A DNA stretch of 64,000 bases from Sipunculus nudus (taxonomy: Eukaryota; Annelida; Sipuncula; Golfingiida; Sipunculidae), in assembly GCA_026874595.1 (NCBI GenBank), contig CM049319.1:14721601-14785600 (forward strand). The letters are read 5' to 3'. The translations under genes and the position numbers were made by a program. Shown here one piece after another: positions 1-64,000 of this stretch (position 1 is the stretch's first letter; each line of letters begins with the position of its first letter). The notes under the pieces were generated by a model. The model was not told where the DNA came from. It made no database searches and saw nothing but the letters and a program-made list of their open reading frames with translations.

Positions 1-860
1 TGGCCTAATGAGCCAATACACTTGGGTGCAAAGCCCAACAGACTTGACCTATGTACTGTAACTTGGAGCACCTTAGCCAATCATCCAGTTGAGTAACCAA
101 TTTCTTCTGGTCTGATTAAATTCCCTGACCATATAACCATACTTCTCCCTAACTGGGAAACCGAACTCATTTCCAAGATTTCCATGATCTAAGGATGTTG
201 ACTGTGAATCCAGTCCCATAATGCATCAATACCTCTCGACCAGGGTACTTATTGCAGTTGTTGTTTTATTGTATTGTAATACCAGTATATAAGAAAAGTC
301 GTGAAATAAGCCTTGGTAAAAAAAACAAAATCTCATTTGGGCCCTTGACAGTGGTTTCTTATGATATATGATTGTTTCTTAATATATATAAGACCAATAT
401 TAAGTCTGTAAACATGTGTTTTATACTCAAGTATTTGTGTTGATTTTATACATGTTGTAGTCAACTCAAGAGTCAGGTGTCATGATGAGTGGCAGGTAGC
501 CAAGTAAGTGCCAGTACCATGTGTAAATAGCAAGTGCAATACTGACATATTTAATGTAAAACTTAATTATATGTATAAGACAATCAAATAGGGAAAGGGA
601 TTGGATAAATTTGTGTACAGAATTTCAGTCATGAAGTTATTTGTACAAAATTTGGCATTCATTGCTAGTGTGCATATGATGCTTCATAATTGTTTTGCAA
701 TAAAAGAACAAATGAATATATTCAGATTTATTTTATTAGGTCATCACATGGACCAGATCATAATGTTCCTATTAGGTAATCCCCACAACTGGTCTGTAGA
801 ATTCAGATGATAAAATACTGATATATCGGATCAGACCAAACTGCCATTGCCTTCAACCTA

Positions 861-866
861 TTTATT
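861..866 (-). terminator. Candidate poly(A) signal of RHNO1
   Basis: TTTATT on the plus strand reads AATAAA on the RHNO1 strand, about 280 bases past the stop codon. A second copy lies at 727-732. Cleavage is inferred only from motif and position. The rest of 1-1147 shows no gene or clear repeat. Confidence 0.35.
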
Positions 867-1147
867 CCCAATACCTTTGTTGTTGGAAAATGAATCTTTG
901 ATATATGGATACTGTATAATAAATATAATAAATTATACATAATTTATATAAAATTAAAGTGCAAATACCCCATGCTGATTCCTCAAGTATAACAAATAAA
1001 GGAAACACTGATCTACCATATTAAACTGATGTAAAACAGATTTCATATATGGAAAAAATAGTATGATTTTGCATAACATAACAAGACAAATATAAATATA
1101 TTGTTATTATATTAAATACACTCTGAGAAGCATTGTATTCTTTCAAC

Positions 1148-3190
1148 TCAAGACTTTCTATTTTTCAATGCTTTTAATCTCTCCCTCAAACGTTTAAGTC
1201 CACGAGCTTTGATTGACAGACCGTATTCATCAACAGGAGTGTCTGAGACGAGGATCTTCGGTCCGTCATCTTCTGATTTAGAATTTGGTGTGCTGAAGAA
1301 CAGATCTTTGATATTAACACGCAAAGAGCACCTTCTTAATCCCCCTGGTGTCAGTTTGAATGAACTTCCGAGTTTCTCGGAGGATAGTGGTGTAAAACCT
1401 TGCGAAATGGGTTCCTTACTGCTGTTGGAAGAATCAGGACATTGACTAGCTTTTGGCTCCATCTGGTGATTGGGGTTTTCATCACTGGACCCTACACTAG
1501 GATCATCATCAGCAGACTCTCCACATGTACCCGTCTGGTTAACCAATAGATATGATTGATCTGTGTTAAATAACTTGCGTTTAGGTCTCTCTGAGCGGCC
1601 CCCTCTTGGTCTGCCTTGCGTGGACAAAATTGATGATGCACCATTTGGGGATAACTCTAAATTGACAGACCCATTAACAGGGGGCTCTTCACGATTACTC
1701 AAATCTGTTATATTTGATACTGTAATATTATCACTAGAGGTCTCTGCTGATTTTTCATTTTTCTGCAAGTTCGAAGATTTTTTATCACAAGAAGGTGAAT
1801 CTTCCTCACTGCTAAGATTAAAATTTATTGCATGCAGTTTAGAAGCTCGACTTTTCTCTTTCGCCTTATTTTTCTTCCTTCGTGTCCTAAGTATTGGCAT
1901 TGCTATATCATTATCACCACTTTGTATGGATGCGTTGTTTTGCTCTTGAGCTGCTGACTCGGCATTCAGTTGATCTTCTGGGTTTTGAGAATCCACAATG
2001 GATATTTCCTGTATTGGAGATGGTGGTTCTGGTGATTTTTCACCAATGAATTTAAGTGCAGGAAATGCAATATTACGTGTTGGACCACATGGTGCACTGA
2101 CATTATGACCAGATTTGTTCCTAGAACGAGTCACCACTGATGTGCTGTTTAAGCGTTTTTTCTGCCTTGTCCGCCGAGCGCTTGCTGTAACACCTTGAAA
2201 CTGAGGGGATACCTGAGAATTAAAAAGAGAAATACAAAAAAATCAAACAGAGTTGAATTCACACCGAATTATCAAATGGATTACAGCTCATTATAGGAAT
2301 TAAGTGGCAAGCCCAGGTGGTCAAGTGGTTAGTGCATCTGACTAATGATCTGTTGATCAGTTTGTCTATACAACTGAACCAAGTGGGGAGCACATTTGAC
2401 TAATGAACCAAATGGTATGTGCATCAGATTCAGAATACTTAAAGCTAGTTAGTGCATCTGACTACAACAGCAGTTGTTAGTGCATCTGACTACTAAACCT
2501 ATATGATTAGTGTATTTGATAAGTGAGATAGCGATTAGTTCATATGACTACTGTCTACTGAACCACTGATATCCACCTGACACCTGAACAGGCAGCAAGT
2601 GCATCTGACTATTGCACCAGTGGTAAGTGCATCAGACCACTGAACCAGTGGTGATTGCATCAAACTATTGAACTGTTGATTACTGTATCTGACTACTGAA
2701 CCAGTGGTTAATCCATCTGACTTCAGAAGCAGTGGTTAGTTCATCTGACTACTGAACAGGCAGTGAGTGTATCTGATTGCTGAACCAATAGTTATTGTAA
2801 CTGACCACTGGAACAAGTGGTTTTAACTGACTACTAAACCAGTGTAGCATACTAATATGGCTGTTCTGGGTCCATGAATGTGGCTCCTTACACCCATATG
2901 TTAAATGTTCAAGCAGAATCTTCGGGAGTAATGGTTTCTGTTTATTGCTTGCAAGACTGTGTTTAACAAAATCTGTGTCTAAACAACTGATACATGCTCC
3001 TGCCAAAGATAAGAAATCTTACCCATAACGCACTTGCATCTTCATCGATAGGAACCACATCTGCAGTTGGAGGGTGATCATTTGCATACACAGGTGATGG
3101 ACAATTTCTCAGGACACTGACAGGACTCTCTGTAAACCGCAGGGCAGGCTTCCTGTAGCTCACAGAGTTCTTTCTCCTCCGCCCTGGCAT
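1148..3190 (-). CDS. RHNO1: RHNO1, 9-1-1 clamp-interacting checkpoint protein (2 coding exons)
   Basis: Coding exons are 3190-3023 (56 codons) and 2212-1148 (354 codons plus stop), joined in phase 0 (TGG|gtaaga ... tctcag|GTA), giving 410 aa. Human RHNO1 is about 238 aa; the extra length is a serine-rich, low-complexity middle. What matches: a basic start MPGRRRK (human MPPRKKRR); LWVSPQF at residues 55-61, against human SWVSPDF at the same numbers; and a tail DGPKILVSDTPVDEYGL followed by a basic helix, against human GPVLVKDTPEDKYGI. In vertebrates RHNO1 binds RAD9-HUS1-RAD1 and TopBP1 in the nucleus and promotes ATR signalling; the SWV motif is needed for clamp binding. Basic stretches around residues 68-78 and 385-410 could be nuclear signals. 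An acceptor (tatatgcag) lies 10 bases before the ATG, so a 5' non-coding exon is expected. FOXM1 diverges from it. The assignment rests on remembered motifs, not a search. Confidence 0.88.
2305..2860 (+). repeat. Degenerate tandem array with a tRNA-like head in the RHNO1 intron
   Basis: About 20 imperfect copies of a short unit (roughly 25-40 bp) with the core TTAGTGCATCTGACTACTGA and a linker like ACCAGTGG. The left-most copy begins GCCCAGGTGGTCAAGTGGTTA, where TGGTCAAGTGG (2318-2328) fits a Pol III A box. This suggests the array grew from the tRNA-derived head of a SINE. No good B box or cloverleaf was found, so it is not called a tRNA gene. Confidence 0.6.
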
Positions 3191-5356
3191 GTCTGGTGAC
3201 CTGCATATACAGGAGGTTTCAGTGCTACAGAACTAGCAAATTTAAATTTAGGTCTATTAATTGAAGGGCAAAGTTGGAGTTGTCCAACTCATGATGGAAC
3301 ATTTCAGTATATTCATGTAAATTAAGATTCTGGCTGTGGCAATAAGGAATACAGCCTTGTTAAAACAGGTTTATCATAAAATATTGTTGTCAGTATGTCA
3401 CTGCAGGTTTTGCAAAATAGCTTAAAATACATAAAGGGTACATCCTAACCAATTAACCAATTTCATATGAGAGAACACACATACATACATACATAAACAG
3501 GTATTTGGAGTGCATGTAGCAAAAAATGATTTGGCAGTTCATGTTGTTTGTTGGCCATAATTATTTAATTTCATCTGGATTTAAATTGACTCATTTTATT
3601 TTTATTACTTTTGGCATAACTTCATGATGAAATTGAGTGCACAGATGAAAATGCCTGACCCAGAACTTGGAGTGCAATTGCTGACATGAGATTGAGAGGA
3701 TCATTTTGGTTATGCTACATCCAGGCCCTAATTTTAGGGAACAGGGGATACAAGCCACCATCCTCGAACTTGTTATCTCATTAAAAAGACAAGGGCTTAA
3801 TGATAAATGGATCTTTATCCAAAATAGGTCAAAACCTGTAGCTAATAGCTTTTAAATATGACCTATGGATATGATAATATTCATTAACATGATAATCCTT
3901 CGGAAATCTACAATTTATCAAGTCAGCAAGGTTAAGGAGACAGACATGTGAGTTAGCCTTGTTTTACTATGAACAAAAAAAAAAATTATACATGCCAGAT
4001 TAAATACAGACTTAAGTTAAACCCAAGTCATATGAACGATTAATTAAACATTTTTAACTTATGGCACCAGTTATAGCCATGTTGCCTGATATTAACATAA
4101 CAAAAACATACAGAGTGGCACCAAGTTACACAGCCCCTGAAATACCCAAAACACCAGTGGTACATAGCGAATACTGAAAATATATATATACTTTCACACC
4201 TGTAGCTTTGTTTGCATGCTGTAAAATGGTACAAAAATTGTGCTATCTGGCACTGATTCATACTTTTTCATAAATTTTTCAGATAATTTCATACTTTTTC
4301 TTGTAAGATTATATACATTTTCCTTTAAAACCACAGTGAAAGCACTGTAAATTATCATCTGATGAATACATCTGTGCAGTCATGTAGCATGACTTTGTAA
4401 ACAAAATTTCAAGTACTAATCTTAATAGCACCCAGTGCCACCAGAAGGCAGCACCAGTGCTGTCATAAGTGGCTACAAAAACAGCCTGCAATAAGACAGC
4501 CCTGTTGTTTGAGCTTATTTAATAATTTAAAAGTATGTTAAATAATGTACAGATACATTCCATAGATGATAACTCAACAAATGATACCAATTTTGGGCTT
4601 TGAATTTGACAATATGGGTTTTCATGATGTTGCATGATAGGTACCAGGGGTTTCAGGGGTACAACACAATGCAACCACCTTTAGAACCCCTGAAAGTGAA
4701 AGTGGTTTTATTACCTTGCTGTGGTCATACATGACCAGTCATGCTCAGCCAAAACCTTGAGACATTGTTGATTTAGGCATATGGTAGTAGTTTGTCAGTC
4801 AAAGAGGTTGCTGCCCAAAGAGATCTCACATACTGTACACCCATCAAACATAACCTGAACATGTCAAACATGGTTTAAGTGACATCACATTTGAGCATGT
4901 TGTACTTAATGTCTGTTCATGACAAAGGACTGGATGATCTACATATTATGATACTAGTATTGATCAGTCCAAAATTAGTCATTCTACTGTAGATATCATC
5001 CACAGATTATACATGGCTAAGTTTAACCAGTCACTGATTGATGAAGTTTCATTCTTCGTAAATATGCCCTAACCACAGAGAAGAATTAATGAAAGAGACT
5101 TAGTAGGGGTACAGTATTTACTGTGGACAGTGTCTGGTTCATAATTTACAATGAGGTCCAAAATAAATATTATCCTGAGAAGCTAGAGATAGTAAACAAA
5201 TTCCTGTTTTTACATTCATAGTTCATATCACCATGTTATATGGTGGTTATGTTATTATTGCTATTGCATCAATTGTTATATAACTTCTTGGATTTTGAAA
5301 CTTAAAGAAAACATTTTCAAGTGCATGATTTGTAAAGTGCGAAATATGTTAATGTA

Positions 5357-5447
<91 letters not shown>

Positions 5448-6500
5448 TGTTATTATTCTTAATTCATTTAGTTTTCCTTTACAAAATATAAGCATTTAAT
5501 AAAGCTGAAATGGCCCTTAATAGGTTTCAATGGTATGTAAATATTTCCTAATGGTTGTTCGAGTGGGACAAAGTAAGCTTTTCCATGGGAACAGAATGGA
5601 CCTCAGCCTCTTTCAGAACTCTTGCTTTTAAATTACATGTTTTCAAAGCCCACTCAGGACCGTTCAAACTAAAAAAATGTGACTGTAATAAGTGTGTCAA
5701 AATGGAGCTTTTCACTTTTAGCAAGTGTTATTAATGATTTCAGTGGCAGCTGAGTACTGAAAATCTGAGTGGTTTGGAATTGTAAAACTGACAACAATTT
5801 TCTTCATGCTTTGCACTTTCTTATCTGGATCAAATCAGGAATTGATTTAAAGAAATTCTTACTATTTATTTTTCTTTCCTTTTTTCTCAGGCTTGACACA
5901 GATAAAAGACATTCATTAAGTGTAACAACACCCTTTTTATCAATAATAATATTAAGGAACATTTTTTCATTCATTCTTGGAATGGTATACATAAAAGAAT
6001 ATACAATAGTTACTCAGTAACATACACATGCACCACATTTAACATTATCATCTGATTATAGACAGCACCAGAAAATGGTAATACACTGGTCAATTATTTC
6101 AGATCGATATATGGATTCTGCCCAAACCTTTAGCAAATATTAAAATACACACATGTACTACAAGTACGTATATCAGGACGTCCATATAGTCTACTGTCTG
6201 GAGCATACAATTATAAATTCCATTTTTCATCTTGAATAGGGGGTTAGTGGTGCGAGTATTGATAAACCGGTGCAGATATTGATTATTTTAGACCTGCCCC
6301 CTCCCGGTCCAACAGCTGAACATGGGTGACAGTCTAATATTAGTAATAAGGTCCTATTGTAAGTCAAACACTGCATCCGCCCAACAACCAGTTACAACAG
6401 GTCAACAGCGGGTCGACCCTTTCTCAATTCACGAACTTGGCTTGTGCGAAATCAGGCCACAATATAATTATCATAAGTACACACACCTGACGTATGGAAT
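3191..6500. other. Non-coding stretch between RHNO1 coding start and candidate promoter
   Basis: No coding exon recognised. If the promoter at about 6.7 kb is right, this is RHNO1 5' UTR intron. It has a (CATA)n tract near 3481 and the long (AT)n tract listed separately. Open frames are short and show no similarity. Confidence 0.5.
5359..5442. repeat. (AT)n microsatellite
   Basis: An uninterrupted AT dinucleotide tract of about 42 units. Confidence 0.98.
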
Positions 6501-6539
6501 GTCACGTGTATTTAAGACATGACCTCAGTACTTCAGGCA

Positions 6540-6850
6540 GGTTTGTTACGCTCATATAGTTGACAGGAATGAATCGCGTGCCCAATCTTGTTGACAACTT
6601 CGTTTAAAGGGGGCTGACATCTTGCCGTTTCCAAGGCCTAAATGTTTAGTGCACGCTGATTTGACATTCTAAATATAGCAGGCCAATCGCATTTCATTTC
6701 ACATTGGGGCAAGTCAACGAAATCCCGTTTCACCTCTCGCGAGGGCACCAACTGCCATCTGATTGGCTCCATTGTCTCCGGGCTCAAATTTTGAACATGG
6801 ACGGGGCACCTGTCATGGCCACTGGCAGATGACAGCATATGGATAATTTT
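6540..6850. promoter_or_regulatory. Candidate bidirectional RHNO1/FOXM1 promoter
   Basis: A small GC- and CpG-richer island between two divergent genes, each of whose first coding exon follows a splice acceptor. It holds CCAAT at 6683-6687, inverted CCAAT (ATTGG) at 6703-6707 and 6762-6766, TCTCGCGAG at 6735-6743 and a CHR-like TTTGAA at 6790-6795, about 23 bases from the nearest CCAAT. NF-Y boxes next to a CHR are the known layout of DREAM/MMB-controlled G2/M promoters. TCTCGCGAGA is a known motif of TATA-less, often bidirectional promoters. Start sites and the 5' exons cannot be placed from sequence alone. Confidence 0.5.
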
Positions 6851-7390
6851 GGAAACCCCCGTTTAGAAGATCCTACCGGCCACCTCGTAGGCTCCTCTTA
6901 GTATAAAGGTAATCATATTACTGACAAATCTAATTTCAGTGTTTAAAATACTGGTAATATGATGTCTAGACAAGCGATATATCCGAGCCCCTGAAAGCCC
7001 GCCGTCCCATGAGCCTGTCACAACATGAACGGTGGGCAAAGTCACATACCAGCTAGTTGATAATTCAGTGTTATTATCTGAATGAAATTAACCTCCCTAT
7101 GTGCCCTATATATTGCAAATCTATAGTAAGATGTAACCTGATTATCACATTTCATGCATCAGAATTCAAGTTTCTTAATATTTCTTGGAATAAGAATTCT
7201 AGCCTTGCAGAAGTCAAAACTCGAGGGAATAAAAACTGTCATATCACATGACCTCAGTGATAACAACTATAGGTTGGTTGTTTGCTTCATGTTATACCAA
7301 TATATTTGGAATGATCATGAGTCTATTTTATTAATCATTAGGTTGTGTGATATGTTAGTTTGATGTTGAAGTTTTTATTTATGTATAGCC

Positions 7391-10190
7391 TATAGGGTCA
7401 TTCAATGTCAAATTGACAAAAATTAAGAAAAAAGGTTGCACCCACCATCTCAGAATTGCTCAAGATTTTTTATCCAATTCTTGATACATTTGACTGAGAA
7501 TCCTGAAATATTGGCTTCAAAGACTCATTCCTGTCATTTTTATAGGTCTACAAAATTGGAAGGGTCACCTTTCTTTAATTTCCGCCTGTAATTTTTCTAT
7601 TTTTTAAATCAATATATCTTCAGAACAATTTAAGATACCCCTCTGAGATTTTCAGGACTTTAAATATGCATTAAGTGCAAAATGTCATATGACAAAAACA
7701 GAGTGTAAGACAAATACTTTTCATATACCAGAGCATATAAAACTGTAAAAAAAATCTGGCGGGTTCCGATTTAAAAAAATAACAACCAAAATGGATAGCA
7801 GAGACATCATAACTGGCTCAGTGGAAGAGAATAAGACCTTAAGCAAACATCTGTATAAAGTAGGTGCTTGAGGTATTGTTCATAATCCTCTAATAAGCTC
7901 TGAATACCAGATGTCAACCAAAAATGACCATTTTTAACCTAAAATTATTATATGTTTCCAAGGTTGTATCAACTTCATCTCTAATATAATATATAACCTA
8001 CATTTCTGCTTCCAAAAAATGTAAACAACAATCTTGGTTCAGCCTGTCAACATCTTGAAACTGGAGTACTAAATATGTGTAGGTATTTCAAGTGGTTTTT
8101 CTGTCGTCAGCAAATCACAGTCAAATCTATAAATCAAAACTTGGTAACTGTTTTATTAGCTAGAACAGTGACCTGACACCAAATCCATGTTTTAATACAT
8201 GTTTGGCGTGTGACAATTTTTAGCCCATATGAGATATCATGTATGCTGTTAAATTTTTTTTAGAGAATTAACTGATTCGAAAACTTTGCTTTATTCAAAC
8301 TAAATTTTCTCCAAGTGTACATGGTTGTATCTTTCTCAAACTTTTATAGAATGAAGGCTAACATAAAGCCTTTAGAATAAACACAAAATGCAGTATGGTC
8401 CAAGATTCAAATATATATTATGACATGTACTAATAGAGGTGTATTTGATTTTATTTTTCAGCATAGAACACACTGGGGATTCTCTGTCCCGTTCACGTTT
8501 GTTTCCTTAAAAAGCACTGGCATCACAAGTGTTCCTTCCTGGACAACTGTATAACAGGCTATAACTAAATATATATACATGCATGTTATGTATTTACATA
8601 AACTTTTACCTCAAGCGTTGACCAAGATCATAATCAGGAGATATGTAAAATGTGAAATATATGAACTTTTTTATGGATCTCAGTCAATCATGCCAAGGCT
8701 AGCTGTTCTGACAATTTTACATGTATGTACTGTCTTGTCATATTCTGTCTCAAGAAGATTCACTATCTTGCACAAACATGACATATTTACTGTCTGAAAA
8801 CTACTACCAACAACTTCTAGGTACCTCAAAAGCACTACCACCATGAAGTTAAGCTAAGAAGCACCGGATTCCACAAAATGGAGGTTTTAGCAACACCTAT
8901 AATTCATGAGAATATAAATTAAATTTAGGATGAATATTTAATAAAAATAATAAAAACATATTTGATATTTTTTTAGACTGATTTTCAACTATACCTTGCT
9001 ATCAGATCATCAATGCTTTCAATATATTTTAATCAGTGCAATAATAACCAAGAGCACATGTTCCAGTGATCATCTCATATAATACAACAGATTTGCAGTT
9101 TATTAAAGTATGCTAGGAAGTTCGAGAGATCTAAATTTTGATACGCCTGTACTTGATCTACAGCGCCTTTTGCAACCAGGACCTTTTTATGACAATCACT
9201 GGAGATAACTGCCAGGGTACCAATGTATATATTCATTAATTTAGACAAGAAAACCTGTATCACATTTTGATAGGGGGACAGAAGTCTCAATGATGTTTTA
9301 CATTTCACATAAATTTTATGAATTTTATCATGGTTGATGTTTTAGATAAAAATATAAAAATGGAAGAAGTAAATATAATAATTAATGTATGACCAGTCTT
9401 TAAAAAAATAATTTCAGTTGCTAGACAGTTGTCCTGAAAGGACTTTTGGTAATACCAGTGCCTTTGCAGCTGCAATCATAATAATTGGAGAAGAAATTCC
9501 AAGCCATTTCCACAATGAAAATGAGAAAAAACGCCTCTGGTAGTACATGGTGTTGGATAGGAATAAAGCTTGAACCAAAATTCGGTCTGTGTTTTTTAAA
9601 AGAACTTGTATAAGTGTTCAACATAAAAAAAAGTTTCAAAAAGATACAACCTTGAACACATGGAGAAAATCTGGCTTAAATATGATGAATTTTTGTAATT
9701 GTTGCATGTTTGACAGGCTCTCAAGCACTTCAACCGCATGTTTGACACCAAACAAGTAGAAGCTGACCTATAATGACAAAAGAATGCTAGGCTTATTGTC
9801 AAATAAAGTTATTTCATTTGAGAAACTTGTGTGATTTATCACACTTTTCATTTTATTGTAAAAATTTGTCTTGTTCTCAAAGGGGCTATATAATTAATAT
9901 ATACTGTGTACCTATATACATTTTAAAGATCCTGAAAATTTGGTGGGGTTATCTTTGATACTTTTTGAGTTATAATTATTGGAAATCTATAAAAAAAATT
10001 ACAGGCAGAATTTGATTAAAAGGACCCCTACCACTTCACAGGCTCCTAAACAACAAACCATTGGAGGTACAAAGCTGTAACTTTGGGTTTCCCAATCATT
10101 TTCACCCTTCTCAATGCTGACAAAAAATTGAGACAATTTGAGATGGTGGTGCAACCACCTTTTGTCTATTTGACATGGTATGGCCCTATA
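7391..10190. mobile_element. 2.8-kb non-autonomous element with long diverged inverted ends
   Basis: The left arm (about 7391-7690) reappears reverse-complemented at about 9885-10190. Outer ends read TATAGGGTCATTCAATGTCA and, inverted, TATAGGGCCATACCATGTCA. Inner matches include GCCTGTAATTTTT and ATTTTCAGGA. The interior has no open frame above about 77 codons and no transposase was recognised. It would lie in intron 1 of FOXM1. Superfamily is not assigned; a TA target duplication is possible. Confidence 0.6.
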
Positions 10191-10600
10191 AATTATTTTT
10201 ACATCCTATTAATACAGCACAAAATTTTACAGTTAATTACAAATTATGGTATTAACTTTACTTGTGCCTTCCGGCCTGATAAAGTGTGACTGGGTGTTTG
10301 TCAGGTCAGAATAGGTAAACTTTACACCTGATAACCAGATTAGATAGTGATAAATTATCATCACTACACACACATTGCTCCAGATAACAACTTTAATTTA
10401 TGTCAGACTATTATTTATGGCTACAAAAGTTTTGAAATTATTATTGGAAAGGTTAACGTTTACCTGTAGTATTATCATGAGTGTGTCTTTCAGTACTTTC
10501 AAAATTTATTTTAATCAGACTAATACAGGACTTTTAATAATTATTTTGATTATGTGCATTTGGATAATGTTTTGAGATGGCAAAATCTGCTCACTTTCAG
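10191..10600. other. AT-rich end of FOXM1 5' intron
   Basis: Only AT-rich sequence is seen, ending in the acceptor tcactttcag at 10600. Confidence 0.5.
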
Positions 10601-10610
10601 GCCTACAGCC

Positions 10611-13600
10611 ATGGACATATTGGTTGACAGCCCCGGAACAAGCATTCATGCCTTGGGTGATATTGACCTGACTGACAGTTCTGACTTTGTGATGAAACAT
10701 GAGGCACATATTGACCACACAGAAGAAGTACTCGGTTTCAGTCCAGGATTGGTCTCCACACCAAAGAGTGCATTGACAGAACATGATTACTTTGTGAAAA
10801 AGGAAACCACTCATGATGAACCATGTCCTGGTTATTTTAAGAGCACAGGGGGTGCAGGGAGTTCTGTACCTGTTAGAATGACCACAAAACCTGATCACTT
10901 GTCAAACATGAATACTGTGCAGCAGCTTTCCGATGGTCACACAATCAGACAGTTCATAATGGTAGGTCCGGGGGAAGACCCATCAACAAAAGCCAACCTA
11001 ATCCTTGAAAACATCACAAAAAATCTGAACCAACAGGCTGAGGAGAGTCTTGCACAAGGTCACACTCCTGTCAAAGAGACTGTAATAGAAATTACCAGCA
11101 TAGCACCATCAGACACTGCTTATTTTTCCAGGGACAATGTTTTGAAAAAACAGCTGCAGAATCATTTGCATGGCCATCTGGGGAGGAAGTTACGAAGTCA
11201 CACTGCCACACGTCCTGCTGAGGAAGTTACCCCACCCCAGATTCAGTTTGAACGTGACTGCTGCACCCCACCTAATTTGCTCACAACAGCCACTGCCTCA
11301 CCTGTGTTCAGCCAGCGCATCATCTCAGGAGGTCCCACTGCCAGTGATGTCACCGCCAGCCAACACCAATATGTACATAAGGAGCCGACCAGCTCCACTG
11401 CCATGGACCAGAGTATTGCAGACACTTCACAAGGTTTGTCACCAATTAAAATGACAGAAGAGCTAGTCAGCCAGGAATTAAAATAAAGAACCAAACATTT
11501 TACTATAAACTTTATTTATTTATATGGATTGTTCAAGTAGCTATAATAGTTAATACAGTAAAACCTTACCTAATGACTACTTCATTTTAGCAATCACCTC
11601 AAAATAATGACCACTTGTTCAGTCTCAATCTTTTTTTCTTTTTTTTTTTTACATAAGACCTCACTTAGACAACCATCTAAAAAATGCACCACTTTATATA
11701 GCCCCTTTAATGGTCATCATTTCAAGGTTTTATTGTACAAGCACCCTGTAAAGCCCTAGAATATATATATTAGTAATACCAGCAGATATGAGCATTATTT
11801 TACTTATGAGGAACTACTAATAATCTGCTAATTTCTAAAATTTAAAATTCCAGTTACCGGTAAATTTTCTTTTCTGCAGATGCTGCCAACAGTTCCTTGA
11901 CCAACTTTAGCTGGCTAAAAATGGATAACCTTAAACTAGAGAATATACAGCAGGCCAACATCCAGCACCACCAGCAGCTAGAGAAAAAGAAGGCAGAGAC
12001 AGAGGCCAAGAAGGTAACAACAGGTCTCCTGACATAAGACCATAAAATGTTGTTTACAGATTGCCCCTCCCATTTTTGGTGGATCAAACTTTTTCTTTGC
12101 AAATGAAGTCCAGGTCCTTGGTAATGTTGGTGATATGTGACTGATATGGCACAATTCTCTTTAAGAAATCCAAGCGATGGAACACAGACCAAATTTTATT
12201 GTTTAACATATGTATACCATTTCAAAGAATTGAGGTAATTTTTTTTATTTTCTGTGCAAGCTGGCAAAATTCCACTTCAAATGTCTCCGCCATTAAATAA
12301 AAAGAGAAAAAATCAGCTTGTTAGCATCATATTTATTGTTCCCAGAGTCTGTAGAAGAATAAATTTTTTTAATGACCTTGCCATGATAAACTATTTTTTT
12401 TTAAAGCTATACATGTTAAAACAATAAATAATAGCTGTAGCACATCACCTCTAATGTACGATAGAGTGAGGTCCACATAAACCTGAGCAGAAATAATTAA
12501 AACTGTGTGTTCATGAAAAACTGAAAAGTGCTAAAAAATTATATTTGAAATTAATAAGAAAATATGTAAACAGAAAAGAGAATTTGAAAAAGAAAACTTC
12601 TGGTCCCTGATTTTGTTTAGAAATTTTCCAACTTTTGTTCTAAAAGTTTCTTCGTCTTTTATGCATTTAACCTGCAAAGAGTGACTTTAGGCAGTCTTAT
12701 TTACATATTATTTTAAACAATCACCATATAATGACATGTCAGGGGATTTCATGCAGGATATAATATTACAAGTTTTTTTTATGTCTCTTAATAAAATAAG
12801 TAAAAATAATATATGTCACATGAGTAGGTAAAAGACTTGAGGATTTTTTTTTTCAGAAGAACAAGGAATGTGTACAAAACCAGCGGCCACCATACTCCTA
12901 CATGCATTTGATTCAGATGGCTTTGAGTAGTCGGCCTGACCTTCGTATGACCCTGAAAGAAATATATCGCTGGATCGAAGATACATTCCCTTTCTACAAG
13001 CACACATCAAGACAAGGGTGGAAGGTAACTTGAATAGATGCAAAGTAAAACTTGCTGTGTGCTACTGATATTATTCTTGCAGGACTTCTGCTGAATCTTA
13101 TATTTCCTGTATTTTCTTATGAAAAAAATGTCTCCTAAAATTTCCTATATTTTCCAGCATTTAGATTGCAGTCTTCTAAAACTTTACATTGGTCAGTCGT
13201 GTTTCTGATTTTTATCAAATGATCATCAGATAAATCAGCTTAAGGAAATTTCTTTAGGAGCTTGGAAGTTTGAGGGAGTCCTGTGCTTGCTTTTTATTAA
13301 AAAAAATAAGAAATTTACAGTTCATAAGCTGAATTAGGACTAAGGTTACTCTTTGTTCCTCTTTAATTCATGATATTTCAAAGTGTGAGACTGTAGATTT
13401 CTTTTAAGAACATCATATATTAAATACTCATTTATAAATTTGGGTTTTATAATGTATATATACTTGTTTTCTTGATAATGACACCTACATATAATATGCA
13501 GAAAATGACAGAATATTAAATGTTGTGTTTTTAACAGAACTCTATCCGACACAACCTGTCATTGTATGACATCTTCGTCAGAGAAAAGAATCTCAAGCCA

Positions 13601-16600
13601 GGAGAGACCACTGTTTCGTTCTGGCGTCTCTGCCCAGAGAAGGCCAAAGAAGGAAAAGGTGGCCTTCATTCTAGTAAGTTCTTGTCAGGGTTTGGGTCAA
13701 ATACAGTTTGCCAAACACAAATACAAATATGCTATGTCGTATTGACCAAATATAAATACAAGTGAGCGATGCTTAATACAAACACAAGGCATCAAATATA
13801 AATATGCAAATAACTGGTTGTGCAGAAAATAAATTCCTTTCAGTACCACAGATATAATTCATGTGTACTCTTAATGTATACTGGTATTCATGTACCAGAG
13901 TTCTTAATCACATAATATTGTCACTACAAAAAGGGACTGTTGCATTGAATAAACAGACACTGGAAGCTGTTACTTGAGTTGTTCAGGAATTAGGTAGTAA
14001 ATACTTCAGTTTAATTTAGTAAAATGCTAGATGCATTGAGCATGTGTCAGATATGGATATATATTTGTACAGTATTTGATCAAATACATCAAATATTGAG
14101 ATCAAACACAAATATAAATACATATCATATCTGTATTTAAAAACAAATATGTATTTGACCCCATCTCTGGTTCTTTTTAATGAACCAATGATAAAATTGA
14201 TGTTTCTAGTAGAAAGTAATACTGTTCTGTTGTAAAATAAATTAGTATCATATAATATTATTGATCCAGGTAGGAAGTGATATAATTGTCTTATAAAATA
14301 ATAAAACTGGTATTACAGTTATCACACTACTTGTATTACTGGTATTACATCCTATATTATATAGGATCATTAGAATAATCCAATAAGAGATTGTCCAAGA
14401 TAAAAGAAAAAGATGAATATAAAACTGATTTTACACTTACTGTGGTGTTACTTCCTGAAGTGGAAAAACGTTCTTAAACAATATCAAGTGAAAAAAATGT
14501 GTTATAAATTCAAATAGCTGTAATAAGTTCTACATAGTGTTAGGAACCTTAGACTTTAAACATTGTATTTAGATAAAAACCTGCAAAAAAAAATAAACAC
14601 ATCACATAAATTGATTTTGTTGTTTTGTAGGTCTCAAAAGGCTAGCTGCTCAGAGCCAGGCTAGAGACAATTCTACAGAGTCACAGAAAGACCGGAGCGA
14701 TGAAGAGGCAGCCAAAAAGAAAGGTATTGATATATATCAGGTTCACTCACTTAAATATTGTGTAAAAAACTGGAAAACATGTTTTTTCATCAAGATGTTT
14801 TGCGAGACATGTGCTTGGCCACTGACAAAAAACACTGAGGCCACTGACAGGAAACGTGGCGGCTGCTATTAAATGCATCCTTTCTGTATGAAAATCATCC
14901 ATATTTGGCATAATGATCAATACAGTGACATGATACTATTACAATAATTGACTGCATCGTGGTGTATCAGTGCTATGTGAAATTTTGACATGTTTATTCC
15001 TTCTTTCAGCCCCACAATTATTGCTGCCAAAGATCAACCAAGCATCAGTTACAGCCAGCCAGCAAAACATACAGGCCTATGCAATCATACCAATTCAAGG
15101 AGGGGTGCCAATCATTCCAACTCAACCAATCATGGTTACTCCTACCTTCCAGCTGTCAGGCACTTCAACATCTGAGGCCCAACCCACTTTTACTCTTAGC
15201 TCCGCCTCCACTGGTTCTGAACCAATGACTGGACAGGAGAAAATGGTTCAGAAATCAAGCACTGGTATGCTCTTTTATTTTATTATATTTTTTTAATTAG
15301 GTTTAAAAAACTTATGAAGTCCATACAGAAATGTCATGAATTTTATATCAAGAAAGCCCATATTAAAGCACATATTGGTATGTTCATAATAACATATTCA
15401 TTAACTAACTGTATAGGGCATGATTCTATATTGCTCAATTATTTTGTACAGGCAGTTGAAGGATCATGACTACAAACATTAAAGCCATACTGAGAATAAC
15501 CTGTATTATTTATTATTACCATCTAACTACATGTCTTAAATTTACAAAAACAACAACATTATCCATATCCTTACTTAAAATAACAGCATAACAGTAACAG
15601 TATATTGTAGGTTTTGTATTTAATATGAAATATAACTATTTCTAAAAGTTGAAGTGGTTCAAGCAAGTAGATTGAAAAGTTTTTCTCTCTTTCAGTATCA
15701 GCTGATCAAGGATCAAGGTCAACCCTAAAGCGCTATCACAGCCAACCAGTGACCTCTGGTGGTCCCAACAGGAAGCATGTAAAGATTGCACCAAAAGTTA
15801 ATGTGATTGACGAGAACAGTTTAGTGAGCCAAGCCTGGCTGAACTCCTCGCAGGGGCAGTCCAGTTTGAACACTACAGACCTGGGACAGCAGCTGTCAAA
15901 AATGAAATTTGATTCCAGTGTTGATTCCATCCATAGAAGTTACTCTGATTCAGGAATCGAGTGTAGTAAATCAAGTGATGATACCAGTAGTGATTTAATA
16001 TTGAGCCAAGAGGAGGTTCAGCTAAAACGAAGTTTGTCTCAAGTGGTGACTGGGTTGCCAAAACCAAAAATGTACAACACATCAGGGCGGACTACACCTG
16101 CTATACTGAGACGTCAGCGCCCCCTGGTGAAAGCTACTGCAACTAGAGTGAGGCGATCACCCAGGCATAAACCAACTAAGGGGGCACACAAAGCTCGTAA
16201 ATCTGAGTTGGGCGAGTTGACAGCCTCCTCCCCATCGTTCCCATCCAGCACAACGAAACGTAAAGACCCGATTGACATAGCAGCCAGCTTAATGGAAAAT
16301 ATGTCATCACCCATGCAGCGCCTCTTGTACACACCACCCAAGAAAACGAGAGGACCAAGCACTTCAACTCCATCCAATCCTGCCAACAGAAGCATAGACT
16401 TTATATCCCCCATCAAGGGTTTAACTCCGCTGGGCGGAGAAAACAGTTTGTTTGACAGCGGAATATTCACTCCAGTAGAGGCAAAGGGATTAAAAACAAG
16501 CACTCCATGTCGTAACGAATTCACTCCAGAATCGAAAAATCAGTGCACTCCGCCAAGCAATAAAATATCGCCTCGCCCAGGATCTCTACGAGATTTGGGG

Positions 16601-16810
16601 CTGCCCGGGTTGACACCCCTGAAAAGTACATTCCCAGGAACCAGTTTGACTCCAAATAAATCCCCGCTCTCTCTGGCTGCGCTGGGTGACCATGAGAGTT
16701 TGAACAATCAGAGTTTCACCAAACTTTTGGGTGACTTTCATATAGACAGCCTCATGGAAGAGAATACATCATTCAACATCAATGACTTGAGTTGGTCGAT
16801 GCTCCAGTGA
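10611..16810 (+). CDS. FOXM1: FOXM1, forkhead transcription factor M1 (7 coding exons)
   Basis: Coding exons: 10611-11433, 11880-12013, 12857-13024, 13538-13673, 14631-14723, 15010-15264, 15696-16810; all junctions are GT-AG and phases close to 907 aa (human 763-801). The start is the ATG in GCCATGG, 10 bases after an acceptor. Order: N-terminal region with RQFIMVGPGED (human FILISCGG); SSLTNFSWL near residue 280 (human NSLSNIQWL); forkhead domain about 329-415 with RPPYSYM, WIEDTFPFYKH, WKNSIRHNLSL and VSFW; RKHVKIAPKV near 562 (human KRVRIAPKV); a long SP/TP-rich region; and a C-terminal activation segment at about 873-907 ending INDLSWSMLQ (human DNINWSQFIPELQ). FOXM1 drives late S and G2/M genes, activated by cyclin-CDK and PLK1 and working with B-Myb-MuvB. 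The N- and C-terminal matches set it apart from other Fox classes. Confidence 0.95.
12857..13673 (+). CDS. FOXM1: FOXM1 forkhead DNA-binding domain (exons 3 and 4)
   Basis: Exons 12857-13024 and 13538-13673 encode the winged helix. The intron falls between WK and NSIRHNLSL, inside the conserved start of recognition helix H3, and is phase 0. The helix residues N, R, H and N-L-S are all present, so DNA binding should be intact. The wing carries an insertion (NLKPGETT) relative to human FOXM1. Confidence 0.95.
15947..15967 (+). other. Possible beta-TrCP-type degron in FOXM1
   Basis: Residues 621-627 read DSGIECS, followed by an acidic Ser/Asp stretch. This resembles the DSG-phi-x-S phosphodegron, but with one extra residue before the second serine. 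Function is inferred from motif only. Confidence 0.3.
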
Positions 16811-18459
16811 ACAAGACTGGTGTCTTTACATATATGAAGCAAGTCCTATTTTGCAGTTTTTGAGTGCTGTTTATTTAAGTCTGTGATTGCGTGAGAGGAA
16901 AAAACCAAGAGTAGAAAAAATGTGTAACCCTATTCACATTAAAATTAAATATTATTCTGTGGACTAAAGAATCACTGAAGATATACCAAAAACTTACTAT
17001 AATATTGTGAAATGAATAAGCTGGAATTTGCGCAGAATAATATTTAGCTTCATTTTTCCTTTGAGTCAAGGATTTATATGTATATTGGAGAAGAAACAAG
17101 ACTAAGATGAGAAGTAATTTCAGTAAATTTTCAAAAAAGTATTCCACAACTCCTAGTTATTGGTTCTGACAGAAGTATGACGTAAACTTTAGAATTTATA
17201 GTTCCAATTGAGTCCAACTGTATACTCAGCATTTACTATTCACTCTTACATGACTCTCCTTGTTCATGTTTTCAGGAGGCATGTTATTTTTACAATTCTT
17301 GTACATACGAAAACCACTGCACATCATCTAATACATTGCAATTACACAGACAAACAGAATTTCACAAATTGCAGTTTAACATTAGAGCCATTACAAAACA
17401 TGAAGTTTATACTGCTTGTTGGTCTATATGTCCATAATACAGGATTTGTTGTACAGAGCTATGGGGTTACAAAAAGCAGACATGTGTTCTTAACCAGATG
17501 CCATGAGCAAACAGTTTAATAGAGATGGAAGTATTGCAAGGGTCCAGTGAAACTCCCAAAACACTTGTTTTTGTACCTGTGTGAAATACCATAAAATGCC
17601 TACTTAGTTTCAAGTTATCAGCAAAACTGGCAAAATTAAGTAATTTAATCACCCATTCAATATATCGAGGCAGCTTTATCTTAGAGTTTAAAGTGTCCAG
17701 TGAGAAAAATAGTTTCATTCTGCAGTCACATGATTTGTAACGACTGCCACTTTATCATTACAACTATGGACAGGTGTGTCCTAAACAATTGATTTTGTAT
17801 AATTTATACATAATATGCAACTTAGTGCAGTCTACATATACAACAAGGTTTTGGTTTATAATTTAAAGTTTGAATGGGTTTCTTGTGGTGTTTCGTGAAA
17901 ATTGTATAATGTACATGTGTTTTGGATGTTTCCTTGAACCTGTTGTGCATTGTGCATTTTTAAGGCATCAATTATTACATTGCAAAGATTATAATAATTG
18001 CATGCATCTGCATGTATTTATATGTATGTGTGAACACTTAAAAGCAAACACTTTGCGAATTCTGGTTCATATATTGCAATATGTACACTGTTCATGTTAT
18101 CATTCTTTACTTACATATCCTAGAATTTGACAGGTGAGCAGACATCATTTGTCATGTATACAAACATTCAATACCTATTACAAATACCTGATACAAATGC
18201 ACTGCTTGCAGACAAAAACGGCAACTCTTTAAATCAGAGACAAGCATATCATTATAAAACTACATTCATTCCAACATAAACCACAGGGGGTAATAAAATA
18301 CAACCAGTCAGCTGATCGGACAGGTTTTCCCACAATGTTTTAATGTTTATGGTACTTGTATAGCAAGACCACTGCCGTGTTCTTCGTAATATGGAATTTT
18401 TATCATTTCCTGCAGGTGCATGTAATGCTTGATGATTATAAAGCTGAGTTTGAGAGATT

Positions 18460-18670
18460 TAAAAGGAATGTCTGATATGCAAATGCATTTGAACTCCCAC
18501 TGCCATGACCCTTGGGGTATCACTCAATATGCATATATGCAAATGTGCATGAATGATGAATATGCATATGTACATGCATGATGAATATTCATACATACAA
18601 GTGTGATGTATGTGCATACATCTAAGAGATGAATATTCATACACCCATCTGTCATGAATATGCATACATC
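18460..18670. repeat. Palindrome-rich patch with octamer-like motifs
   Basis: Short tandem variants of ATGAATATGCATACAT, including two ATGAATATTCAT palindromes and ATGCAAAT-like octamers. It may be a decayed minisatellite; POU binding is only a possibility. Confidence 0.45.
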
Positions 18671-21660
18671 CAAGTGAAGAGAGAAAAATTTATATATTCA
18701 CAATTTATCTAATCAAGAGTTTTCAGGTATTCAGCACATTTGTAAATGTACCATACTTTTTTTGTGATTTTGGATTGTTGAAGCAGCCTCCAACTGCATA
18801 GTGTTACCAGTTGGTGTGGTTAACTTTTAGCATTGCATGGTAATTGAAAATCCTCCTGCTGTCATTATTTTAGAAAGATAAATATATATTTGTTTAGGAA
18901 CGGCTATTGTTGGCACCACTGTTTAGAATGTTACTAAAACTAATAATACAAGTTTTTTCCTATGATATTTAAATGTCAGGTTAGCATTTGAATGTCTTGC
19001 ACAATTTCAGGTTGTAACAGGTGCACAGTAGACCCCTCAGTAAAACGACTATCTTCAGGGCAACAATATAGATGTACACTCATAAACATGACAGCTTTTG
19101 AGACCCCAAAAGTAGGGATGCATCAGGCTGGCAAGATTAGGTAAAACAAACACGGACCATAAACATATGCTAGCACGAAAGGCCCTTTGGCCACAAAACT
19201 GGCCAATATTACCAGGGTCACACATCTATAACACTCTGGAAGTTTAATTTGTGCAAAAAATAGCCTCAGAGTGAGACGGTTACTGGGAGGTCACTGCCCA
19301 TCCATTGTTGAAGGATTTGAAGGAGTGAAATTAATTTCTGTTGTTAACAGCACTAACATCTTGTTAACATGTTTTGTTATTGCCTTCCGGTTGAAAATAT
19401 ACTGCAATCAATCTAACATGACTTTCTCCTTTGTGCCAAACATTAAGGGAATATTAGTAATTAGTTGGTGCTAATTAGAATAGTAATTAGGTAGCTGATC
19501 CATGTCACTGAACTCAAGGTGTCACAACATAAGCCCTACAGTGGAGGAGGGAGGTAGAGTGACTTGGTTGCCATAGTAACTACTATGATGTCATGATCAC
19601 TATGGTGACTGAGCAGAATGTGGTTCAGAACCTTTGTGTGAATTATTTATTAAAAATGACTAAAATAATCATGTATTTTTAAACAAATTCCATGCAGCAC
19701 ATAGCCTGTATAAAAACAGTTTCTTCCTTTGTTATGCTCATTAATATTCAAAAGGACACATTTTTTAATGTAAATTAGCTATCAGTTTTTCTTCTTTTTT
19801 TCAATGTACTTCTTGAGGTAAGATGCATTTTTAAAACACCCATATGGTTATATATTTTCCATTAGCTTATTAATATCGTTATAGATCACTTATTATTAAT
19901 TGTGAAGCAAATCTGGTAATGCTTTTTCCTGGAAATTCACTTGATTATGCAGATTTAGAACTTTTGCATATGCTTTTCAATGCATGTAATTAAATGTGAG
20001 ATGAGTTTTAGTTGATTAAAGTTGTTAAGTCTTCACCACCTGTGGGTGCCCCTTGATTTGTGCAGATATTATTAACAAATTTAGTTAAAAATTGAAAAAA
20101 ATGTTCTGTATGTGAACAAATCAAGTTCCAGAGCAATTATTTGGTAATTTTGGCATTAGTGTTCAAGCTATTCCAAAGTCATGGTTGAAATAATTGTGTA
20201 TCAAATTTAAGGGAAAACTTGTCAAGGCATCTACAAGAAATCCTACAGATCATGAGCTATACTTGCCTAATTTGACCATGAAGATAGAGGCCAAGGTCAC
20301 CACTTTTGAAATACCTTTGAGAAAACATCATCATAATCATGTGTGTACCAGTTATGTTATTCTCTATTCTAACAATGCTATTGTCATTTGTCATGAATAG
20401 AAAAATGTAAGCATTTCATAATTATTACCAAAAAACTATGGGCACCCTTAAGTGCAAGAGACTATAGTCATAGGAAGTCTGGTTGTTTATGTAGTCACAT
20501 ATTTGTCTGTTAATGACTGTTTTTCAAGTGTGTTTTTGTTTATGGCACTACCTCATAGCTTATGGCTGTATATAAGCACGTTTTGTATAGACAATGTACA
20601 TACTGTAAGTATATTGTACTTCATAGTGAATATATCAGATTTTCTGCATTTCATAACCTGTTTCTTCACAGATCTCCTGATTGATTTACTTTTCAACAGA
20701 GATTTGTTGATATACAAAAGATTGGAATGTTTATTACAGCTGAGTTGAGGTTGGACTGTTCTAACAAAATTGTTCCTCGAAAAGGCTATTTTAAGCTCTG
20801 CTTGATATACTGTGAAACGGGTATAATCTGTCAATCAATCCATGGCTACATATACATATATAAAATTCATGTTTTTTTTTTTAATTCAGGATAAATCATT
20901 TGGTCCTCAGGCATATATGCAGATAATCCGTAAATATACTAATTATCAGTCAAGTAATAAAATAGAGTAAAAATTAATTAGTGTATGATAATTGCATTAT
21001 GTTGATGTGTATAATTTCACATAGACTGACCTCCTCAGCTTAAATGACCTTTTTGCGTTTTCAACTTTAAACAGGTCACAAAAAGTGTACCATATCCTGT
21101 TTTGCTATATTATGGAAATCTTATCACACAATTTCAAGATAACTTTTTTTCATTCAGGTAATCGGCAGAATACCTTCTGCAACCAGTGAAACAGACATTT
21201 TTTAACTAGCTTATTTGTATAAAATATTATCCTGGGGAGAAAAAGCGGACAGATACTGGCAAAGATTATAATTTTCGATGAGATATAATTTTTATGAATT
21301 TGAAGAGATGGAGTAGCTGCTTGTGAGGTCAAAAACAGGTCAAGGGGCAAAAATTATAATTTTCAAAGGGAAGTAATTTTTATGAATTAGAAAAGATAGG
21401 AATACATTTGTATTTGCATGTGAGGTCAAAAACAGGTCAGGTCATTCAGAAATGTCAAGGTCATTTCTGTCCAACAAGAAACCCCTCTCCTGCTTGTATG
21501 AGATGATCAGAAGTGTGCTGTCTTCATAGCAACATGACAAGTCCACATGGGTATATATATAACTGTATATCAGAACTTCTAGTGTGTGCTTCTGTGGTTG
21601 TCATCAGATGGAGTCTTTGTTTATGTTTACTTGGAATACCAATAAAAAAAACTCATCAAG

Positions 21661-21666
21661 AATAAA
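21661..21666 (+). terminator. Candidate distal poly(A) signal of FOXM1
   Basis: AATAAA is followed at once by GT-rich GTTTTGTGTGTTATTTT, a good poly(A) context. Another AATAAA is at 21641-21646 and a more proximal one at 18292-18297. Which is used is unknown. Confidence 0.3.
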
Positions 21667-22880
21667 GTTTTGTGTGTTATTTTGAAGAAAACTGCCAATG
21701 ATTTAACCATGCCCATTTTAATCTTTTCTATTTATATTTTATATATAATTTATTTATACAGATTTTACCATGATCTCACTTGTTACAATTTTTTTATAAT
21801 TAAATTTATTCCTTCGTTAAAGTCAGCTATTCACCTGCAGGCTGCCTTATTTGCATAATTTATGCAAATTCTGGCTTACTTCAGGTAAATATTAATGAAC
21901 TGTAGGTTATACAGTTAAGAAGTTCTTATAACTCCATTGTGATGGATGTGTGAGCTTATTGATCTACAAGTTGTCTGTGGATACATAAAAAAACTTGACC
22001 AGAGGTGGTTGATTGTTGGTGAGTGTGAAACAATGCTGTCTTTTGTTATTTGCAAAACTTGGGTTCATCTGATTTTCTGCGAGATTTCCTTGTTATACAT
22101 GTTTCGATAATGACTGGTAGCCATTTTAACAGGCACCATTTTCTTTTATAAACACTGGATATCATATAAATGCAATGGACAGCCTTTAGGCACCACTGGA
22201 CCACTGCTTTTTAATTTAAAAAAAAAAATAGAGATTTTCTTTACTTAATACCTGTAAAATATCAGAATGGGTCCCCTTAATAAGCAAATATATAACTACC
22301 TAAAGCAGAATGGCACTCAGAAGATTGACACCTTGGTCAAGGCATAACAAACCTACTGGATCTGCCCATATCAGGATTAACACCAATTTGAAATGGTATT
22401 CCTTGGCCATGTGCCACCCACAAAGTTTTGTAGAATTTGATTCGTTATTTTTTTTGCATAATCTCACACACAACGATTGGACATGGGGGGAAACATAACC
22501 TCCTTCCTCTATCACTCATGTTCACAACAAAATTAACAATGACACCACTTTGTTTTTAAAAATATATTACAAGCTTTTTATAAATCTGTTATGACAAAGT
22601 GGTCAACAAATATTTAAAAAATCGACATGCTTAATAAATAGGTACAGCACATATAGATTCTGAAAATACAGCTCAGAAATTTGGCTTTATCCTCTTTCAT
22701 GAATGTCTACTCATTCCTGAAGTTAAAAACTTATATTTTCAATTATATATTCTTATATTTTTTTTCTAAAGAATGGAATATTTTCTAATTATGAGCAAAT
22801 ATCACTCTTGCAAAATCGTGGTATTTCTCCAGGTTTACCCACTGATACAGGAAGGATCTTCATGCCTTAAATGACAGCTG

Positions 22881-22906
22881 TCATAGCTTACTCTTCATCA
22901 CTGCAC
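22881..22906 (-). CDS. TYSND1: TYSND1 exon 9: 26-bp terminal exon encoding the SKL signal
   Basis: After the acceptor ttattattattcag, the exon reads in phase as (G)GAVMKSKL then TGA. It supplies the C-terminal Ser-Lys-Leu peroxisome import signal found at the end of human TYSND1. The exon is short, but phase, acceptor and ending all agree. Confidence 0.85.
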
Positions 22907-25900
22907 CTGAATAATAATAAAATACAATGTCATAAGTAAACAGTTAACACTAGTAAATGTCTAATTGAACATTATAACTACTGAATTAATATATCTGAAT
23001 ATTAAGTGATAATCAAAAAGTATCTGAGACATTTCCTTCCATTGGTTTGTTTAAATGCAAAATCTGAATACGGAATGACAGCATAACTTAGTCAGACTGT
23101 ATAATGAAAACTGATTCAGAAGGAAAGAGTGAAATTTTCCCTAATTTCGTCAGATGTAATATACATAATTTCCTGGTATATCACTGATGGTCATCAGTCA
23201 TTGAAATGAAAGTCATTCAGTATATATGATAATATAAAGGTCTCTTCTCAAACTCTTAACTGGTAAATTCGCATTTATAAGCAAAATGCCAAGGGTTGCA
23301 TGACTGTTTCAGGGATTTTATACATGCATGGGGCTGGGAATAATTTAGAAGTCATAACCTGTCATACAGAACAAGGCCTACTGCAAATCTGTGCTATGGT
23401 TTATACACCTGCATCAAATACTGGACCATTATTTTACAAGTGCATGTGTAACATGTATATGAACAATGCTAGTACTACACATTTTGTAAATTTCTGCTGA
23501 AAAATTGGCATGGGTGCACACAACACAAAAATGATTGTAGGTGGTGCCATCAGTCTTGTATACAACAAAGCAATCCAAGATGTATACATATGCCCTATTT
23601 CAGGCTGATAAATATCAAACCATCCTGAGAAATAAGCAGGGACATACACTGTGCAAAAATTATTGTAGGTGGCACCACAATAAAATCTAAGTAAATGCAG
23701 ATAGCAAAAAAATAACTTAAATCCTATAGAATTTTTTAGATGACTAATATTTTTGCATAAAATTTGGTGATGATAGCTCCTGCTGATTTTGAGATAGTAT
23801 GGGTTAACATACAGACGACAGACGTCGCCACACCATCGCTCACAGGTTTGCTTTAGCTCCGAGGTTCTATCAAGATTTCACCATTATTGACACTTACACT
23901 CTGGTATATTTAGGTTTGAAGTAAGGACCTCTTAATAATTAGACCAAGGTTTTTTACACCATACTTTGTACCAACAAAGCTTAAAGAACTCCATGCAATG
24001 TACTATGAACCAATTCTTATTTCCATTCAGAATGTTATTAAAATTTAAGTTTTTCACCTGATTCCTGTGTTGGTAAGATCCATAATTTCTTCACTTTCTC
24101 ATTCTGGATGGTCAGTTTGTCCAGTACTTTTGGATCTGAAAAAAAATCAAAGATAAAAAAAAAGCTGGATATGAAAGGACTCACATGGTAGGATGTTTTC
24201 TCTATGATTTTCACTCCTACAATAAGTAACAATGTCTAATGATTTGTTGCAATAATCAGACACAGTTGCAGAAACTGTTGCATATTTGAAATAGGACATA
24301 CCTCACAATTTACGGGCCTTTGTCAAAACACATAAGTAGTTTGTGTATATAGCAAAATATGGTAAGTCTTTCTCCCAGCCCAAGGAGCATAGCTTCCTAT
24401 AGCTAAAGTATGATGTAACTTAATGTATGATTTAAACAATAACAATGTAGTTATGGGTTCATTCCCAACAAAACAGGTGCAACAACTTTATTTTAAATAG
24501 CCAATTACATATACAGCCCAGACCTATATGTTAAATAGGAGATCCTATTTTAACAAAACTTTCACTTCTTTACAGGACATACACAACTGTCAATTCAAAC
24601 CTCAAAACATTTATTTTACATATAGAATTACATGTATAACCAAGGAGTTTACAGGACTGGAGTAACAACTGTCAGAAGCCCTGCCAGGTCGCGAGTGTCA
24701 GTCGTGCGCTAATTGCAATTAAGACATGATAAGCCCATTAACTCTATTGTACGCCTATTGTGCCGTGGTGTCGGGCGCAGCGGCGGCACGGCCTTTGATA
24801 AAGGGAGCCTGCTAGATGTTACTTCTGCGGTCCGCTGTAGCTCGCTGAAGCGGAGAGCGATATATCCAGTAACTGAGCAGTAAATCACTGGAATAACATT
24901 GACCGGAATTATGAATGCGCAAATGGTTTGTTTTGTCAAGAATTATGCGCAACAAATATATCTAGAGAGGTCTCGTGTTGAGGAATCACTTGACCAATTT
25001 TTGGATAGATGCGGACACTCTACATCAACTTATGCCGTGATTCATGACGGACGACTGGTAAGTGTAAACCTTACTTTCCCTGAATAACTTCGGAATTATA
25101 AAAAATTCCATCAGTTCCCACACTTCTGACTTATATTAATAATTGGCCATGTATTATAGTATTCCGACGATAAAAAAAAATTTTTAGCTTATGCTCGGAT
25201 GACTTTCATTTTGATGGATAACAGCGAGCCATTGTCCGCTCTGTCACTGACGGCGTTGTTCTCGTATTATCGCCCATATGTACCGCAGCCAAGCTATAGC
25301 TCAGGCGTCATTAGCAACGAAACCTTCACACACGTTTCCCACACATATGGAAATATGGTGTTCAAACTTATGATTGTTTAAATATTTATATTAAGTACTA
25401 CCGGAGATAAATTTCGCGTTAGTTCACATTGGTGGTCTCCGGGAACTAACGAGCTGTTCCGAATTCACGTCAAAGGGTGGTCTCTCGCGCTGAATAAATT
25501 AGCGCCGGGCTTATCAGCGGCATCTCTGTGTGCCATTGAGCAGCGAGTTTTATGACCCCCGTCAGCAACATCCGACACGGCCAGACTCTCACTTGATACT
25601 CCATCCCTGTAAACTCCTTGGTATAACTAATCCAGTTGGTGGATAACTTATATATACTTACTGTTACTTTGGATATACTCCTCTAAAACTGGCCAAACAG
25701 TTGCCATGGGAACTGCCAGATTTACATGTGGGTATGAAGCTTTAGTGTCATTATCTCTGGAAAAGATTAAATCAGTGATAATCTATATTAAAATATGTAT
25801 ATACATATACAATGTCATCTTCAGTAAAGCTCTTCAATAGTGGGCTATATTATGCTTATGATGGTCAGAGGCATGTTTTTAGCAGACTTACAAAACACAG

Positions 25901-28900
25901 GGAAACTTCTCCTACTGAGCAATTCTTCTATTACAGACACAACTCCTCTGTATTATGGACAGCTCCCTATTACAAACAATTCCCTATTTAAAACAAATCT
26001 CCAATCCAATATGGGCAGCTCTCTGTTACAGACACCCCTCCAATAAAGTCACATCTCCATTCTATTACAGACCCCTCCTATCATGGGCACCTCTCTATAA
26101 CAGGCACACCTCCACTCTATTATACTTAAGTTATAGCCATCTCCCTTTTACTTAAACTTCTCTATTACAAACAGAGTTATTATATATGCATTACCTGTTG
26201 GAACATTGGACAGTGTACTGAAAAAATGCTTTTCTGTGACAATATGAGCCTAAACAACAGTAATCTATGAAATTGTGATATCAGTATAACTATATTCTGT
26301 GTATAATTAGTTACCTGGCATTGCATGTCACCATGGCGACCAGTTTGCCGTCTGCTGAGATGGCTGGCCCACCACTAGCACCAGCATGTACCATACATGT
26401 AGTCTGTAACAAATACAGTGAAACCTGTCTTATGGGACCGCTCAAATGGTGTGTGTACTGATGATATTTTCATTCATTTTCATACAATATTTGAATGTTA
26501 TCAAAAATATTAATTGCATTATTTTATGCATTCAGTCATAAAAAACCCATTTTTATTACTAATATCAAAATATTTTACTTATTGAACACACTGCACATAA
26601 TCAGCTTGAAATCTAAGCCCTACAATGCACCAGGGCTTCTAAATACACCATAACATAGGTATAACTGTGGTGAAGATTGTAATGTAATCTGTTCAAATAT
26701 GTTGGATGAGAATTGTTGCATGGCATATTATATAAACATGGGTGTTTTTGTGGTAAGTACTTCATGGTATAAACAATATTTTGTAAGCATGCACATGTGA
26801 TGTAACAGTAAGTGTTTCCTTGAAATTAACAAATTAAAATTCTGAAGTTTGACAGTAGAGACAAGTAGTACCATAAAAATCCCCTAAATTCCAAACTGGA
26901 AGATGATTGTTTTCAGTCAAAATGACCTCTGCCAGATAGGGTTGCTTACTGAAATAAATCCTGAATCTATAAAATGGGCAATCAACAACTGCAGGAATCC
27001 TCCAAATCACAGAGGCATAGGTAATATATATAAGGCATTGAATGTTCCTGACATGAAATGACACATTTGTGGCATCAGATATGCCAAAGTATCCCAAGAC
27101 AGATTGCTGGACAAAACTAAACAAAATTTTCCAAGATGGATAAATTTCTAAATTTCAGGCTGATACATAGTAAAACTCTTCATATATGTGCAATTTTCAC
27201 CAAAAACAGATAGATCTACAGATGGATACAAGATGAAATTGATTGTAGGTGGACCAAGCAGTCTTGTGTACAAGATAATCCATACCTTGCAAATTTTAAG
27301 GTGTATACATCATACCACTCCTGAGAAAATGGCAATATATATATATTCTTTGAAAACAAAAAGGTAAATGGCACCCCCTTTCTTGTCTATGATGGATCAA
27401 TGCTATATGAAAACAATTGTAGGTGGTCACCAGGCTTTTGTACAAGATGGAGGTATCCAAAATAAGTGGACATGTGAAAATTCAGGCTGATATATTAAAT
27501 CATTCCTGAGATAAAAGCATGAACATATTCTAGAAATACGTGATTGCAGGTGGCGCCACTAGTCACATGAATAAGAAATCTACCCGAGAAGGATGAACAA
27601 GCAATATTTTAGGCCGAGACACCAAACGACTAATAAAAAAAGTGCATCAATGTAGTCTACAAAAACGGAATGGCAGGTGGCACCACCTGTCTGGTCTGCA
27701 ACAAAGTAATCCAAGACAGATAAATGTGCAAAATTTCAGGTTGAAACATTCATTAGCTCCTGAGATATGATTGATTTTCATCCAAAGCCAATGGACGAGG
27801 ATGGACACCACACAAGAACAACTGCAGATGGCACCACCAGTCATGAGTACAAGATTAAGGTATCTAAGATCAACAAAAACAGGGAGGTAGGTGGCGCCAT
27901 CTGTCTGGTCTATGAGATAGATGGACATGCCAAATTTCAGACCAATACATTGAACCACTCCTGAAACATGAGTGATTTTCACTCAAAGCAAACTCATGGA
28001 TAGATGCCCCACAAATATGATTAATGATGGCACCATCAGCAATCAGTACCAGATGAAGGTATCCATCTATAGACATGCACAATGTCACCCAAAAACATTG
28101 AAACAATCACTAAAGACCAGTTTACATGGTGCAATTTTTCCTTATGACAGTCACGTGTGACTGTGGTATGCGACAAAATCACCCCCATGTAAACTGACTG
28201 TATGACACTATTTTCTGTTGCACGCACTCACTTGCAATGATGTATGAACATCACAGCTGCTCTATTTCATGCAATTTTTTTTTGTGATTTTGGCAAGTGA
28301 AACAATAGGAAAGTGAATATGATTGCCTACCTTTGAGTGATGAAGTTGTTGTGACACAGGTTGCACTGTGTAAACTGACAGTCACATATGTGACACAAAA
28401 TCGCAAGCTATAATCGCATGAGACTGTTGTAAGGAAAAAAACGCAACATGAAAACTGCCCTTTAGAAGAACAGATGGCAAATGCAAGGATGGAAGCCACA
28501 CAGAAATGATTATAGGTGGCACCACCAGTCTCCAATACAAGAAGGAGGTATCCAAAATCTATTGACATGCACATTTCAGCCAAATACTTTGAATCACTCC
28601 TGAGAGTAGTACCATAAAAATCCCCTAAATTCCAAACTGGAAGATGATTGTTTTCAGTCAAAATGACCTCTGCCAGATAGGGTTGCTTACTGAAATAAAT
28701 CCTGAATCTATAAAATGGGCAATCAACAACTGCAGGAATCCTCCAAATCACAGAGGCATAGGTAATATATATAAGGCATTGAATGTTCCTGACATGAAAT
28801 GACACATTTGTGGCATCAGATATGCCAAAGTATCCCAAGACAGATTGCTGGACAAAACTAAACAAAATTTTCCAAGATGGATAAATTTCTAAATTTCAGG

Positions 28901-31900
28901 CTGATACATAGTAAAACTCTTCATATATGTGCAATTTTCACCAAAAACAGATAGATCTACAGATGGATACAAGATGAAATTGATTGTAGGTGGACCAAGC
29001 AGTCTTGTGTACAAGATAATCCATACCTTGCAAATTTTAAGGTGTATACATCATACCACTCCTGAGAAAATGGCAATATATATATATTCTTTGAAAACAA
29101 AAAGGTAAATGGCACCCCCTTTCTTGTCTATGATGGATCAATGCTATATGAAAACAATTGTAGGTGGTCACCAGGCTTTTGTACAAGATGGAGGTATCCA
29201 AAATAAGTGGACATGTGAAAATTCAGGCTGATATATTAAATCATTCCTGAGATAAAAGCATGAACATATTCTAGAAATACGTGATTGCAGGTGGCGCCAC
29301 TAGTCACATGAATAAGAAATCTACCCGAGAAGGATGAACAAGCAATATTTTAGGCCGAGACACCAAACGACTAATAAAAAAAGTGCATCAATGTAGTCTA
29401 CAAAAACGGAATGGCAGGTGGCACCACCTGTCTGGTCTGCAACAAAGTAATCCAAGACAGATAAATGTGCAAAATTTCAGGTTGAAACATTCATTAGCTC
29501 CTGAGATATGATTGATTTTCATCCAAAGCCAATGGACGAGGATGGACACCACACAAGAACAACTGCAGATGGCACCACCAGTCATGAGTACAAGATTAAG
29601 GTATCTAAGATCAACAAAAACAGGGAGGTAGGTGGCGCCATCTGTCTGGTCTATGAGATAGATGGACATGCCAAATTTCAGACCAATACATTGAACCACT
29701 CCTGAAACATGAGTGATTTTCACTCAAAGCAAACTCATGGATAGATGCCCCACAAATATGATTAATGATGGCACCATCAGCAATCAGTACCAGATGAAGG
29801 TATCCATCTATAGACATGCACAATGTCACCCAAAAACATTGAAACAATCACTAAAGACCAGTTTACATGGTGCAATTTTTCCTTATGACAGTCACGTGTG
29901 ACTGTGGTATGCGACAAAATCACCCCCATGTAAACTGACTGTATGACACTATTTTCTGTTGCACGCACTCACTTGCAATGATGTATGAACATCACAGCTG
30001 CTCTATTTCATGCAATTTTTTTTTGTGATTTTGGCAAGTGAAACAATAGGAAAGTGAATATGATTGCCTACCTTTGAGTGATGAAGTTGTTGTGACACAG
30101 GTTGCACTGTGTAAACTGACAGTCACATATGTGACACAAAATCGCAAGCTATAATCGCATGAGACTGTTGTAAGGAAAAAAACGCAACATGAAAACTGCC
30201 CTTTAGAAGAACAGATGGCAAATGCAAGGATGGAAGCCACACAGAAATGATTATAGGTGGCACCACCAGTCTCCAATACAAGAAGGAGGTATCCAAAATC
30301 TATTGACATGCACATTTCAGCCAAATACTTTGAATCACTCCTGAGATTTGGCCTGTTATCACCAACACACAGATTCATACTGCACAAAAAGGATTGCAGG
30401 TTGTGCCACCAGTCTCTTTTAGGCAGCAGTTTGAATGTGACCTAATAAGTATGCTGCGTTTTGGAAAGATCAGTCCAAAGGTTCTCCAGAAAGAACATGT
30501 CAGCAGCAGTGGTGACAGAACCCTCGTGAAAACATAGTATCCGTAAAAATGTTTTAGCAGATGCAATAAGTCCATGCATGTGTGTGTGTGTTTTTTTTTT
30601 GCCTACCTGTACCATGACTGGTTTTCCACCACAGTTTGTCACTTTTGCCACGATCCCTCTAGACCAGGAGGGTGCCATGTCTTTCTCCCCAGTAAACAAT
30701 GCATGGCCCACCACTGTCACCCTCTGACCTGTAAAACGATTCAACCATGAATATTCATATCATGCATGAATATTCAATCCATGTCTGCTACACTTGCTGG
30801 AAGATCTTGGTTTTTATTATAGGAAAGGTGAATATTTACATAAATTTACTTCAGCAGTTGATATACCAGTATCTGAAAGACGTTTCAAGAACAGGGAACA
30901 CTAAACACTCACGTTTGAGAATTTAATTACCAACAAAATGTATATTCATAGAACCTGAAAATAATTAGGCAATAAAACAAGGCCTACAGGCCTAATGCGA
31001 ACCTTTGCATTTGAAAATACATTAGGTATAATGCTTCAATACTGGCCCATTACTTTTCAAGTGTATGAAAAATGCAAGTACTAAACATTTTGAATAAGAA
31101 ACAATTACACAAACATCACTGCTGAAATTCTGGCATGGGTGCACACAACACATTGTAATTGTAATTGGCACCACCAGTCTTGTATACAACAAAGCTATCA
31201 GAGATATATACATATGCCCAATTTCAGACTGATATATCAAACCCCTCCTGAGAAATAAGCAGGGACACACATTGTACAAAAATTATTGTTGGTGGCACCA
31301 CCAGTCTTGTATATGACAAAACTATTCCATATGGTATAACTATAATGCCCAATTTCAGGCTGGTTATATCAAAATTCCTCTGTAGAAATAAGGAGGCACA
31401 TACATTGTGCAAAAGTCACTGTAGGTGGCGACACCTGTCTTGTGAAGGAGAAAGCCATCAAAGACACATAGACAGGCCAAAATATCAGGCCACTACATCA
31501 AACTTACCTTGAGTCTGATGCATGGGGCTGACCAGGCTTAGGTGAGAAAGGCAGTTGCCCCAAGTGAACTGTGACAAATTGCTAGCTCAGGCTGCTGCAC
31601 TGAGTGAACTCATAACCTGCACCTGGCTAGACTGAGTGAACTTTTGACCTGTACCTGGCTGCACTGAGTGAACTCTTGACCTATTGCATAATCTGACACA
31701 GTGGGCAGTCTGCCAATGCTATAAATAGAACACAGCTACTGCATTGAGTGAACTCCTGACTTATACCTGGCTGCACTGAGTGAACTCTTGACCGGTTACC
31801 TAATCTGATACAGTTGGCAGTCTGCTAAAGCTATAAATAGATCCAGACTGACCTTTGGCCTGTTGCCAAATCTGAAATAGTAGCCACATCATTGCATAAG

Positions 31901-34900
31901 CTCACAGATTGGCTCCACATGCAGCCCTGAGGGGCATGACACCCATGAGGTGATCACATGATACTCAGGAGATGATCACATGCTACCCATGAGGTGATCA
32001 CATGCTGCCCATGAGGTGTTCACATGACACCCATGCGGTGATCACATGCCTTGTGCTTGGCTGCACTGATTGAACTCTTGACCTATATCTGGCTTCACTG
32101 AATGAACTCTTGATCTGTTGCAAAATCTGAAACAGTTGGCAGTTTTTCAACCTATTTAATGATACAGACACAATCTTTGCCTGTTGGTAAATCTGTTTAC
32201 ACATACTGAAAGACTTTGACTGAAATCCTTTTTTTTTATGCTGACATATTCATAAACTTTTTACCAAAAATATCTATAATAATAAAAGATGCAGTCCTTT
32301 CATTGTTAAAGGTCGAATAATTCTGCCAAAAATCATTCAAGTTAACTTGAACAAAGGCCACCTAAACAATTTTGTAGAAGAACACTATTGCAGTCCTCAG
32401 TTTGAAATAAATATAATAATGGCCATAAGACCAACTTAAGCTTTTCATGACTCAACCAAAAATCAACAAACTCAATCTATTCTTATATGATTGAAAGAAA
32501 CATGTCCTAGACTAATTCTTTTGAAAAATTGAACGATTCAACTTGACAGTTTCATCATAAACATTTTAAGCTGAAAGAGGCTAAAGTTATGATGTTTTTG
32601 CCCATAAAAAACAGGTCAATGTAGGTGGCACCAAAAAATCTGAAACTTCAAATATGAGTCATGTGACCAACATTTGCACAATTCTTGGTAATGCTAGGTT
32701 CTGTCATTTCTGAGATTACTATGTCAGTATGCTTACTTGGCCAAAATGAACAAGTTCAAATTTGTGTAACTCCACTAATATTCATCAAATGCAAACCATT
32801 TGAACAAACTTGAGAAAGCTTGCCTCTGGGATCATTTCTGTAAAATATTGAACAATTTGGCTGGACTGTTTACAAGAAGAAGACTTTTAGAGGTTTTTCA
32901 GCCTTTTCCCTATAAAATTTAAGTTAATGCAGATAACAAAAAAATAAGCTGAATCCCACAACATATAATATGTGACAAATTATTGCATAAAATCTGGGGA
33001 TGGTAGCTCCTGCTATTCCTGAGAAATTATGGGTTAATATACAGATGACCAATGACCCCAGTACAAAAAAAAAGGTGAATGCAAGTGGCGCCACCAATAC
33101 CTGAATTTCATATATGACTCATGAAACCAACACAGGCATAAAATTTGGTGATGATAGCTCAGGCTGTTTCTGAGATTGTCATTTTAGTATGCCATTTTGG
33201 ACAGATGACTTAGTTCAACTTCCTGTAACTCGGCCAAAATTCACCCAAATTTAACCATTTGAATAAACTTGAGAGAGATGGTATAAGAGATTATTTCTGT
33301 GAAATATTAAACAATTTGGCTTGACCGTTTCGGAAAAAGAAGATTTTAAACAGTTTTTTAGCTTTTTCTCTATAAAATCTAAGAAAATGCAGAGTTTCTC
33401 AGATGGCTAATTTTTTGCATTTAATTTCATGATGCTAGCTCCAGTCGTTGTAAAATATTAAACAAATCAGCCTCAGTTGTGTCAGTCAAAAATGTTTTGC
33501 AGGTTTATAATTCATATAGGAAAATACAGAAAAATGGCTAAGTTAAGCTTCCCATAACTCACCCAAAAATCACTGAACCAAAACCATTTGAACAAACTTG
33601 AATTATCAACATCTAAGGATAATTAATGTGTAAGATTTAAGAATTCTGCCCAGTGGTTTTTGCGAAGAAGATCTTTGTAGCCACTGAGCTAAACTGGGCT
33701 GTCATGGCATATGACTAAATTCAGCTTCCCATAACTCAGCCAAAAGTCACTGAACTGAGATCATTTGAACTAAATTCAGAAAGCAGTAACCTAAGATCAT
33801 TTCTGTGCCATATTAAACAAGTTGGCCATATGGTTTCAGAGAAGAAGTTTTTTGTAGCCCTCAGTATGATACGGGCACTGATGACCCCCCATACAAAAAA
33901 GGCCGATGCAGGTGGCGCCACCAGTACCTCAATTTCAGATATGACTCATGTGACAAACATTCACATATTATTTGGTGATGATAGCTCCAACCGTTTCTGA
34001 GATTATAATTTAAGTATGCTTTTTTGGACAGATGACTAAGTTTAACTTCTTGTAACTCGGCCAAAAATTACCAAAATTAAACCATTCGAACAAACTTAAG
34101 AGAGATTGTTCCAGGGATCATTTCTGTAAAATATTGGACAATTTGGCTGAACAGTTTCAGAGAAGAAGATTTTTAAAGGTTTTTAAGCTTTTTCCCTATA
34201 AAATCTAAGAAAATGCAGTTAGCCGAAAAATAAGCAAAATCCGATAGAGTTTTTTAGGTGACTAATTTTTTGCATAAAATTTTGTAATGCTAACTCATGC
34301 CGTTTTCAAGATAGTATGGGTTAACATACAGACGCCGGACGACGGCCGACGGACGCCAGACGACGCCACACCATCGCATAAGCTCACAGGTTCGCTAAAA
34401 AGGTTGGGTTCTCAGGCACTTTTTTTAACTAGAATATCAGCAGAAGCTGACAAAAGCCCTCAGCCAAAAGAACAGTGTTTAAAAGTGGTAACAGCAACAA
34501 GTACTAAATATCTGTTCTTACATGGATGTATATCTGTACATGTCTCAGTTATAAATTTAAAATGGAGAGGTATGTACCATGATTCATAACAATCAACCAA
34601 ATGCTTCCTGAAAAATAAGCTTCTAAGTTTTATTCTATTATAAGCTCTGTGACCTTGAAAAGAAGGTCATGGTCACCCATCTTCGAACTTGACCAAGATT
34701 TTGTCGATATACATCTTCACCAAAGAAATAAAATTCCTATTGTGAATCCTTAAAGAGATATCCCGCTCTCAAGCCCAAGGTTGAAAAATCCAATAAAAAT
34801 TCATTAAAAATCAGAAATTTTAGGTGGCGCCACCAAACTTGTGTAGCAGGTACAGACTATCAATCCCAATAATCATAGTGAGTTTTGTGAAAATCCACCA

Positions 34901-37900
34901 AATGGGTTTCTGAGTAATAATCATCTAAGTGTTTTTCTATAATCTGCTCTAAAATGTAGAGAAATAGGTCAAGGTCACCCATCTTCGAACTTGACCTAGA
35001 TTTTGTCGATATACATCTTTACCGAGGAAATAAAATTCTGACGGTGAATCCTTTTCCAGATATCCTGCTCACAAGGTAAAAGTTAACGGATGCCGGACGG
35101 ACGGACGGACGGACAGCTTGGGTGACGACAATAGCCCATCAGCCTAAGGGCTGAGGGCTAAAAATCATTGCGCGAGAGTGATTTTTTATTACCTTTTATT
35201 GTATGTTTCGATAAAAATGTCATATGATCAGGGAAAAGCATGATAATAACAAAATTGTTCCGCTAAACAGGTAAAAAAAAAACATAACAAAGGAGATCTG
35301 ATCAAAATTGTATTATTTTATCTTCTTGAAAGATATGTCAAAGTGGCTGAAGCTCAAGATTGGTAATTTTATATTAGAAATAAAAATAAAAAATTTTTAT
35401 GCAGGGTGTTAAAAATTGACCCGTACGGTGCCAGAGAACCCTGCCTTTTTTTGGCCTTAACATTTTGATCCCGCCATAACATTTTGCTATAAACCTTGAA
35501 CCAACTTACAAAATCCTGCATCCCTGATATTTAAACATATTTAAAAACAACACTGAACACTGCATCAACTTCTCATGAATACAAATTTAAATATTGTTTC
35601 TGTATCCTATGATAAAAAATGTAAAACAGTAATATACATTTACAGTATTGTTACAGATGATTATAAGTTGGCAAAATTTAAAATATCCATCAATATTCAA
35701 GATTTCTACCTCTCCTGGGGTTCAGTTCTGGTCCATGTTGTTGAATGTTCCTGACATGTTGTGGTTTGTGTAGTTTAAGTACAGCAATATCAAATACTTC
35801 TCCAGCCTGTGATGCATAAACTATGTCTGCTGCAGTCCAGTGACGGTTTCCTAATTTGACTGCAGCTGAAATATGTATTAAGTATACATAAAAAGTGTTT
35901 GTGGAGATGGAACTGTCAACACTACATTTTTATAACTTCTGGGTGCTAAGAGTGTCCACAAAATGTTAAAAGCTCAAAAGTACGAGACAATAATGTACTT
36001 CTATTATTAATTAACTCTGGCTGGGGCACTGGTGTTCGGTTCATTAATATTTACTTCTTCTCAGCTCAAGATGTTGTGGTGTTCACATATATCCTATAAA
36101 TTGGCAGATTTTACATCGAAGACCCAGTTCAAGGTCACCCAGTTTTCAAAATGTTAAGATCTTGGTGGAAACAATTTGTGTGTCAAACTCCAAAAACAGG
36201 TGCAACACTCCAAAAGTTATGGTGTTCACAAAAATCCTATATATGAGCAGATCTGACCTTGAAGGTCAAGTTTGAGGTCACTGGTTTTCGACTCTTGAAA
36301 CAACTTATCATCTGACATTTTTCATTTTGATTTTCATTAAAAATACATATATCCACATGAGAAATTTAATGTTTTTTTTTTTCATCAAACATGGAAATAT
36401 ATAAGGTCAAGAAAACTCTGAGACAGCAGGACCATGCTAAAACCATATTATCCCCCAACTTGTTATAGTCGCCAGCCTAGGTCTGGCGACTATAGGCTAA
36501 TCGTCGTGTCTGTTTGTTTGTTGCTTGCCGGAAATCTTCGATTTTCGCAAGCTGGTTGGTCAGTCGCGGATGTCTGTTTGTTGCTTGCCGGAAATCTTCG
36601 ATTTTCGCAAGCTGGTTGGTCAGTCGCGGATGTCTGTTCGTCTGTTTGTTTGTTTGTCTGTCCAGTCTCTACAGGTCGCAATTTTCATCCCATCGCTTTC
36701 AAACTTTCACAGTTTGTGTAGAATCAAAAATGCAAGAAGCCTATTGTTTTTGGGCAATATAGGTCAAAGGTCAAGGTCAAGGTCATCAAAAGTTCCTAAA
36801 GTGCTCTTTTCTTCATATCTCCATTACTATTTGTCATAGCCACTTCAAACATGGCTCATTTTAATCGGCATTCCAAGGCCTTTCTTCTGATATATATGTT
36901 GCTGAAATCTGCTGTTTCTATGGTTACACATTTTGGGGGAAAACTCATGATTTTCGAAAATAAAAGGCCTACTTTTTCTAACTTTGTCATTTTTAAAGCT
37001 AGAGAGTTCTAGTTTTTTGCATCATATAGTACTAAATAAGCTTTTTATCATACCAGTGAAAGTCTCGTAAAATCTTGCACCATTTCTCGTCAAACGAGAA
37101 TTTTCGAGATTTCATTAAATATGGCTTACAGGTCGCATTTTTTAAACTATGACTTTGAAAATGACATATTTTGTGTTATTTAGAAATATCTCGAAACCAA
37201 TTTTTCATTTTTTGGAAATAGCCACCAGGGGGCGTGGTACATGAAACACTGTAACATATCATTTTTCTGCAATATCTCAAAAAATATTAAACGTGACACC
37301 ATTTTTTTGGTCGTATCTGAAACTAGGAACATTGGCTTATCCCTTCGCACATGTTGCTTTGTGCTGCCGTTACCATGGTTACCAAATTTTGGGGTAAAAC
37401 TTGACAATCTGAAAATTCGGAGTTTTCCAGCTTCTATCTCTGTTGATATTTGCGATAGAAAGGTCTGGTTTTTGGCGTTAGACAGCATCCCTCCAGTTCT
37501 AAGCCATTCAATCGCAAGTCTCCTCATATCTCGCACCGTTTCTCGTGAAACGAGAACACGTGACCATTCAAAGAAATGCCTATAATTCGTTCATTTTTCA
37601 CGCTACAGACACATGGCTTGCAGCGCCGGATAGCGGCTGACACTCGCAGTCACATTCAGGGGTCGCATTGTCAGTCTCGTCAAATCTCGCGCCATGTTTC
37701 ACCAAACCACGAAGTCACGTGCCGTCGCCGCAAGTGGCGGCAGGGTCCTTACGGTGGGCGGCCGGCGTGTGCAGCGGTGTGTGACGGCCTCGTCGGGCCC
37801 CATCTATGATCATACATGTTGGAGGCACAGTCACAACTTTATTGCTTGCCGGAAATCTTCGATTTTCGCAAGCTGGTTGGTCAGTCGCGGATGTCTGTTT

Positions 37901-40900
37901 GTTGCTTGCCGGAAATCTTCGATTTCGGCAAGCATGTTCGTCAGTTGCGTATGTCTGTTTGTCTTTTTGTTTGTTTGTTTGTCACGACTCTCTAGGTCAC
38001 ACTTTTGCATCAATCAACTTGAAACTTACAGGCTTGATTGAGAAATTGATTTCTAGGTGCCCTATTGTTTTTGGTCAACATTGCTCCAAGGTCAAGGGTC
38101 AAGGTCACGACAGGTATGGTTAACGGTTTTTGCACCATAACTTCGCCATAAATAGGCTTATCCACTTCTGCAATAGCTCATTTTTTTCGTCATCACCTGG
38201 CCTTTCTTTTGACATGTAGCTTACTTGAATTTGCTGTTACCATGGTTACGCAATTTTGGGGAGAAATCATGGAATTTCGTGATATTTTTCAAATTTGCAG
38301 CAATCGTACTGATTCTGAGATATTTTATGTAACACAAGAATATCTCGAAATTGTTTTTTCAGATTTTGGAAATGGCCGCCAGGGGGCGTTGCAGATAAAA
38401 AAACATGAAAATTTGTTTTGGTGCTATACCTCCAGAACTATTAAACATTGGGCCATTTCCATCACAGCACCTTCAAGTGGGGTCCATGGGCTTATTTTTG
38501 CGCATAGGTGCCAAACTGCGCTATTGCCAGATTTCTCTATTTTTGGGGTAAAACTTTTGAATTTTGAAAATATGCAGTTTTCAGCTTCTAACTCTGTCAG
38601 TTTTTATGCTGGAGAGGTCAATTTTTTTGCATCTTGTAGCCCTTGGTGAGTTCTCGGTGATCCAATCAAAAATCTTGCAAAATCTCGCACCGTTTCTCGT
38701 CAAACGAGAGTCTTCGAGATTTCATTAAATATGACCTACAGGTTGTATTTTTTTAACAATGGCTTTGAAATTGATATATTTTGTGTTATTTATAAATATC
38801 TCGAAATCAGTTTTTCATTTTTTGGAAATAGCCACCAGGGGGCGTGGTACCTGAAACACTGTAAGATATCATTTTTCTGCAATATCTAAAATAATTTTAA
38901 ACATGGCACAATTTTAATCGTTGTATCTTAAACTAGGAACATTGGCTTATTCCTCCGCACATGTAGCTTTGTGCTGCCGTTACCATGGTTACCAAATTTG
39001 TGGGTTAAACTTGACGATCTGATAATATGCAGTTTTTGGCTTCTATCTCGGTTAATATTTATGTTTCAAGGGTCTAGTTTTTTGCATAAGGCTGCTTCCC
39101 CTTGGTTCTAAGTCATTCAATTGCAAGTCTCGTCAAATTTCGCTCGGTTTATCGTCAAACGAGAAAAAACGAGATTTCACGGAAATGCTTATAACTCGGC
39201 GACTTTTACAGCTACACAGGTCTAGTTTTCGGCATTTCATAACATATGACCAGCTTGACACGCCAGAAAAGAAATCAGGCCAAATCTCGCACCATATCTC
39301 GTCAAGCGAGAAAAAAAACGAGATATCATGGAAATGCTTATAACTAGGCGACTTTTACAGCTACTCAGGTCTAGTTTTTGGCATTTGGTAACATTTGGCC
39401 AACTTGACATAGTAAAACTGCGATACTTGGCGAAATTTCGCACTATATCTGGTCAAATGTGGAAAAACGAGAATTCACAGAAATCCATATAAGTCGGCGA
39501 CTTTCACGGCTAGACAGGTCTAGTTTTTGGCATTCATTAACATTTGGACGGCTTGACATGACAAACCTGCAAGACTGGCCAAATCTCGCACCATATCTCG
39601 TCAAACGATAAAAAAGGAGATTTCACAGAAATGCTAATAACTCGGCGACTTTTACAGCTAGACAGATGTAGTTTTCGCCATTTCATAACATTTAGAGAGT
39701 TTGATATGACAAATCTACAAGACTGGCCAAATCCTGCACCATATCTCGTCAAACGAGAAAACACGAGAGTACACGGAAATGCTTATAACTCGGCGACTTT
39801 TACAGCTAGACGGATCTAGTTTTCGCATTTCGTAACGTTTGGCCGTCTTGACATAATAGAACTGCTCGTCTTGCCAAATCTCGTACTATATCTCGTCAAG
39901 CGAGAAAAAAAACATTATTTCACGTAAATGCTGATAACACGGCGACTTTTGCAGCTAGACAGGTCTAGTTTCCGGCATTTTGTAATATTTGACAAACCTG
40001 ACATGACAAAACTGGAAATCTCGCCAAAGCTCGCACCATTTCACGTCAAACGAGAAAACACGAGATTTCAGGCAAATGCTTATAACTCAGCGGCTTTTAT
40101 AGCTAGACAGGTCTAATTTTCGGCATTTCATATCATGTGGCCAGCTTGACATGACAAACCTGAAAACGTCTCACTGCTTCTTGTCAAACGAGATTAACGG
40201 GATTTCATGAAAAAATTTTGAACTTGGTCCCTTTTACACTAGAAAGATATGCAGCTGTTAAAGGTCAGCATGCATAAATAAACATATTATCCGTTTCTGC
40301 TGCCCCCACAATGTTGCTCATTCATATGACTGTTTCTACATGCACTCTCTGTCTATCTGTCTGTATCATTTCCATTTCCGGCAAGCGCGTGACCTCTGGT
40401 CATCTTGTCTGTTTGTTTGTTTGTCTGTCCAGTCTCTACAGGTCGCAATTTTCATCCCATCGCTTTCAAACTTTCACAGTTTGTGTAGAATCAAAAATGC
40501 AAGAAGCCTATTGTTTTTGGGCAATATAGGTCAAAGGTCAAGGTCAAGGTCATCAAAAGTTCCTAAAGTGCTCTTTTCTTCATATCTCCATTACTATTTG
40601 TCATAGCCACTTCAAACATGGCTCATTTTAATCGGCATTCCAAGGCCTTTCTTCTGATATATATGTTGCTGAAATCTGCTGTTTCTATGGTTACACATTT
40701 TGGGGGAAAACTCATGATTTTCGAAAATAAAAGGCCTACTTTTTCTAACTTTGTCATTTTTAAAGCTAGAGAGTTCTAGTTTTTTGCATCATATAGTACT
40801 AAATAAGCTTTTTATCATACCAGTGAAAGTCTCGTAAAATCTTGCACCATTTCTCGTCAAACGAGAATTTTCGAGATTTCATTAAATATGGCTTACAGGT

Positions 40901-43900
40901 CGCATTTTTTAAACTATGACTTTGAAAATGACATATTTTGTGTTATTTAGAAATATCTCGAAACCAATTTTTCATTTTTTGGAAATAGCCACCAGGGGGC
41001 GTGGTACATGAAACACTGTAACATATCATTTTTCTGCAATATCTCAAAAAATATTAAACGTGACACCATTTTTTTGGTCGTATCTGAAACTAGGAACATT
41101 GGCTTATCCCTTCGCACATGTTGCTTTGTGCTGCCGTTACCATGGTTACCAAATTTTGGGGTAAAACTTGACAATCTGAAAATTCGGAGTTTTCCAGCTT
41201 CTATCTCTGTTGATATTTGCGATAGAAAGGTCTGGTTTTTGGCGTTTGACAGCATCCCTCCAGTTCTAAGCCATTCAATCGCAAGTCTCGTCATATCTCG
41301 CACCGTTTCTCGTGAAAAGAGAACACGTGACCATTCAAAGAAATGCCTATAATTCTGTCATTTTTCACGCTACAGACACATGGCTTGCAGCGCCGGATAG
41401 CGGCTGACACTTGCAGTCACATTCAGGGGTCGCATTGTCAGTCTCGTCAAATCTCGCGCCGTGTTTCACCAAACCACGAAGTCACGTGCCGTCGCCGCAA
41501 GTGGCGGCAGGGTCCTTACGGTGGGCGGCCGGCGTGTGCAGCGGTGCGTGACGGCCTCTCCGGGCCCCATCTATGATCATACATGTTGGAGGCACAGTCA
41601 CAACTTTATTGCTTGCCGGAAATCTTCGATTTTCACAAGCTGGTTGGTCAGTCGCGGATGTCTGTTTGTCTGTTTGTTTGTTTGTCTGTCCAGTCTCTAC
41701 AGGTCGCAATTTTCATCCCATCGCTTTCAAACTTTCACAGTTTGTGTAGAATCAAAAATGCAAGAAGCCTATTGTTTTTGGGCAATATAGGTCAAAGGTC
41801 AAGGTCAAGGTCATCAAAAGTTCCTAAAGTGCTCTTTTCTTCATATCTCCATTACTATTTGTCATAGCCACTTCAAACATGGCTCATTTTAATCGGCATT
41901 CCAAGGCCTTTCTTCTGATATATATGTTGCTGAAATCTGCTGTTTCTATGGTTACACATTTTGGGGGAAAACTCATGATTTTCGAAAATAAAAGGCCTAC
42001 TTTTTCTAACTTTGTCATTTTTAAAGCTAGAGAGTTCTAGTTTTTTGCATCATAAAGTACTAAATAAGCTTTTTATAATACCAATGAAAGTCTCGTAAAA
42101 TCTTGCACCATTTCTCGTCAAACGAGAATTTTCGAGATTTCATTAAATATGGCTTACAGGTCGCATTTTTTAAACTATGACTTTGAAAATGACATATTTT
42201 GTGTTATTTAGAAATATCTCGAAACCAATTTTTCATTTTTTGGAAATAGCCACCAGGGGGCGTGGTACATGAAACACTGTAACATATCATTTTTCTGCAA
42301 TATCTCAAAAAATATTAAACGTGACACCATTTTTTTGGTCGTATCTGAAACTAGGAACATTGGCTTATCCCTTCGCACATGTTGCTTTGTGCTGCCGTTA
42401 CCATGGTTACCAAATTTTGGGGTAAAACTTGACAATCTGAAAATTCGGAGTTTTCCAGCTTCTATCTCTGTTGATATTTGCGATAGAAAGGTCTGGTTTT
42501 TGGCGTTAGACAGCATCCCTCCAGTTCTAAGCCATTCAATCGCAAGTCTCGTCATATCTCGCACCGTTTCTCGTGAAACGAGAACACGTGACCATTCAAA
42601 GAAATGCCTATAATTCTGTCATTTTTCACGCTACAGACACATGGCTTGCAGCGCCGGATAGCGGCTGACACTCGCAGTCACATTCAGGGGTCGCATTGTC
42701 AGTCTCGTCAAATCTCGCGCCGTGTTTCACCAAACCACGAAGTCACGTGCCGTCGCCGCAAGTGGCGGCAGGGTCCTTACGGTGGGCGGCCGGCGTGTGC
42801 AGCGGTGCGTGACGGCCTCTCCGGGCCCCATCTATGATCATACATGTTGGAGGCACAGTCACAACTTTATTGCTTGCCGGAAATCTTCGATTTTCGCAAG
42901 CTGGTTGGTCACCCGCGTATGTTTGTTCCTTCACCTTATGTTTTACACTAATATCACAAAACTTATTTTTCATTTTCCGGATATGGCTGCTAGGGGGCGC
43001 TGCACTAGACCCATCCAAACAAATCAGTTTTTGGACATATTTCCGTAAGAGTAACTTATTTTCTTTCTCTTGGCCTTCTGCAAAACGTCATCTGGTGTCC
43101 ATCTTGTGTTACTTTGTCAGTATGTCTGTCTGTTTGTCAGTTATCTTCAAATTCGCCTATTTGCTGGTTCTTGCATCTCACATAAAGCAATCAACAAGCC
43201 AGATATTTGGAGGAATCCTTTTGAAACGATTACATCTCATGCCATTCACTAATATCACGAAACGCATTTGTCGTCTTCAGGATATGTCCACTAGAGGGCG
43301 CTGCAGTCGAACATCCCCAATATATCATTATTTGGCCATATCTCCAAAACTAGAAACCTCAATTACATAAATTATACCTTGTTTTCTTCCTCTGGGTCTT
43401 CCCCATAACCTGGTTAAGTCATCTTGTCTTCATCTTGTGTCCCTTTGTCAGTATGTCTGTTTGTTTGTCAGTTGTCCTCAAATTCGCCTGCTTGTTTGTT
43501 CTTTCGTCTCACTAATAGAATTCTACAGGCCACAGTTTTTAAAGAATCTTTTTCAAACTATTAAATCTTATGTCTTACAGTTATATCTCGAAACAAATTA
43601 TTAGCGAATCTGTGAGCTTATGCTATGGTGCAGCGTCGTCCGTCGTCTGCATGTTAACCATAGCTATCTCAAAAACGGCAGGAACTAGCACTACCAATTT
43701 TTTTTGTAAATAAGCAGTCATCTGAAAAGCTCTATCGTATTTTGTTTATTTTTTGGCTTTGTGCATTTACTGAGATTTTATAGCTAAAAGCTAAAAAAAG
43801 CTTTAAAAATTTTCTTCTGCGAAACTGTCCAGCCAAATTGAACAATATTTCTAAGAAATGATCTCTTGAACAATTTATCTCAAGTTTGTTCGAATGGTTT

Positions 43901-46900
43901 CAGTTCGGAGATTGAACAGGAGGTTGAACTTAGTCATCTGTCCAAAAAAGCAAACTAAAATGAAAATCTCAGAAACGGCTAGAGCTGCCATTAACAAATT
44001 TTATACCTATGTTTGTCTCATATGTCATATCTGAAATTGAGGTATTGGTGGCGCCACTTACATTGATCTGTTTTTTACAAGGGAAAATGTAATTTAAGAC
44101 TCTCCAGCTTATACTCTGTTTTATGATGAAACCGTTAAGCTGATTGGTTAAAACTTTACAAGAATTTTTCTATGGTAGGTTTCTGTCAGTTGTATAAGAA
44201 GAGATTGGGTAAATGCAACTTTAAAAAGCAGTGTAGCCAATTGAAAACTATGATTTATTTTCTTGTTCTGAATCTACTCGATAATCTGAGTAGGTCATCT
44301 GGTCTTATTCTTGTGTCATTTTTTGAGTATGTCTGTCTGTTTGTCAGTGATCCTAAATTTTGCCTGCTTGCCGGACCTTGCTTCTTGCAGTTAACAATTT
44401 TCAGGACACAGTTTTGCGGGAATCCTTTTTGAACTGGAACAACATCTTCTTTCTTACATTAAATTTTCAAAAGAATTTTTTAATGTTTGGGATATGGTCC
44501 GACACTATAAACTCTACCTACTAAAACTATAGCTCATTTTGCTTCTCTTTACGTTCCCAACTTTTTTTTGGTAGTCTGTTGTCTCAGGTGTGTCAGTATA
44601 TCTGTCTGTTTTGAGCTATGTCTGCTTTCATGATCTTTTGTGTGATATGTGTCATTCAACAGGCAAAACTTTCCAGCAATCGCTCTGAAAGTCATTCAAT
44701 TGATAGAAAACCGACAGTTTGTCCTGTTTGTTTCGCTGTCTTATTTCCGGCCATTTCCGGCAAGCGTTCGACCTCTGGTCGTCTAGTCTGTTTGTTTGTT
44801 TGTCTGTCCAGTCTCTAGAGGTCGCAATTTTGATCCCATCGCTTTCAAACTTTCACAGTTTGTGTAAAATCAAAAATGCAAGAAGCCTATTGTTTTTGGG
44901 CAATATAGGTCAAAGGTCAAGGTCAAGGTCATCAAAAGTTCCTAAAGTGCTCTTTTCTTCATATCTCCATTACTATTTGTCATAGCCACTTCAAACAGGG
45001 CTCATTTTAATCGGCATTCCAAGGCCTTTTTTCTGATATATATGTTGCTGCAATCTGCTGTTTCTATGGTTACACATTTTTGGGGAAAACTCATGATTTT
45101 CGAAAATAAAAGGCCTGATTTTTCTAACTTTGTCATTTTTAAAGCTAGAGAGTTCTAGTTTTTTGCATCAGATAGTACTAAATAAGCTTTTTATCATACA
45201 AGTGAAAGTCTCGTAAAATCTTGCACCATTTCTCGTCAAACGAGAATTTTCGAGATTTCATTAAATATGGCTTACAGGTCGCATTTTTTAAACTATGACT
45301 TTGAAAATGACATATTTTGTGTTATTTAGAAATATCTCGAAACCAATTTTTCATTTTTTGGAAATAGCCACCAGGGGGCGTGGTACATGAAACACTGTAA
45401 CATATCATTTTTCTGCAATATCTCAAAAAATATTAAACGTGACACCATTTTTTTGGTCGTATCTGAAACTAGGAACATTGGCTTATCCCTTCGCACATGT
45501 TGCTTTGTGCTGCCGTTACCATGGTTACCAAATTTTGGGGTAAAACTTGACCATCTGAAAATTCGGAGTTTTCCAGCTTCTATCTCTGTTGATATTTGCG
45601 ATAGATAGGTCTGCTTTTTGGCGTTAGACAGCATCCCTCTAGTTCTAAGCCGTTCAATCGCAAGTCTCGTCATATCTCGCACCGTTTCTCGTGAAACGAG
45701 AACACGTGACCATTCAAAGAAATGCCTATAATTCTGTCATTTTTTACGCTACAGACACATGGTTTGCAGCGCTGGATAGCGGCTGACACTCGCAGTCACA
45801 TTCAGGGGTCACATTGTTGGTCTCGTCAAATCTCGCGCCGTTTTTCGCCATACCACGAAGACACGTGCCGTCGCCGCAAGTGGCGACAGGGTCCTTACGG
45901 TGGGCGGCCGGCGTGTGCAGCGGTCCGTGACGGCCTCTCCGGGCCCGGTCTATGATCATACATGTTGGAGGCACAGTCACAACTTTATTGCTTGCCGGAA
46001 ATCTTCGATTTTCGCAAGCTGGTTGGTCAGTCGCGGATGTCTGTTTGTCTGTTTGTTTGTTTGTCTGTCCAGTCTCTAGAGGTCGCAATTTTGATCCCAT
46101 CGCTTTCAAACTTTCACAGTTTGTGTAAAATCAAAAATGCAAGAAGTCTATTGTTTTTGGGCAATATAGGTCAAAGGTCAAGGTCAAGGTCATCAAAAGT
46201 TCCTAAAGTGCTCTTTTCTTCATATCTCCATTACTATTTGTCATAGCCACTTCAAACAGGGCTCATTTTAATCGGCATTCCAAGGCCTTTTTTCTGATAT
46301 ATATGTTGCTGCAATCTGCTGTTTCTATGGTTACACATTTTTGGGGAAAACTCATGATTTTCGAAAATAAAAGGCCTGATTTTTCTAACTTTGTCATTTT
46401 TAAAGCTAGAGAGTTCTAGTTTTTTGCATCAGATAGTACTAAATAAGCTTTTTATCATACAAGTGAAAGCCTCGTAAAATCTTGCACCATTTCTCGTCAA
46501 ACGAGAATTTTCGAGATTTCATTAAATATGGCTTACAGGTCGCATTTTTTAAACTATGACTTTGAAAATGACATATTTTGGGTTATTTAGAAATATCTCG
46601 AAACCAATTTTTCATTTTTTGGAAATAGCCACCAGGGGGCGTGGTACATGAAACACTGTAACATATCATTTTTCTGCAATATCTCAAAAAATATTAAACG
46701 TGACACCATTTTTTTGGTCGTATCTGAAACTAGGAACATTGGCTTATCCCTTCGCACATGTTGCTTTGTGCTGCCGTTACCTTGGTTACCAAATTTTGGG
46801 GTAAAACTTGACCATCTGAAAATTTGGAGTTTTCCAGCTTCTATCTCTGTTGATATTTGCGATAGATAGGTCTGCTTTTTGGCGTTAGACAGCATCCCTC

Positions 46901-49900
46901 TAGTTCTAAGCCGTTCAATCGCAAGTCTCGTCATATCTCGCACCGTTTCTCGTGAAACGAGAACACGTGACAATTCAAAGAAATGCCTATAATTCTGTCA
47001 TTTTTTACGCTACAGACACATGGTTTGCAGCGCTGGATAGCGTCTCGTCAAATCTCGCGCCGTTTTTCGCCATACCACGAAGACACGTGCCGTCGCCGCA
47101 AGTGGCGGCAGGGTCCTTACGGTGGGCGGCCGGCGTGTGCAGCGGTCCGTGACGGCCTCTCCGGGCCCCGTCTATGATCATACATGTTGGAGGCACAGTC
47201 ACAACTTTATTGCTTGCCGGAAATCTTCGATTTTCGCAAGCTGGTTGGTCAGTCGCGGATGTCTGTTTGTTACTTGCCGGAAATCTTCGATTTTCGCAAG
47301 TATGTTGGTCAGTTCCGTATGTTTGTTTGTTTGTTTGTCTGTCTGTCTGTTTGTTTGTCGGTGCTCTACAGGCCACAATTCTGAAGCAATCGCCCTGAAA
47401 CTTATAGAAAAAGTGTAAAATCGAAAACCCTGGGTGCCTATTGTTTTTGGCCTTGAACGGTTCAAGGTCAAGGTCAGGGTCCCTGAAAAACCTTAAAACG
47501 GATTTTCCTTCATATCTTTGTAAAAAATAATCGTAGCGGCTTAATCTTTAGCTCATTTTATTCCTCATCATGTTACCTTTCCACATGCTAGCAAATATCT
47601 CTGATCATTCGTTACCATAGTAACGTATTTTTGGGAAGAAATGATAGAATTCGATATTTTCTTTCTAAATTTTTTCATTTTTAAAGCTAGAGAGTTCTAG
47701 TTTTCTGCATCAGGTAGTATTTCATGAGCTGTTTATGATAGAATTGTTAATCCCGCAAAACCTCGCACTATTTCTCGTCAACGAGAGTTTTCGAGATTTC
47801 ATTAAATATGACCTGCAGGTTGCATTTTATTAACAATGGCTTTGAAATTAATGTATTTTGTGTTATTTATAAATATCTCGAAATTGTTTTTTCATTTTTT
47901 TAAAAAAGCCACCAGGGGGCGTGGTACTGGTAACACTACAACTTATCATTTTTGCACAACATCTTAAAAAATATTAAGCATATAACAATTTCTTTTGTCG
48001 CATCTAAGACTAGGATCATTGGCTTATTCCTGGGTACATGTAGCTTTGTGCTGCCGTTACCATGGTAACCAAATTTTGGGGTAAAACTTGACAATCTGAA
48101 AATAATTAGTTTTTTGCTTCTATCTCTGTTGATATTTATACTACAAGGGTCTAGTTTTCTGCATGAGGTAGCATTCCTTTGGCTCTAATCTAGTCAATTG
48201 GAAGTCTCGTAGAATCTCGATCTGTTTTTCTGTCAAACGAGAAATTACGAGATTTCGCAGAAATGCTATTAACTCGATCACGTTTTAGGTTAAAGAGTAT
48301 ACGGTTTCAGCCTCTGGTAGCCTTTCGGAAGCTTAACATGATAAAACTGCAAATCTCGCCAAATCTCGCATCATCTCCCGCCAAATGAGAATATTCGATA
48401 TTTTGAACAAAATATTCAACAAATGTCTTTATCTCTTTCAATTTTATGGTAGAGATTTTATTTTTCTACTGTTCAACAATCATTTGATTAGTGTTAAGTG
48501 ATATAAATGAATATCTCGTTATATCTCGCACCATTTGTCGTCAAACGAGAACAGTGGACCATTTAAACAAATGCCTATTATGCTGTCATTTTATACCTTA
48601 CAGACATATAGTTTTTAGCATTTGACAGCGTCTGACACTCTCAACCACATCATGTGATTTTATTGCAATTCTCGTCAAATCTTGCCTCGTTTTTCATCAA
48701 ATAATGAAAATACATCCAATTGCCGTGAGCACAAGTGGCTTCAGGGTTGACCGGTAAGTGCCGGCAAGGCTATTACAGTTACATGTTGGCGTGCGCGGTC
48801 ATGCATGAATCTCACAAAGCAGCATTGAATAGAGGACAAAAGCCGCTAAATGTGGAGGGAACACACCTGTGATTTTTATTGTGTCCCCTTGTACGGCCAC
48901 TTGTGTTGCCGGGAACCACTGGCAAATCTTTGAAACCAGGGACGGATCCCCGATTTTGTAGTTGGGTGTGTCAAAATATGGGCTGATCCCTGGTTTAGCA
49001 GTTGGGGGCAGGAGTAAAATTTTAATTATACATCAAATATATATATTAAAATAAAATATCTGGAAACTTATTTTTTTCCTTTTAGAAAATAGCCCCCAGT
49101 TGGCGCTGCACCAATCATTATTGTGCCATATCTCCAAAACTATAGACAGTGTCACAACATTGATTGCAGCTTCTGAAACTAGATTTAAAGCCTTTAACCT
49201 CGTGGGGACTCTGTCGTATTCCGCGGGGGTTAAATTTTAATTATACATAAAATATATATCATTAAAAATAAAATATCTCGAAACTATTTTTTTTTTCCTT
49301 TCAGATGGCGCTGCAGTAATCATTATTGTGCCATATCTCCAAAACTATTGACGGTGTCACAACATTGATTGCAGCTTCTGAAACTATATTTAATGCGTTT
49401 AACCTTGTTGGGACTCTGTCGTATTCTGTGGGGGTTAAATTTTAATTATACATAGAATATATATAATAAAAATTAAAATATCGCGAAACTATTTTTTTTC
49501 CTTTCAGATGGCGCTGCAGCAATCATTATTGTGCCATATCTCCAAAACTATAGACAGTGTCACAACATTGATTGCAGCTTCTGAAACTAGATTTAAAGCG
49601 TTTAACCTCGTGGGGACTCTGTCGTATTCCGCGGGGGTTAAAGTTTAATTATACATAAAATATATATAATTAAAAATAAAATATCTCGAAACTATTTTTT
49701 TTTCCTTTCAGATGGTGCTGCAGTAATCATTATTGTGCCATATCTCCAAAACTTTAGACGGTGTCACAACATTGATTGCAGCTTCTGAACCTAGATTTAA
49801 TGCGTTTTCCTCGTGGTGACATTGTCATATTCAGCAGAAGTTTAAATTTAATTATACATCAAATATTTATTATAAAAAATAAAATATCTCGAAACTTACT

Positions 49901-52900
49901 TTTTGTCCTTTTAATAATAGCCGCCAGATGGCACTGCAGCAATCATTTTTTTGCCATATCTATAAAACTAGAGATAGTGTCACAACATTGATTGCAGCAT
50001 CTGAAACTAGATTTAATGGGTTTATCCTCGTGAAGACTCGGTCATATTCTTCCGTTACCATGGGGGCCTAATATAGGTTACAATTAAATTCTTCTTTTTC
50101 CTGAAATTCAAAATATGAAGATTTATTCTAATTGACTGACGCTTATTTTATTCATGCTTTCCATTCTCCATGACAGGAGTACATTGCCTACACATGGAGT
50201 TATTTTCCGTCTGTCTGTCTTCTCATTTGTGGCTATTGAAAATCAGCGAAATCACATAAAAATGTACTTCCATTTTAACCATGATAGCGGTTGTTCATTT
50301 GATCAAATCCAAACATTCCCTGTCTGCCTGCCTAGTAACTGTCCGTCTGTTTTGCTGTCTTATTTCCGGTCATTTCCGGAACTAGATTTAATGCCTTTAA
50401 CCTCGTGGGGACTCTGTCGTATTCTGCGGGGGTTAAATTTTAATTATACATCAAATATATATAATAAAAAAATAAAATGTCTCGAAACATTTTTTGCCCT
50501 TTTAGAAATAGCCGCCAGATGGCGCTGCAGCAATCATCATTGTGCCATATCTCCAAAACTATAGACAGTGTTATACGTTCCCTGTCTGTCTGCCTAGTAA
50601 CTGTCTGTCTGTTTCGCTGTCTTATTACCGGCCATTTCCGGCAAGTGTTCGACCTCTGGTCGTCTAGTTTGTTTGTCTGTTTGTCCGCACGCTACAGGTC
50701 GCAATTTTGCAGCAATTGATCTGAAACTTTCAGGAAAAGTGTAAAATCAGTACCTGTCCAAGCCTATTTTTTTTGGCCATGATCGGTCCAAGGTCAAGGT
50801 CATGGTTCTTGGCAACCGCTGGCGACTATGTCATGATTACATCTTGCACTTGTCATATTATTAACTGGCCATGCATGTTATTACCTGGATACAGATGCCC
50901 AAGCGTACGTGATACGACATGTCATTCAAGGTTAATATTAATGCCCATCGAACCATCAATGGTAATTTGGCATATACTCATATTAGCTTAGCACTCAGTG
51001 TTCTCAGTCATGCAACACTTAATGAAATCAACAAGCATCAGAACTGTGTGTGATGTCAGTTTGCTCTTTGAAGTGTTTTACTTAAGTATTTCTTTTAAAT
51101 AGAGTGAGTGTACATGGTTGGCTGTGTAAAAGATAATATGCGTGCCCTTTTAATAAAAATATCATGAACAGGCTTGTTGGATATTGCCTTTGTTAGCCCT
51201 AAGGGTCAATACACCACCCTCAATTCCATATGAAGACAATAAGGAATAATCTAGTTAATAATTTATAATTTTTCTTTTTTTCCAAGAAACCTTGCCCTTT
51301 TGACTCAAAAATGGAACAACAAATGAATGGTACTCAGCTGCTCAGTACCTCCACCAAGGCTTAACAACCTTCCCCTCTGTGTCTGTACCAAAATGTAATG
51401 GGCTCATCAAGAGCAGGTTCAGAATGAGTTTTGCACATATAGAAATGATTTAAGTGCGTATCATTATAAATTTGTTTACCTGTATTCAGCACTGCTCCTC
51501 GTAAAACATGGCTACACGTAAGGATCAGTCCTGATCCTGGGTGGATGATGATCCCTGATCCCCAGCTTGATCCTGCTTTCACTAGCACCACACTCTGTGC
51601 ACAAGATGACAATGACTGCTGCTCTGTGTCTGATGGAAAGCAATTATAATCATCATCAGCTATACTCATCATCAATTATACTCATCAGACCTGTCTGATT
51701 TGTCTCTGTTCTTGCCCTTTTCTATCTCTGTTCTGTATCTGAACTGGCTTAAGAAAATATTTCTCTGATTTGGTCTCCTCTATTCTAACTCTGTTCTGTA
51801 TCTGAACTGTCTCTAACCTGTCTCTGATTTGTCTCTGATCTGATCTGTCTCTGTCTCTGAGTTGCTCTGTCTCTGATCTTTTTTTTTTATTTATTTTTTT
51901 TTATTTCAATTTTTTTTTGTGGAGGTAACCGCCTCCATATTTATAATGCTAACTTAACTACATATATGTATATCAGCAGAATTCTATTCCGTTTTTGGAC
52001 TAAGTGTGCTCAACCTGTGAGCCACAGAAGCTGTTCCTGCCTCCAATCTTATCTGTCTGAAATTGTCTCTGATCATATTAGTCTCTGATATGTTTCTGAA
52101 CTGTTTCAGACTTGTCTCAGACCATTCTCTGATCTGGACTGTCTCTGACCTGTCTCTGACCTGTTAATTTTTCTTCCTCTGGCCTGTCTCCAATTTTTTT
52201 TATAAATCTCCTTTGACCTGTCATTGATCTGTTTTCTCTGTATTGCTTTAGACCTGTCTTGGGCTAGTTTGTAATCTGAATTGTCGCTCCTCTGTCTCTG
52301 ACCTGTCTCTAATCTGATTTTCCTCTAATCTGTCTCTGATCTGAATTGTCTTGAGATGATCTGTTTCTGATCTGAGCTGATCAAACCCTACCTGTAATTT
52401 TTTTTACCAGGTTGCACAAAAATTTACCAGGGGACAATTGATTATGATTCTAATGTAAAACAGAGATTATTAATTTGACCAAATTTGACTCATCAGACAC
52501 ATGATGATATTAAGATTCCATTATTTCCGGTTCTTACCTTTCAGCTTGCTGTTTGAAGAGATGCTGTTTGACATCATATGTTGTGTCTTCAGGGCTGTTA
52601 AAGCCTCTGAGAGGCTGCAAACAATGCTGAGACCTATCCATTCATTCTGCTTCCAGCACAGGGGTGCCACCACAATGCCCAACAAGCCAGCTCTAAAACT
52701 GAAAGTAATCAAATCTTATCATAACCTGGTCAGAAATCTTGTCAGTGATCATATAAGTATAATTTGCTTTCTGATATATTACCTCAATTCTTATTGCAAG
52801 TCTACTTTCAGGATTATTAGTAGTTTCTCATTTGTAGTTGGCTGAACATTTGTAAAATATAATACTCTCATTCATGCATAAACAATGTCAGACAAAGATC

Positions 52901-53948
52901 CATGCTTTGTTATTTTGTAGAAATAATATTTATATACTAGTGATGCCAACTATATATGTTAAAAAAAATTGTTCTTTTTTATGCTCAAATTTTTTGCTGA
53001 AGCTCTGCTACTGTCAATGTGAAATTGAAATTACATCACTATTTTTTTTTATTTTCACATGAACACTAGAATATAATTTTTTACTTACCTATTCATATTC
53101 TTCAGACTTACAGCGCCACCTTCTGAGCCAGGCATACACCTAGCATCAGTCAAAATCAGGGCATTGTTCTCGCCTGCTGTGTTGCTGATCACACCTTCAC
53201 TTAAAGAATTCATGAAAATCTCAGGACTCAGAGCACCAAATGGAGTACCAGTTATTGTGACAATACTGCCCCTTGAAACCTGACTGCTGGGGATAATTTG
53301 TATATTATTGGGAATATCCATTTGTGGCTCTGTTTTTATAAGTAATAAATAAGGCAACAGGAATGACATATCTGGTTGTTCCTCTGGTTTATCTGATGAC
53401 TTTTCAGATTCATCTGTCATGCTCCAGCCTTCAGACTGTGGCATGATTTTATCCATCGCTGCTGCAAAACTGTTAACCTTAAACATAGAATGTAGTGTCC
53501 CTTTTACTGAGCGCATCTGTGTCCTCACCAAATTGTTACTGTTAGTTTTTGCTGAAGTCACTGGAAGTGTTTTCTGGGAATTCCAATCAATACCAAGTAA
53601 ACGAGACGTCCATGATTTACCAGATTTTACATCCCTTTTTGCATCATTTTTTACATATCCTGATTGCAAATGTACTTTCACTTTTAAACGCAATGCATCA
53701 AGATTTTTATAATTATGTTCCTGTTTAATTTGCTCACATATATCTGTATGGTCACTTAAATAAGGACCCAAGATTGAAGCATGAGTCAATATGAAGCCAT
53801 GTTCTGGACTGAGCACGATGGCACTACCACTGGACTCTGTTGGTTTGTCCCCTAATGCTGAATGACCTTGTGACCTTGACACTTGTTGACCTTCTGACCT
53901 TGGCCATGTTAGCTCAATCAGAGCTGTGTGTTGGCTACACTCATTCAT
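22881..53948 (-). CDS. TYSND1: TYSND1, peroxisomal trypsin-like processing protease (9 coding exons)
   Basis: Coding exons on the minus strand: 53948-53089, 52698-52538, 51629-51480, 35865-35710, 30728-30607, 26403-26315, 25756-25662, 24135-24058, 22906-22881. All are GT-AG with matching phases and give 578 aa (human 566). N-terminal half: GTPFGALSPEIFMNSLSEG near residues 234-252 and LTDARCMPGSEGG near 266-278 (human LTDARCLPGTEGG). Then GIVVAPLCWK (about 294-303). Protease domain: TCSHV with His381, FDIAVLKL with Asp416, GASGGP with Ser493, then TRDN-type RDNDTKASYPHVNL. The C-terminus is SKL, a peroxisomal PTS1. In mammals TYSND1 cleaves itself and several PTS1/PTS2 beta-oxidation enzymes. 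An acceptor (cttcaag) lies just upstream of the ATG, so a 5' non-coding exon is expected. Confidence 0.94.
23500..23870. repeat. Decayed dispersed repeat, GGTGGCACCACC family
   Basis: Contains GTAGGTGGCACCA and a distal end with ACAGACGACAGACGTCGCCACACCATCGC..., as seen again at 31885, 34322-34396 and, inverted, 43606-43680. This is TYSND1 intron 8 sequence. Confidence 0.55.
24058..24135 (-). CDS. TYSND1: TYSND1 exon 8
   Basis: Encodes PKVLDKLTIQNEKVKKLWIL, equivalent to human VRVVWRLQRPL. The donor is CAG|gtgaaa. Reading through it gives a stop after GEKLKF. Confidence 0.85.
24640..25570. other. GC-elevated, non-repetitive block in TYSND1 intron 7
   Basis: This stretch is richer in GC and CpG than its surroundings and matches no repeat in the window. 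It includes CTAATTGCAATTAAG near 24710 and GCGCTGAATAAATTAGCGCC near 25490. Short open frames here show no recognised similarity. It may be a conserved non-coding element or an unrecognised exon cluster. Confidence 0.4.
25662..25756 (-). CDS. TYSND1: TYSND1 exon 7
   Basis: Encodes RDNDTKASYPHVNLAVPM, close to human RDNNTGATYPHLNFSIPI. Two donors six bases apart keep the phase (A|gtaagt at 25661, A|gtaaca at 25667); the stronger GTAAGT is chosen. Confidence 0.9.
25905..26170. repeat. Degenerate short tandem repeat, CTATTACAGACACCTCC type
   Basis: About ten loose copies with a 20-25-bp period around CTCTATTACAGACACCTCC, in TYSND1 intron 6. Confidence 0.6.
26315..26403 (-). CDS. TYSND1: TYSND1 exon 6 with catalytic Ser
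   Basis: Encodes TTCMVHAGASGGPAISADG. Ser493 in GASGGP is the predicted nucleophile (human GSSGGP). Confidence 0.94.
26864..28604. repeat. 1,741-bp tandem duplication, copy 1
   Basis: The first of two directly adjacent copies with no difference noticed by eye. The unit is itself made of loose GGTGGCRCCACC-family repeats plus one MITE. It lies in TYSND1 intron 5. Confidence 0.95.
28110..28465. mobile_element. 356-bp MITE with ~40-bp inverted ends (copy 1)
   Basis: Ends read CTAAAGACCAGTTTACATGG and, inverted, CTAAAGGGCAGTTTTCATGT; similarity continues through TTTTTCCTTA and ACAGTC. No coding capacity. A target duplication was not found. Confidence 0.7.
28605..30345. repeat. 1,741-bp tandem duplication, copy 2
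   Basis: The second copy starts exactly where copy 1 ends (CCTGAG|AGTAGTACC) and diverges again at CCTGAG|ATTTGG. All open frames in the two copies translate identically. It is either a very recent duplication or an assembly artefact. Confidence 0.95.
29851..30206. mobile_element. 356-bp MITE (copy 2, carried by the duplication)
   Basis: Same element as at 28110-28465, copied with the 1,741-bp unit rather than by its own transposition. Confidence 0.7.
30607..30728 (-). CDS. TYSND1: TYSND1 exon 5
   Basis: Encodes GQRVTVVGHALF, WSRGIVAKV and GGKPVMVQ, matching the TVVGYGVF and SGIL strands of the human protease domain. Confidence 0.92.
31020..31500. repeat. GGTGGCACCACC-family decayed tandem copies
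   Basis: About three loose ~125-bp units around TTGGTGGCACCACCAGTCTTGTATA and TTTCAGGCTGATATATCAAA, matching 23500-23690 and 27200-28600. TYSND1 intron 4. Confidence 0.6.
31540..32150. repeat. Two interleaved minisatellites in TYSND1 intron 4
   Basis: Units around CTGCACTGAGTGAACTCTTGACC occur from 31580 to 32115. Within them, at 31935-32050, is a ~24-bp array of ACCCATGAGGTGATCACATG. Confidence 0.7.
32580..34396. repeat. Diverged ~450-600-bp repeat copies ending in a (GACG)-rich tract
   Basis: Recurring TGAACAAACTTGAGAGAGAT, CATTTCTGTAAAATATT and GGCGCCACCAGTACC. The last copy ends with ACAGACGCCGGACGACGGCC at 34328 and CATCGCATAAGCTCACAGGTTCGCT. An inverted relative lies at 43606-44060. 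Confidence 0.6.
34640..35150. repeat. Two ~300-bp direct copies ending in (GGAC)n
   Basis: CACCCATCTTCGAACTTGACC and TTTTGTCGATATACATCTT occur twice about 300 bp apart. The right copy ends in a GGACGGACGGAC tract at about 35095-35115. Confidence 0.65.
35710..35865 (-). CDS. TYSND1: TYSND1 exon 4 with catalytic Asp
   Basis: Encodes AVKLGNRHWTAADIVYAS and VFDIAVLKLHKPQ. Asp416 is the predicted triad acid. It lies 15.6 kb from exon 3. Confidence 0.92.
36520..36645. repeat. 60-bp direct repeat pair with hairpin core
   Basis: Two 60-bp copies of a unit with GCTTGCCGGAAATC-TTC-GATTTTCGCAAGC, an imperfect hairpin. Further copies lie at about 37843-37955 (two), 41610, 42870, 45990 and 47212-47310 (two), always before a TGTCTGTTTGT tract or at the end of a 1.2-kb unit. 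Confidence 0.85.
36640..37840. repeat. ~1.2-kb unit, copy A
   Basis: Runs from the TGTTTGTCTGTCCAGTCTCTAC head to the GC-rich tail near GGGCCCCATCTATGATCATAC. Contains the AGGTCA cluster (36761-36785), GTTACCATGGTTACC (37369-37383) and CTCGTCAAACGAG. Confidence 0.9.
39050..40235. repeat. ~148-bp tandem array, about 8 units
   Basis: Each unit reads roughly ATGCTTATAACTCGGCGACT, a TTTACAGCTAGACAGGTCTAG segment, TTTGGCCAGCTTGACATGAC, then TCTCGCACCATATCTCGTCAAACGAG and an ACGAGATTTCA tail. The CTCGTCAAACGAG core recurs at about 39151, 39298, 39595, 39744, 39891, 40040 and 40185. Confidence 0.85.
40410..41600. repeat. ~1.2-kb unit, copy B
   Basis: Nearly identical to A. Its head follows TTTCCGGCAAGCGCGTGACCTC instead of the 60-bp repeat. 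AGGTCA cluster at 40528-40552. Confidence 0.9.
41660..42860. repeat. ~1.2-kb unit, copy C
   Basis: Lies 1,261 bp after B in direct orientation with one 60-bp repeat between. AGGTCA cluster at 41789-41813. Confidence 0.9.
43600..44070. repeat. Inverted copy of the 32.6-34.4-kb repeat family
   Basis: Begins AGCGAATCTGTGAGCTTATGC with CGTCGTCCGTCGTCTG, the reverse complement of the end at 34330-34396, and runs to GGTGGCGCCACTTACATTGA. Confidence 0.65.
44790..45980. repeat. ~1.2-kb unit, copy D
   Basis: Shares private variants with E (CTCTAGAGGTCGCAATTTTGAT, TGCTGCAATCTGC, TTGACCATCTG) that A-C lack. AGGTCA cluster at 44907-44931. Confidence 0.9.
46040..47200. repeat. ~1.2-kb unit, copy E
   Basis: Lies 1,261 bp after D, with a roughly 60-bp deletion near 47042 relative to D. 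AGGTCA cluster at 46168-46192. A decayed sixth relative continues at about 47330-48810. Confidence 0.9.
49010..50040. repeat. ~200-bp tandem array, 5 units
   Basis: Five direct units with CAGATGGCGCTGCAG, ATTGTGCCATATCTCCAAAACT, GTGTCACAACATTGATTGCAGC and TCGTGGGGACTCTGTCGTATTC. A sixth, partial unit is at about 50380-50575. Confidence 0.85.
50830..51479. other. End of TYSND1 intron 3
   Basis: Unique-looking AT-rich sequence between the repeat block and exon 3. No gene recognised. Confidence 0.5.
51480..51629 (-). CDS. TYSND1: TYSND1 exon 3 with catalytic His
   Basis: Encodes SVVLVKAGSSWGSGIIIHP and LILTCSHVLRG. The His of TCSHV (residue 381) is the predicted general base. The donor is CAG|gtaaac at 51479. 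Confidence 0.93.
51690..52400. repeat. TCTCTGATCTG low-complexity array in TYSND1 intron 2
   Basis: Dozens of loose copies of TCTCTGAYCTG and CTGTCTCTG, broken by a T-rich stretch at 51880-51920. Confidence 0.85.
52538..52698 (-). CDS. TYSND1: TYSND1 exon 2
   Basis: Enters in phase 2 and leaves in phase 1. Encodes FRAGLLGIVVAPLCWKQNEW, matching the VGMVVAPLCWK region of the human protein. Confidence 0.92.
53089..53948 (-). CDS. TYSND1: TYSND1 exon 1: N-terminal, degenerate protease-like domain
   Basis: Encodes residues 1-286 plus two bases. SGSAIVL...GFILTHASIL resembles the His region of a trypsin-like fold, and MPGSEGGAV resembles GxSGGP with Glu where the nucleophile would be. This half is therefore probably non-catalytic. 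Confidence 0.93.
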
Positions 53949-55574
53949 TGTGGAGCATGCTATCTATTCCTTGAAGAAAAAAAGATAAAATTTTTAAAAA
54001 ATTTAAACATTAAGTGAAGCCTTTGAATGTTAATATACTGTTATTAAAGTAACAGTAGAAAAAGCACTTACTAATTACCCATTGCTTTAATTATTTCTCT
54101 ACATATTTAAAAAGCAAGGGACCCATGGGTCACGGCGCTCAGCTTATCATGATTGGACTATAAATGTATCACCATTGTGATACTATATTTAGTCGACAAA
54201 CCTTATGAATATCATGGACGTGTTAGGCTATTATAAAGGAATATAATGTAATATGTGAGAAAATGATGTATGAAATAACCTGACTGATGGATTAATATGG
54301 AGTAAATATAGTGGTTTACTTTTTATTTATTTGGGAGCTGTTGAAAATAGGGATATATTTGAGCAAATATGAATGCAATGATAGTACACTAAGCAGTGGT
54401 AGAATGATGATAAGGCTATTTGTTGATGGATCTATAGTGTATGGAAGTCCGCAAGATTTCAATTTGACAGATATAATGTTATGATTAACTTTGCTGAAGA
54501 GGGAATTTATGAATTGTGACTGTATGACATGATATCTCTTAGGTCTGCACAAGGTACATTATATTGATGACCACCATGTCTACATATTGACATAATTTCT
54601 GGCATGTCAATAGGTAACAAATAGTTATACAATATATAAAAATATGAATATATCTGATTCATCTTGTTCTCGTTTACTGAGGCTGACATTGGGATGGGGT
54701 TCAGAGAAGGAAACAGTGTGGGCAGCGAGGAGGGTTGGATGCAGAGAGAAAAGGAGATAGAGAGAGAGGGACGGAGCATTCAACAGTACTTAAACACATG
54801 GAAGGTTAAAATCTAAAATATTATGAAAGTCTGAGAGAAAGTCTGAGAGAAAGAGGTAATCTAGGCCATGGTTGGTTGATATGATTGAAGAAATTGTTGC
54901 AAATAATATTTTAAGATCTGACCATGGATCTAAGGGAGTCACAATGGCTCCAATGAACAATTTTTACATAAATTCCTTTTTTTTATAACATCATTTTTTT
55001 CCAGGTTTGAAAATGTAACTATACATTTAGAGTATAACATATATATGTGAATATTTCAGTTGATTCACATTTCTTAATTGCATCAACATATATATCTAAT
55101 AAATAAGGTTTATAGTACCTGTCAACAGAATGGGGTGGATGGAGGAAGGGAGGCATAGGGGTGAGAGAGAGAGAGAGAGAAAGAGAGCTAGACTGCCAGA
55201 GAAAGAGAGAAAGGGAAAGAGAGAGAGGAGAAAGGCTATCTGGTAATTACTGCCTGACCCAGCCTGGCCCAGACACTTACAGGTGAAGGTGTTATGTAAC
55301 AGCCTAGAACACTGTTAACCAATGACTTGATGTTAACATTCAAGACATGGTGCAATAAATATGGGTCACTGTGCTCAGATGAAGTTGACTTGAAGGTAAA
55401 AATCGAACATAATATCAAATGGAGAGGAAAAGGTAATATATGCCATGGCTGGTTGACATGATCGGTTTGTATAGATGAGTAAGAATTTGTTGCAAATAAT
55501 ATTTTGTGACCAAACAATGCATTCTCTAATGTTAAAATTGAAGCATGTGAGCAGTTTGTGAACATAAGATGTCC
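53949..55574. other. TYSND1 5' flank or 5' UTR intron
   Basis: Begins with an acceptor-like tract (on the minus strand ttttttcttcaag) and is otherwise non-coding. Two diverged copies of a sequence around CAAATAATATTTT and GGTTGAYATGAT occur near 54870 and 55450. Confidence 0.45.
55155..55232. repeat. (GA)n purine tract
   Basis: GAGAGAGAGAGAGAGAAAGAGAG and similar; a related purine-rich stretch lies at 54715-54775. Confidence 0.9.
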
Positions 55575-56440
55575 GCCCGGCTATCCGCTTCCCAGTTATC
55601 CGCTTCCCAGTTATCCGCTTCCCAAATATCTGCTCACCAAATATCCGCGTGCCCAGAACTCCGTGTGTGAGCGTTAATGGTCGAAAACAACCCTGCACAG
55701 ATACAGGTGTACTTGCCTTAATGATTAAATCAAGGTTACATGATCAAGGGTGCAATACTGTTTGTATTACACTTAAAGAGAACCCTTTCGCGGCGGAGCG
55801 GTTTACGACTGCACGAAACAGCTTATTTATATCGCGCAAGCGGGGTTTCCCCAGGTTAACGTGATGAAACTATCCAAGCTAACATTTTAAGGTAAAAATA
55901 TATTGTTAAAGAATATGTATAATCTGTTGTAATTACCTGTATGATAACACATTTAAAACCAATTTTTTTTGTCCGTCCGTCAACATATACGTGTCATGAA
56001 TGATGCAAAAACAATCGCTCGGGGTAACATAATAAAAACCTGCAAGAATGAATATAAAGCTGACACAAAAACGTAAGATTAATAATAATTTAATAAAAGC
56101 AGTATTTTATCTAAGGCTTGGATGGCCTCACACGTACAAGTTCGCTTGGAGCGTCGTGGTTCAGTGATCACACACATGCAGTAATCCGTTGACCCAATTC
56201 AGGACACCAGCCTCGACAGCGATGTTGCGATCTGGTAAAAAAATGCTTCAAAAACCGGTAGCTCCTGTATTTAAATGTTCCTTGGTGTCTTCCTTCATCT
56301 TCTTTTTCCATGACCGTTGCATATATGAACCGTGCAGGGTAATTTTCGACCGTTACCGCTCTCACACGGATATCTGGCCACGCGGATATTTGGTGAGCAG
56401 ATATTTGGGAAGCGGATAACTGGGAAGCGGATAGCCGGGC
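55575..56440. mobile_element. 866-bp foldback-like element with iterated inverted ends
   Basis: Left arm 55575-55698 and right arm 56332-56440 are inverted copies starting GCCCGGCTATCCGCTTCCCA. Each arm contains 4-6 direct ~15-bp iterations of TATCCGCTTCCCAGT, then CCGTGTGTGAGCG and GGTCGAAAA. No transposase is present in the interior. No clear target duplication was seen. Confidence 0.75.
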
Positions 56441-56640
56441 CTGAACCATTATTACCATGATCATTGGCTGGCTTTTAGATAAATTGCTGACAGTTCAGTA
56501 GTTTACACATTTGCTCAATTGGATCTATTTTACATAATATATATTATTAAATGTATGTATTTTTTATTTTATAAAATGTATACAGTTGAAATATAACTGA
56601 TGTCCCCAGTCCCCAGATGCAAGGACTTGGTGGTGATGGT

Positions 56641-56662
56641 GGGTGGGGGGGGGGGGGGAGGG
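56641..56662. repeat. Poly(G) tract
   Basis: A run of G with one T and one A interruption. A similar run lies at 57461-57480. Both are candidates for G-quadruplex formation and for sequencing length error. Confidence 0.9.
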
Positions 56663-57696
56663 CTGGAATGATGGGAGTTACAAGATCTCTGTATTAATAA
56701 AGTGTATATACATATAGGATTTCCACTTAATTTAACAATACTTACAGGATTAAATAGTTCACTCACAATTACATAATATTTAAAAAAGGACAGACAGACT
56801 GTTAGACAAACAAAGCTGATAATATATTTTAATATTTTAAAGTTTTTCATCTGCAATATAACACATCTGAATACATAAGTTGCTTTCAAATTTCAGACTT
56901 AAATAGCTTAAATCCATACACATACAGCATATGAAAGTTATTTCAACAGTGCTTAAAGGAAAAATTTCATAATTAATATATATATTTAATGATAATTGAG
57001 AGATGATGGACAGGCAGAGCTGATCACTTTATGTTCCATTCTCCTAAGGCAAGAATATGTTTCAGTTCGATCTTCATTTTTTCTAATCCAATTATTTTTC
57101 AAATTAAAAAAAATTGTACACATTTGCAATAATAACTAATGTCCCAGTGCAAAGGTGACGGTGTGGTGCAAAGGATCAATGACAGCTGAGGGAGGGCGGG
57201 TGGGATTAACAACACTTTTGCATATACATTCAGGGCAAACAGAGCCTGATCTTCAATTCTGCTGAGGCTCGAAAATAATAAACACATGTTTGTATTAGAT
57301 CCTCATTTGTTTATTTTAAGTTTAATTTGTATACATTTCCAATATAACATATATTTCTGAATATAAACGTTGATTCATAATTCTAAATTGCATCATCATA
57401 AATCTCAATCTTGTCATATAACACCACATCATGCATACAAATGTATATTTATATATTCATGGGGGGGGGGGGGAAGGGGGTGTGATATGAGAACAATTGT
57501 ACACCTGTCACAGCAGGGGATCTCCCCCAGTGACTGTAACAAATCAGGAACCCTGACATAGCTGACTTCCAGTGACCTGGAGTGGCCTACCTGCATGTGG
57601 AACAAAGCAAGTGACTACAATAGAGCCTCAAGATAAAATTCAATAACTAGCCTTTATTTTCAAATTTCAGATTTAAACAAATTAAATACTTATGTT

Positions 57697-59035
57697 TACA
57701 TGCTGTGAAAATTAAATCAACAGTACTCACAGGAAAAAAACATGCCTTGGTCAAAGTTGGGTAAAATTTAAGGTACTGATTTTATGTTTATGCTAATAAC
57801 TTATAAAATTTACAAAATTCAGATCTAATTTTGGGTATACAATTGAATCTTAATTAAACAATGTTATATACTAGAAAAAATTCTCTAGATTCAATAATTT
57901 TCATGTAACGTGAGTAAATATTTTTCCTGATTTTTTACAAAGTCCATTATGTTTGGGCCCATAACTTAAATGCGTAAAACAATTACGCAAAACTGACATC
58001 ATTTCTGGCATGTGCTTAGCGAATGTATAGAAAAATATGTATATTATATATGAACAAAGTCAGATCAGTGGTTTTGATATTGGGCAGTCCTGAAGTGTAA
58101 CAATGGGTTTTTAATGGAAAAATGAAGTTTTTCATTCATATCTCGAAGGAATTAAGTCCTAGTGACCAAATTCTTGGCATGGTAGGGGATATTGGAGACA
58201 TCTAGCTGTATGCCAAATTTATGGAACTCAGTGCTGAAGCTGGGGAGCTTAGCTCTAGCAAACTGCATAACACTCACATGATATAAACAATATGTGACAG
58301 GTGCTTGAAAACTTGAATAAAATCTACAGTTTTTGTACAACTGGTTTCAAATTTTTGATGTTAACAGTTGAAATGCTAACAAAAACATGCTTTGAAAATT
58401 AAATCCACTGCAGTTACAGGAAAAAAAACGTGCCATGGTCAAAGCTGGGCAAAATTTAAGGTGCCAATTTTTTATTTTTGCTAATATTTTAAAAAATTTA
58501 AAAGATTTTGTTCTAATTTTGGGTATACAATTTAATTTTGATTAATAGAAGCTATATTACTGGAAAAAAGTGCTTAGCTTTAACAAGTTTTATGTTAAGT
58601 GATCAAATTTCTTCCTGATTATTTACAAATGCATTATGTTTGGGCCCATAATTTTTTTTTAATTATATAATACAGACCTAATTTCTGGCATGTACATAGG
58701 AACTATATAGTGGATTTTTTATGTTAAATATGAGGAAAAACAGATGAGAGGTTTTGATATTAAGCAGTCCTGAAGTGTGAAGATAGGTTTTTAATAAAAA
58801 ATTGAGGTTTTTCCTTAATTTCTCAAAGGAACGAAGTTGCAAAGACCCAGTTTTCGGCTTTGGTAGGAGATCTTGGGGACATCTAACATTATGCCAATTT
58901 TGGATTCCTAGGTCTTACGGTTTCAAATCGTGCCACATCTACGGATGGACGGACGGACAGACAGACGGACAGACGGACAGACGACGGACAATGGACCACA
59001 ACTATGACAATGGACCATAACTTATAGTCAGCTGA
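57697..59035. repeat. Two diverged ~688-bp direct copies ending in (GGAC/AGAC)n
   Basis: TCAAAGTTGGGTAAAATTTAAGG at 57751 recurs at 58439, and further matching text follows (GCAGTCCTGAAGTGT, GGGACATCTA). The right copy ends in GGACGGACAGACAGACGGAC, 58941-58990. Confidence 0.8.
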
Positions 59036-59039
59036 GCTA

Positions 59040-60813
59040 AAAACTTGAAGACTATAATGAATTTTAATGAATATCTATATATATTGAGACAGTCTAGATA
59101 ACAATATTACCTGCTTCAGAGACATGACACACAGTAATCATGCAAGTTGTTATTCAAAGTTCTTTTATTTTGTTCAATTTATTGTCTTAATTGAGTACTA
59201 TTTTTTTTCTAGTCTTTTTTGTCCTATTATCATCTCATTTTGTGTAATGTATATTGGTGAATGAAAACAAAATGAAATCAAATTTAGTAATTATATTTTA
59301 GAGTACATTTAAATCATGAATAGTAAACAAATACTACAATGTATGTCAGCATTTGGGACACCCAGGTAGTTTTTTATAAACATTAGTAAAATGATTTACA
59401 ATCATGCACGCATAACAACAATTATCCTACATAAACATTAATTTGTTTATATTTCATTTTTTTTAATTGTATACCTATTAGGTCCATTCCATTTAATTAT
59501 ATTTCAAATATCTAGCTTAAAAAAGAGGGCATTCAAATATAAACTCACTTACATCACTTAGCATTTAAAAATATATTTTATGGAGACAAACAAAAACGGT
59601 CAAACATGGTCAAATACACAACCACCTTCGAGTGTAACTCAGATAAAATTTAAATCAACTGCCACAGCCAATGCAAAAGTATTACTAAAAATATAAGATG
59701 CTAAATTAGTTATTACAGTGCACATAAAAGATGTCCATCGATTATCATCAGGTACGCTGTGTATATAGTATGATGACACAGACTAGCCACGGGTAGTATT
59801 AGTATACTATTACTAGTAATAGTACTATAATAGGCCTATATAATAGTAATTATCAGGTAATATTATAGTGTCACCGATTTTGGGCGATAACACAAGATTT
59901 TATACGGAGTTTTAGTGACAATCTTCCATTTACGTTGACAGCCAAATAACACCAACAACAAACAGCCCACCTGTTATCCCTGTGCCTGTGACATATAAAC
60001 ATATACGAGTACGAGCGTTTAACTGTCACAATCCGCGAGGGTTTCGAACACTGTGAGCTGACCTTCGACTGGGTCTGCTTGGGTGCACTTTGGCTCAGAC
60101 AGTTTGGGGACTACTGTTCACAATCTCTCGTGATACTTGTATGTACAGATAGATATCGGATTTTACCTGACTGTAGTGAAGGAAATTAAGCGCTGCTTTT
60201 CGTTTTTATTTATTATCCAAAATTGCAATCTATTTAATAGATTTTGAAAGAAAACGACTAATCATCGATTTGATCGATTAATCGGCACACCGCTATATAT
60301 ATATATATATATATTGGGTGTAAATTCATGTTCAACGATAGAAAAAAATAAAAGTACAGTATATTTGTCTAGACTCGACAATTAATACATGCATATGTGA
60401 ACCAAACGTACGTATAGGCCTTCGTTTTGACTGATATGATGTCTATTGCTGTTATGTGTGATGGAAATGTGTAAAAACTTAAATGCTTTGATTCAAAAAA
60501 TTACATATTGATATTTGGTTTTATCAACTCTGTTTAATGGGAAAATTAAGGTTTTCAGTTTAAGCCCTAAATTTGACAGTTTTGATTATTTTCAAGCAAA
60601 ACAAACATTTTCTCATTTTGCTGCTATATATTGACTATATATAAACGTGCATAAGATTATCCGTGTTTGTGCTGTAAAACTTAATTCGTTTATAAGTATT
60701 GGAGAGGAGACACCAAGCTTGTCTTTCATTTAAACATTTTCTCATTTAATAAAATCTATATCATTTCAACAGAGTTCTGTATGCCAACATGGTTTATGGA
60801 GGCATTACAAAAG
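59040..60813. promoter_or_regulatory. Non-coding region; possible TYSND1 promoter near 59.95-60.15 kb
   Basis: Mostly AT-rich. At 59980-60130 there is a CpG-richer patch (ATCCGCGAGGGTTTCGAACA), with a minus-strand donor-like AACAG|gtgggc at about 59972. It could hold the 5' non-coding exon and promoter of TYSND1, but nothing fixes the start. A perfect 20-bp palindrome lies at 59805-59824 and an (AT)n tract at 60293-60314. Confidence 0.25.
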
Positions 60814-60821
60814 ATATAAAC

Positions 60822-61124
60822 CAGGGGCGTCAATATAGGGGGGATGGGGGTATATATACCCCCGAATTTTTTGCAAGGGGAGATGATCTATGTAATCATC
60901 CCCCCTGAAATTCAGAGAATACTATTTATATATTGGAAATGAGTATATCATAATTAGTATTAAAACTTTATTTCAATTTCTGAGTTTAATATGAAATATT
61001 TTATATCTAAACCTGATATTTGGATAAACATTGACTGAAAACAGAATACCTTATTTTCTAAAACCTTATATTTAACTGTAATATATTTAAATGATTCACA
61101 CAGACAATAAAAAGGTATATATAG

Positions 61125-61171
<47 letters not shown>

Positions 61172-61290
61172 CATACACACACACATATATGTATATACAG
61201 TGTGTTTGTGTTTGTGCGTGTGTATGTGTGTGTGTGTTTGAAAAAAGATGCGAGTCACCACCACCCCTTTAAGACAAATTGACGCCACTG
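60822..61290. mobile_element. hAT-type MITE with 8-bp target duplication
   Basis: Inverted ends CAGGGGCGTCAAT and CAGTGGCGTCAAT; flanked by identical 8-mers ATATAAAC at 60814-60821 and 61291-61298. End sequence and 8-bp duplication fit the hAT superfamily. The 469-bp body has no coding capacity and contains an (AT)n/(GT)n microsatellite. Confidence 0.85.
61125..61240. repeat. (AT)n-(AC)n-(GT)n compound microsatellite
   Basis: Simple repeat inside the hAT-type MITE; it creates spurious Y-I and T-H open frames. Confidence 0.95.
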
Positions 61291-61298
61291 ATATAAAC

Positions 61299-61949
61299 TG
61301 TGAAATAACTGTAAAATATGAAAGCAATTTTAAATTTAAATGTCTGTTTCCTTTGCAGTAACCTTATCCACGGGTCCAAGATTTTGTTTGAGGGCTGGTC
61401 ATTTAGTTAGCAAAAATTAGCAGACATGCATAATACAAGAGAAAATACAACATTTATTGTATTACCCTGATAACCACATATATATAATGCATCATTTGTC
61501 GGTGGTAAAAGTTCCCGTGCCTTTTTCTTCTTTCTAAAACAATTCCAGTCTAACCATGACATGACCATGCATGGACAGATCACGGCACATTAGAGATAGT
61601 CGGACTGCCTTTACAGTTTACTGGTATTCAGAATTGTGTATCTTTTTAATACTTTTAAAGCCAATTAACTCATCATATATTTAATAATAATTATCATGAT
61701 ATTTTATTCTTATAATGCGCACATATTCAGAAAACAAGACTCTGCTCATAACAATACAATATATATTTATAGCAATCACATATATACATTTAGAATAAAT
61801 GGCAATAATTAGTAAATATTCAAAGCATAATGCCAATGTTAAGATCAGTAAATTGTCATAATACTAAATACTAAATCATAGCATATAATCTAACATTTAC
61901 ATAAAATATTACCATAGGCTTGCCTAAAAATGTATCTTCAGTGCACGTT
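61299..61949. other. No gene seen
   Basis: AT-rich sequence without recognised exons. Confidence 0.5.
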
Positions 61950-62220
61950 AAAATATATCAATAGCACTTTGAAATATATCAATAGAATCTGATTTCTTTA
62001 TATTTAGCCCGACAATCTGTTCCAGAGCACAGTAGCGCAACAACTGAATGCTTTTCCCCATATTTACCCCTATATATAGGTTCACAATTAAAGAATCTTG
62101 CATGTACTTATTACTTGATCTCAATGCACGAGGTGTAAAATGTAACTGAAGTAATTCTGTGACATAAAGACGTGCTTTCTCATTGAGAGCTTTATATGTA
62201 AATATACAAGCAGCAATATT
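61950..62220 (-). pseudogene. LINE ORF2 C-terminal tail fragment
   Basis: Reading the minus strand from 62220 gives an open stretch of about 89 codons without a start: IFTYKALNEKARLYVTELL, FTPRALRSSN, then KKSDSIDIFQ. It follows the order of the region after the reverse transcriptase in many Jockey/CR1-like LINEs (TYKALxGxAPxYLxxLL, TPxRxLRSSD, a Trp-Asn-Ser-Leu-Pro segment, DSVDSFK). The Trp-Asn-Ser-Leu-Pro part is eroded. It is a 5'-truncated, inactive relic. Confidence 0.7.
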
Positions 62221-63133
62221 TTAAATCTATAATAAGAAATAAGTGCAACTCGAACAAGACAGGTGATATATGATCACGATTTATAATGAAAGCACATTGT
62301 ATTTGGATTCATTTTGGAGAATAATACAATTTGACAAGTGCTTATACATAGTGGACTTTAAAGGCATTGGAACTGTTGTCAAATCTTGTAAATTGACCTT
62401 GAAAGTAAAAAATTACCCCTTTTGGAAAAGGAATGCACCCATGGGTCATATTAATTATTATAATTCAATATACTTCCCTGCAAGTTTGCTAAATCTGAAC
62501 AAGAAGGTACAGTATAGCAAATTATTTCTTAGAAGTTTCAAAGAAGTGTTCGGTTTTGAATTGTTTCAAATGAAGCAATTATTATTTTCTTTATAATTTT
62601 TTTTACCCTTGACCTGTACGTTGACCTTGAATATAACCATAAAATGCAATATATAGTTAGCAAAACAACATCAAACCTTCGCTCCCGAGGCAGCGGAAAT
62701 CTTACGCTTCTAAAGAAGCGTACATCAAAACCATTTAAAAGCACCCAAAAATTCATTTGTGCCAGCTTACATAAAACTGGAACCTAAAACAGAAAAACTG
62801 AAAGGAGTACGTCCTTTAAATTGTTTTATTTTCAAAGGTGAAAATAAAATTTGACCTCTGACCTTGAACTGTGACCTTGAAGATCAACTGCCTTCCTGGC
62901 AAAGGGCGATTCTGAAATCTTGGACCATGGTAATACTATATATGTATTATACAAATAGTGCAATCGAAAGTTTTTTTTAAGTCTTCCATGTCCGGTTACT
63001 ATTACCGTTTTCTCCGTTTTTCCAGCAAAAGGAGTATGCTGTATACATATATGCTTTTGTCTGTGTTTTGTGGCCTCTTAAGGCCTATGAGGGTCTCAAT
63101 ATATATTACGCAATCTATATTACGCAATATATT

Positions 63134-63209
<76 letters not shown>

Positions 63210-64000
63210 AGCTGGTAAGTTGGGTCCAATCACTCTAATGAGGTGATCATTCACTTTGCTGATTTCTCTGATGAGTTCTATACTTAATTGTTTTTAACCA
63301 TTATAGGCCTACTGACATATTTGTAAGTATACAAACACTGAACATGATCATCGAATTGACGTGTGTAGAGACCAATAATCCTTTATATGTCTACACCATT
63401 GGTGAATCATGTTTTTGCATGCATGCTTGTTTTTTTTATAACACTTTTTTTGGTTTTGATATTTTTGTTTTACCACCTAGTTGGCTCATCCTGAATACTT
63501 TTTATGTGGCCCTCGAGAAATTGTACCGTACGTGTCATTTCACAATTAATATGCCATTCAATAAATCATAATTGTATAAACACCTGTGTAAAAATACCAG
63601 TGCAGGTAGTTTTTACAAATGGCTTAAAATAATGCCCAGATATCCTGTCTTCAATAGATATATGCATAAACATATTTATACCAATTTCTGAAACAGTCCT
63701 GATACCTTAATTCCTTTAATTTATTCACAAAGCTGGTCTTGTATTTTCAGGTCGTCTTTGCATTTTCACCTAAATTTGCACACACATATAAACATTCATA
63801 GATTTTGGTTAAATATGTTACTTTTCTGGGTCTTTACCTTATAACTATTACTTATCTGACATTTTCCTAGCGTTTCTCGCACTATATGGTCCATCTCTTT
63901 ATTATTTACTGAATATTTAAGATTAATAAATTTATATATTCTTAAATATTAAGTAACGGTAATAACCCAGAAATGTAACAAATTTAACCGAAATCTTCAC
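62221..64000. other. Non-coding, AT-rich, decayed repeats
   Basis: TGACCTTGAA-type motifs at about 62395, 62610 and 62860 link part of this to dispersed repeats. No exon recognised. Confidence 0.45.
63127..63207. repeat. (AT)n microsatellite
   Basis: About 40 units, interrupted once by GT. Confidence 0.97.

Follow-up and report, generated by a model that had tools for sequence, protein, structure and literature searches.

In the sipunculan Sipunculus nudus, two genes that we identify from their predicted products as RHNO1 and FOXM1 lie next to each other on opposite strands and point away from one another, and we strongly favour the view that this linkage goes back to a common ancestor of the animal and vertebrates. 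The pair is situated in a window of 64,000 nucleotides of contig CM049319.1 (assembly GCA_026874595.1), and its gene models, which were built from the sequence alone, without transcripts, place RHNO1 on the minus strand and FOXM1 on the plus strand with 7.4 kb between the two ATG codons (Table 1). An earlier sequence-only reading had named both genes from motifs, had described them as adjacent and divergent, and had delimited a span whose ends, 1148 and 16810, coincide with the stop codons of the two genes. The identities are upheld by profile searches and, for FOXM1, by the top PDB matches, and the adjacency and orientation by the spliced gene models at the same coordinates. The most economical reading is that the two genes descend as one divergent unit from an ancestor shared with vertebrates, and we consider it probable that this orthologous, inherited pair is run from one bidirectional promoter at ~6.3-6.9 kb, through NF-Y and a CHR element.

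Table 1 Predicted features of the RHNO1-FOXM1 locus; positions are those of the window.
Feature	Position	Strand	Remarks
RHNO1, whole coding span	1148-3190	-	410 aa; coding exons 3190-3023 and 2212-1148
RHNO1, first coding exon	3023-3190	-	ATG at 3190; carries MPGRRRK and KPALRF; last residue W56
RHNO1, second coding exon	1148-2212	-	V57SPQF, FPALKF (106-111), ILVSDTP (376-382), stop
Minisatellite, 28-bp unit	2584-2844		within the RHNO1 intron
Proposed shared divergent promoter (putative function)	6301-6900		sole CpG-rich stretch of the interval; 24 CpG in 600 bp
CACGTG E-box	6503-6508	+	one of 13 in the window
Further CCAAT boxes	6683; 6703	+; -	motif scan
CTCGCGAG palindrome	6736-6743	+	occurs once in the window (0.04 expected); 4/100 shuffles have one
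Inverted CCAAT box (ATTGG, 6762) and CHR-type TTTGAA (6790)	6762-6795	+	28 bp apart
Apparent interspersed element whose long inverted arms are imperfect (~60% alike)	7359-10223		genome copies and arm alignment
FOXM1, whole coding span	10611-16810	+	908 aa; seven coding exons; six GT-AG introns; frame kept
FOXM1, first coding exon	10611-11433	+	sequence model
FOXM1, coding exon 2	11880-12013	+	sequence model
FOXM1, coding exon 3	12857-13024	+	forkhead domain, first part (to GWK)
FOXM1, coding exon 4	13538-13673	+	forkhead domain, remainder (NSIRHNLSL...)
FOXM1, coding exon 5	14631-14723	+	sequence model
FOXM1, coding exon 6	15010-15264	+	sequence model
FOXM1, last coding exon and stop	15696-16810	+	sequence model

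The minus-strand gene is assigned to RHNO1, a putative 9-1-1/TOPBP1 adaptor, from the predicted product of two coding exons separated by a single phase 0 GT-AG intron (2213-3022). With hmmscan, residues 1-129 of the spliced product matched the Pfam RHINO profile (PF15319) at 40.9 bits (cut-off 25, E=3.2e-10), the match spanning only positions 1-105 of the 239 in the profile; the motif-based recognition of the gene, which might have vanished in a profile search, thus survives it. Besides the profile, the product has in common with the RHINO/RHNO1 family a WVSPxF RAD1 site, FPxLxF and KxxLxF RAD9-type sites and a TOPBP1-type phospho-threonine motif. WVSPQF occupies residues 56-61, with numbering identical to that of the RAD1-binding WVSPDF reported at 56-61 of human RHNO1 (PMC10937111). 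The RAD9-type motifs are KPALRF at 14-19 and FPALKF at 106-111, and the RAD9 contacts described for the human protein are K13-F18, from a computed model, and 88-TSKFPHLTFESP-99, from a crystal structure (PMC10937111, PMC12907562). The motif rule given for TOPBP1-BRCT1 is hydrophobic residues at -5, -4 and -3 before Thr-Pro (PMC6175577), and ILVSDTP at residues 376-382 has them. These four motifs stand in the order mapped in human RHNO1, for which a further contact at G25-H28 is described. All four in order were found in 0/200,000 shuffles of the protein and WVSP.F alone in 2/200,000, while K..L.F alone is a weak motif (10,588/200,000).

One could suppose that the minus-strand protein is some other disordered protein with chance motifs, given that the Pfam match is confined to the first part of the profile, that PDB searches with the protein and with its WVSP peptide gave no match (chains of fewer than 20 residues lie outside that database), and that a genome-wide search with the Pfam RHINO model found no match at RHNO1. 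The last of these searches missed the gene because matching goes exon by exon, and its control also matched nowhere. A match above the curated cut-off and four human contact motifs in order largely refute this supposition, and we regard it as very improbable indeed. A search of the 1.43 Gb assembly with RHNO1 returned two matches, which are its own two exons; no second copy was found among the best candidates, which were the ones scored, in the assembly outside its runs of N. The predicted protein is longer than human RHNO1, for which 238 aa are given (PMC12847792), and Pfam detects no zinc fingers in it, unlike C. elegans ZTF-8, a functional orthologue in the RHINO/RHNO1 family in which zinc fingers have been described (PMC4199516). 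Matches to RAD1 are present in this genome.

The plus-strand gene is assigned to FOXM1, of the FOXM class, through its predicted forkhead domain, which scores 103.6 bits against Pfam Forkhead. In a PDB search with this domain, FOXM1 supplied the top three of the 46 matched sequences (104 bits, against 79 for the next FOX protein); searches with both ends of the protein, where the N-terminal repressor and C-terminal activation regions of the class would lie, gave no meaningful match (one meaningless match, E 5.1). The spliced domain was the best of 21 forkhead domains compared with that of human FOXM1 (262 vs 223), a comparison that took in 20 of the 52 other places in the genome, the remaining 32 being mostly additional C8 and C9 cluster copies. 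Its identity to human FOXM1 is 59% of 82 columns, and that of the next domain is 51% counting gap columns. When the human domain is compared with single exons of the genome, the splitting of the domain by an intron puts the exon in the window at 39th of 53 by bits, yet the identity of this exon, 59%, exceeds that of the others (at most 55%). This intron (13025-13537) interrupts the domain between GWK and NSIRH, as in clade II Fox genes, for which an intron inside the forkhead domain is described as a mark, under a rule with exceptions (PMC9539403).

Between RHNO1 and FOXM1 there is no Pfam-detectable protein gene among 36 of the 38 frames of at least 50 aa that lie wholly inside 3233-10600, the other two being (AT)n frames that were left out of the scan; no match was convincing, and the best score was that of DUF2393 (E 0.0034). 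An Rfam scan of the window gave no match to an RNA gene. Approximately 2.8 kb of the interval belongs to the apparent interspersed element, which has the CpG-rich stretch on one side and the FOXM1 exon with the ATG on the other. The genome was searched with the left arm of the element only (7380-7720), copies there begin at ~7390-7397, and its right edge rests on the alignment of the inverted arms.

The interval contains one CpG-rich segment, which we propose as the shared promoter of the two genes. The 600-bp bins of the interval that lie wholly outside 6000-7200 contain at most 6 CpG each. The CpG observed/expected ratio of the segment is 0.72-0.77, but with a GC content of 0.44-0.49 it would not qualify as a classical CpG island. 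Equally CpG-rich 600-bp bins make up 16/369 and 15/309 of those elsewhere in the window, 91/229 in the repeats at 36-48 kb and 1/117 at 10.6-17 kb. The composite of CCAAT and CHR elements occurs once over the window against 4.7 expected, or in 12 pairs if order and orientation are left free, and the repeat also has, at 7441-7471, 120-bp windows that combine three or more CCAAT boxes with a CHR; the composite was rejected as independent evidence for a promoter because it is not above chance across the window. There is no E2F consensus at 6000-7200. A bacterial promoter scan was set aside as inapplicable to an animal gene. Candidate AG acceptors precede both ATG exons, before base 3200 for RHNO1 (pyrimidine fraction 0.53) and before base 10601 for FOXM1 (0.65), and therefore each gene may have a non-coding first exon within the interval, for which splice-donor scoring offers candidates at 6487 on the minus strand and at 6908 and 7031 on the plus strand. 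These acceptors are candidates, so transcription could also start just upstream of each ATG.

The same observations can be read as an ancestral linkage in which the two genes now use separate promoters, repeat insertions having driven them apart and co-regulation having been lost. The distance between the ATG codons, the share of it that is apparent repeat, the chance-level frequency of the CCAAT-CHR composite and the candidate status of the acceptors all fit such a history. Against it, the interval has but one CpG-rich segment, and the repeat, from its position, need not part a promoter there from either start; we consider separate promoters unlikely, though a serious contender. With one bidirectional promoter, the reading that we prefer, both genes would start in the CpG-rich segment, and CCAAT boxes bound by NF-Y, along with a CHR element recognised by DREAM/MMB, would make the promoter active in cells that divide. 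Such cells would then make FOXM1, a G2/M transcription factor, alongside RHNO1, which would serve in ATR signalling as an adaptor between TOPBP1 and the 9-1-1 clamp, contacting the clamp at RAD1 and RAD9. A LIN9-type DIRP domain, which we take to be part of MuvB, is present in this genome. A study with a count of 210 p53-p21-DREAM-CDE/CHR genes includes in its table of targets both FOXM1 and C12orf32, as RHNO1 was first named (PMC4705690).

The arrangement resembles that of the human F/R-BDP at 12p13.33, where the same two genes are adjacent and divergent with a CpG-enriched segment between them (PMC8104967). In human, the 5' ends are reported to be ~150 bp apart and a 190-bp segment to be active both ways (PMC8104967), whereas in S. 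nudus the ATG codons are 7.4 kb apart, with an apparent repeat insertion between them. E2F sites have been reported in the human promoter by an eLife 2021 paper, in contrast to positions 6000-7200 here, where no E2F consensus was found. The same paper already describes the promoter region as conserved in vertebrates, and homologues of RHNO1 in metazoa had been noted earlier (PMC6175577), so that the contrast with a mammalian feature, drawn by the earlier reading when it proposed an ancient linkage, is slightly off; its proposal otherwise stands as strongly favoured on the odds of chance adjacency. That reading also took the source for a probable mollusc; in a myosin comparison the top PDB match was a squid protein (296 bits), closely followed by cardiac-type myosins (294) and scallop (283), which is suggestive at most, and a search for the molluscan haemocyanin domain gave no match, nor did its control. 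A 2024 structural paper calls RHNO1 'found in vertebrates' (PMC10937111). Within the partial coverage of our literature search we found no report of the pair outside vertebrates and nothing on RHNO1 synteny, and in the available portion of the FOXM1 microsynteny literature FOXM1 is named merely in a reference and the pair is not treated. Irimia and colleagues are said to have catalogued metazoan microsynteny in 2012, and that catalogue might already list the pair.

We favour inheritance so strongly because chance adjacency, in the same orientation, of two genes that each lack a close second copy is most unlikely; we estimate its odds at ~1 in 10^4 to 10^5, with an assumed gene number. The wider neighbourhood of the pair is not conserved: a trypsin-like frame lies downstream in the window, and TULP and TEAD, presumably neighbours of the pair on the vertebrate side, lie on C6. 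ITFG2, which we take to be a close neighbour of the pair in human, is located on C14, the same chromosome as the pair. The two genes might have become neighbours independently in this lineage, by chance or convergence, and the differing neighbourhood, our sample of a single non-vertebrate genome and a survey of eight eukaryotes, which reports no conservation of bidirectional pairs beyond the vertebrates and their reshuffling between vertebrate and invertebrate lineages (PMC3403606), would be in keeping with this. The shared neighbour and orientation, the low prior odds and the position of ITFG2 argue for inheritance instead, and we judge independent adjacency to be very improbable. The chances seem to us evenly balanced for the broader proposal that one CHR/CCAAT, DREAM/MMB bidirectional promoter has been common to FOXM1 and RHNO1 since at least the bilaterian ancestor, holding the pair together in spiralians and vertebrates and coupling G2/M activation to ATR checkpoint capacity.

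In the portions of the literature available, the FOXM1/RHNO1 promoter is treated as belonging to human 12p13.33 and as conserved in vertebrates. The distant RHNO1 sequence described here points to four short binding motifs as the kept parts of a mostly disordered protein. If the pair is as old as bilaterians, it would be a counter-example to the reshuffling of bidirectional linkages between invertebrates and vertebrates, the 9-1-1/TOPBP1 adaptor RHNO1 would belong to the ancestral checkpoint, and joint control of the two genes would be a long-lived constraint open to study in simple animals.

RHNO1 and FOXM1 form an adjacent, divergent pair in the window (G000:C14:14721601-14785600; assembly of 1.43 Gb in 153 contigs, denoted C), RHNO1 running from 3190 to 1148 on the minus strand and FOXM1 from 10611 to 16810 on the plus strand, as the sequence-only reading had proposed. 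The ends that it gave to the pair, 1148 and 16810, are the stop codons of the two genes. In the sequence-based gene models, the two RHNO1 coding exons are joined in phase 0 (TGG/GTAAGA ... CTCAG/GTATCC) to give 410 aa, and FOXM1 has seven exons, six GT-AG introns and an unbroken frame of 908 aa. The identity of the genes, their order and their motifs are matters of observation.

Features of the RHNO1-FOXM1 locus (window positions, or residues of the RHNO1 protein)
Feature	Position	Strand	Detail
RHNO1 coding exon 1	ATG at 3190	minus	168 bp, 56 codons
RHNO1 coding exon 2	stop at 1148	minus	1,065 bp
RHNO1 motif KPALRF	residues 14-19		counterpart of human K13/L16/F18 RAD9-type site
RHNO1 motif WVSPQF	residues 56-61		human RAD1 site, numbering identical
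RHNO1 motif FPALKF	residues 106-111		counterpart of human RAD9 site at 88-99
RHNO1 motif ILVSDTP	residues 376-382		fits TOPBP1 BRCT1 rule
28-bp minisatellite	2584-2844		RHNO1 intron; ~9 copies, 71% matches
Perfect (AT)42	5359-5442
E-box	6503		one of 13 within the window
CCAAT boxes	6683, 6703, 6762		CpG-rich segment
CTCGCGAG	6736		sole copy within the window; 0.04 expected
TTTGAA	6790		CpG-rich segment

The motifs by which RHNO1 had been recognised were upheld by profile search, as hmmscan returned RHINO (PF15319) as the sole family, over residues 1-129, at 40.9 bits (E=3.2e-10; curated cut-off 25 bits). Run exon by exon against the assembly, the same model gave no match, the RHNO1 of the window included, a miss that is due to the method. 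In human RHNO1, crystal structures show 56-WVSPDF-61 in contact with RAD1 and 88-TSKFPHLTFESP-99 in contact with RAD9 (PMC10937111), a computed model describes K13/L16/F18 as a second RAD9-type site (PMC12907562), and Thr202, proline-directed and with hydrophobic residues at -5, -4 and -3, mediates binding to TOPBP1 BRCT1 (PMC6175577). In the Sipunculus protein the order is KPALRF, WVSPQF, FPALKF, ILVSDTP. When the residues of this protein were shuffled 200,000 times, all four in this order occurred in 0 cases, and singly WVSP.F arose in 2, FP.L.F in 238, the TOPBP1 rule in 489 and K..L.F in 10,588, counts that express rarity and are no blind test, as the patterns were written with the motifs of both proteins already seen. 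A genome search with RHNO1, in which the best candidates were scored, gave 2 matches, its own two exons, and RAD1 matches are present on C7. The occurrence of RHNO1 outside vertebrates is already known and is not new.

The spliced forkhead domain of the window matched 46 PDB sequences, with FOXM1 structures at the top (3 sequences, 104 bits) and other FOX proteins following at 79 bits; neither end of the FOXM1 protein had a meaningful PDB match. When the human FOXM1 domain was searched against the assembly, the window exon ranked only 39th of 53 by bits, because an intron splits the forkhead domain, yet it was 59% identical over 49 residues and the others at most 55%. Compared as spliced domains, the window scored 262 against human FOXM1 (59% of 82 columns), and the highest score among 20 others, taken from the 52 other listed places, was 223 (51%). 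Searched with the window domain, the assembly held no other forkhead above 54% identity. An intron within the forkhead domain is described as a feature of clade II Fox genes, with exceptions listed too (PMC9539403). Forkhead frames also cluster on C8 at 34.656-34.732 Mb (9 places) and 71.704-71.795 Mb (17 places, 4 with one TAA within the match), resembling the foxQ2 expansions reported for annelids and molluscs (PMC9539403). A muscle myosin exon pair of this genome had a squid myosin as its best PDB match, narrowly ahead of cardiac-type myosins, whereas the beta-sandwich model of haemocyanin matched nothing, in a search where no control gave a signal either. Judged by sequence, the animal would be a spiralian, probably a mollusc.

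Since neither gene has a close second copy and the arrangement is the same in human, chance adjacency and divergence in both species is very unlikely (~1 in 10^4 to 10^5, assuming 20,000-40,000 genes). The human neighbourhood includes TULP3, TEAD4 and ITFG2. In Sipunculus nudus, ITFG2 is also on C14, at 30.99-31.00 Mb and 16 Mb from the pair, and C6 carries the matches to TULP and TEAD; therefore the human-side neighbours appear to have dispersed and the divergent pair to have been retained. The sharing of C14 by ITFG2 and the pair may be a trace of an old linkage group. A survey of eight eukaryotes, in whose accessible text FOXM1 is unmentioned, describes bidirectional linkages as broken and shuffled between invertebrates and vertebrates (PMC3403606), which counts against easy generalisation of an ancestral linkage. 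In the accessible text of the open-licence literature, no published report of FOXM1/RHNO1 linkage outside vertebrates was found, and genome-wide catalogues may contain it unremarked.

The two ATGs are separated by ~7.4 kb, and 36 of the 38 frames of at least 50 aa wholly inside 3233-10600 were scanned (two (AT)n frames omitted), none of which matched a Pfam family convincingly; DUF2393 came closest at E 0.0034. A candidate CAG acceptor lies 10 bp upstream of the ATG in coding exon 1 of both genes, with pyrimidine fractions over the preceding 17 bases of 0.53 (RHNO1) and 0.65 (FOXM1), against 0.53-0.88 for seven modelled acceptors. These sites suggest that each gene may have a non-coding exon farther upstream within the interval; transcription could also start directly 5' of the ATGs.

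When the interval was covered by 137 sliding 600-bp bins, the CpG count peaked at 24 in those at 6301 and 6401, and bins wholly outside 6000-7200 held at most 6. With a CpG observed/expected ratio of 0.72-0.77 and a GC content of 0.44-0.49, 6301-6900 is therefore CpG-enriched without being a classical island. Equally CpG-rich bins numbered 0/53 at 1-3.2 kb, 1/117 at 10.6-17 kb, 16/369 at 17-36 kb, 91/229 in the 36-48 kb repeats, 15/309 at 48-64 kb and 0/189 in locus L002. The CpG-rich repeated units at 36400-47600 carry near-identical 136-aa frames at 37183, 40950, 42211, 45329 and 46590, two neighbouring pairs being spaced by 1261 bp. An apparent local duplication at 26800-30400 holds identical 111-aa frames 1741 bp apart (27650-27982 and 29391-29723). 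On the minus strand at 51364-53963, 2 of 30 scanned frames match Trypsin_2, one at 53088-53963 (E 7e-5; 24 bits, below the cut-off of 27.6) and the second taken to be 51364-51675; both resemble exons of a gene for a trypsin-like protease, perhaps TYSND1.

Promoter-type motifs gather in the CpG-rich segment (see table). CCAAT-CHR pairs in either order or orientation numbered 12, the ATTGG-N15-40-TTTGAA composite was not above chance over the whole window (1 observed, 4.7 expected), and a comparable motif cluster also lies at 7441-7471, inside the repeat described below. The E2F consensus was absent at 6000-7200. Between the proposed promoter and FOXM1 sits an apparent element (~7359-10223) with imperfect inverted arms ~60% alike. 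The genome search covered its left arm (7380-7720), the right edge being set by arm alignment alone, and gave 16 matches including the window's own, with matches on C1, C2, C4, C6, C8, C9, C11 and C16; 10 of the 15 others start at window-equivalent 7390-7397. Thus ~2.8 kb of the interval is probably inserted, and the spacing of the genes today says little about their original distance.

In human, the 5' ends of FOXM1 and RHNO1 are ~150 bp apart, and a 190-bp segment is active in both directions with correlated promoter activities (PMC8104967). FOXM1 appears together with C12orf32, as RHNO1 was first called, in a target table from a study counting 210 p53-p21-DREAM-CDE/CHR genes (PMC4705690). 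The simplest transfer to Sipunculus would be a cell-cycle promoter at 6.3-6.9 kb driving both genes as in human, with start sites, use of the CHR and co-expression as we infer them. A gene with a DIRP domain of the LIN9 type, LIN9 being a part of MuvB, is also found on C14 (38.96-38.98 Mb). Cells approaching G2/M would thereby produce FOXM1 along with RHNO1, the adaptor between 9-1-1 and TOPBP1. The FOXM1/RHNO1 pair of vertebrates is now extended to another branch of animals.
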